Below are positions 1-34,980 of a stretch of 34,980 nt of DNA, piece by piece. Location of the stretch: positions 1-34,980 of the forward strand of contig JAETTM010000053.1 of the NCBI GenBank assembly GCA_021769135.1, read 5' to 3'. Source of the stretch: Lachnospiraceae bacterium (GTDB taxonomy: Bacteria; Bacillota; Clostridia; Lachnospirales; Lachnospiraceae). The notes under the pieces are model-generated. The model saw only the letters and a program-made list of their open reading frames with translations, was not told the DNA's origin and ran no database searches. Made by a program: the position numbers and the translations under genes. Within the stretch, counting starts at the first letter, position 1. Each line of letters starts with the position of its first letter.

Positions 1-491
1 GGGTTCGGCGCTGTATCGCACAGCTTCCTTGCTGCCGAATCGCCGCTGCCTGTGCCGAACAGGTTCCCCACGATCACCCACACCATTGCCTGTGTCGCTA
101 TGAACTGGTCACACTGGTCATTTGACGGCGCTGAAGCGCTGTTGCTGTTAAAGCCAAAATACAGACAATAGCTTAAAAGTTTCTCCTGCTGTGCCGTCAT
201 GGAAGTGCTTGAATTAGGGTAGCTGTTCATGAGCTGCCCTCCGTCTGCCGACAGTCCAAAATTCATGCAGTAGGCGGCATTGCCGTCCAGAATGGCATAC
301 AGGACTTTCCCGTGGTTATAGCCTGCCTTTAACTCGCTTACCTCGCCGGATGCTCTCGTCGATGCATACCAGAAAGCGATGTTTGCACTGGAACTTGCTG
401 CAAAGGCAGTCGTCCCATTGCCCAACAGTGTTGTAAAGACCGTGAGCAGTGCCAAGAATCCTGCCATAAATCTTTTCATTTTCTGTTTCAT
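1..491 (-). CDS. Thioester-domain (TQXA) surface adhesin/pilin-like protein, partial
   Basis: The reading frame starts at ATG 491 behind GGAGG and runs off the left edge, giving 163 residues. Residues 1-32 are a Sec signal peptide (basic MKQKMKRF, hydrophobic core, TAFA/A cleavage). After it comes a thioester domain: Cys75 in YCMNFG and Gln134 in TQAMVW are the pair that form the internal Cys-Gln thioester in TQXA/TED surface proteins, which bind host or cell-surface targets covalently. The missing C-terminus would be expected to carry repeats with isopeptide bonds and a sortase signal. In clostridial conjugative elements such proteins are usual cargo and may aid cell contact; this role is inferred. 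A hairpin lies 29 bases upstream of the start. Confidence 0.8.
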   Translation of the reverse strand, partial: MKQKMKRFMAGFLALLTVFTTLLGNGTTAFAASSSANIAFWYASTRASGEVSELKAGYNHGKVLYAILDGNAAYCMNFGLSADGGQLMNSYPNSSTSMTAQQEKLLSYCLYFGFNSNSASAPSNDQCDQFIATQAMVWVIVGNLFGTGSGDSAARKLCDTAPN

Positions 492-519
492 TCAGATTTC
501 CTCCTTAAAATAGGGCAAA

Positions 520-554
520 AAAATGACAAGTCATATAAAATGGCTTGTCATTTT
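520..554 (-). terminator. Rho-independent terminator-like hairpin
   Basis: Read on the minus strand, arms AAAATGACAAGcCA and TGaCTTGTCATTTT pair across a short AT-rich loop with one mismatch and are followed by a run of T. It lies between the 60-residue membrane protein gene (ends 722) and the surface protein gene (starts 491). It could end the upstream transcript or act as an attenuator in the leader of the surface protein. The rest of 555-721 shows nothing recognisable. Confidence 0.6.
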
Positions 555-721
555 CCGTTTACTGTTATTCTGTTTGAATTTCTGTCTGTTTCCGTTTCCC
601 TTTATATCTCAGCGGAACCCATATATCATAAACCGGATATACAGATAAAGGGAAACCGGACATTTTTCATTTGTGACTGTCTTTCCGTTCTGTATGCCAT
701 ACAGCGGTCAGGGGCTGTCCC

Positions 722-904
722 TCACCGTCTGCCTGCCATAACGCCGACCATCGTCAGTACAACCCTTGCAACCAGTGCAAGCAGCAACAGGAACAGTTTC
801 GCTATCCCAAGTACCAGTTTCAGGAGCATCAGCACCGCCTGCAATATCCATTTCAATATGGTCAGCAGTACCGTCGCCGCCTTTCTCAAAACCATTCCCA
901 CCAT
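722..904 (-). CDS. Small hydrophobic membrane protein, copy 1
   Basis: This 60-residue protein is almost entirely hydrophobic from residue 10 to 55, with Leu/Val/Ala-rich stretches around a central LKLVLGIAKLFLLLLALVAR, and ends in AGRR. It is a clear paralogue of the protein at 2459-2641: the two share ILKWILQAVL, KLVLGIAKLFLLLLALV and the VGV/TGVSAGRR-type tail. The start was set at 904 to match that copy; ATG codons at 910 and 919 are alternatives, with a G-rich ribosome site just upstream. I do not recognise a named family. Two membrane-spanning helices in a hairpin are likely. Context suggests a function in the conjugative element, perhaps at the cell envelope. Confidence 0.6.
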   Translation of the reverse strand: MVGMVLRKAATVLLTILKWILQAVLMLLKLVLGIAKLFLLLLALVARVVLTMVGVMAGRR

Positions 905-926
905 AGACATTTCCCCCATCCTCTAC

Positions 927-1051
927 CGCAATCCTTACATTGTACTGGTTCTTCCGTTTAACCGCATCCTGCACAATGCTTTCATGCCTGCGGATATTAA
1001 GGATTACCATATCAGCAACGAACTGGTTTACGGATTTCATATTTCTGTATT
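927..1051 (-). pseudogene. Remnant of a ParR-like gene next to the duplicated membrane gene
   Basis: A frame from the ATG at 1040 reads MKSVNQFVADMVILNIRR, matching HKSVNQFIVDAVDFYIRS of the intact RHH protein at 2654-3088. Just upstream, GAEYRN matches LAELNTD of the same protein. The frame then diverges after about 25 residues and runs without a stop into the antisense-like frame over the membrane gene. In the intact module the same order occurs: RHH gene, then 60-residue membrane gene. I read this as the leftover of a duplicated RHH-membrane pair in which most of the RHH gene was deleted. Confidence 0.45.
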
Positions 1052-1800
1052 CAGCTCCGCCAATACCAAGTGTACCTTCCGGCGCTGTAAAATACAGGCT
1101 CCGTCTCAAGCATCATCATTCCCGCAATATAATCTGCTATACCGTCCTCACTCTCAAGTTTCCTGCCTGACGTGGTGGACGCTTTGTTCAGGTCTGTCTC
1201 CACAAAAACGCTGTAATACCCCAGTCCGTCATATGGGTAATAGGAATCATATTCTTCCTGTGTTATCTTTCCCTCTGACAGCAGGCTTGCGAGGTTGTCC
1301 GTGGTGGTTATCATGCCGCCCGCCTGACATTTTGCAACTGCCTGACTGCATACAGATACAGGATCGTAAGGCAATGCGGTCACTGTCTGTTCCTGCTGCT
1401 TTGTTTCCTCCGGTTTTGTTTCTTCCGGCTTTGCTTCGCACTCCGTCTTTGTATCTTCCTGTTTCTGCACATCTGTACTGCTTTGTGCGGGTTCCGTTTC
1501 CTCCTGCCGCTCTGGTTGGCTTACAGGCTTTGGTTCGGGTGTTTCCACTGCCCCCTTATCCCCCTTTTCCTGCCCCGGTTCTTTTGCCATTTCCTCTGCG
1601 GTCTGCTCTTTTCCAGTATCCCCGTTTTGTGCCTGATCCGCAGCAGGAGTTTTTTTATCCCCCGCCATATCCGGTTCCGCAGCGTCCGTTACTGTTTGAG
1701 TTGTGTCCGTTCCCACATCCGGCAGGATACGGTCCGTATTGCCGCATCCGGCAGCAAGCATGACAGCTACGGATAAAATCAGAAATAATCTCTTTTTCAT
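1051..1800 (-). CDS. Lipoprotein with charged Pro/Glu/Lys-rich linker
   Basis: The 249-residue product begins MKKRLFLILSVAVMLAAGCG, a type II signal peptide with lipobox LAAGC, so it should be anchored to the outer face of the membrane. Residues of about 25-130 form a low-complexity linker rich in Glu, Lys, Pro, Thr and Gln (for example KPEETKPEETKQQEQ), likely disordered. The last ~115 residues are a folded-looking domain containing YDPVSVCSQAVAKCQ, EEYDSYYPYDGLGYYSVF and IADYIAGMMML. I do not recognise that domain. The start was set at 1800 rather than 1824 because of the signal peptide and AGGTG just upstream. Surface lipoproteins of this build are common cargo near conjugation genes. Confidence 0.7.
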   Translation of the reverse strand: MKKRLFLILSVAVMLAAGCGNTDRILPDVGTDTTQTVTDAAEPDMAGDKKTPAADQAQNGDTGKEQTAEEMAKEPGQEKGDKGAVETPEPKPVSQPERQEETEPAQSSTDVQKQEDTKTECEAKPEETKPEETKQQEQTVTALPYDPVSVCSQAVAKCQAGGMITTTDNLASLLSEGKITQEEYDSYYPYDGLGYYSVFVETDLNKASTTSGRKLESEDGIADYIAGMMMLETEPVFYSAGRYTWYWRS

Positions 1801-1940
1801 ATGAATCACCTGTCCTTTCCCCATAAGGGAAAGGCAGGCTGTGTCCGTGTACCGCTGCCCTGTCCCTTATGGGAGTTTACACGGGACACATATCTGTTCA
1901 GGTCTGTCCCGTATTCTGTGCATTGTTTCCTCCTATGAAG

Positions 1941-2447
1941 CTACTGCTGTATCCTGCCCCGGTATGCAAGCATTCTTTTCAGTCTCTTGTTCTTTGCATA
2001 TGCCTTGTAGAATTTCAGCATCCACATGTCTCCCACCTCCTTTTCTGTTTCCGCCCTTTCTTCGGGGGCATGGGCTTCTCTCCCGGCATCATATTCATCC
2101 AGCAGCCCCTCCACGCTCTGCAAGACAACACCATCAATATCCCCGCCATTTTTCAGGAATTTTGCAGCTTCCATCATTTCCCACGGATAAAGGCAGTGTT
2201 TAACAGACAGTCCGCAGACCAGTTCCGCAGGCTTCTCCCCATATTGCTGCTTTACCCTGCAAATCCCCTTGTAAATCGCATCCAGCCATTTTCCTATGGC
2301 AGCATCTTTGTCAGATACCAGTGCAAAATCGGGGGACTGCCCCATTTCAATACATTCCTCCGCAAAGGAAAACCAGTGTTTCACGGCTTCCCCGCCACTT
2401 TCAGGGAACAGCCTGATTAAAGATTCCTCAAAAGTTTTCTTATCCAT
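1941..2447 (-). CDS. Hypothetical element protein, 168 residues
   Basis: The start at ATG 2447 (MDKKTFEESL) follows AAAGGAG by 6 bases and lies 12 bases past the stop of the membrane gene at 2459-2641, so the two are probably co-translated. The protein is soluble, mainly helical in character, with Trp- and Cys-containing segments (KHWFSFAEECIEMG, GKWLDAIYKGICRVKQQYG, KHCLYPWEMMEAAKFL) and a basic tail YAKNKRLKRMLAYRG. It has no signal peptide or membrane segment. I do not recognise the family. A longer frame to 2648 is rejected because it would overlap the membrane gene. Confidence 0.65.
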   Translation of the reverse strand: MDKKTFEESLIRLFPESGGEAVKHWFSFAEECIEMGQSPDFALVSDKDAAIGKWLDAIYKGICRVKQQYGEKPAELVCGLSVKHCLYPWEMMEAAKFLKNGGDIDGVVLQSVEGLLDEYDAGREAHAPEERAETEKEVGDMWMLKFYKAYAKNKRLKRMLAYRGRIQQ

Positions 2448-2458
2448 TTTTTCTCCTT

Positions 2459-2641
2459 TCATCGTCTGCCAGCCGAAACGCCTGTCATGGTCAGCACAAT
2501 CCTCATAACAAGGGCGAGCAACAGCAGGAACAGTTTTGCTATCCCAAGCACCAGCTTCAATGCCACAAGCACCGCCTGTAATATCCATTTCAATATGGTA
2601 AGCAATACCACTCCGGTCTTTCTGAAAACCATTCCTGCCAT
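2459..2641 (-). CDS. Small hydrophobic membrane protein, copy 2
   Basis: A 60-residue protein, MAGMVFRKTGVVLLTILKWI at its start, hydrophobic almost throughout and ending SAGRR. It starts at 2641, 8 bases after AGGAGG, and 12 bases after the RHH gene. It is a paralogue of 722-904, with closely similar DNA (my by-eye estimate is near 80 percent). Two transmembrane helices are likely. Function unknown; its steady position behind a ParM/RHH pair suggests a role tied to element maintenance or transfer. Confidence 0.7.
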   Translation of the reverse strand: MAGMVFRKTGVVLLTILKWILQAVLVALKLVLGIAKLFLLLLALVMRIVLTMTGVSAGRR

Positions 2642-2653
2642 AAAACATGCCTC

Positions 2654-3088
2654 CTATCCCCAGTTGTCAACCAGTTCCATCATGGTTGGATCTTCTGTTT
2701 CCTTTGCATCTTCTGCCACTTTCATTGCCATGCTATCCATACTGCCGCCGCCCGTGGCACCCTCCACCACCCTCACAGTCCCGGCTCCGAGTGCCGCCCC
2801 AAGCAGCATGATGATCTCATTCTTGACTTCGTTTTTCAAATCTGACCGTATACCGTCCAGATCTTCCCTTGTAATGTACCCTGCATTTTTCTTCGGTTCC
2901 CCTGTCTCTTTCACAAGGCTTTCATCATTCAGGCTTCGGATATAGAAATCTACCGCATCAACGATGAACTGATTGACAGATTTGTGTATGTCTGTATTCA
3001 GTTCCGCAAGCACCTTGTGTACCCTGCAATGCTGCTCATTATCGAGGTTGAGCCGGACATTATGATAGCAGATATTTGATTTTGCCAT
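2654..3088 (-). CDS. ParR-like ribbon-helix-helix DNA-binding protein
   Basis: The 144-residue protein starts at 3088 (MAKSNICYHNVRLNLDNEQH) behind GGGGTGG, 12 bases after the ParM-like gene. Residues 8-50 fit a ribbon-helix-helix fold: a short strand (NVRLNLD), a helix (EQHCRVHKVLAEL) and a second helix (KSVNQFIVDAVDFYIRSL). The C-terminal half is Glu/Lys-rich, then Gly/Met-rich, a plausible partner-binding tail. In plasmid par systems the RHH adaptor binds the centromere and caps the ParM filament, and its gene follows parM, as here. Assignment rests on fold pattern and position, not on strong sequence identity. Confidence 0.7.
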   Translation of the reverse strand: MAKSNICYHNVRLNLDNEQHCRVHKVLAELNTDIHKSVNQFIVDAVDFYIRSLNDESLVKETGEPKKNAGYITREDLDGIRSDLKNEVKNEIIMLLGAALGAGTVRVVEGATGGGSMDSMAMKVAEDAKETEDPTMMELVDNWG

Positions 3089-3099
3089 ATGTCCCACCC

Positions 3100-4023
3100 C
3101 TATCCTATCTGGTTACGGTGCTTCGCAAGGAAAATCTTGCCAAGCTGTTCATACCCCTTTGCATTTGCCTTGATGTCCTCAATGTAGCGGATATTCCCAC
3201 CGTCGTGTGAACCGAACAGTCGCATGACCGCCGCCCCGCCGCCTACGAACACAATCGGTATTACATCGAGATTGTAACCGTGTTCTTTCAGGGTATTGTA
3301 GACTTTCTGTGCAAAATCCCGCAGGCAGTCCCTTACAATGTTCATGTACTTATCCGGCAGAGCCGCTTCCCCGGTTGCCATGACCTGCTGTATCACGTTT
3401 TCCTCAAGTTCCTGCCCGATCTGTCTGTTACATTCCTCATTGATCGTCCTCATGCAGCGGATAAGTCCCTGCTGGCTTGTGATACATTCCGCCTCATTCG
3501 GCTTGCCGTTCTGTATCGGCATGATGTCAATCGTCCAGCTCCCTATATCCACCACTACCACACGCTCCGGCAGTGTTTTCAACTGCTCCGCAACCGCCGC
3601 ATAGCATTGTGGGAACACGGACACCCTTGCTATCCTTGCCGCATACCTCTCTTTCTCAAACCGGAAAGCGACCTCTTTCTTCTTTGACAGGTAATCAATG
3701 AAGTCCTGCTTTTCTGCGCCGAACCTTGTCAGGGGAAGTCCTACCGATAAAAGGACATCTGCATTTCTCATTCCCCTCCTGTTCAGTTCCTTTGCGACTG
3801 CCGCAAGGGTAAGCAGATAGAAGTTGTCATTCTCAACTTTCGTATCCCTGACCTCAAGACGTTTCCCGCCTACCTTGTAATACTTTCCGTCCAGTTCCAC
3901 CACGTCATCATAAAATGCGGGTTCCGTTGTAATCTCCTTTACTCCCGTTGTAAAAATCTGTGTGGCTGTTTTCATGTTCGACCAGCCATGATCGATCCCG
4001 ATTACTTCAATATGTTTTTCCAT
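3100..4023 (-). CDS. parM: ParM/StbA-like actin-family segregation ATPase
   Basis: The 307-residue protein has the actin/Hsp70 nucleotide-binding signatures in order: phosphate-1 loop IGIDHGWSNMKTA (8-20), phosphate-2 loop VVVDIGSWTID (157-166) and the adenosine motif VFVGGGAAVM (258-267). Size and motifs fit ParM/StbA and related plasmid actin-like proteins, which polymerise with ATP and push replicated DNA copies apart. The start is set at 4023 (MEKHIEVIGI), 9 bases after GGAGG; an upstream ATG at 4047 overlaps that ribosome site. The RHH gene directly downstream completes a parMR pair. On an integrative element this would serve a circular replicating form; that is inference. Confidence 0.85.
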   Translation of the reverse strand: MEKHIEVIGIDHGWSNMKTATQIFTTGVKEITTEPAFYDDVVELDGKYYKVGGKRLEVRDTKVENDNFYLLTLAAVAKELNRRGMRNADVLLSVGLPLTRFGAEKQDFIDYLSKKKEVAFRFEKERYAARIARVSVFPQCYAAVAEQLKTLPERVVVVDIGSWTIDIMPIQNGKPNEAECITSQQGLIRCMRTINEECNRQIGQELEENVIQQVMATGEAALPDKYMNIVRDCLRDFAQKVYNTLKEHGYNLDVIPIVFVGGGAAVMRLFGSHDGGNIRYIEDIKANAKGYEQLGKIFLAKHRNQIG

Positions 4024-4053
4024 TTTGTTCTTCCTCCAATTCTTCATAATGTC

Positions 4054-4320
4054 TTATCTCCTTAAAATATCTCTCATGCAGGGAAAACAATACTTTTCTG
4101 ACTGTCTGTATGGACATCCAAAGCACTTGTTTTCTTTATCCCATTCGGCGCTTTCAGGCTTGCTTTCTTCCCTGACACACTTCTTGGCGAGACACTGGCT
4201 GTTATTTCCGTAAAAGAACCTGCAGCGCATACAGTCTTTTAAATCTTTTTCTAAATTTACCTGTGCCGCAATAATTCCATTCGGCTTCGGAGCATCCTGC
4301 ACTCTTACGTTAATTCCCAT
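4054..4320 (-). CDS. Cysteine-rich small protein, probable zinc-binding
   Basis: An 88-residue protein starting MGINVRVQDAPKPNG, with eight cysteines arranged as CxxC (30, 33), C43 and C48, CxxC (66, 69) and CxxC (78, 81). The paired spacing is typical of structural zinc sites. There is no membrane segment. It begins inside the end of the 45-residue gene (11-base overlap), which suggests coupled translation, and it ends 30 bases before parM. I do not know a function; a nucleic-acid or protein-interaction role is possible. Upstream in-frame extension to 4413 is judged not coding since it overlaps the small gene. Confidence 0.6.
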   Translation of the reverse strand: MGINVRVQDAPKPNGIIAAQVNLEKDLKDCMRCRFFYGNNSQCLAKKCVREESKPESAEWDKENKCFGCPYRQSEKYCFPCMRDILRR

Positions 4321-4447
4321 CCACGCCACCCGCCTCTCTTGCGACGGATAACATGTATAGTTCCTCCATCTTCCTGTCTGCCAGCCCTGCCGATCTTGAA
4401 AGTGCAAGTACAAACATAACTGCTGCTATAATTCCTGCCGCTATCAT
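4310..4447 (-). CDS. 45-residue single-pass membrane protein
   Basis: A short frame reads MIAAGIIAAVMFVLALSRSA, then a polar tail GLADRKMEELYMLSVAREA and GGVDGN. The first 17 residues form one hydrophobic helix. Its ATG overlaps the TGA of the upstream gene (ATGA at 4444-4447), and its own end overlaps the next gene by 11 bases, the classic layout of coupled genes in an operon. This placement and the clean hydropathy make it a credible gene despite its size. It is probably an element-encoded membrane peptide of unknown role. Confidence 0.55.
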   Translation of the reverse strand: MIAAGIIAAVMFVLALSRSAGLADRKMEELYMLSVAREAGGVDGN

Positions 4448-4830
4448 CTGCCGCCCCTCCTTTTCTGCTCCGCTTTCTTCCTCTGTTCCGCTTCCATCCG
4501 CTTAACGTACTCACGAATGTCAATCAAATCCTCTAAGTCATAGATTTTGGAACACATCGCACGGTCTACATTTTCAGGAGTACATTCGCCACATTCTGTC
4601 AGTGCTGCTATTACTTTCTGCTTGATTTCTTCCTGCACGGAATCCGGCATTGCTGCTATATAGTGTGGCGGCAGTTTTGAAACTTCTGTGATTACCTCCT
4701 TTTCATATCCGTAACTTTTTTCAAAGTCACAGATAAACTTTTCTTTTGCCAAGACTGCTCTTGCTTTATTTTCTTCGCTGGCTAACTCCACCAGCCCGTC
4801 CAAGAACTCAATCAGCTCTCTCTTTGTCAT
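4444..4830 (-). CDS. Hypothetical element protein, 128 residues
   Basis: The start at ATG 4830 (MTKRELIEFLDGL) lies 8 bases after AGGAGG; a GTG at 4836 is too close to that site. The protein is soluble, acidic in the middle, with helical heptad-like stretches, two closely placed Cys (TECGECTPENVD) plus MCSKIYDLEDLIDI, and a strongly basic C-terminus EQRKKAEQKRRGGR. No family is recognised. As the first gene inside the element end it is the head of the leftward operon running to parM and beyond. Confidence 0.6.
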   Translation of the reverse strand: MTKRELIEFLDGLVELASEENKARAVLAKEKFICDFEKSYGYEKEVITEVSKLPPHYIAAMPDSVQEEIKQKVIAALTECGECTPENVDRAMCSKIYDLEDLIDIREYVKRMEAEQRKKAEQKRRGGR

Positions 4831-4860
4831 TGCCACTACCTCCTTTTTTGCAATAAAAAA

Positions 4861-4923
4861 GGTAGGAGTAAGTTAGCAATAGCCAAACGGATTATCCGTT
4901 TAGAGAGCCAATTTAGTCCTACC
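4861..4923. repeat. Element-end inverted-repeat module 1
   Basis: Outer arms GGTAGGAGTAAGTTAGC and, on the other strand, GGTAGGACTAAATTGGC face each other and enclose a perfect inner palindrome AAACGGA-TTA-TCCGTTT (4884-4901). A related module of the same length lies at 5068-5129. It may be a site for an integrase, an RHH protein (parC) or a transfer factor. As transcribed leader it would form a strong hairpin just upstream of the first element gene. Confidence 0.6.
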
Positions 4924-5067
4924 TAAATGATCTTGTATTAAATTTTCACCTCTCATTCCACTAAAAGCCAAAGCCCGACCATATCTGTATCGACCATATT
5001 TGACTTTCGTAATGTAGGTTTTGAATTGTTCAGCGCTGCCCATTCTTAACCCCAATCAGGTATAAAA
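4924..5067. other. Non-coding spacer between the two terminal repeat modules
   Basis: No open frame of note. It contains a direct repeat CGACCATAT...CGACCATAT at 4976-5000, about 15 bases apart. Nothing else is recognised. With the flanking modules, the gene-free stretch from 4831 to 5144 is about 314 bases. Confidence 0.4.
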
Positions 5068-5129
5068 AATAGGACTAAATTAGGCTTAACCCCTTGATTT
5101 TACTGGGTTTCTTCTAACTTGGTCCTATT
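5068..5129. repeat. Element-end inverted-repeat module 2
   Basis: Outer arms AATAGGACTAAATTAG and, on the opposite strand, AATAGGACCAAGTTAG enclose an inner AACCC/GGGTT stem. The arms match those of the module at 4861-4923 (shared core TAGGACTAA), giving four copies of the core in +,-,+,- order. The module sits 15 bases inside the inferred element boundary, where integrase arm-type or terminal sites are expected. Confidence 0.6.
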
Positions 5130-5144
5130 ATAACACGGGCATCC

Positions 5145-5468
5145 TGGAGAGGCGTCATATCCCAGCTTTTCCTTTTTCACCTCATCAAAAATCCAGCCGA
5201 ATTTGGTGGCTATCACCGCTTTATCCCTTTTCCCCTTAAGCACCTTCCCGATAATCCTTTCGCTATGACCTGCCCCATACATATTGGAAGTATCCAGGAA
5301 ATTAACGCCCATTTCCAATCCGCATTCCAATCCCCGGATGGAATCCTCATCGTTTACCTCTCCCCATCCGATAGGCACGCCGTTTTCCCACGCCTGCCCT
5401 CCAATCGCCCAGCAGCCCATACCCATAGCGCTGATTTTAATTCCTGTTTTTCCTAATTCTTTCCTCAT
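5145..5468 (-). pseudogene. Aldo/keto reductase, truncated by the element
   Basis: From ATG 5468 (MRKELGKTGIKISAMGMGCW) the frame shows a normal AKR N-terminus: the strand and GMGCW motif, FLDTSNMYGAGHSE with the catalytic Asp and Tyr, and IATKFG with the catalytic Lys. It matches up to GYDASP at about 5145, where family members continue with EYIR-like sequence; here it changes to GCPCYNRTKLEETQ and stops at 5100. About two thirds of the protein, including the catalytic His and cofactor loops, is missing. The rest may lie beyond the far end of the element. An AAAGG ribosome site precedes the start by 8 bases. Confidence 0.8.
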
Positions 5469-5515
5469 CTCCATATCCTTTCCCTGTCCTTTCTCCAATA
5501 ATGTGGGGGTGTATG

Positions 5516-5594
5516 CCTTTAGGCTGAGAGAATATTCTGAACATATATTCCACTCAAATCCTATTGCACCGCGCCGGAATATTCTCTCAACCCC
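5516..5594 (-). repeat. Structured intergenic repeat, copy 1 (internally deleted)
   Basis: The outer arms GGCTGAGAGAATATTC (5522-) and GAATATTCTCTCAACC pair. Between them, TTCAAATCCTNTTGCACCG-like sequence matches one side of the copies at 8346 and 18908, in reverse orientation. The central hairpins of the full copies are absent. It lies about 19 bases after the stop of the TauE/SafE gene. Confidence 0.65.
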
Positions 5595-5612
5595 CATTCC
5601 CGGTTCCAATCC

Positions 5613-6323
5613 CTACCCCACCAACTGCACCACTCCCATAACCCCAATCATCCCATAAACAAACCAGTTCAGCATCTTACGGCTGATTTTCTTAAACACT
5701 CTGAATCCCAGGAAAATGACCGGAACCACAACGATTAGGCCGATTGCGGAATACTTCCAAACCTCTGCCGTCACATTCCCCCATAAGAGATGCAGCACAA
5801 AGTTATAAAAAGAAGTAATCAAAAAGGTGGCCTGAACCGTGGCCAGGTATTCCGTGTTATCCTTGCAGGCTTTCAAATAATAAAGCACTATGGGCGGCCC
5901 TCCTACGTTAAATGTGTTTAAAAATCCGCCTATCAGCCCGGCAATGATTCCGTTTTTGGCAGAGCCTTTGATGGAAATCCTTTCCCGGAAAAATGCGAAG
6001 AAAATTGCCAGCCCAATAAGCACCGCCCCCAAAGCCTTGGATAAAACTTTCTCGTTAACCGAAAACAAAACCTTCGTTCCTGCCGTTTGCGCCAGGAAGC
6101 TGCACAGCACCACCGGCATTAACAGCTTCCATCTCACATGTTTCGCCACGCGGATGCCTAACTGGAAATTCACCGCTACGGATAAAAGGGCCAATATAGC
6201 CACCGCCTTTTTAAACGGCATTATCATCGGCAAAAGGGCAATGGCAAAAATCCCAAAACCGAATCCGGTCAGGCACTGCCCAAAAGCGGCCGCACCTAGA
6301 ATGCATATAAAGGGTATCATCAT
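5613..6323 (-). CDS. TauE/SafE family membrane permease
   Basis: The 236-residue protein has about eight hydrophobic segments in two similar halves, each opening with the family pattern: GQCLTGFGFGIFAIALLP near the N-terminus and GGFLNTFNVGGPPIVLYY in the second half. TauE/SafE proteins move organic or inorganic anions such as sulfite, sulfoacetate or related compounds across the membrane. The start at 6323 is 8 bases after AAAGGAGG, which itself lies in the last codons of the upstream GH13-like gene (3-base gap), so the two are coupled. In this sugar locus it might export an acidic product, but the substrate cannot be told from sequence. Confidence 0.8.
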   Translation of the reverse strand: MMIPFICILGAAAFGQCLTGFGFGIFAIALLPMIMPFKKAVAILALLSVAVNFQLGIRVAKHVRWKLLMPVVLCSFLAQTAGTKVLFSVNEKVLSKALGAVLIGLAIFFAFFRERISIKGSAKNGIIAGLIGGFLNTFNVGGPPIVLYYLKACKDNTEYLATVQATFLITSFYNFVLHLLWGNVTAEVWKYSAIGLIVVVPVIFLGFRVFKKISRKMLNWFVYGMIGVMGVVQLVG

Positions 6324-6326
6324 ATC

Positions 6327-8312
6327 TTATCCCTCCTTTATCACATACTGCCACGGCTGCAGCAGTATCGTTGCCGTCCTTTCGCAAGCCGGAATCACTA
6401 CATGAACAGTCTTTTCCTTCCCTTCCAGATTTCCGCAATACAAAAGATATTTCCCATCCTTTATCCACACAACAACTGCCGTCTTTCTTCCCTCTTCCCC
6501 TAAAGCGTATGCCATTTTTCCATGTTCCCATTCATCCCAGCGATAGCCGCTGCGCTTTTTGAGCAGTTCCCTGTAGGCTTCCTCCAATTCCGTATCCGCC
6601 CCTTCATAAACCTGCACGCCGTGCCCCATAAACATCGCTGCCCCAAGCATGGCCAAATGGGCACCTTTGCCGAAAATCTCTCTGTCAAACTGGCTGCCAA
6701 GAGCCAACATCCACTCCGTGGATTTTCCGGTATCAGGCCCGGTGATAAAAGCCGTTCCTTCCGGCATAGCCGCTGCATATTCCTGATACCATTCCATATA
6801 ATCCTGCCAGGAAAGCGTATTTTCACATATATAATTATGGAAGCATTTCAGCGTTTCCCGCTTATCCACCATGGGCGCTAACCCCCATCTGGCCCAATGG
6901 GGCGGATAAGCAATGGTATAATCATGGTATCCCGCCGCCTCCGGGCCTCCCGACTGTCCGATAAAAAATACTTCCGGGAACTCCTGCCCCAATGCTTTTT
7001 TCACCCTTTCCATCATGCGTATTCCCGCGGTAATGGATTCGTAAGGCCGTTTTCCTTCCCCGGGCTGCCAGTTGGCATGAGCATTCCACATTTGGGCATC
7101 CAGCAGAAAGCCGTCCGCCTTTGCCTCTCTGCAGTAGTAAAGAAGCGCCTCCACCAAATACTTTTCATAAGCTTCGGACGCAAAATCGAATGCCCTTAAA
7201 TAAGTCCTCCTTATATGGCCTGTTTCATGATATCCATACAATTCCAGCCGGTCTAAAATGGGCGATTGGGGCAAATCCACCCTTTCCGTATCATATTCGC
7301 TGACTCCTCTCTGGGGGATTTCCAAAATCAACTTCATCCCCATTTCATGAAGCTGGAAAGAAAGTTCTTTCAAGCCCTCAAGGCTGTGATAGGTAATATC
7401 CCCATCCATTAAGTCATGCACCGCCCATCCCGGCCATGGGAAATAAGGCGCCAGCATCAGCGCATTATACCCCTGCGCTTTGATTTCCGGCAGTTTGCGG
7501 AATAAATCATCGTATCCCGGATAAGGCATCCGCAGCTGCTTCGCCCCCAGCGTCACTTCCCGTATCCGCAATTCCTCACGCTTCCGCCCTCCTGTTTTAT
7601 CCGTCTCTTCCTCCCTAACTTCCGCCTCCCATAGCGACCTGGACACCTTCCGAACCGCTTCTGTTCTCGTTCCCCTTATTTCCCCTATATAAAATGTTCC
7701 GAAGTCCAGCTCATCGCCCGGCTGCAAAATACACGGGCAGTAAAAAGTTTCATCCCTTAAAATTCTGTTTTCCTTTTTAGCGAACAAAGTAATTTCCGAA
7801 TAGAAGTTATCGTTTTTATTCCAAGCCAGAAAAGCCTGTTCCTTTTTCGGGTTATAAATCCCCACAATGCCGGGCAATTCCGCCGGTGCCAGATTTTCTT
7901 CCAGGGTAAGCAAATCATTCTTCCTAAAATCTGCTATTTTCCTATGTACATCATAGCCTTCCAGCATCCCCGGCCGATATCCCGGCGCCAGCACTTCCCA
8001 TTCCCTTCCATCCATAGGAAGTTCCAGATGCCAAATCAAAGTACGTATCCTAAGAGGCTCCTCCCCCCTATAAATCAGCTTCCACGTCTTCCCCTCCCAT
8101 TCTTCCTCCCAACGGGAAACGCTTACCACCTCAAACTTTTCCAGCCCAATTTTCCTGCTCCCCACAATATTCCTCAGCTGCCTCTTCGAATTATTACTGC
8201 TCTTCCCCCCAACCTCCACAGAAAAACCCTCTACCCTGTCTTTCCAATATACTTCACCCAAAACAACCACGCTCCTTTTCGCCAATCCAAATATAAAACT
8301 TTTCTTTTCCAT
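6327..8312 (-). CDS. GH13-like protein with lost catalytic residues
   Basis: The 661-residue protein is a paralogue of 8532-10703, with an N-terminal beta-rich region (about 1-245), a TIM-barrel alpha-amylase-like domain and a C-terminal beta domain. Aligned with the paralogue, the nucleophile Asp is kept (Asp405 in GFLLDAQMW), but the acid/base site YTETNG becomes IGQSGG (450-455) and the HD motif SHDYHERT becomes TGKSTEWM (528-535). Region I also changes from DVVLHG to EIPQRG. It is therefore probably not a normal GH13 hydrolase; it may bind glycans, assist its paralogue, or use another chemistry. The start at 8312 was chosen for AAGGG 6 bases upstream; the longer frame runs into repeat copy 2. 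Confidence 0.75.
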   Translation of the reverse strand: MEKKSFIFGLAKRSVVVLGEVYWKDRVEGFSVEVGGKSSNNSKRQLRNIVGSRKIGLEKFEVVSVSRWEEEWEGKTWKLIYRGEEPLRIRTLIWHLELPMDGREWEVLAPGYRPGMLEGYDVHRKIADFRKNDLLTLEENLAPAELPGIVGIYNPKKEQAFLAWNKNDNFYSEITLFAKKENRILRDETFYCPCILQPGDELDFGTFYIGEIRGTRTEAVRKVSRSLWEAEVREEETDKTGGRKREELRIREVTLGAKQLRMPYPGYDDLFRKLPEIKAQGYNALMLAPYFPWPGWAVHDLMDGDITYHSLEGLKELSFQLHEMGMKLILEIPQRGVSEYDTERVDLPQSPILDRLELYGYHETGHIRRTYLRAFDFASEAYEKYLVEALLYYCREAKADGFLLDAQMWNAHANWQPGEGKRPYESITAGIRMMERVKKALGQEFPEVFFIGQSGGPEAAGYHDYTIAYPPHWARWGLAPMVDKRETLKCFHNYICENTLSWQDYMEWYQEYAAAMPEGTAFITGPDTGKSTEWMLALGSQFDREIFGKGAHLAMLGAAMFMGHGVQVYEGADTELEEAYRELLKKRSGYRWDEWEHGKMAYALGEEGRKTAVVVWIKDGKYLLYCGNLEGKEKTVHVVIPACERTATILLQPWQYVIKEG

Positions 8313-8345
8313 CCCATACCCTTCGCCCTCCAACTCCCATACCTC

Positions 8346-8536
8346 AATAACTTTGGCTGAATCTACCCACAATATATTCTGTGAAAAGCCTTCTGCACCG
8401 TGGAGTCAAGACCATAGGAATCAGGAGGGTCTCTGCCCGAGTGATTCCTGCTCTACTGGGCTTGACGTAACGCCCGGTGCAACAGGATTTGAACAGAATA
8501 TATTGCGGGAAGATTCCCTCAGCCTAAAGTTTCACA
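8346..8536 (+). repeat. Structured intergenic repeat, copy 2
   Basis: Terminal arms AACTTTGGCTGA and TCAGCCTAAAGTTT pair, followed inward by an AATATATTCTG/CAGAATATATT stem, a GCACCG/CGGTGC stem, and a core hairpin GTCAAG...CTTGAC, GGAATCA...TGATTCC, GGGT-CTCT-GCCC. The core is shared with the copy at 18908-19159. The right end overlaps the TGA stop of the GH13 gene at 8532. Strand is given for the orientation in which the core pairs best (a U-G pair). Confidence 0.75.
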
Positions 8537-10703
8537 TCCCATTTCTCACCATCAAGCAATCCGCCCCTCGCAAGTGCAGCGTTACTTCTTTCCCTGTCTT
8601 TTCCCGCAAATTCCACTCCCTTTGCCCGCCCGTATACAAATCCCATACTGCGCCGTCCTTCCAGATATCCTCTTCTTCAAAAGAAAGCCGCACCGCCTTT
8701 TCTTTTCTTTCCAGATTTCCTACAAAAAGGGCCCACTTATCCTGATAATTCCATAGCAGGGCAACCGTTTTTTCATCATCGCAGGACACTTCTCCCATCC
8801 GGCACGTTCCCCGGTAGAAAACTTCATCCTTTTCCCTTAAATTCAAAATTCTTTTATAATAATCCTCATTTCCTATCTGCGCCCCGTAATAGCTCATAAA
8901 ACCGCAATCCATAAATGCCGTCATCCCCACGAATACCCGGTGAATATCCTGCCCATAGATTTCCCTGCTGTACTGGCCGCCTATATACCTCGTCCTTTCG
9001 TGGTAGTCATGGGAATCAATATGGTTCACCAGAACTACCCCTTCCGGCATGGAAGCCTTCAATTCCTCATACCACTTGATATAGTCCGGCCAGGTCAGTG
9101 TATTTTCGATAATATAGTTAAAAAACAAAGAATACCCGCTGCGCACATCCTCCACCGGAGCCAGCGCCCCCCAAAGCGCCCAATACAAATCATAGTTGTA
9201 CCTGTAACTATGGGATTTGGACACCATAGAACCATTGGTTTCGGTATAAAATACTGTATTCGGATAGCGTCCGCAAACTTCTTCCCGGATTTTATCCGTC
9301 ATACGAATCCCCGCCAGCATCTGCTCGTAGGGCATACGGCCGCTGTTCCTATCCCAGTTGGGAAACATATTCCAATGCTGGGCATCAAACCGGAACCCGT
9401 CCGTTTTCAAATTTTCAATATATCCTAAAAGAGTTTCTATTAAATAAGAAACATATCCCGGATGAGACATATCGAAAGAATGGGAATACGTCTTCGCGTC
9501 CTTGCCGCTTTCGTGTTTGGCGTACCAGGGCGAGCCATTTAATGTATGGGGGGAATCCGCCAGCCCTACCACTTTGGAATCATATTCATAAGGGCCATGA
9601 AGAACCACATCCAAAATCACGCGTATTCCCAGCTTATGCGCCTCTTCAATCATCCGTTTCAAGCCCTCTTCGCTTCCATATGTGGTGTCCAAATCCCTCC
9701 AGTTGAAAACGGAATATCCCGGAAACGGAAAGCGGGGCATCACTTCGATTACATTAAATCCCATTTCACCAATCCGGGGCAGTTTTTCAATCAGCGCATC
9801 GAAATCCGGGAAGGGGGAAAGCATCAGTTTTTCCCCAATGGTCACTTCCATAATCTTAAAATTCCGGGCGGCAGGATAGTCTTCCACCTTCCTTGTCCAG
9901 ATTTTCTTATAACTGCTGCTGGCGGCCTTGATGGCATCCAGACGGGAACCTTCAAATATTCCATAATAAAACTCCTGAATTTCCTGCTGTTGCCCTTTTG
10001 TAAAATATCTGGGGCAATAAATATGTATGGTCCGTCTTAAACGTCCGCTCTCCCCGTTTCTGGAAAATCCAATTAGCCGCGCCGGAAAATATTCGCTGAC
10101 AAACCATCCCATATTGGCACAGCACCGCTCCTTGTCATAGCTGCCCGTAAGCCCGGAAAAGAAAACGGGATAAGGCTCCGCCCCTGTTACCACCAAATCC
10201 TCGCTCACATAATCCGAAATCGGCCTAAACGGCTTTAACGGTTCATAGAACGGAGGCTGGTATCCCGGTGCCAGGACTTCGCATTGTGTATAGTCCTCTT
10301 CTCCTACCCCGTCTGTCACCCAGCAGGCATACCGCATTTTCACCTCTTCCTCTCCATCATATCCGATGATGCACCTCTGCCTTACCTGGTTTTCTTCAAA
10401 ATAATATTTGCTCGTCAAAGTCCATCCCTGCTCCATCCGGGAAGTTATGACAAACACTTCTTCATCCTTTTCTTTCTCCATATCCGCGCTTAACAGACAG
10501 GTCTTTCTTCCGATTTCTTCGCAGCCCTCTATTTCGCTCATCTGCTCCTGGTTATTGTGAAGGCAGATACCTCCCGTAAAAAAAGTAAGCAATGGCGCTT
10601 TCTGGCAAAAAGCTGTATACCCTCCCTTTTTTAAACCGATTACCTGCCCGTTTTGTTCCTCATAAGTAAGTTCCCAATTTTTACGTTCTATCGTTTTTTG
10701 CAT
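8532..10703 (-). CDS. GH13-type alpha-glucosidase/amylase-like hydrolase
   Basis: The 723-residue enzyme has an N-terminal beta-rich region (about 1-280), then a GH13 barrel with recognisable conserved regions: region I DVVLHG (365-370), region II GFRFDAQHW with nucleophile Asp440, region III FYTETNG with acid/base Glu488, and region IV VNHIDSHDYHERT with His565 and Asp566. The set fits hydrolysis or transfer of alpha-glucosyl bonds. No signal peptide is present, so it should act in the cytoplasm on imported oligosaccharides. The start follows GGAGAG by a few bases. Its degenerate paralogue lies downstream after a structured repeat. The exact subfamily and substrate are not clear. Confidence 0.8.
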   Translation of the reverse strand: MQKTIERKNWELTYEEQNGQVIGLKKGGYTAFCQKAPLLTFFTGGICLHNNQEQMSEIEGCEEIGRKTCLLSADMEKEKDEEVFVITSRMEQGWTLTSKYYFEENQVRQRCIIGYDGEEEVKMRYACWVTDGVGEEDYTQCEVLAPGYQPPFYEPLKPFRPISDYVSEDLVVTGAEPYPVFFSGLTGSYDKERCCANMGWFVSEYFPARLIGFSRNGESGRLRRTIHIYCPRYFTKGQQQEIQEFYYGIFEGSRLDAIKAASSSYKKIWTRKVEDYPAARNFKIMEVTIGEKLMLSPFPDFDALIEKLPRIGEMGFNVIEVMPRFPFPGYSVFNWRDLDTTYGSEEGLKRMIEEAHKLGIRVILDVVLHGPYEYDSKVVGLADSPHTLNGSPWYAKHESGKDAKTYSHSFDMSHPGYVSYLIETLLGYIENLKTDGFRFDAQHWNMFPNWDRNSGRMPYEQMLAGIRMTDKIREEVCGRYPNTVFYTETNGSMVSKSHSYRYNYDLYWALWGALAPVEDVRSGYSLFFNYIIENTLTWPDYIKWYEELKASMPEGVVLVNHIDSHDYHERTRYIGGQYSREIYGQDIHRVFVGMTAFMDCGFMSYYGAQIGNEDYYKRILNLREKDEVFYRGTCRMGEVSCDDEKTVALLWNYQDKWALFVGNLERKEKAVRLSFEEEDIWKDGAVWDLYTGGQREWNLREKTGKEVTLHLRGADCLMVRNGM

Positions 10704-10745
10704 ACTCTCTCCGTTCTGGCGGCCTAATAAGGAAATACCGCCGGG

Positions 10746-11351
10746 TTAAATTGAATGAAGCATTGCGCTGGGCGCCACTCCGAACCGTCTCCGGAAGGCT
10801 CTGGAAAAGCTTTTCACTTCCTGATATCCTACCAGCGCCGCCACATCCTTCACTCGTTCTCCCCTGCCCAGCCTGTTTCTGGCCTCCTGCATACGCCGTT
10901 CGTATACGTATCTGGAAAAAGAACTCCCCGCCGCCTGACGAAACATTCTGGAAAAATAAGAATAATTCAGGTCCAAATGGTTAGCGATATCCCACATGCT
11001 GATTTCTTCCCCCAAATGGCGGTCAACATAAACTTTTGTCCAACGCACCGCCCTTTTTTCCCGATTTCCATTTTCTTCCCCGTCCTTCAGCAGCTCCGCC
11101 AGATAGCTTACGGCCTTTTGCCTATTTTCAAATTCTTCAAGAGCGCGCAGACGGATTCCTTCCCATCTGCCGCACTCTGCCCCAACCTTTAGCAAAACGC
11201 CCTGGGCAATGCCGAAATATATCCCGGCCAGCATTTCCCCTTCTTCCATCCAGCCAGTCAATATTTCCGCAAATTCCTCTTTCCTTTTTCCCCTTACCGC
11301 ATCTTCTATTTTCCGGTAAGTTTCTCCGTTCAAAATCCCGATTCCATCCAT
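10746..11351 (-). CDS. AraC/XylS-family transcriptional regulator
   Basis: The 201-residue protein ends in a two-helix-turn-helix AraC domain: ISMWDIANHLDLNYSYFSRM (first HTH) and VKDVAALVGYQEVKSFSRAF with RRRFGVAPSAM (second HTH). The first ~100 residues are helical (ETYRKIEDAVRGKRKEEFAE...) and lack the cupin fold of many AraC sensors, so it is shorter than usual. The start at 11351 lies 7 bases after AGAGG; ATG 11357 is an alternative. It sits between the aldo/keto reductase and GH13 genes, so it likely controls this cluster. A palindrome at 11393-11417 just upstream could be its own site. Confidence 0.85.
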   Translation of the reverse strand: MDGIGILNGETYRKIEDAVRGKRKEEFAEILTGWMEEGEMLAGIYFGIAQGVLLKVGAECGRWEGIRLRALEEFENRQKAVSYLAELLKDGEENGNREKRAVRWTKVYVDRHLGEEISMWDIANHLDLNYSYFSRMFRQAAGSSFSRYVYERRMQEARNRLGRGERVKDVAALVGYQEVKSFSRAFRRRFGVAPSAMLHSI

Positions 11352-11392
11352 TTCCATACCTCTTATCGGCATCAGTGGGCATAAAAACAATA

Positions 11393-11417
11393 ATTAATGT
11401 ACTACGATACCATTAAT
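11393..11417. promoter_or_regulatory. Palindromic operator-like site before the AraC gene
   Basis: ATTAATG (11393-11399) and CATTAAT (11411-11417) form a perfect inverted repeat with an 11-base spacer that is itself partly symmetrical. It lies about 42 bases upstream of the AraC start at 11351. No clear -35/-10 pair was seen around it. Confidence 0.35.
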
Positions 11418-11482
11418 ATACTGCCTCCGCTTTTTTTCGAAAATGGATGGAATCAGAGAGTATTCATGGACATTTCGGACTC

Positions 11483-12481
11483 TTACCCTTCTTTCGCGAT
11501 TTTATCAATTTGCTCCAGCTCCTGCTCCGAGAACTCCATATTGGCCAGGCACTTGCAGCTGTCCTCCAGCTGGGCTGTTTTGCTGGCTCCAATCAGCACC
11601 GAAGCCACCCCCTGGTACAACAGCCAGGATAATGCCATCTGGGCAAGAGTCTGCCCCCTTTCCCCGGCCAGCGCATTCAATTTTTCAATCTGATTAATCC
11701 TCTGGCTGGTAATCTGGCTCTTTTTAAGAAAAGGAGAAAGGCTGCGTCCTGCTCTGGAATCCTCAGGAATCCCGTTCAGATACCGGTTTGTCAAAAGCCC
11801 CTGGCATAGCGGGCTGTACGCAATCATGCCCAGCTTTTCCCTTTCCAGCAAATCCTTTAACCCATTCTCCTCCACCATTCTGTCAAAAATGTTATACATG
11901 GACTGATGAATTACAAAAGGCGTTCCAAGCCGCCTAAATTCCCCAACCATCGCTTCCGTCTCTTCGGCGCTGTAATTGGAAATTCCCACATACAGGGCTT
12001 TCCCCTGCCTCACCGCCGTATCGTAGGCATAGCATGTCTCTTCCACCGGCGTATTGGGGTCCGGCCTGTGGGAATAAAAAATATCCACATAATCCAGCCC
12101 AAGGTTTTTTAAGCTCTTATCGATACTGGAAAGGATATGTTTTCTGGAGCACCACTCTCCATAAGGCCCTTCCCAGGCATAATAGCCCGCCTTGGTGGAA
12201 ATTATCATCTCATCCCGGTAAGGCATCATATCTTCTTTTAACATCTGCCCGAAATACTTTTCCGCCGCACCTTTCGGAGGGCCATAGGTATTGGAAATAT
12301 CGAAATGGGTAATGCCCAAATCAAAGGCCTTATGAACCAGTTTCTTCATATTCCCATAGCAGTCATCCTGGCTGAAATTATGCCACATGCCAAGGGAAAG
12401 GGCCGGGAGCATCAGCCCGCTCCTGCCGCACCGCCTGTAACTCATTTTTTCATATCTGTTTTCATCTGCAAGATATACCAT
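11483..12481 (-). CDS. Aldo/keto reductase, YghZ/Gpr-like
   Basis: The 332-residue enzyme keeps the full AKR tetrad: Asp61 and Tyr66 in HFDISNTYGP, Lys97 in ISTKAG, His138 in FYSHRPD. The C-terminal SVLIGASKTAQLEDS is the NADPH-binding end of the barrel. The overall pattern (GLMLPALSLGMWHNF, GPPKGAAE, YSPLCQGLLTNRYL) fits the potassium-channel-beta-like/YghZ group that reduces small aldehydes such as glyceraldehyde 3-phosphate. It starts at 12481, 6 bases after GGAGG, and overlaps the end of the GH4 gene by 20 bases, so it is co-translated with it. In this locus it may reduce a sugar aldehyde or keto-sugar. Confidence 0.85.
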   Translation of the reverse strand: MVYLADENRYEKMSYRRCGRSGLMLPALSLGMWHNFSQDDCYGNMKKLVHKAFDLGITHFDISNTYGPPKGAAEKYFGQMLKEDMMPYRDEMIISTKAGYYAWEGPYGEWCSRKHILSSIDKSLKNLGLDYVDIFYSHRPDPNTPVEETCYAYDTAVRQGKALYVGISNYSAEETEAMVGEFRRLGTPFVIHQSMYNIFDRMVEENGLKDLLEREKLGMIAYSPLCQGLLTNRYLNGIPEDSRAGRSLSPFLKKSQITSQRINQIEKLNALAGERGQTLAQMALSWLLYQGVASVLIGASKTAQLEDSCKCLANMEFSEQELEQIDKIAKEG

Positions 12482-13808
12482 AGATTTCCTCCGTTTTTTT
12501 ATGGGCCAGCCATTCGTCCGCCAGCGCCTCCGCCGTATCCAAATCTTTCATCCTGTGGTCTCCCAGCAAATACAGCAGCAACGCATTGCGGCTGCGGGAG
12601 CGCATTACTTCCAGCTTTCTTTCCGCATATAGCCACCTCGGCATCATGGCATTTACGATAATATTAGGCGGCAACGGCGGTGCGGCGAGTAGTTCCACCC
12701 CCTTTCCATCCACCTTTGCCTGCCCTTCCACAACCAGGTTCTCCGGGAAATCCGGTAAAAAATACTTTTTGTTGGGTACATTTACCTGAAATACTCCCGG
12801 CTCGTCGTTGGCGATGGCATGAATCACAGGGATAATCTGCTCAGGGCTTTGCTTTGCATCCAGCGCTTTTACGATAGGCGTTTCCAGGTCACTTGCCGCC
12901 GCTTCGATTTGGCTCAATATATTGCGGCAGTTTTCCAGATGCAGCTTCCACCCGATTTCGGAATCGAATCCTCCTATTTTTCCATACCACTTCTGATTTT
13001 GGGCCAAATCCGTATGATACCACCAGCCCCCATGCCTGGGCGTATCGCCAATGGGCATTTTCCCAAATATCCGGTATTGATGGATGGCCCCCCGCGACAT
13101 CTGGTTATAATGGTATGGCCGGTTATCCAGTTCCCAATATTCTTTCGCCTTTTCCTCTATCCATTCGTCCAGAAGAGGATAAGCATCCTTTCCCTCATAG
13201 GTGAATTCATTCATCCACAGCCAATGGTTAAAGCCATAGCAATTGGCCCGCACCTTTTCCCTTTCCAGTCCAAGCACATCCGCCACCTGCAAATAGCCGG
13301 AAAAACCATGGCATAATCCAATCGTTTTAATGGATGAATTCCGCGCAATGTATGTTCCCCCTTCGAAAACCGGGTTCGCCGCCTGGATATGCCAAGCATC
13401 GGGGCATATCTCCTCCATTTTTTTTACCAGCATCAAAAAATAATTCATTTGTCCGAATTCATGCAGATTCGCCCCGCGGTACAGCCCATATTTTTCCGCC
13501 ATGGCTCTTTGTTCTTCCACCCATCCGTAGCCCCCTACCTGTACGGAATTAATCACAAAGTCCGCATCTTCCAGCGCCTTTTCCAATATGGATGTGCTTT
13601 CAATGATAAGGCCGGATTTCAATTCCTCTGCCAGCCTTTTGGCCACTATGGTGATAAATTCCAGACGCTTTTCATCAATATCCATCAGCACAACCCTGCT
13701 GCCCTTCAGCCCTTCGCACAGGCTCATATCCGTTACGATGTGGGAGGCAAACTGTGCGCTTCCGGCCCCCACCAGAACTACTTTTATGTTTTTATTATTT
13801 CGGCTCAT
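12462..13808 (-). CDS. GH4 glycosidase, CHG-motif (uronide-type)
   Basis: GH4 enzymes need NAD+ and a divalent metal and cleave by redox-assisted elimination. The 448-residue protein shows the N-terminal dinucleotide fold VVLVGAGSAQFA (10-21), ANPVF (144-148), the metal-binding CHG (166-168) and NCYGFNHW (189-196). In published GH4 subgrouping the residue pattern after the metal Cys sorts substrates; CHG is reported for alpha-glucuronidase and alpha-galacturonidase members. With KDPG aldolase and KDG kinase next door, a uronic-acid glycoside is the best guess. The start is set at 13808, 5 bases after GGAGG; 13811 is an alternative. It is the first gene of the leftward operon. Confidence 0.85.
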   Translation of the reverse strand: MSRNNKNIKVVLVGAGSAQFASHIVTDMSLCEGLKGSRVVLMDIDEKRLEFITIVAKRLAEELKSGLIIESTSILEKALEDADFVINSVQVGGYGWVEEQRAMAEKYGLYRGANLHEFGQMNYFLMLVKKMEEICPDAWHIQAANPVFEGGTYIARNSSIKTIGLCHGFSGYLQVADVLGLEREKVRANCYGFNHWLWMNEFTYEGKDAYPLLDEWIEEKAKEYWELDNRPYHYNQMSRGAIHQYRIFGKMPIGDTPRHGGWWYHTDLAQNQKWYGKIGGFDSEIGWKLHLENCRNILSQIEAAASDLETPIVKALDAKQSPEQIIPVIHAIANDEPGVFQVNVPNKKYFLPDFPENLVVEGQAKVDGKGVELLAAPPLPPNIIVNAMMPRWLYAERKLEVMRSRSRNALLLYLLGDHRMKDLDTAEALADEWLAHKKTEEIYGISCR

Positions 13809-13853
13809 CATTTCCTCCATTTCTTTGCTTACTTACGCTTATCTGTTTTCCCC

Positions 13854-13882
13854 ATTATACCGGGGGCATTTTTCCGGGGCAA
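13854..13882 (-). promoter_or_regulatory. Promoter of the GH4-AKR-AraC-GH13 operon
   Basis: On the minus strand TTGCCC (13877-13882), 17 bases, then a perfect TATAAT (13854-13859). The weak -35 fits a promoter that needs an activator. Transcription would start about 40 bases before the GH4 start codon. Confidence 0.6.
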
Positions 13883-13886
13883 TCCA

Positions 13887-13919
13887 CCGCACTTTACATA
13901 GGTAGCCGCATTTTACATA
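13887..13919 (-). promoter_or_regulatory. Direct-repeat activator site next to the GH4 -35 box
   Basis: Two copies of TATGTAAARTGCGG (minus strand; 13887-13900 and 13906-13919) are in direct orientation, 19 bases apart, ending 4 bases upstream of the -35 box. Tandem half-sites next to -35 are the usual layout for AraC-family activators. The AraC gene in this operon is the natural candidate. Confidence 0.5.
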
Positions 13920-13925
13920 ATAAAA

Positions 13926-13956
13926 GAACTGGAAAGAATATGCTTCTTTCCAGTTC
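13926..13956 (-). terminator. Rho-independent terminator
   Basis: An 11-bp perfect stem GAACTGGAAAG/CTTTCCAGTTC with a 9-base loop, followed on the minus strand by TTTTATTAT. It would stop leftward transcripts from the IclR gene just before the GH4 operon control region. Confidence 0.7.
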
Positions 13957-14240
13957 AAAAAGTCCATGAGGTTTTGCCTTCCCACCCTATAACTCCACAA
14001 TACTCGTTGGGCCAAGCAGGAAGTCATAATGGCAGGATTGTGTTATATAATGGCAGAAATGGAGTATGTATCTGCTAAAAACTGCATTATAATGATAAGC
14101 ATAAAAACAAAGCAGCTTTACAGAAGAACCTACATGCGCATAGTGTCATATTATGCGGGTGATTGTTAAAATGCTGATAAAGACTTTATCATAATGGGGG
14201 CTTGGCCATTTATTGGCCGGCCCCTCCCCCTTCTTTTTCA
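13957..14240. other. Gene-free stretch between GH4 and IclR genes
   Basis: Together with 13809-13956 this makes about 430 bases with no gene. Besides the features listed separately, ATAATGGCAG occurs twice, about 22 bases apart (near 14026 and 14048), a possible second regulator site. No credible reading frame was found. Confidence 0.4.
14197..14224 (-). terminator. GC-rich hairpin after the IclR gene
   Basis: GGGGCttGGCC pairs with GGCCgGCCCC across loop ATTTATT. It lies 17 bases after the IclR stop. The T tract is weak, so termination here is less certain than at 13926-13956. Confidence 0.45.
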
Positions 14241-15026
14241 TTAACCATCCGTTTCAAAATTCACATCCACACTTTGGAAAATATGCTCCAGACGCTGTTT
14301 GGAGTTTTTCAGCAGATGGAGGATTAATTCTTCCTTTTCCGCACTAAAGCGGAACACCGGAATCGCCACGCTGATAGCCGCTATTACCTTCCCGCCCTTC
14401 CTTAGCGGAACGGCAAGGCAACGGATATACTGTGTCGATTCCTCCGTTTCCTGGGCATAGCCGCAGGAGCGCGATGCTTCCAGCTGAGCGGCCAGTTCCT
14501 TGATATCCGTCACCGTTTTCGGCGTCAGCGGACGCAATCCATTAGGATAAAGCTTTTTTAAATCCGCCATAGAATAATCCGTCAAAAGCGCTTTCCCGAT
14601 TCCGGTGCTGTATGCGGGCAGACTATGGCCTACCGCCGCCACCATGCGAATGGATTCCGGGGAATCCGCCTTTGCGATGTAAAAGGCATCCCCGCCTTTT
14701 AATGTAGCAAAATAAGAAGTCTCGGAACAAACATTGGTAATATTGTGCAGTTCTTTGATTATCTCGTCGATAGCATCGAAATTTTCCAGATATGCATTCC
14801 CTATCTGAAATACATAGGAACCGATGGTATATTTGCCGCTGACCGTATCCAGAGACAAATACCCCCGGCCCACTAACGTATGCAGGATAGGCAGCATACT
14901 GCTTTTAGCCACATCCAGATGCTGGCAGGCTTCAGTCAGCGTGTACCCTGCTTTCCCCCCTTGCGCGATAAGCTCCAGGGCATCCAAAGCCCGGGCCGTG
15001 GAACGGTGTTCGTTTAAACTGGCCAT
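14241..15026 (-). CDS. IclR-family transcriptional regulator, KdgR-like by context
   Basis: The 261-residue protein has the IclR layout: an N-terminal winged HTH (RALDALELIAQGG, YTLTEACQHLDVAKSSMLPI, GRGYLSLD) and a C-terminal effector domain with STGIGKALLTDY, CGYAQETEE and CLAVPLRKGGKVIAAISVA. IclR proteins such as KdgR often sense 2-keto-3-deoxygluconate and repress uronate genes. It is divergent from KDPG aldolase and KDG kinase. Two matching operator-like sites lie just inside both transcription starts, which predicts repression of both genes including itself. The start at 15026 is 7 bases after AAGGAG. Confidence 0.9.
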   Translation of the reverse strand: MASLNEHRSTARALDALELIAQGGKAGYTLTEACQHLDVAKSSMLPILHTLVGRGYLSLDTVSGKYTIGSYVFQIGNAYLENFDAIDEIIKELHNITNVCSETSYFATLKGGDAFYIAKADSPESIRMVAAVGHSLPAYSTGIGKALLTDYSMADLKKLYPNGLRPLTPKTVTDIKELAAQLEASRSCGYAQETEESTQYIRCLAVPLRKGGKVIAAISVAIPVFRFSAEKEELILHLLKNSKQRLEHIFQSVDVNFETDG

Positions 15027-15048
15027 ATGAAATCTCCTTGCATTTTAT

Positions 15049-15073
15049 AAGAATCATATTCGTATTTACGTAC
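15049..15073 (-). promoter_or_regulatory. IclR operator-like site 1 (iclR side)
   Basis: AAGAATCATATTCG followed by TATTTACGTAC. It contains the palindromes GAAT-CAT-ATTC and CGTA-TT-TACG. The same 25-base pattern occurs at 15201-15225 with five differences. It lies just downstream of the predicted iclR transcription start. Confidence 0.6.
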
Positions 15074-15083
15074 TTTTAATATA

Positions 15084-15113
15084 AAGATAGCATAGAGGCT
15101 AAAATCTTGTCAA
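15084..15113 (-). promoter_or_regulatory. Promoter of the IclR gene
   Basis: On the minus strand TTGACA (15108-15113), 18 bases, TATCTT (15084-15089). The start would fall near 15077, directly before operator-like site 1. Confidence 0.5.
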
Positions 15114-15151
15114 TAGGACATGCTTTATGGTTGCGGAAATCATTTTTTCAG

Positions 15152-15180
15152 TTGCAACTTTTTCTTTTATATGTTATTAT
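15152..15180 (+). promoter_or_regulatory. Promoter of the KDPG aldolase-KDG kinase operon
   Basis: TTGCAA (15152-15157), exactly 17 bases, TATTAT (15175-15180). The predicted start near 15187 precedes operator-like site 2 and leaves a leader of about 110 bases. Confidence 0.55.
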
Positions 15181-15200
15181 AAGCCCATAAGTTCCAAATT

Positions 15201-15225
15201 AAGAATATAATTCGTATATAGGTAC
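15201..15225 (+). promoter_or_regulatory. IclR operator-like site 2 (aldolase side)
   Basis: AAGAATATAATTCG followed by TATATAGGTAC, with the palindrome GAAT-ATA-ATTC. It matches site 1 in direct orientation and lies just downstream of the aldolase promoter, a position suited to block RNA polymerase. Confidence 0.6.
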
Positions 15226-15298
15226 AATTATTTTTCTTCACAAGCGCAGCATTTCATTTATTGACCGCAAGAACAAAGGAGGGAATCGAAGAAAAATT

Positions 15299-15994
15299 AT
15301 GCATGGAGAACAAACACAGAAAGTCATTGACGGAATTCACCGTTATAAGCTGGTAGTCATAGTCCGGGGGATGGAACCCGCGCTGTGCCGACCGCTTTCA
15401 GAAGCATTGTATTCCGGCGGCATCCGCCTGATGGAGATTACTTTTGACCAGACAGGAAAAATACCTTTTCCCTCAACAGCAAAAGCCATTGCAGCCCTGA
15501 CAGCCATGTGGGGGGAGAAAATGCAGATAGGTGCCGGAACGGTGCTTTCCATAGAGCAGCTTTATATGGCGAAAGAAGCAGGTGCCCGGTATATTGTGAC
15601 ACCCAACACTAACCCGTTCATCATACGCGAGGCCAGAAAACTGGATATGGCCGTGCTGGCAGGAGCATTTACCCCTTCCGAAATCCAAACGGCCTATGAG
15701 GCGGGGGCCGATTTCGTAAAAGTATTTCCTGCCGCGGCCCTTGGGGCTTCCTACATAAAAGCAGTAAAGGCTCCCCTCGGGCATATTCCCATGCTGGCTG
15801 TAGGAGGCGTCAACGAAAAAAATATTCAGGATTTCTTACAAGCTGGCATGGATGGTGCCGGGGTAGGGGGAAACCTCGTCGATATGAAGCTGATCATGCA
15901 GGGAGATTATGATAAAATCACCGCATCAGCCAGACAATATACTGCCCTTGCCAGAGCAGGGGCTGCCCTTGCCGGGGCAGGGGCATCATTATAA
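15299..15994 (+). CDS. eda: KDPG/KHG aldolase (2-keto-3-deoxy-6-phosphogluconate aldolase)
   Basis: This class I aldolase splits 2-keto-3-deoxy-6-phosphogluconate into pyruvate and glyceraldehyde 3-phosphate, the last step of hexuronate breakdown. The 231-residue protein has the family's VIVRG strand, Glu46 in RLMEITFD, GAGTV (79-82), TPNTNP and the Schiff-base Lys141 in FVKVFPAA. The next gene is the kinase that makes its substrate. The start at 15299 is awkward: AAAGGAGGG lies 15 bases upstream, farther than usual, and no closer start codon is in frame except ATT. The C-terminus holds a 21-base tandem duplication giving ALARAGA-ALAGAGA. Confidence 0.9.
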   Translation: MHGEQTQKVIDGIHRYKLVVIVRGMEPALCRPLSEALYSGGIRLMEITFDQTGKIPFPSTAKAIAALTAMWGEKMQIGAGTVLSIEQLYMAKEAGARYIVTPNTNPFIIREARKLDMAVLAGAFTPSEIQTAYEAGADFVKVFPAAALGASYIKAVKAPLGHIPMLAVGGVNEKNIQDFLQAGMDGAGVGGNLVDMKLIMQGDYDKITASARQYTALARAGAALAGAGASL

Positions 15995-16029
15995 AAGCCG
16001 GAACAAAAACGGCAGAATGGAGGAACCGT

Positions 16030-17052
16030 ATGTCTAAAATAGTAACATTTGGAGAAATTATGCTTCGGTTGAATCCGGAGGGCTACAGGCGGCTGGTACA
16101 GGCGGACCGGCTGGAAGCCAGCTATGCGGGAGGGGAAGCCAATGTAGCCGTCTCCTTAGCCAATTATGGACACGAAAGCCTGTATGTGACCAAGCTGCCC
16201 GAAAATGAAGTAGGGCAAAGCGCCCTCAACTCGTTGCGCAGATACGGGGTTGATACCTCCCGGATTGTGCGGGGAGGAAGCCGAATAGGCATTTATTTTG
16301 TGGAAAAGGGAGCATCGCAGAGACCTTCCAAAGTCATTTATGACCGGGCTCATTCTTCCATCGCCGAGGCTTCCGGGGAGGATTTTGATTGGGAAACCAT
16401 ATTCGACGGTGCCGACTGGTTTCATTTTACAGGAATTACCCCTGCCCTTGGCGGAAATCTGCCGGAAATCTGCCTATCAGCCTGCAAAGAAGCCAAAAAC
16501 AGAGGCATCACTGTAAGCTGCGACCTGAATTACAGGAAAAAACTATGGAGCGAGGAGAAAGCGTGCGAAATCATGTCCGGCCTCATGCCCTATGTGGATG
16601 TATGTATCGCCAATGAAGAAGACGCGGCCTCCGTATTCGGTATTCATGCGGAACAAACGGATATCCTCGCCGGAACGCTAAGCCGCGAAGGCTATGAGAA
16701 AGTTGCCGGACAGCTGACGGAACGATTCCATTTCCAGTCGGTGGCCATTACATTGCGGGGAAGCATTTCCGCCAATGACAATCTTTGGTCAGGCATGCTC
16801 TATACCGGCGGCCAGGCCTATTTTTCCAAAGAGTATAAGATTCATATTGTAGACCGTGTAGGCGGTGGAGATTCCTTCGGAGGTGCGCTCATACACAGCA
16901 TGGCCAAAAAGCGTTCTCCCCAGGAAACCATAGAATTCGCCGTTGCCGCTTCCTGCCTGAAACATACCATCGAGCAGGATTTCAACCTGGTTTCGGAAAA
17001 GGAAGTACTCGCATTAATGCAAGGGAACGCATCGGGAAGGGTACAAAGATAA
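16030..17052 (+). CDS. kdgK: 2-keto-3-deoxygluconate kinase (PfkB family)
   Basis: The 340-residue protein is a PfkB/ribokinase-type sugar kinase: MSKIVTFGEIMLRLNPEG at the start, YAGGEANVAVSLANYG (substrate site, 32-47), CDLNYRKKLW (164-173) and the anion hole with catalytic base DRVGGGDSFGGALI (275-288, Asp281). GEIMLRL and GGGDSFGGA are typical of KdgK. It phosphorylates 2-keto-3-deoxygluconate with ATP to KDPG, which the upstream aldolase cleaves. GGAGG lies 6 bases before the ATG. It is 35 bases downstream of the aldolase gene and shares its promoter. Confidence 0.9.
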   Translation: MSKIVTFGEIMLRLNPEGYRRLVQADRLEASYAGGEANVAVSLANYGHESLYVTKLPENEVGQSALNSLRRYGVDTSRIVRGGSRIGIYFVEKGASQRPSKVIYDRAHSSIAEASGEDFDWETIFDGADWFHFTGITPALGGNLPEICLSACKEAKNRGITVSCDLNYRKKLWSEEKACEIMSGLMPYVDVCIANEEDAASVFGIHAEQTDILAGTLSREGYEKVAGQLTERFHFQSVAITLRGSISANDNLWSGMLYTGGQAYFSKEYKIHIVDRVGGGDSFGGALIHSMAKKRSPQETIEFAVAASCLKHTIEQDFNLVSEKEVLALMQGNASGRVQR

Positions 17053-17107
17053 CAACGGAGGCAGCTGAAAGGCTGAACCAATGTCATTTAGTTAATGGCG
17101 GCGGACG

Positions 17108-17163
17108 CTGCGAGAATAATAAAATCCTCAAAGGGCTCCTTGAGGATTTTATTATTCTCGCAG
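17108..17163. terminator. 24-bp perfect hairpin between convergent genes
   Basis: CTGCGAGAATAATAAAATCC plus TCAA pairs perfectly with its complement across the 8-base loop AGGGCTCC. It lies between the convergent kdgK (ends 17052) and ATPase (ends 17198) genes. It has no clean T tract after the stem, so it may be a bidirectional terminator whose A/T-rich arms supply the tract, or an RNase III-type structure. Confidence 0.55.
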
Positions 17164-17197
17164 CTGGTTAAGGTGTTAATGAGTACGGAGTACTTGT

Positions 17198-18601
17198 TCA
17201 GTTTTTTTCCATCGTTTTTAAAATATCATCATAGGTCACCAACATCACATTTCCCATCTTATTCGCCATATCCTCACAGCCTTTTGTAAATCCGTGTTTT
17301 GCAAACAATGCCAGATATGTTTTCTCATAATGAAACAACTGCCCGCGTTTTACCAACGTCTCCAATACTCCCGCATCCACTTTTTCATTGGTCCATTTGT
17401 ACTCGGCAAATAAGGCTGTATTTTTATCCTGTTCGCCCATAATATCGATTTCCTCCTGGCTGCGGGTAAAAGGGTTAGTGCCCCACCATCGCCCCAGTTC
17501 CCCAAATTCCACAGGGGATTGCCCTTCCAGCATCAGCTTCCACAAATACTGCCTGCAGATTTCCTCGAACACTTTTCCCATATAATCCGGCAAATGCGGC
17601 TCCATCCGCTTATAAGCGATATCCGCAGCTCCTCTGGCAATAATGGAATAGTTCTCCGGCACAAACCTATACCAGAAGCGGAACATATTGTCGTCAATAG
17701 CATAAATGGATTTCCGGGATGCTTTTTCTCCATAAGGCGTCTCCTTTCGGACAAGGCCAAGAGACATTAAGTTCTTCAAATAAGCGGTGCAGACGCTGGT
17801 ATCCTCCCCTACTTTGGTGGAAATCTCCGCCATCCGGGAAGAGCCGGTCGCGATTGCCGTAATTATTGCATTGTAAAGCGCCGGCTCCCTCACTTCCTGC
17901 TTCAGCAGATTCTCCGGCTCTTCAAAAAGGGATGATGTGAAATTGAAAAACGTATTCTTAATATTCTCCTCTATGCTCATCCTATCGTCCATCTGCAGCA
18001 AATATTGGGGCGTACCGCCCACTATTCCATAAATCAGCGCTTTATCTTCGCCGGAGAAATTTTTAAAATACCGGCTGGTATCCGCAAACTCAAAAGGCTG
18101 TATCTTCATCTGGGCTGTCCGCCTGCCATACAAAGGCGCTTTATAGGCCAGCACATAATCCTCCATGTAAGACATCGACGAACCGCAAAGGATTAACATT
18201 AATTTGGAATTATCTTTATGCTTATCAATCAGAAGCTGAAGCGTAGAGGCTAGGCTCTTGGAAGAGCGGGCCACATAAGGATATTCATCGATAGCCAGAA
18301 TCAGCCGTTCCTTCTTTGCCAATTGGAACACATATTCCAAAGCGGCCTGAAAGGACAGAAACGCCGTATCCGCCTGAATCCCCATCCCATACTCAAGAAT
18401 ATTTCTGCTGAAATTCTCCAGATTCTGCTTGGCATTGCTCTCCACGCCCATAAAATATATTGCCTTTTTATCCCTGATGAAATAATTAATCAACGCCGTT
18501 TTCCCCACCCGGCGCCTTCCATAAATTACCGCAAACTCAAATTTTCCCGATGCATATAATTTTTCCAGGGAATCCAACTCCCGCTCTCTGCCAATAAACA
18601 T
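17198..18601 (-). CDS. ATPase_2-type AAA ATPase with DUF234 nuclease-like C-terminus
   Basis: The 467-residue protein begins MFIGRERELDSLEKLY and has Walker A GRRRVGKT (28-35), Walker B LILAIDEYP (100-108) and sensor-like LILCGSS (136-142). A winged-helix region follows (about 240-300). The C-terminal part carries EEIDIMG...ALFAEYKW (Asp386, Glu400, Lys402), the spacing of a PD-(D/E)xK nuclease fold as in DUF234. This two-domain family is widespread in archaea and gut Firmicutes and is of unknown role, sometimes linked to mobile DNA. GGAGG lies 7 bases before the start. It is a single-gene unit; its upstream region is very AT-rich. Confidence 0.8.
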   Translation of the reverse strand: MFIGRERELDSLEKLYASGKFEFAVIYGRRRVGKTALINYFIRDKKAIYFMGVESNAKQNLENFSRNILEYGMGIQADTAFLSFQAALEYVFQLAKKERLILAIDEYPYVARSSKSLASTLQLLIDKHKDNSKLMLILCGSSMSYMEDYVLAYKAPLYGRRTAQMKIQPFEFADTSRYFKNFSGEDKALIYGIVGGTPQYLLQMDDRMSIEENIKNTFFNFTSSLFEEPENLLKQEVREPALYNAIITAIATGSSRMAEISTKVGEDTSVCTAYLKNLMSLGLVRKETPYGEKASRKSIYAIDDNMFRFWYRFVPENYSIIARGAADIAYKRMEPHLPDYMGKVFEEICRQYLWKLMLEGQSPVEFGELGRWWGTNPFTRSQEEIDIMGEQDKNTALFAEYKWTNEKVDAGVLETLVKRGQLFHYEKTYLALFAKHGFTKGCEDMANKMGNVMLVTYDDILKTMEKN

Positions 18602-18907
18602 ATTCCCGCCTCCATTTCTCTATATATTCTCCCGAAAACCCTCCATTCTTATTATATATATTACCATCACCTCAATTTTTAGTCAATTACAAATTAGTAA
18701 TATATAAATAACTAATTTACATATCACTATTTTTATTACTAATCATCAATTACCAATTCGCTGTCCCATCCTTTACCCACAATTAATTCAATAATTTATA
18801 TGCAAAAACTGCCGCTCCAGAATTCCCCATCCCTTTGCAGCAGTTTCCTCTATCTCTTATTTTTATTTCTTATCTTTATTCCTTTCTACCATCCCACTTT
18901 CAGGCAT
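18602..18907. other. AT-rich upstream region of the ATPase gene
   Basis: About 300 bases without a gene. The part from about 18650 to 18760 is strongly AT-rich with repeated TTAGTAAT, ATTACTAAT and TAATATATAA words that form imperfect palindromes. It likely holds the ATPase promoter. No single -35/-10 pair stands out. Confidence 0.35.
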
Positions 18908-19159
18908 TTGTGAAACCGATAACCTTGGCTGAATATTCTGACAATATAGTCTGTGAAAAGCCCTTTTGTGCATTTGTCCTAAGGGGATATCAGGCGAAGC
19001 CTGGTGGATTCCTTAGGACTATGAATCAAGACCATAGGAAACAGGAGGCCCTCTGGCCGAGTGTTTCCTGCACTATTGGGCTTGATGCAATGCCCGGCAC
19101 ATTGGGCTTTGAGCAGACTATATTGTCAGAATATTCTCTCAGCCTTACGGTTTCACAAT
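18908..19159 (+). repeat. Structured intergenic repeat, copy 3 (largest)
   Basis: Terminal arms TTGTGAAACCG and CGGTTTCACAA are perfect complements. Inside are a long stem GAATATTCTGACAATATAGT/ACTATATTGTCAGAATATTC, AAAGCCC/GGGCTTT, an extra hairpin GTCCTAAGG...CCTTAGGAC with inner ATCAGGC-GAA-GCCTGGT, and the core hairpin ATCAAG...CTTGAT, GGAAACA...TGTTTCC, GGCC-CTCT-GGCC. The core is shared with copy 2. The element ends 10 bases from the GH3 stop codon. Confidence 0.8.
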
Positions 19160-19169
19160 CCCTCCCCCT

Positions 19170-21290
19170 CTACAAACACACTTCCACCTTCACCGGCATC
19201 CTCCCGGTCAATTCTATACTCCTTTCATCCGGCTGTACCGTACCCGCATACACTTCGAATTTCTTTCCGTCCATAATCCGCTCCCCGTTATCATTGACCA
19301 CGGTGAATGCCCGGCCCGCAATAGTCAAAGACATTTCCACGCTCTGCCCCGCTTTCACATGAACGCGCCGGAAAGCGCAAAGTTCAGGGTTTTTCACCGC
19401 ATATTCCGAAACTGTATTCCTTATATAAAGCTGTACCACATCGTCGGTATCGCGCATCCCCTCATTGGTTACTGTCACTTTTATACGAACATCGGGGAAT
19501 CCAAAGGAGTCTTTTCCTTCCGTTATCCCATCCACCTGAGCCCCGGTCACTGCCACATCCCCGTAAGTCAGGCCGAAGCCAAAGGGATATTGCGGCCTGC
19601 CGTCCATATAACGGTAAGTCCTGCCCGCCATGCGGTAATCCGTAAATTCCGGCAGCTGCTCCAAACCATCATAAAAAGTAACCGGCAGTTTGCCGGACGG
19701 GGAAGTTTCGCCAAACAAAATTTCCGCAACGCTCCTGCCTCCCCTCGCTCCGGGATACCAAAGCTGCAATATTGCCCCGAAGTGCTCCGTAGGATAGCTT
19801 AGGTCAATGGCGCTTCCTGCCATCAGACAGAATATCACAGGTTTCCCCGTATCGGCTACCACCTCCATCAGTTTCCTCTGGGGTTCCGGCAGCAAAAGAT
19901 TCTCCTTATCGCCCGATGCGTAGCTGTTCCCGGTATCTCCCTCTTCTCCTTCCAGAGTCTCATCCAATCCGAGGCAAAGCACAACCACGTCGCTGTGTTC
20001 CGCCACAATCCTCGCTTCAGACAGACGGTCGCCCTTCATGGCCAGCGCCTCCGTCTTATCCTGGAACAGGGCGCACCCTTCGGAAAAGAGCACCCTGGCC
20101 CTGCCCTGCACATACTGTTGTATTCCTTCCGATACGGTCACATATTGGGAGGAAGTGCCGTGATAATTCCCAATCAATGCCCTCCGGCTATTGGCATTCG
20201 GCCCGATTACGCCGATAGTTTTTATTTTATTGATATCCAAAGGCAAAAGGCCATCATTTTTCAGCATAACAATGCTTTCTTTCGTTATTTTATCGGCCGC
20301 CTCCAGATGCTCCGCACATTCCACCGCTTCATATGGGATATTGTCATATTCGCTTCCGTCAAAAAGCCCCAGCATATAGCGGGTAGTATACAGGCGTACT
20401 GCCGCTTCCGTAATCGCTTCCTCCGTTACCAGCCCTTGCTCATAGGCGGTCAGAATATGCTGATAAGTAATGCCGCAATTCAAATCGCAGCCCGCATTCA
20501 ACGCCATAGCCGCCGACTCCGCAGGGGTAGCCGTTACCATATGATGCTTATGGAAATCCATAATTGCCCAGCAGTCGGACACAAAATGCCCTTCAAACCC
20601 CCATTTTTCCCGCAAAATATCGCGGATGAGCGTATTGCTGCCGCAGCACGGTTCCCCATTCGTCCTGTTATAAGCGCCCATCACCGCCTCCACATGAGCC
20701 TCCTTCACCAGGGCCTCAAAGGCGGGGAGATACGTTTCCTCCATATCCTTCGCCGTAGCCTGGGCATCGAATTCATGCCGTACCGCTTCCGGGCCGGAAT
20801 GAACCGCATAATGTTTCGCACATGCTGCCGCCTTCATCACCTCGCCGTCTCCCTGAAGGCCTTTTACAAATGCTACTCCCAGCCGCGAAGTCAGATAAGG
20901 GTCTTCCCCGTATGTCTCATGCCCCCTCCCCCATCTGGGGTCCCGGAAAATGTTTACATTAGGAGACCAGAAAGTCAGCCCTTTATAGATATCCCTGTCA
21001 TTGTGGGAGGAAAATTCATTGTACTTCGCCCTGCCTTCCGTCGCTGCACATTCAGCCACCTTTTTCACAAGTTCATCATCAAAAGACGCCGCCATTCCGA
21101 TTGCCTGCGGAAAAACCGTCGCTATTCCGGCCCTTGCCACACCATGCAGGCTTTCCCCCCACCAATTGTATGCGGGAATGCCCAGCCTGCCAATGGCCGG
21201 CGCGTCATATCGCAGCTGGCTGGCACGCTCCTCCAGTGTCATTTTATCCACAAGTTCTTCCGCCCTGCGTCTCGCTTCTTTTCTCTCCAT
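19170..21290 (-). CDS. GH3 beta-glycosidase (beta-glucosidase/beta-xylosidase type)
   Basis: The 706-residue enzyme has the GH3 barrel with SPNVNIFRDPRWGRGHETYG (109-128), AKHYAVHSG (158-166) and nucleophile Asp239 in HFVSDCWAI, then the second alpha/beta domain (TIGVIGPNANSRRALIGNYHG, VVLCLGLDETLEGEEGD) and a C-terminal fibronectin III-like domain (DTDDVVQLYIRN). The wording NIFRDPRWGRGHETYGEDP is common in the xylosidase-like branch. No signal peptide, so it is cytoplasmic. It removes terminal beta-linked sugars from imported oligosaccharides. It is divergent from an AraC regulator and near a CUT1 importer, which may supply its substrate. Substrate specificity cannot be fixed from sequence. 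Confidence 0.88.
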   Translation of the reverse strand: MERKEARRRAEELVDKMTLEERASQLRYDAPAIGRLGIPAYNWWGESLHGVARAGIATVFPQAIGMAASFDDELVKKVAECAATEGRAKYNEFSSHNDRDIYKGLTFWSPNVNIFRDPRWGRGHETYGEDPYLTSRLGVAFVKGLQGDGEVMKAAACAKHYAVHSGPEAVRHEFDAQATAKDMEETYLPAFEALVKEAHVEAVMGAYNRTNGEPCCGSNTLIRDILREKWGFEGHFVSDCWAIMDFHKHHMVTATPAESAAMALNAGCDLNCGITYQHILTAYEQGLVTEEAITEAAVRLYTTRYMLGLFDGSEYDNIPYEAVECAEHLEAADKITKESIVMLKNDGLLPLDINKIKTIGVIGPNANSRRALIGNYHGTSSQYVTVSEGIQQYVQGRARVLFSEGCALFQDKTEALAMKGDRLSEARIVAEHSDVVVLCLGLDETLEGEEGDTGNSYASGDKENLLLPEPQRKLMEVVADTGKPVIFCLMAGSAIDLSYPTEHFGAILQLWYPGARGGRSVAEILFGETSPSGKLPVTFYDGLEQLPEFTDYRMAGRTYRYMDGRPQYPFGFGLTYGDVAVTGAQVDGITEGKDSFGFPDVRIKVTVTNEGMRDTDDVVQLYIRNTVSEYAVKNPELCAFRRVHVKAGQSVEMSLTIAGRAFTVVNDNGERIMDGKKFEVYAGTVQPDERSIELTGRMPVKVEVCL

Positions 21291-21447
21291 ACAACATTTT
21301 CCTTTCTCTTTCTCAACCTTCCAGACTTATCGTCTGCATCGGCGCAACCATTCGGCAAAAACATAACTGCCGCAAAGCCCAATGCCCCTGCCCTCCCAAA
21401 GAACTAGCTAAACATTACAAAACCGGTAACAGTTCAGCGCCGTCGTC

Positions 21448-21476
21448 TTGTCATATTCCACAATTTGTTATATAAT
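21448..21476 (+). promoter_or_regulatory. Promoter of the AraC regulator gene
   Basis: TTGTCA (21448-21453), 17 bases, perfect TATAAT (21471-21476), about 80 bases before the start codon. TTGTCA recurs twice just downstream (within about 21481-21496), possible regulator half-sites shared with the divergent GH3 gene. Confidence 0.6.
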
Positions 21477-21557
21477 ATTATTTGTCAATTTTGTCATCAC
21501 AGCCAAACATATATTTCACAATATAGATATATTCAACATAAAACAGGAGGAAATGCT

Positions 21558-22496
21558 ATGAAACCACAAATAAATTTTACCCCTCCCCATTATGAACAGC
21601 CGGTTTCCAACTTTACGACCCGTTCCATGAACGGTTCGCAAGAGTATGTAGATTTTATACCCAAGTCCCATTTACGCATCTGGTATAACCACCAGACGGA
21701 GGGCTATGCCAAACACTATCATAATGCCATGGAAGTGATTGTTTGTATCGAAAACCAATATGTCGTCATCGCCAATGACCAAACATACCTATTAAACCCT
21801 GGGGATATTCTGCTCATTCCTCCATTTATGCTTCATGAGCTTCAGAGCAAACCCTCCGGTTCCCGCTTTATATATCTGATTGACGTAAGTATGCTGAGAT
21901 GTTTTCAGGACTACACTGCCCTAGACCCGGTTTTTATGAACCCTTACCTATGCAATGCCGGCTCTCAACCGGAAATCTATCCACACATATATGATTCCCT
22001 GATGAAAATAGCCGACCTTTACTTTTCCCATGATATTTTCTGGGAAACCGCCATCTACACAATACTGCTTGATATCCTGTTAACCATTGGACGCAGCCAT
22101 TATAGCAGGGATACTAACGAAGACAATAACTCCGAAGGCACGAAAACACCGGATTATTACAATATATTCGCCAATCTTCTGAACTATATTGACGCCCACT
22201 ACATGGAAGACCTTACTTTGGAGCAAGTTGCGGACTACATCGGTTTTTCCAAATATCACTTTTCCAGGCTGTTTAAGCAGCATACAAACACAACGTTTCA
22301 CAATTACCTATGCCATAAGCGTATCCAGGAGGCTCAATATCTGCTTACCGCAAACAGGAATCTCCCTATTACGGATATCGCTTTTCAAACAGGCTTTAAT
22401 AATTTGACGTCCTTTAGCCGATGCTTTAATAAATATACCAATTGTTCTCCTACAGAATACCGTAATAAGCTGCGGCACGGAAATATCAGTTGTTAA
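21558..22496 (+). CDS. AraC-family regulator with cupin sensor domain
   Basis: The 312-residue protein starts MKPQINFTPPHYEQP, 7 bases after AGGAGG. Residues of about 40-100 form a cupin-like sugar-sensing fold (YAKHYHNAMEVIVCIENQYV, LNPGDILLIPPFMLHELQ). The C-terminus holds two HTH units: LTLEQVADYIGFSKYHFSRL and PITDIAFQTGFNNLTSFSRC, followed by CSPTEYR. This is the standard activator of sugar operons in Lachnospiraceae. It is divergent from the GH3 gene and convergent with the ABC permeases, and likely controls both. An upstream in-frame ATG at 21465 overlaps the promoter and is rejected. Confidence 0.9.
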   Translation: MKPQINFTPPHYEQPVSNFTTRSMNGSQEYVDFIPKSHLRIWYNHQTEGYAKHYHNAMEVIVCIENQYVVIANDQTYLLNPGDILLIPPFMLHELQSKPSGSRFIYLIDVSMLRCFQDYTALDPVFMNPYLCNAGSQPEIYPHIYDSLMKIADLYFSHDIFWETAIYTILLDILLTIGRSHYSRDTNEDNNSEGTKTPDYYNIFANLLNYIDAHYMEDLTLEQVADYIGFSKYHFSRLFKQHTNTTFHNYLCHKRIQEAQYLLTANRNLPITDIAFQTGFNNLTSFSRCFNKYTNCSPTEYRNKLRHGNISC

Positions 22497-22501
22497 AAAC
22501 C

Positions 22502-22524
22502 GGGCAGAGAACTACTCTCTGCCC
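22502..22524 (-). terminator. Terminator between AraC gene and ABC operon
   Basis: GGGCAGAG/CTCTGCCC perfect 8-bp stem with a 7-base loop. On the minus strand it is followed by GGTTTTT, so it mainly ends the ABC transporter operon; it may also act on the AraC transcript. Confidence 0.75.
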
Positions 22525-22538
22525 AGCCTTATCTCTCA

Positions 22539-23381
22539 TTATCCCTTTACACCACCGAGGGCTACGCCTGCAATAATATATTTGGACAAAAGCAAATATA
22601 CGATAATCAGCGGCAGAACCGTCAAAGTAAGCCCCATATAAACAGAGCCATATTCCGTCTTATAAATATCGCCTTTCAGCAGGCTGACCATAATCGGCAT
22701 CGTGTACCGCTTCTGGTCCGTCAGCAATACCAACGGCGTAAACAGATTGTTCCAGCTGGCCACGAAACTGAAAATGGCCTGTGTCGCAATCGCCGGTTTC
22801 ATAATCGGAAGCACTATCCGATTAAAAATCATAAATTCCTTCGCCCCATCAATTCTTGCGGACTGTACAATTTCCATGGACAGCGTAGGCTGCAGATACT
22901 GCCTCATAAAGAATACCATGGATGGAGACGCGATGGCGGGAAAGATAAGCATTGCCAGATTATTGGTCATATGAATCTTATATACCATCTGATAAAAACC
23001 TATCATCGTCACCTGGGCCGGAATCATCATAACTACCATTATGAAGCTGAAGAAAGCATTTCTCAGTTTCCAATTATAGGCAACCTGCGCATAAGCTGTC
23101 AATGAGGAAAAATATACCGCCAATGCCGTTGCGCCTATAGATATAATCAGCGAATTCATAAAGCCTACCGCCGGGTTAAAACTTTTTCCAAGAAGAATCT
23201 TCAGGTTGTTCATCATATATCCCGAAGGAATCAGAGAAATGGCATGCTGCTGGATTTCCGTCGTAGAACGGGTCGCATTCACAATCATAAGCCAGAATGG
23301 AATGATACTTAAAATCGCCAGAAAAATGCACACTACATAAATAATTATTTTCATTACAAGGTTTTCTCTATTTTTTAACAT
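22539..23381 (-). CDS. CUT1 sugar ABC transporter permease (MalG type)
   Basis: The 280-residue membrane protein has six transmembrane helices and the EAA loop that docks the ATPase: SARIDGAKEFMIFNRIVLP with MKPAI after it. N-terminal FLAILSIIPFWLMIVNATRS and C-terminal IIAGVALGGVKG are typical of MalG-type carbohydrate permeases. Its ATG shares one base with the stop of the upstream permease (23381), so the pair is co-translated. It forms the channel with the MalF-type partner. No ATPase gene is present locally, as is usual in Firmicutes that use a shared MsmX/MsmK-type ATPase. Confidence 0.9.
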   Translation of the reverse strand: MLKNRENLVMKIIIYVVCIFLAILSIIPFWLMIVNATRSTTEIQQHAISLIPSGYMMNNLKILLGKSFNPAVGFMNSLIISIGATALAVYFSSLTAYAQVAYNWKLRNAFFSFIMVVMMIPAQVTMIGFYQMVYKIHMTNNLAMLIFPAIASPSMVFFMRQYLQPTLSMEIVQSARIDGAKEFMIFNRIVLPIMKPAIATQAIFSFVASWNNLFTPLVLLTDQKRYTMPIMVSLLKGDIYKTEYGSVYMGLTLTVLPLIIVYLLLSKYIIAGVALGGVKG

Positions 23382-24370
23382 TATGCATTCTCCTTTCCGG
23401 ATTTCATGCGCATCCTATATTCCTTCTGCTGCTGCTTAATCTGTTTCCTAAGCTGCGCCTCATCCTTATCCCTCATCACGAAGAACATCATTGCGGCAAG
23501 AATAGCGATAATGACAAACATTACCATGCTCGCTGCAGCCGCCCTGTTATACATATAGCTTCCGCTAAATGCCTGGTTATAGATAAACAGGCTCGTGGTG
23601 AGCGTTGCATTGTCCGGCCCGCCGTTCTGGAACAGCTTCGGTATATCGAACATATTCAGGCCGCCGATCAGGCTGGTCACAAGGGTAAAAAGCAAAATGG
23701 TCTTCACATTGGGGAGCGTTATGTAAAAGAATGTCTGTACACGGTTTGCCCCATCCACTTCCGCCGATTCAAAAATCTCCGGGCTGATTCCCAAAATGCC
23801 GGAAATCAATGTAATCATTGTGGAGCCATACCACATCCATGTCTGGATGAAAATCACAACGCTTCTCGCTACCGTTTTATTCCTCAAAAGTTCTACCGGT
23901 TTATCCACAAAACCAAACCTTACGAGAAAATCATTGACCGGCCCCATGGGATATCCAAAAAATCCGCTGAATAAAATAGCAATTGTCGCCGCCGTAATAA
24001 TGTTAGGCATATAAAGCAATACTTTGAACGTTCCCTGGCCCTTTACTTTGCTCCTTTTATCCGTAAACCAGGCGGCCAGCAAAAGAGCCAACAGCATCTG
24101 GGGAATGAAATTGCTAAGCCAGATAACCACCGTATTTTTAAATGCCCCCTGAAATGACGGATTGGTCAATACTGTCTTAAAGTTCCTGAATAAGTCATCG
24201 GTCAGAAAATGAATGTCCGTCATCCCCAGGCCCTTTAAATCAGTAAATCCGATAACCGCCGTGTACACTGTCGGATATAGCGAGAACAGTAAAAACGCTA
24301 TTACAAACGGAATGCTGAAAATATATCCATACTTCGCATATCTGTCATATCCCGGTTTTTTGCTTTTCAT
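23381..24370 (-). CDS. CUT1 sugar ABC transporter permease (MalF type)
   Basis: The 329-residue protein has six transmembrane segments (first one YIFSIPFVIAFLLFSLYPTV), a periplasmic-side loop, and the EAA motif SAEVDGANRVQTFFYITLPN. A charged C-terminal tail (RKQIKQQQKEYRMRMKSGKE) extends into the cytoplasm. It is the partner of the downstream MalG-type permease. A GGAAGGAG ribosome site lies about 12 bases before the ATG, slightly far. It follows the binding-protein gene after a strong terminator hairpin, so it should be made in smaller amounts than the binding protein. Confidence 0.9.
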   Translation of the reverse strand: MKSKKPGYDRYAKYGYIFSIPFVIAFLLFSLYPTVYTAVIGFTDLKGLGMTDIHFLTDDLFRNFKTVLTNPSFQGAFKNTVVIWLSNFIPQMLLALLLAAWFTDKRSKVKGQGTFKVLLYMPNIITAATIAILFSGFFGYPMGPVNDFLVRFGFVDKPVELLRNKTVARSVVIFIQTWMWYGSTMITLISGILGISPEIFESAEVDGANRVQTFFYITLPNVKTILLFTLVTSLIGGLNMFDIPKLFQNGGPDNATLTTSLFIYNQAFSGSYMYNRAAAASMVMFVIIAILAAMMFFVMRDKDEAQLRKQIKQQQKEYRMRMKSGKENA

Positions 24371-24470
24371 ATGAAAACCATGCTCCTTCCTCTAAGATAA
24401 AAAATTTCTAAACGAATGCCGCCACGCTCCGTAGCAAAAAAGAATGCTTCGCATTCCTATAAGGTAAAAA

Positions 24471-24500
24471 GCAGGGCGGACGATATGCGGTCCGCCCTGC
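24471..24500 (-). terminator. Attenuating terminator between binding protein and permeases
   Basis: GCAGGGCGGAC/GTCCGCCCTGC, an 11-bp GC-rich stem with an 8-base loop, followed on the minus strand by TTTTT. A second small hairpin GAATGC-TTC-GCATTC lies at 24442-24456. This lets the binding protein be made in excess over the permeases. Confidence 0.85.
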
Positions 24501-24553
24501 TTTACTAAACTCTCTGGATTACACGTTGCCGTTCAGACTACTGAACCTTTCAT

Positions 24554-26005
24554 TTATTCTACGATTACGTCCAGGTTATCCGCCACCTGCTGTTTGAAGT
24601 CTGCAATCGCCTGGTCACGGGATTTGTTGCCCGCCGTGTATTCACGAACCTGGTCTCTCCAATATGTGTTGATTGTCTCATCATACTGTGTCAAGTTGGT
24701 TCCCTTTGCATACTGGTTAGCCGGAACAAAAGCATCAAACATATTCTGTCCGCCCAGGAAATCTACGGAACCATCGGACATCGCCATAACAGTACCGCTT
24801 GCTACAGCGTCCTTCGTACCGCCTTCTCCGTTCAAAGTTCCGTTAGCCCATTTGTACTGAAGCCCATCCTCTGTACAGTCTAACGTAATCCACTCAATGA
24901 TATCGCCGACAGCTTCCGCTTTCTGGGTATCCTTGTTGGCCAGAACCCATGTGCCGCCCCAGAAGAAGCCAATGGGAGGTTCGCAAACTGCCCAATCGCC
25001 GTATGTACCTTCGCCGACAGCTTCGCCGCCGCAGTTAGGAGCCATTGTATAGTTAATCAACCATGCAGGACCGAAGAAACCGAAGATACCTTTTTCTCCT
25101 TCACCCTTCATATCAGCAAACCATGCATCCTGCCAGTCCTGTGTATCGTTGTGATATCCGTTGTCTTTTAATTTCTTGGATAAATCAAGGAACTCTTCGC
25201 GTTTCGGGTCAATGTTAAGCTTTCCGTCAACAATCCACCCTGTATCGGAACTGTTCTCAACCGCGTGCCATATATCGCCGTCGCCGGAAACAATGCCATA
25301 GCCTTTAGCTTTTAATTCTTCTGCCGCTGCGAAGAACTGGTCCCAGCCGGGTCCAACCTTCTTGGCGATTTCTGCCGGGTCATCCGTGCCCCATACATCT
25401 TTTGCAATGGAACGGCGATAGATGAAGGCACCGCCCGTCGCCTGATATCCTAACCCTACCAGCTTGCCATCTCCGTTTGTTCCGATGTCAACGGTATACT
25501 GGGCAATATCCGCAGCTTTAAGAGCCGCATCCACATCAATGCCTAAATCCGCATAAGGCATTGCATACTGGCTTGCATCGCCCTGTGTATATTTCAGTAC
25601 GAAAGCCGCCTCCGCACAATAGATATCGGGAGCCTCCGCACCGCCCGATGCCAGCGCCTGGTCCAAAGCGGGCTGGTATGCGCCGTCTGTAGTTGCAATA
25701 ATAGTCGTATTAATGTCGTAACCGAAATCAGGATGCGCTTCTATGTACTTCTCAATCATCCCCGGCACTTCGTCCGTAAATGCCCATACATTGATTGTCT
25801 CGCCGCCGCCAGCGCTGCCGCCACCGTTATCCGCCGCTGCATCCTCAGTTGCCGCGCCTGCGTCATCCGCTGCCGCTTCGCCCCCGTTATCTGCCGCTTC
25901 ACCCGCTGTTTCATTCGTTGCCGCATTTCCTCCATCGCCGCCGCATCCAATCAGCAGGGAAGATACCATACATGCGCATAAAATACTTGCTACTAGCTTT
26001 TTCAT
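24554..26005 (-). CDS. Sugar ABC transporter solute-binding lipoprotein
   Basis: The 483-residue protein begins MKKLVASILCACMVSSLLIG followed by CGGDG: a lipoprotein signal peptide with lipobox LIGC. A Gly/Ala/Glu/Asp-rich linker (about 20-65) leads to a family 1 binding-protein fold (INVWAFTDEVPGMIEKYIEA, GIFGFFGPAWLINY, WITLDCTEDGLQYKWANG). It sits on the outer membrane face and delivers sugar or oligosaccharide to the two permeases. The start at 26005 is 6 bases after AAAGGAGG; a GTG at 26023 is rejected. A cre-like site lies about 180 bases upstream. The substrate is unknown; neighbours suggest a beta-linked oligosaccharide. Confidence 0.92.
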   Translation of the reverse strand: MKKLVASILCACMVSSLLIGCGGDGGNAATNETAGEAADNGGEAAADDAGAATEDAAADNGGGSAGGGETINVWAFTDEVPGMIEKYIEAHPDFGYDINTTIIATTDGAYQPALDQALASGGAEAPDIYCAEAAFVLKYTQGDASQYAMPYADLGIDVDAALKAADIAQYTVDIGTNGDGKLVGLGYQATGGAFIYRRSIAKDVWGTDDPAEIAKKVGPGWDQFFAAAEELKAKGYGIVSGDGDIWHAVENSSDTGWIVDGKLNIDPKREEFLDLSKKLKDNGYHNDTQDWQDAWFADMKGEGEKGIFGFFGPAWLINYTMAPNCGGEAVGEGTYGDWAVCEPPIGFFWGGTWVLANKDTQKAEAVGDIIEWITLDCTEDGLQYKWANGTLNGEGGTKDAVASGTVMAMSDGSVDFLGGQNMFDAFVPANQYAKGTNLTQYDETINTYWRDQVREYTAGNKSRDQAIADFKQQVADNLDVIVE

Positions 26006-26184
26006 TTTTTTCCTCCTTTTCACTATTTATCATTTTTTTGTCTGCCGTCCTATAAAGCATTCCTAACTCTTGGTTGTTTTGCTTTAATATTATTTTACCA
26101 TTTACATCTATTAATTCTTTACACTTTTTGCTCCAAATGCAACAATTATTGCTGAATAAAGGATTTTTTTATAGTAATACTGCC

Positions 26185-26198
26185 GGAAAACGTTTTGA
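26185..26198. promoter_or_regulatory. cre-like catabolite control site
   Basis: GGAAAACGTTTTGA resembles the CcpA consensus TGAAAACGTTTTCA, with mismatches only at the two ends of the palindrome. It lies upstream of the binding-protein gene, where catabolite repression of a sugar importer is expected. One match of this length could be chance. Confidence 0.35.
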
Positions 26199-26245
26199 AA
26201 ACCAAGAGATAAATTACATTTTTATACCAATTCTGGCATAAAAAA

Positions 26246-26275
26246 ACCTTGCCTGAGACAGGACCCCGGCAAGGT
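26246..26275 (-). terminator. Terminator of the acetyltransferase gene
   Basis: ACCTTGCC/GGCAAGGT perfect 8-bp stem; on the minus strand it is followed by six or more T. It lies 12 bases after the stop of 26287-26919. Confidence 0.85.
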
Positions 26276-26286
26276 GCACAATAGCG

Positions 26287-26919
26287 TTATTCATTTCCCG
26301 GTATGGGCTCAAATTCTTTCAGGTCATCCTCCGTAATCTCCCGGATTACTTTACAGGGTACTCCCGCAGCAAAACACATCGGCGGCACATCCCTTGTAAC
26401 GACGCTGCCCGCGCCGATGACCGCTCCCATTCCTACCGTTACCCCGGCACAAATCACCACATTGCTTCCAATCCACACATTATCCTCAATCGTTACCTGC
26501 TTACAGTACATTTCTCCATGGGGGCGCGCCTTATAATGCATCGGGTGGTTGGTAGTGCTGATGGTTACATTCGGCGCAATCAATACCCCTTTCCCAATAT
26601 TAATCTTATAATCGTCCACCAATGTAAGGTTGGAATTAATATAAGTGCCGTCCCCTATGGAAACCGTATTGCCCATTGCCAGCGTCAGCGGAGGTTCAAT
26701 CCATATGTTTTCCCCACAGGAAGCGAAAAGCTTCTTCCATATTTCCGCCCTCTTTTCCGTTTCCCCAGCCCTTGTCTGGTTGAAATCCTGGCATAGCCCC
26801 CTGGCAAATGCCTGCTGGCTCATATTTTCCCCGGTATCAATCCATAATAAGCCCTCCGCTCTCCGCTGGGCCATAGACATTTTGCCGGAATCATTGTTCG
26901 TATCAATCTGCTTCTCCAT
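26287..26919 (-). CDS. Sugar O-acetyltransferase (Maa/LacA type)
   Basis: The 210-residue protein has the N-terminal Mac domain (MSMAQRRAEGLLWIDTGENM) and a left-handed beta helix of hexapeptide repeats (IGDGTYINSNLTLVDDYKIN, IEDNVWIGSNVVICAGVTVG). The catalytic His125 sits in TTNHPMH. It moves acetyl from acetyl-CoA to the 6-hydroxyl of maltose, glucose or galactosides, a cytoplasmic step thought to clear non-metabolised sugars. AGGAGG lies 8 bases before the start. It is a single-gene unit with its own terminator, upstream of the sugar importer on the same strand. Confidence 0.92.
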   Translation of the reverse strand: MEKQIDTNNDSGKMSMAQRRAEGLLWIDTGENMSQQAFARGLCQDFNQTRAGETEKRAEIWKKLFASCGENIWIEPPLTLAMGNTVSIGDGTYINSNLTLVDDYKINIGKGVLIAPNVTISTTNHPMHYKARPHGEMYCKQVTIEDNVWIGSNVVICAGVTVGMGAVIGAGSVVTRDVPPMCFAAGVPCKVIREITEDDLKEFEPIPGNE

Positions 26920-27142
26920 CGCTTTTCCCTCCTGTGATATTGTATCTTCCGTTATGAACTTATAAACCCACGCATCTTATAACACGGTTTCCAGGCCCTT
27001 CCTCTATCTGCATCAGCCGGCGGAATAATTATGGCATTTGTGGTTCGGCTTTGCCCCTATATACTACCACATAAATGCTCATTTTTCCATAAAAATAAGC
27101 AATTCGCTACGGGAATCAATTTTCGCATTTCTGCCGAGGAAT

Positions 27143-27970
27143 TTAACCTAAGATTTTCTTGTAAAGTTCTAAGTCGCTGTCCTTAAAAACATTAAAAATA
27201 ACCCGCTCCATGCAATCGCCATGCTTCTCCAAAAATCCTGATACGGCTTTCCATGCGATTTCAGCGGCCTTCTCATTTGGAAAATGAAATTCCCCCGTTG
27301 AAATACAGCAGAACGCAACGGATTTGATACCATGTTCCAGACAGCATTGCAGGACATTTTCATAGCAGTTTCGCAAGTCCTGACAATGTTTCTCATTCAG
27401 CCTGCCATATACAATCGGCCCTACTGTATGGAGCACGTACTCGCAGGGAAGATTATAGGCCGAAGCCAAAGTGGCCGTGCCTGTCGGTTCTTCATAGTTC
27501 CTTCCATATTTCATACGTCTTCGGCTCATGATATGGCTGCATTCTTCACGAAGCTGCATCCCTGCCGCACTATGAATCGCATTGTCAATGCACCTGTGGC
27601 AGGGCACAAAGCAGCCCAACATCTGTGAATTGGCAGCATTCACAATGGCGCCGACTTCCAGCCTTGTAATATCGCCTTGCCAGAGCGATACTTTATCGGC
27701 ATAAGCCAAATTGCTGTTAAACGCTTCCCTTATCGTCGGGATATCCTCCAGCTTTACAACGCCCTTTGCCCTTCTCTCCTCCTGTAAATATTCATCCTGC
27801 AAATCCGCCAATTCATCGGAAAGTCCTCCCGGCATACGGATATTCATAAGGGAGCGGATTGCGTTTTTCTTTTCCTCCAAACTATATCCACCGGTTTCCA
27901 GTTCCTTGTATTTAACCGAATCTTCTTTTAATTTTTCTAAAAGAATATCCATTTTTTCCGTTTCTTTCAT
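27143..27970 (-). CDS. Zinc-containing macrodomain protein-ADP-ribose hydrolase
   Basis: The 275-residue protein has a helical N-terminal ~90 residues, then a macrodomain: WQGDITRLEVGAIVNAANS (98-115) and GTATLASAYNLPCEYVLHTV. The insert MLGCFVPCHRCIDNAIH (Cys120, Cys124, His125, Cys127) provides the zinc ligands of the bacterial Zn-macrodomain class, which removes ADP-ribose from proteins. In many Firmicutes and staphylococci it pairs with a sirtuin (SirTM), a GcvH-like protein and a lipoate ligase; none is here. An Rrf2 regulator gene lies 70 bases upstream on the same strand, so stress-linked control is possible. Confidence 0.88.
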   Translation of the reverse strand: MKETEKMDILLEKLKEDSVKYKELETGGYSLEEKKNAIRSLMNIRMPGGLSDELADLQDEYLQEERRAKGVVKLEDIPTIREAFNSNLAYADKVSLWQGDITRLEVGAIVNAANSQMLGCFVPCHRCIDNAIHSAAGMQLREECSHIMSRRRMKYGRNYEEPTGTATLASAYNLPCEYVLHTVGPIVYGRLNEKHCQDLRNCYENVLQCCLEHGIKSVAFCCISTGEFHFPNEKAAEIAWKAVSGFLEKHGDCMERVIFNVFKDSDLELYKKILG

Positions 27971-28040
27971 CCCGAATACCCGCCTTTCCCAAACCTTACA
28001 TACTGTTTTTCAAATCCTCTATTGCTTCTGCCATGCCGCC

Positions 28041-28472
28041 CTAGGCCAGATATTTCTCCGTATCCCGCTTTATGTCCGCCAATGTAATAGAGGCAAGCTC
28101 TTTTTCCAGGGCGCTCTGTACCCGTATAAGCTTATCATCCAAAATATGATGAATATTCCTCCCCACGGGGCAGTTTGTGCTTGGATTTTCATGGAAATGA
28201 AACAATTCCCCGTTTTCGACACATTCCACAGCGTTATATATGTCCAGAAAAGTTATCTCATCTAACGGTTTTGCAACGGTAGTACCGCCTGTTCCCCGCG
28301 CCACCTTAATCAGGCCAGCCCCTTTTAGCTGGCCCAGAATCTTCCGGATAATGACAGGATTCACGTTAGTACTTCCTGCAAGAAAATCGCTGGTTACTTT
28401 ATATTCGCTTCCGAATGTGTCTATACAGGCAAAGATATGAATTGCCAGTGTAAACCTGCTTGAAATCTGCAT
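28041..28472 (-). CDS. Rrf2-family transcriptional regulator
   Basis: The 143-residue protein has the Rrf2 winged HTH: MQISSRFTLAIHIFACIDTF, SDFLAGSTNVNPVIIRKILG and QLKGAGLIKVARGTGGTTVA. The C-terminal segment GELFHFHENPSTNCPVGRNI has one Cys, so the three-cysteine iron-sulfur site of IscR/NsrR is absent; YwnA-type members look like this. The start at 28472 follows GGCGGTGG by 6 bases; the frame extends to 28493 but that would leave no ribosome site. A perfect TTGTAAT palindrome on its own -35 box indicates autoregulation. It likely also controls the macrodomain gene downstream. Confidence 0.88.
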   Translation of the reverse strand: MQISSRFTLAIHIFACIDTFGSEYKVTSDFLAGSTNVNPVIIRKILGQLKGAGLIKVARGTGGTTVAKPLDEITFLDIYNAVECVENGELFHFHENPSTNCPVGRNIHHILDDKLIRVQSALEKELASITLADIKRDTEKYLA

Positions 28473-28496
28473 ACTTATCCACCGCCTTTCCATTTT

Positions 28497-28525
28497 ATTT
28501 TACTCCGTTCTAGTTGTAATGTCAA
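28497..28525 (-). promoter_or_regulatory. Promoter of the Rrf2 gene
   Basis: On the minus strand consensus TTGACA (28520-28525), 17 bases, TAAAAT (28497-28502). The transcript would start about 18 bases before the start codon. Confidence 0.7.
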
Positions 28526-28534
28526 TGATTACAA
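28514..28534. promoter_or_regulatory. Rrf2 autoregulatory operator
   Basis: TTGTAAT (28514-28520), 7 bases, ATTACAA (28528-28534): a perfect inverted repeat covering the -35 box. Its form resembles known Rrf2/CymR-type sites and its place predicts repression. Confidence 0.65.
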
Positions 28535-28591
28535 TTGTGTTTTGCACGGGAATCCATTTTCATGGACAGCATTCTGGCAGCGAACAGCCAA

Positions 28592-28619
28592 AAGCGAGGC
28601 CTCCGCAGAAGCCTCGCTT
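28592..28619 (-). terminator. Terminator of the aldo/keto reductase gene
   Basis: AAGCGAGGC/GCCTCGCTT perfect 9-bp stem with a 10-base loop, followed on the minus strand by TTTTGG. It separates the aldo/keto reductase gene from the Rrf2 gene. Confidence 0.7.
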
Positions 28620-28658
28620 ATTTACACCAAAATTTTTCCTCTGGATTCATCTTCCCGT

Positions 28659-29510
28659 TTATTCATGAATCTTCATGCCATGCAGCATCTTCACAAATGC
28701 CGGGCTGCTATGGTCAACAATTTCGCTGCGGCCAATATCCAGCTTTGCAATCTCCGCCATATCCTCTCCGTTCAAAGCAAAATCCCAAATATCCATGTTT
28801 TGCTCCATGCGGTCTTTATGGACGGATTTAGGAATCACCACCACGCCCCGCTGCACATTCCAGCGCAGAGCCACCTGTGCGGCGCTCTTACCGTATTTCG
28901 CACCAATCGTTGTCAATACGGGATGGGTGAAGATTCCGTAGTTTCCTTCTGCAAAAGGCCCCCATGCTTCGGGAACAACGCCGTATTCCTTCATCAGCCC
29001 CAGGGCATTTTCCTGCTGGAAGAAAGGATGCAGTTCCACCTGGTTCACCGCCGGGATGACAGCGGCAGTCTCGCACAAATCCGCCAGCACATGGGGATAG
29101 CAATTGCATACGCCGATTGCCCGCATCTTACCTTCTTTATATAATTCCTCCATAGCACGGTAAGCGCCCTGGTAATCCCCCATAGGCTGATGAATCAGAT
29201 ACAGGTCCAGGTATTCAAGACCCAGTTTCTTCAAGGAAGTTTCAAATGCTTTTTTCGCTCCTTCATAGCTTGCATCCTGCACCCACAGCTTTGTGGTGAT
29301 GAACAATTCTTCACGGGGCACGCCGCACTTTTTAATTGCGGCCCCCACGGCCTCCTCATTCATATAGGCCGCCGCCGTATCAATCAAACGATACCCGCTG
29401 GATATGGCATCCAGCACCGCCTGCTCGCACTGCACAGGGTCAGGAACCTGAAATACCCCAAACCCCTCCATCGGCATCTTAACTCCATTGTTCAATGCAG
29501 TAAATTCCAT
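28659..29510 (-). CDS. Aldo/keto reductase (2,5-diketogluconate reductase-like)
   Basis: A 283-residue AKR5-type enzyme with Asp44 and Tyr49 (RLIDTAAAYMNE), Lys74 (FITTKLW) and His107 (YLIHQPMGDY), plus VNQVELHPFF and the NADPH site VVVIPKSVHKDRM near the end. It reduces aldehydes or ketones of small sugars or similar compounds with NADPH in the cytoplasm. The start is uncertain among ATG 29522, 29513 and 29510; 29510 has GGAG 6 bases upstream and matches family N-termini (MEFTALNNGVKMP). It is divergent from the broken LysR gene, which may once have controlled it. Confidence 0.9.
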   Translation of the reverse strand: MEFTALNNGVKMPMEGFGVFQVPDPVQCEQAVLDAISSGYRLIDTAAAYMNEEAVGAAIKKCGVPREELFITTKLWVQDASYEGAKKAFETSLKKLGLEYLDLYLIHQPMGDYQGAYRAMEELYKEGKMRAIGVCNCYPHVLADLCETAAVIPAVNQVELHPFFQQENALGLMKEYGVVPEAWGPFAEGNYGIFTHPVLTTIGAKYGKSAAQVALRWNVQRGVVVIPKSVHKDRMEQNMDIWDFALNGEDMAEIAKLDIGRSEIVDHSSPAFVKMLHGMKIHE

Positions 29511-29687
29511 CATCGTCTCCATTTCCTTTCTTTTCTATAATTTTTATTCCTTTTCTATTGCTTTTTACTTTCTCCAGCGTATCTCTGACATGTTGCTGCT
29601 TTTTCCTATTTGCTATTATAAATTCCAATTTTCCAAAAGTACAATGCCGTTTGCGCAAACTACTATGAATTGAACTCATACTGTAAA

Positions 29688-29716
29688 TTGACATATGGAC
29701 AAAAGCCGGATATACT
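29688..29716 (+). promoter_or_regulatory. Promoter of the LysR remnant
   Basis: TTGACA (29688-29693), 17 bases, TATACT (29711-29716), about 38 bases before the start codon. It still looks functional although the gene is broken. Confidence 0.6.
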
Positions 29717-29753
29717 ATCAATAGATATTGTACCGATATTGGGGGAAATTTAA

Positions 29754-30521
29754 ATGCCGGATATTTACCAGTTAGAGTATCTGATTTCCATCGCAGAGCA
29801 CGGCACGTTTTCAAAAGCGGCCAAGGAGCTTCATCTGTCGCAGTCCGCGCTCAGCCGCTCCATGCAGAAGCTGGAATCGGAGCTTCGCGTGACATTATTT
29901 GAACGAAAGAAAAATAAAGTAGAATTGAACCGGAACGGCGAACTGGCAGTCGAATGTGCCAAAAAGGTGATTGCGCAGATGCAGGATATGACAGAAAAAG
30001 TCCGCATTTTTGACCGGAACAGCCGAACCATATCCGTAGGTTCCTGTGCTCCGGCACCCCTTCTGGATGTTATTCCCACACTGTCCAATGCATATCCTGA
30101 TATGGCCATTTCTTCTGAAATGCAGGAACAGGATAAACTCCTGCAGGGCTTAAAGGATGGAATCTATCATCTCATCATCACTTCCTTTCCTGCCTTTCAA
30201 AGGAAAAAACCAAACTATCCGCTTTCTTCCGCAGGGTTGAAAATGGCTGATATGCTAAACGTATTGGCATTAATCAGAGGTTACTGTATGGAATATGAAG
30301 AAAATGTTTTATCTTACGAAAATTATCATAAATTGCGGACAAGTGTCGGATGGACAAATTTTTCACCCGCACAAGCACAAACCGCACTTGCCAATAGCCT
30401 ATACACAGTCACCGCAGTGGAAAAGGATGAAACGGTTGCTATGGGAAGATTAATTGGCGACGGGCAATATTATATGATTGTAGATGTCATTGTGCGCCCG
30501 GACTTTCAAAAGCGGGTTTAA
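29754..30521 (+). pseudogene. LysR-family regulator, truncated and fused to a GNAT remnant
   Basis: Residues 1-60 are a good LysR HTH (YQLEYLISIAEHGTFSKAAK, ELHLSQSALSRSMQKLESEL, LFERKKNKVELNRNG). The effector domain starts normally (ISVGSCAPAPLLDVIPTLS, GLKDGIYHLIITSFP) but breaks off near residue 145-150, about half the normal 290-300. From about residue 179 the same frame reads a GNAT N-terminus. A deletion has thus joined two unrelated genes. The truncated product may still bind DNA without sensing a ligand. It is divergent from the aldo/keto reductase gene. Confidence 0.75.
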
Positions 30522-30588
30522 AAGAATACCCCATGAATTTTGCGGAAGCGGGATGCGGAAGGTAATTTCCCATTCAGCCATTCCCTAA
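30288..30588 (+). pseudogene. GNAT acetyltransferase remnant with internal deletion
   Basis: ATG 30288 follows AGAGG by 7 bases and begins MEYEENVLSYENYHKLRTSV, GWTNFSPAQA, typical of a small GNAT family. It proceeds to MIVDVIVRPDFQKR, where the acetyl-CoA loop (RGIG-like) should follow, but a stop comes at 30521. In another frame from 30511 the sequence reads GFKRIPHEFCGSGMRKVI, the expected C-terminal end. So roughly 40-50 codons, including the cofactor loop, were deleted with a frameshift. The protein cannot be active. Confidence 0.65.
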
Positions 30589-30610
30589 TGCTCCTTTCAT
30601 CCCAACTCGT

Positions 30611-31060
30611 TTATGCCTTCCCTATCTTTGCCAAAGAATTTTGAATATCTTTACAGACCAATGATTGCATGCTGTCTGCATAAATTGATATATTCGCTTT
30701 TTGCAGCGCGGAAACGATATCCTCCTTTAACTCCGGCTTATCTTTGGCAATCACAGGCAGCAATTTTATACACTGCCTTGCTGTTATCGGCTTTGCATCT
30801 TCTATATGCTTCAAATATTTGTCTATGATTTCATCAATTTTGTTATCTTTATCCCATTTGGCATTATAAGCAATCAGCGTAAGCCCTCTTGTCCGAATAT
30901 AGGAATTATCGCTATCCATCATATCAGCTAATTTATCCATATAGCAATATACCCTGTCCGACTCCTCGCATTCTTTTTGCAATGCCTGTAAAGCTTTATA
31001 TGCGATATTATTGTTTTTATCAAACAAAAGTTCAAAATTGTCCTTAATATTTATTTCCAT
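30611..31060 (-). CDS. HEAT-repeat-like protein
   Basis: The 149-residue protein is all-helical, with paired helices of HEAT type: NIAYKALQALQKECEES, VYCYMDKLADMMDSDNSYIR, TRGLTLIAYNAKWD, ARQCIKLLPVIAKDKPELKE, DIVSALQKA. IRTRGLTLIA and TARQCIKLLP fit HEAT consensus positions. Such small proteins are common in Lachnospiraceae next to unrelated genes and are thought to act in protein-protein contacts; some are annotated as SufBD-like by weak similarity. No catalytic motif is seen. GGGAGG lies 9 bases before the start. It converges with the GNAT remnant. Confidence 0.7.
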   Translation of the reverse strand: MEINIKDNFELLFDKNNNIAYKALQALQKECEESDRVYCYMDKLADMMDSDNSYIRTRGLTLIAYNAKWDKDNKIDEIIDKYLKHIEDAKPITARQCIKLLPVIAKDKPELKEDIVSALQKANISIYADSMQSLVCKDIQNSLAKIGKA

Positions 31061-31228
31061 GCCATTATGCCTCCCATATTTTCAGCCACGTTTTCGATTA
31101 TATCATTTTTCCTTTGAATCTGCTACCATAAAATGCAGAGTAAAATTTAGCATTTTTAATCAATTTTGCTGCTGCATTATCTGAATTATGCTAGAATATA
31201 GGCAGAACGCAGAATTGGGGGGCTGGCT

Positions 31229-31702
31229 ATGGACTATATAATACGGAAATTAAAAAAACATGAATATCCATTGCTGGATAATTTTTTATATGAGGCAATT
31301 TTTATTCCAGAGGGCATTGAAGCCCCACCTAAAACAATTATTACATCTCCCGAATTACAGGTTTATGTTGAGCATTTCGGGGAGTTAAAAGATGACTGGG
31401 GATTAGCGGCCGAAGTTGACGGTAAGATTGCCGGAGCCGTTTGGGTCCGCATTATGAACGATTACGGGCATATCGATGATGAAACGCCCTCTTTGGCCAT
31501 CTCCCTTTATAAAGAATATCGGGGCTTGGGCATTGGAACAGCCATGATGAAAGAAATTCTTGCCCTGCTTAAAGCACATGGATATCAGCAAGTTTCCCTT
31601 TCTGTCCAAAAAGCCAATTACGCGGCAAAGCTGTATCGGAAGGTCGGTTTTGAGGTTGTAAAAGAGAATGAAGAAGAATATATCATGGTGAACTACTTAT
31701 AA
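31229..31702 (+). CDS. GNAT-family N-acetyltransferase
   Basis: The intact 157-residue protein has the GNAT fold with motif A: SLAISLYKEYRGLGIGTAMM (acetyl-CoA pyrophosphate loop YRGLGIG), and motif B with SVQKANYAAKLYRKVGFEVV. It transfers acetyl from acetyl-CoA to an amine of unknown identity. GGGGGG lies 6 bases before the ATG. It is a single gene, convergent with a methyltransferase gene 38 bases on. Confidence 0.88.
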   Translation: MDYIIRKLKKHEYPLLDNFLYEAIFIPEGIEAPPKTIITSPELQVYVEHFGELKDDWGLAAEVDGKIAGAVWVRIMNDYGHIDDETPSLAISLYKEYRGLGIGTAMMKEILALLKAHGYQQVSLSVQKANYAAKLYRKVGFEVVKENEEEYIMVNYL

Positions 31703-31740
31703 ATCCAAGAAAGGACACATGATGATGGTATTGGGGGCAC

Positions 31741-32355
31741 TTATTGCGTTAATTTTTTAGCTTTCAGAAACATTCCTTTTCCTTTTTCATAAACCTGAAC
31801 TGTTTTAAATCCACAATTGTAAAAGATTTTCTCCAGCTCCTTTTTGCTGTATACTCTTACATCTCCACTTTTGGAAAAGGGGAGCCAAAATATATTTGCA
31901 ATAAGCCTGACTACTGTTCCAAAATTTGGGTCAGCTATATACACTGTACCGTTTTTCTTTAAAACTCTCTTACACTCCTTTACAAACTCTTGCGGATTTT
32001 CAAAATGATGAAACGCACAGCAGACGGTTATAACATCAATACTTTCATCGCTCCATTCCAGCGGACAGCACAGCTTTACCTCAAAATTCATATTAGGGTA
32101 TCGCATCCTTGCAGAATCAATCATGTTCTCCGATATATCTATTCCATTTGCCTGGATTTTTGCTTTTTTCGATAATTCCCCCAACAGCGTTCCATTTCCG
32201 CATGCAACATCCAGAACAACATTGCCCTCATTCAAATCTATTGTATTCGAGAGTTCCATAATGTGAAATCTTGTATATTGCCCTTCCCTTGACGTATCAT
32301 ATTCAGATGCCATTTTATTGTATGTAATTCTTGATTGTTCCGTTTTCTTATTCAC
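31741..32355 (-). CDS. Class I SAM-dependent methyltransferase
   Basis: The 204-residue protein has motif I VVLDVACGNGTLLGEL (47-61), acidic loop GIDISENMIDSARMRYPN, motif VITVCCAFHHFENPQEFVKE and IADPNFG, the layout of a Methyltransf_11/UbiE-like enzyme. Substrate not known. It starts with GTG at 32355, 7 bases after GGAG; no in-frame ATG lies near the ribosome site. Confidence 0.85.
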   Translation of the reverse strand: MNKKTEQSRITYNKMASEYDTSREGQYTRFHIMELSNTIDLNEGNVVLDVACGNGTLLGELSKKAKIQANGIDISENMIDSARMRYPNMNFEVKLCCPLEWSDESIDVITVCCAFHHFENPQEFVKECKRVLKKNGTVYIADPNFGTVVRLIANIFWLPFSKSGDVRVYSKKELEKIFYNCGFKTVQVYEKGKGMFLKAKKLTQ

Positions 32356-32535
32356 ATTATTTCTCCACTTTCGATTTGCTCATTTGATTATACCATTTCC
32401 ATTCTCCCTTTGCCATTATAAAATAAGGCTTTCCTGCAGACTACACTCCTGCATCTATGCCAGCCCAAATTTATAGAGCCAAATAAACCATCTGCTCCTT
32501 ATATCATTTCGGTCCATTATGATATAATTTTTTTA

Positions 32536-32566
32536 TTGACTTGAAGTGCGCTTCATAGTTTATGAT
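32536..32566 (+). promoter_or_regulatory. MerR-type promoter with 19-base spacer
   Basis: TTGACT (32536-32541), 19 bases, TATGAT (32561-32566). The long spacer holds the dyad TGAAG-TGCG-CTTCA. MerR activators bind such dyads and twist the over-long promoter into an active shape. It drives the MerR-tautomerase-SDR operon. Confidence 0.75.
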
Positions 32567-32587
32567 GAAACAGAAAGGCGGATTTAT

Positions 32588-33007
32588 ATGTATTCAGCAA
32601 AAGAAGCAGCCAAAATAACTGGGTTATCAACAGCAACGTTAAGATATTATGAAAAAGAAAAATTATTGCCCCAAATAGCCAGAAACAGCCAAAAATACAG
32701 GCAATATACAGACGAGGACATTGAATGGATAAAAATGATACAGTGTATGCGTATGGCAAATATCCCCATTCATTCCATTAAGGATTATGTTTCACTGTTA
32801 ATACAGGGCGGAGAAACCCTTGAACAGCGATTTGTTATGGTGCAAAATCATATGGAGGATATTAAAAAGCAAATGACTGATTTACAAAATGCATTTGACC
32901 TTACACAAAAAAAGCTATTGTTCTACGAAAAACTTTTAGCGGGTTCTTCCTATAAAGAAATGTCATACAGCGAAGAATGGAAGTTGTTTAAGCATGGAGA
33001 AAATTAA
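32588..33007 (+). CDS. MerR-family transcriptional regulator
   Basis: The 139-residue protein starts MYSAKEAAKITGLSTATLRY, a MerR winged HTH (followed by YEKEKLLPQIARNSQKYRQY and DIEWIKMIQCMRMANIPI), then a dimer coiled coil (about 80-115) and a short end without metal-binding cysteines. It thus belongs to the aldehyde/stress-type or oxidoreductase-controlling MerR group rather than the metal sensors. The start at 32588 is 6 bases after AAAGGCGG; the frame from 32546 would overlap the promoter. It is the first gene of an operon with a tautomerase and an SDR. Confidence 0.9.
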   Translation: MYSAKEAAKITGLSTATLRYYEKEKLLPQIARNSQKYRQYTDEDIEWIKMIQCMRMANIPIHSIKDYVSLLIQGGETLEQRFVMVQNHMEDIKKQMTDLQNAFDLTQKKLLFYEKLLAGSSYKEMSYSEEWKLFKHGEN

Positions 33008-33033
33008 AGAGGAAAAACGGGAGGAAATAAGAA

Positions 33034-33252
33034 ATGCCTTATATCACAGTAGAAAGCGGTGTTTTATCAGATATGCAAAAAGAGGAGCTGATAAAGCAAT
33101 TAACAGAAATATCTTCTGAAATCATGAAAATACCACAGGAATTTTTTGTAACAACCATAAAGGAAGTGCCGGACAAGAACTTTGGCATTGGCGGAAAAAC
33201 CATTGATAAGGTAAGAACAGAGTATATACAGGCCCATAGTAAGCAAATGTAG
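33034..33252 (+). CDS. 4-oxalocrotonate tautomerase-family protein
   Basis: The 72-residue protein begins MPYITVESGVLSDMQKEELI; after Met removal Pro1 is the catalytic base of the tautomerase superfamily. Length, the early strand, and FFVTTIKEVPDKNFGIGGKT match 4-OT-like proteins. The exact reaction (keto-enol isomerisation or related) is unknown. GGGAGG lies 9 bases before the start, 26 bases after the MerR gene. Confidence 0.85.
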   Translation: MPYITVESGVLSDMQKEELIKQLTEISSEIMKIPQEFFVTTIKEVPDKNFGIGGKTIDKVRTEYIQAHSKQM

Positions 33253-33280
33253 TTATTGCAAGCACAGTCGGAGAAAAGAA

Positions 33281-34054
33281 ATGGAAAATGTTTTAATCAC
33301 AGGAACAACAAGCGGATTGGGAAAAGCGTTTGCTGAAAAATTTGCCAGTATGGGAAATAACATTATACTTATATCAAGAGATATGCAAAAATTGAAACAA
33401 CAGCAGTTATATTTACAGAATCAGTATCATGTGGCCGTAAATTTTATTGCATATGATTTGACAAAAGAAGATGCCGCGAATTTGATTATGGAACAAATAG
33501 ACAATTGGAATATACCTATTGATTTCCTTGTCAACAATGCAGGTTTCAATGAGTGCGGCTTATTCTCTCAAACGGATATAAGCAAAGAAATAAAAATGAT
33601 TGATTTGCATATACGTTTTATTACTCAACTTACGAAACGTATTCTGTCAATAATGGAAAAGAACAACTACGGACACATACTTAATATTGGTTCAACAGGT
33701 TCTTTCATTTCCTCTCCCTCCGACGCAGTTTATTCAGCAACAAAAGCTTATATTATGTCTTTTTCAAATTCCCTTTATGGAGAGTATAGAAATACAGGAA
33801 TAAAAATTACTTTGCTTTGTCCCGGAGCTACGGAAACCGAATTTGCCCGGAAAGCAAATATAGAGCAGACCTTGCTTTTCAAATATGCCGTAATGAAACC
33901 TGATAAAGTTGTCAAAATAGCTTACCCCAAAATAATAAAAGGAAAACGTTTAATTATTCCGGGAATATATAATAAACTTCTCGTTTTTTTCTCAAAAATA
34001 ATGCCCATTGATATAACTAACAAACTAACAATGATTATGATGAACAGTCATTAA
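33281..34054 (+). CDS. Short-chain dehydrogenase/reductase
   Basis: The 257-residue protein has the classical SDR marks: cofactor loop TGTTSGLG (7-14), NNAG (85-88), Ser138 and catalytic Tyr151/Lys155 in YSATK, and CPGATETEFA. It is an NAD(P)(H)-dependent oxidoreductase; the C-terminal hydrophobic part (LLVFFSKIMPIDITNKLTMI) may touch the membrane or a lipophilic substrate. GGAG lies 7 bases before the start. It is the third gene of the MerR operon, so its activity is probably induced by whatever MerR senses. Confidence 0.9.
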   Translation: MENVLITGTTSGLGKAFAEKFASMGNNIILISRDMQKLKQQQLYLQNQYHVAVNFIAYDLTKEDAANLIMEQIDNWNIPIDFLVNNAGFNECGLFSQTDISKEIKMIDLHIRFITQLTKRILSIMEKNNYGHILNIGSTGSFISSPSDAVYSATKAYIMSFSNSLYGEYRNTGIKITLLCPGATETEFARKANIEQTLLFKYAVMKPDKVVKIAYPKIIKGKRLIIPGIYNKLLVFFSKIMPIDITNKLTMIMMNSH

Positions 34055-34072
34055 AAGGCGGATGGTGCCCAC

Positions 34073-34092
34073 AGCTTATTCTAAGCTAACTT
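34073..34092. terminator. Weak hairpin between convergent SDR and methyltransferase genes
   Basis: AGCTTA-TTC-TAAGCT is a perfect short stem, followed by AACTTAAAGTT, another small palindrome. It could serve as a weak bidirectional terminator; the T tract is short. Confidence 0.3.
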
Positions 34093-34861
34093 AAAGTTTT
34101 CTTGCCTTGATACAGAACGAAATAGGCAGCATTTTAGCTTTCTTTGTTTTAGGGTCAACATCTCCCACAGCATTTAATGATTTATTATCTGACTCTTCCA
34201 CTAACTGCTCTACTACAAATCCTGCTTTTGCCAATGCATTAATATATGTTGACATCTTTCTGTTACATAAAATAATTTCACTATCATGCACAGGCATTTT
34301 GAAATATGATTCGTCATAATAACTCTTCATCATTACCAACTTTTCATCTTCAAAAACATCTTTACGTTCATCACATGACCATGCGACACAATAATTCAAT
34401 GTATGATGCCAACTAAATATAAAAATGCCATCCTTTTTCAAATAAGAAGCAATCTTATCAAATGTTCCCTGTAAATCGGTTGTCCAGCCAATGCCGTAGA
34501 TGGAATATACATAATCAAAATATTCTTTAGGCACATCAAGTTCATCCTCCATCTTTGAGCACAATAACTTTGCCGAATATCCACTATCACTTAAAAGTTT
34601 TACTGCATTATCAAGCTGCTTTTGGGACAAATCAACTCCCCATAACTCCCCTGCACCTTTTTCAGCATTATACTTCAAGGAATGTCCGCTTCCACAGCAT
34701 ATCTCCAGCATTTTCTTTCCAGCAACATCACTGAATAAATGCAAGTCATCTTCTGTTGGAAATCGTACCCCATATACCGGAAGTGCCGTGGTTCCAAACC
34801 ACAAATCAGCATGGTCATTCCAATATGTTTTATTACTCTCAATTATCTCATCACGTTTCAT
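34091..34861 (-). CDS. Class I SAM-dependent methyltransferase
   Basis: The 256-residue protein has motif I KKMLEICCGSGHSLKYNAEK, acidic loop GVDLSQKQLDNAVKLL and YVYSIYGIGWTTDLQGTFDK, with FIFSWHHTLNYC after it, a Methyltransf_11 layout. N-terminal YWNDHADLWFGTTALPVYG resembles SAM-dependent methyltransferases of unknown substrate found in Firmicutes. GGGAGG lies 6 bases before the ATG. The last 119 bases of the window after it show nothing recognisable. Confidence 0.88.
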   Translation of the reverse strand: MKRDEIIESNKTYWNDHADLWFGTTALPVYGVRFPTEDDLHLFSDVAGKKMLEICCGSGHSLKYNAEKGAGELWGVDLSQKQLDNAVKLLSDSGYSAKLLCSKMEDELDVPKEYFDYVYSIYGIGWTTDLQGTFDKIASYLKKDGIFIFSWHHTLNYCVAWSCDERKDVFEDEKLVMMKSYYDESYFKMPVHDSEIILCNRKMSTYINALAKAGFVVEQLVEESDNKSLNAVGDVDPKTKKAKMLPISFCIKARKL

Positions 34862-34980
34862 GTATTCCTCCCTATATTGTCAAGTGATTTTCCTCAAAAA
34901 ATCAAGGAATTTTAAAGTCTATATCTCAGGTAAATGAGCCAAGGAGATGGACATTTCTCTGTATCTGGTACGAAAATAGA

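Follow-up and report, generated by a model that had tools for sequence, protein, structure and literature searches.

A structured MITE family with a conserved, mismatch-bearing core in Lachnospiraceae, probably moved by an IS1182-like transposase

Introduction

Structured MITEs are already known, and BOX and bcr are described, in the available parts of the sources, as confined to narrow host groups (PMC3049150, PMC6542083). The BOX repeats of Streptococcus pneumoniae are small and MITE-like: they have inverted ends, are flanked by target duplications and are predicted to fold into a stem-loop. BOX is modular (boxA-boxB-boxC) and almost absent from other streptococci (PMC3049150). In the Bacillus cereus group, the bcr1 repeat is mobile and non-coding, and its copies are predicted to share a structure (PMC6542083, PMC2267715). 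TTTAT motifs are linked to bcr mobility, and the B. cereus group is described as the sole host of the first bcr element (PMC6542083). ERIC and NEMIS-type repeats are likewise dispersed and carry predicted stem-loops, as the available part of PMC2267715 has it.

The element reported here, found first in a contig of a Lachnospiraceae genome, resembles these systems in being small, dispersed and folded. Compared with BOX, as far as the partial description of the latter allows, it is one unit with a mismatch-bearing core and occurs in at least 20 genera; compared with bcr1, it has a 16-bp TIR, 10-11 bp target duplications and Lachnospiraceae hosts. Its ends and duplication length match those of IS1182-like ISs of 1.75-1.80 kb, although it lacks a gene and, by eye, the interiors of the two share only the ends. 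It is a new family, set apart from BOX by description and from ERIC and NEMIS-type repeats by Rfam, through which the sequences were compared, and by their different hosts.

Results

The window, that is, the whole stretch of DNA analysed, comprises 34,980 nt of Lachnospiraceae bacterium (GCA_021769135.1, contig JAETTM010000053.1, positions 1-34,980, forward strand); the source genome is referred to as G000 below. The window holds the following features:

8346..8536, + strand: copy 2, a full element whose TIRs are not intact
8389..8486, + strand: structured core of copy 2, the region aligned in alignment A3 (see below)
18908..19159, + strand: copy 3, a full element with worn TIR remnants
18973..19020, + strand: hairpin repeat nested in copy 3's core and belonging to a second dispersed family (90-98% identity elsewhere)
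18906..18917, + strand: left TIR remnant of copy 3, ATTTGTGAAACC (by eye)
19149..19159, - strand: right TIR remnant of copy 3 (by eye)
5516..5594, - strand: copy 1, a core-less remnant with a right-arm match on the minus strand (5521-5574)

Copies 2 and 3 exist as an earlier note on this DNA had described them, and both fold far better than dinucleotide shuffles (z of -8.3 and -13.0, respectively, on the + strand, and of -5.6 and -11.2 on the - strand). The compensatory changes that the note had read between them (GTCAAG/CTTGAC vs. ATCAAG/CTTGAT, GGAATCA/TGATTCC vs. GGAAACA/TGTTTCC, and GGGT/GCCC vs. GGCC/GGCC) are indeed seen in the sequence. Copy 1, which folds more weakly (z -4.1), was rightly said to have lost the core; it is a remnant, and what it matches is the right arm of copy 3, on the minus strand. 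Similarly, the extra hairpin noted in copy 3 is present but represents a separate dispersed repeat family nested in the core: on its own, it recurs at 90-98% identity at six other, stand-alone places of the genome (BLASTN), and one further copy of the element (C7:9553) carries the same nested insertion. All three copies had also been placed 20 nt or less from the stop codon of a minus-strand gene; the respective minus-strand ORFs end at positions 5613, 8532 and 19170, which puts the first at a distance of 19 nt from copy 1, the second 5 nt within copy 2 and the third 11 nt from copy 3.

The element is far more abundant than the three copies originally counted. A BLASTN search of the source genome with copy 3 returned 73 pieces, and a covariance model built from 19 of its own copies (R1; L001 and L002, which bear the insertion, and L029, a chimera, were omitted) gave 28 hits at E≤1, two of which are opposite-strand echoes, leaving about 26 places. 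The element was present in 9 of the 16 genomes of the genus, the source genome included. With a second model (R2), built from the 48 diverse cores of alignment A3, it was found in at least 24 of 397 genomes, and at least 20 of 334 genera, in a sample of the family, in at least 13 of 392 genomes in a draw from the order (all 13 Lachnospiraceae; the share of the 392 outside the family is not given), and in at least one of 398 genomes in a draw from the phylum, namely the source genome. These copy numbers and genome counts are lower bounds since the wide searches score ten candidates per genome and use stricter filters; at that depth, no match was obtained outside Lachnospiraceae in the order and phylum draws. 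R1 confirmed, among other carriers, Lachnospiraceae bacterium 28-4, IMSAGC_002 and a MAG with the label Hespellia, and in another MAG, G016 (ERR6760096_bin.74), we recorded 45 elements with both ends among the loci read, R1 finding the core in most of these loci, where cores were not checked singly. A blastn search of plasmid and phage collections with copy 3 gave no match, three stretches with the core pattern in viral contigs did not match R1, and in the core-pattern scan no R1 match at E≤1 came from other phyla (80 of 93 stretches scored, L111-L123 left out, plus the three viral ones).

No credible correspondence to a known RNA family was found in Rfam either. The window yielded no match at gathering score, whereas a match to a known family would, according to the earlier note, have refuted its reading, and a search of 20 related loci at E≤1 yielded five matches, all under the gathering score and none credible (four to microRNA precursors, all from one long-armed copy, and one weak ribozyme). 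In the accessible parts of the published literature, no description was recognised as this element, the candidates in the supplements of one survey aside. A coding function was considered as well, one + strand frame being often open, and was provisionally set aside because one-base length differences between copies shift the frame.

The conserved part of the element is a core of about 100 nt. Read on the + strand from the tip outward, it starts with a short hairpin capped by a CUNU-type loop and with a tandem G.A/A.G, followed by a variable but paired apical stem and an asymmetric loop (AUA against UGCUUUACU in the source genome). Next come a short stem that ends with an A.G mismatch, a stem of six pairs, a GGA/GGA motif and a stem of three pairs, which reads CAT/ATG or else CGT/ACG, CAC/GTG or CGC/GCG. 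A bulge of four bases then leads to a GUGC/GCAC-type stem, outside which lie the long flanking arms. This structure was assessed on alignment A3, obtained from 101 elements that a 93% redundancy filter reduced to 42, minus L063, L093 and L232 and plus nine hand-chosen ones, for a total of 48. The proposed pairs are paired in 93.1% of 1323 cells vs. 77.4% in shuffled alignments (reached in 0 of 500 shuffles), a measure on which the structure favours itself because it was drawn by hand from the same sequences. Twenty-four of 28 pairs have changed on both sides (17.7 when shuffled), the covariation score is 0.505 vs. 0.221 when shuffled, and slid structures reach no more than 43.2% paired; the number of further pair types was not above shuffles (50 vs. 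50.3). Many further copies thus do covary, and the structured reading that had been offered for the three window copies is borne out in 48 cores, action as RNA and as single-stranded DNA both being possible.

The mismatches within the core hardly vary. G16.A85 is found in 47 of the 48 cores, A18.G83 in all 48, A25.G76 in 44 and G39.A54 in 45, while A40.G53 is found in 37, the remaining 11 having G.A there, as would subfamilies in which the motif is shifted by one column. The conserved GGA motifs could alternatively be a duplex-binding sequence. As DNA, the + strand of three cores folds with z of -4.3 to -4.7, and two of the three fold about equally well on either strand. Within the core helices, G.T cells outnumber A.C cells (27 vs. 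13). When whole elements are counted, in contrast, there are as many G.T as A.C cells (272 vs. 269), whereas G.A exceeds C.T (561 vs. 247), these counts being sums over cells that are not independent; a second set gave G.T 41 vs. A.C 23, mostly owing to near-identical copies of one genome (G192, 21 vs. 9). The comparison of G.T with A.C as a strand test is therefore mixed. That is, the plus-strand fold proposed earlier is favoured by the conserved G.A pairs and the mild G.T excess of the core helices but not by the elements as a whole, and we read the core as folding on the + strand. The equal G.T and A.C counts over whole elements speak against plain RNA selection on the arms.

The arms behave differently from the core. 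In two of the five genomes tested, they are nearly unrelated between copies yet 92-95% paired within them: the nine copies of G248 have arms that are 92% complementary within a copy while left arms are only 51% identical between copies (41% when shuffled) and cores 82% identical, and the corresponding values for the five copies of G123 are 95%, 61% (46% when shuffled) and 91%. This contrast is absent in G334 (76% within vs. 83% between copies), G192 (78% vs. 91%) and G000 (84% vs. 81%), as expected if the copies in these genomes have spread more recently. We read these patterns as arm complementarity being kept largely at the DNA level.

The evidence for mobility comes mostly from G016, where the ends of the element are sharp, consisting of a 16-bp TIR, TAGGTAATTGCGAAAC, and its complement. 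With up to two mismatches allowed, this TIR occurs 69 times on one strand of that assembly and 66 times on the other, vs. 3 and 3 for the reversed control. In a set of 48 elements with defined ends (45 from G016 and one each from L032, L043 and L048), 42 are exactly 215 bp long and all are 202-216 bp; flanking direct repeats of at least 8 bp, mostly 10-11 bp, occur in 29 of the 48 vs. 1 of 2256 mismatched flanks, leaving 19 elements without a duplication of that length. At the window's own copies, whose ends are worn, no clear target duplication was seen, and the syntenic gap in a relative (G006) that lacks copy 3 is not a clean empty site. Based on the TIRs, the target duplications and the short length of the G016 elements without a transposase gene (judged by length), the class of the element is MITE, and it is not filed under IS1182, BOX or REP.

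A possible autonomous partner was found through the same ends. When viral contigs were scanned for the 16-bp end, 14 stretches came up; in three of them, a second end lies at a distance of 1756-1796 bp, with a transposase gene between the two. A protein search added three more complete ISs, one on a viral contig and two on plasmids of named Lachnospiraceae, Roseburia sp. 831b and Butyrivibrio proteoclasticus B316 (transposase relatives at 79.6% and 66.7%, respectively). Together, these are six distinct ISs of 1752-1796 bp with both ends matching those of the element (one end with 0-1 mismatch and the other with 2-4). Three of them are flanked by exact duplications of 10, 11 and 14 bp, and a fourth (L467) has a near-exact one by eye. 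The two transposases scanned both contain DUF772 and one contains DDE_Tnp_1; both are closest to the IS1182 model NF033551 of NCBIfam (E of 3e-19 and 3e-20), and since their scores (69.1 and 72.6 bits) are under its cut-off of 270, we name them IS1182-like only. No transposase relative was found near solo ends in 18 regions of G011, G001 and G000 or in 14 regions of G192, G407 and G348, and tblastn of the transposase against 487 sequences matched only viral contigs and no stretch of a carrier genome. Judging from the matching ends and the duplication length, the mobiliser is most likely the transposase of this IS1182-like IS of about 1.76 kb.

The same kind of core was also found between other ends. 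In a subfamily of G015 it lies between GATTCGGGTGTCAAAAGG, and exact 7-bp duplications flank 7 of 13 elements with both ends recognisable (of 16, three were dropped for poor ends) vs. 11 of 156 in the control, which is high because the targets resemble each other; viral contigs yielded no ends of this second kind. Copies in G334 end, by eye, in ACTAATTTGCT-like repeats. Since the same core occurs between different ends, it appears to have changed vehicle. We tentatively suggest that the core of about 100 nt may be an independent folded module carried by at least two, probably three, unrelated sets of ends (TAGGTAATTGCGAAAC, GATTCGGGTGTCAAAAGG and ACTAATTTGCT-like), with arms that need only be complementary. 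If so, the core would persist beyond the vehicles that carry it, as a folded module that is either selfish or used by the host and that acts as RNA or single-stranded DNA.

Finally, we assessed the genomic context of the copies, with neighbour orientation taken from a simple ORF-based call. Of 20 copies in the source genome, 14 have genes antisense to the + strand on both sides and one has the opposite arrangement, and among 55 further copies the counts are 26 vs. 5 (one copy with a spanning ORF is included in the former set and four in the latter). The pooled copies of other genera (39 of 40; L342, at a contig end, was left out) showed no such bias (10 vs. 11), so the bias belongs to the source clade. 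When 36 loci from G003, G005 and G006, some with short flanks, were compared, 2 of the 26 own loci had a shared site, and the element was retained at both. At one of these sites, one pair has changed on both sides and is still paired, two have changed on one side without loss of pairing, and one is broken (P = 0.03 for random placement); at the other, the counts are three, three and four, respectively (P = 0.0004).

Discussion

Our results indicate that the feature is very probably a structured MITE family of Lachnospiraceae, moved, as the matching ends suggest, by an IS1182-like transposase acting in trans. The MITE-like option among those that the earlier note had offered is thereby upheld by TIRs, a near-fixed length and target duplications in a related assembly, together with ISs that carry the same ends. 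According to this model, a young full copy is about 215 bp long and consists, as observed, of 16-bp TIRs, two long complementary arms and the core of about 100 nt. The IS1182-like transposase would bind the termini in trans and place the element in AT-rich intergenic DNA, where 10-11 bp would be duplicated, both steps being suggested by the matching ends and the duplication length. After insertion, the arms would drift yet stay paired, most plausibly through template switching combined with selection, while the core is maintained as a hairpin with imperfect pairing, in which the + strand would form the conserved G.A pairs. The core most likely folds single-stranded, as RNA or DNA, and may thereby help the element to persist or move.

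Alternatively, the core could be a functional RNA, e.g., one that the host uses for regulation or as an RNase III-type processing hairpin, its spread being secondary, which is compatible with mobility. A core with non-Watson-Crick pairs conserved across at least 20 genera, the G.T excess of its helices (27 vs. 13), the two orthologous sites that retain the element with doubly changed pairs, and the strong orientation bias in the element's own clade (14 vs. 1 and 26 vs. 5) are consistent with such a role. However, presence is patchy (24 of 397 genomes, a lower bound), the orientation bias is gone in the pooled other genera, whole elements show no G.T excess, shared sites account for only 2 of the 26 own loci (36 loci compared, some with short flanks), and broken pairs occur at the shared sites too (one and four). 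On balance, we consider a host-used RNA somewhat unlikely.

The fold might instead serve transposition as single-stranded DNA, with the arms joining the ends during replication and the core acting as a protein-binding hairpin, again compatible with mobility. Such a role would account for arms that pair without a fixed sequence (in G248, 92% within a copy, 51% between copies and 41% when shuffled) and for the folding of the three cores as DNA (z of -4.3 to -4.7, + strand), and G.A motifs can form in DNA too. Against it, two of these three cores fold similarly on both strands, the arms in G334, G192 and G000 are as alike between copies as within them, and DDE transposases normally act on duplex ends; hence, we regard this possibility as rather doubtful.

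It is also conceivable that the element is an ordinary MITE without selection on its fold, the pairing of arms and core being no more than the outcome of template switching within a quasi-palindrome. When it takes place between inverted repeats, such switching is described as able to generate stems, to restore them and to make arms more alike (PMC8794818, PMC8604942). The equal G.T and A.C counts over whole elements and a chimeric copy at G000:C80:23741-23923 (by eye) fit this view. Nevertheless, this mechanism would erase mismatches and asymmetric loops, yet both are near-invariant in the core; therefore, the mismatches call for a separate explanation, of which selection on the fold is the simplest, and we find an explanation by template switching alone unlikely.

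A REP/BIME-like element moved by a Y1 (RAYT) transposase, the partner of REP/BIME elements and another option raised at the outset, would also be palindromic, intergenic and multi-copy, but we set this origin aside as highly improbable because of the target duplications, of which we know of none for REP/BIME elements with RAYT, and it agrees neither with the long TIRs nor with a DDE-type candidate partner that has the same ends.

The preferred reading, a structured MITE family probably moved by an IS1182-like transposase, places the same mismatch-bearing core in at least 20 genera of one gut family. Arms that, in some genomes, pair without being similar between copies provide a natural test of whether compensatory change arises by selection or by template switching, and the element also tests whether small repeats carry a functional fold. 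Finally, our results yield a candidate transposase to be tested and a model for annotating such repeats.

Genes and repeats in the window

The two full copies of the structured MITE lie at the ends of minus-strand genes, and copy 3 encloses a second, separate dispersed hairpin repeat of the TTTGTCCTAAGG...CCTTAGGACT type:

8532-10703, minus: gene for an alpha-amylase-domain protein, ending at copy 2
18973-19020: second hairpin repeat, nested inside copy 3
19170-21290, minus: family 3 glycoside hydrolase gene, ending at copy 3

The second hairpin repeat also stands alone in the window's own genome (C7:19859, C92:20026, C20:24376, C146:70533, C135:25226 and C58:18756) and is found at 16 places, among those listed, in genome G013. 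Elsewhere in the window, a 184-bp direct repeat (722-905 and 2459-2642, 79% identical) overlaps or neighbours two minus-strand ORFs, neither with a Pfam match at E<=1e-5, and perhaps reflects paralogous genes.

Variant copies and shared ends

One copy in the window's genome (L029, C80:23741-23923) is chimeric as read by eye, with an inverted right half followed by the apical hairpin and a second right half, an arrangement that could be the product of inter-copy recombination or template switching. A copy in genome G003 (L228:653-906, on G003:C4) has very long G/C-rich arms and matched microRNA precursor models at scores below their cut-off, models that are misled by long hairpins. In G015, whose subfamily carries the same kind of core between different ends, another palindromic repeat, AGGAAATTGCAGAGCAATTTCCTATGAT-like, directly adjoins some elements (L203, L208, L210, L213 and L218).

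The 16-bp terminal inverted repeats, which also bound the ~1.76-kb IS1182-like insertion sequence, are paired at other spacings as well (G001, G005, G006, G011, G407 and G192), namely about 49-60 bp, 115 bp at locus L291 (where the sequence, as read, lacks the core) and, as a spacing between ends, 318 bp in G192. Therefore, several small elements seem to have this set of ends as a common vehicle.
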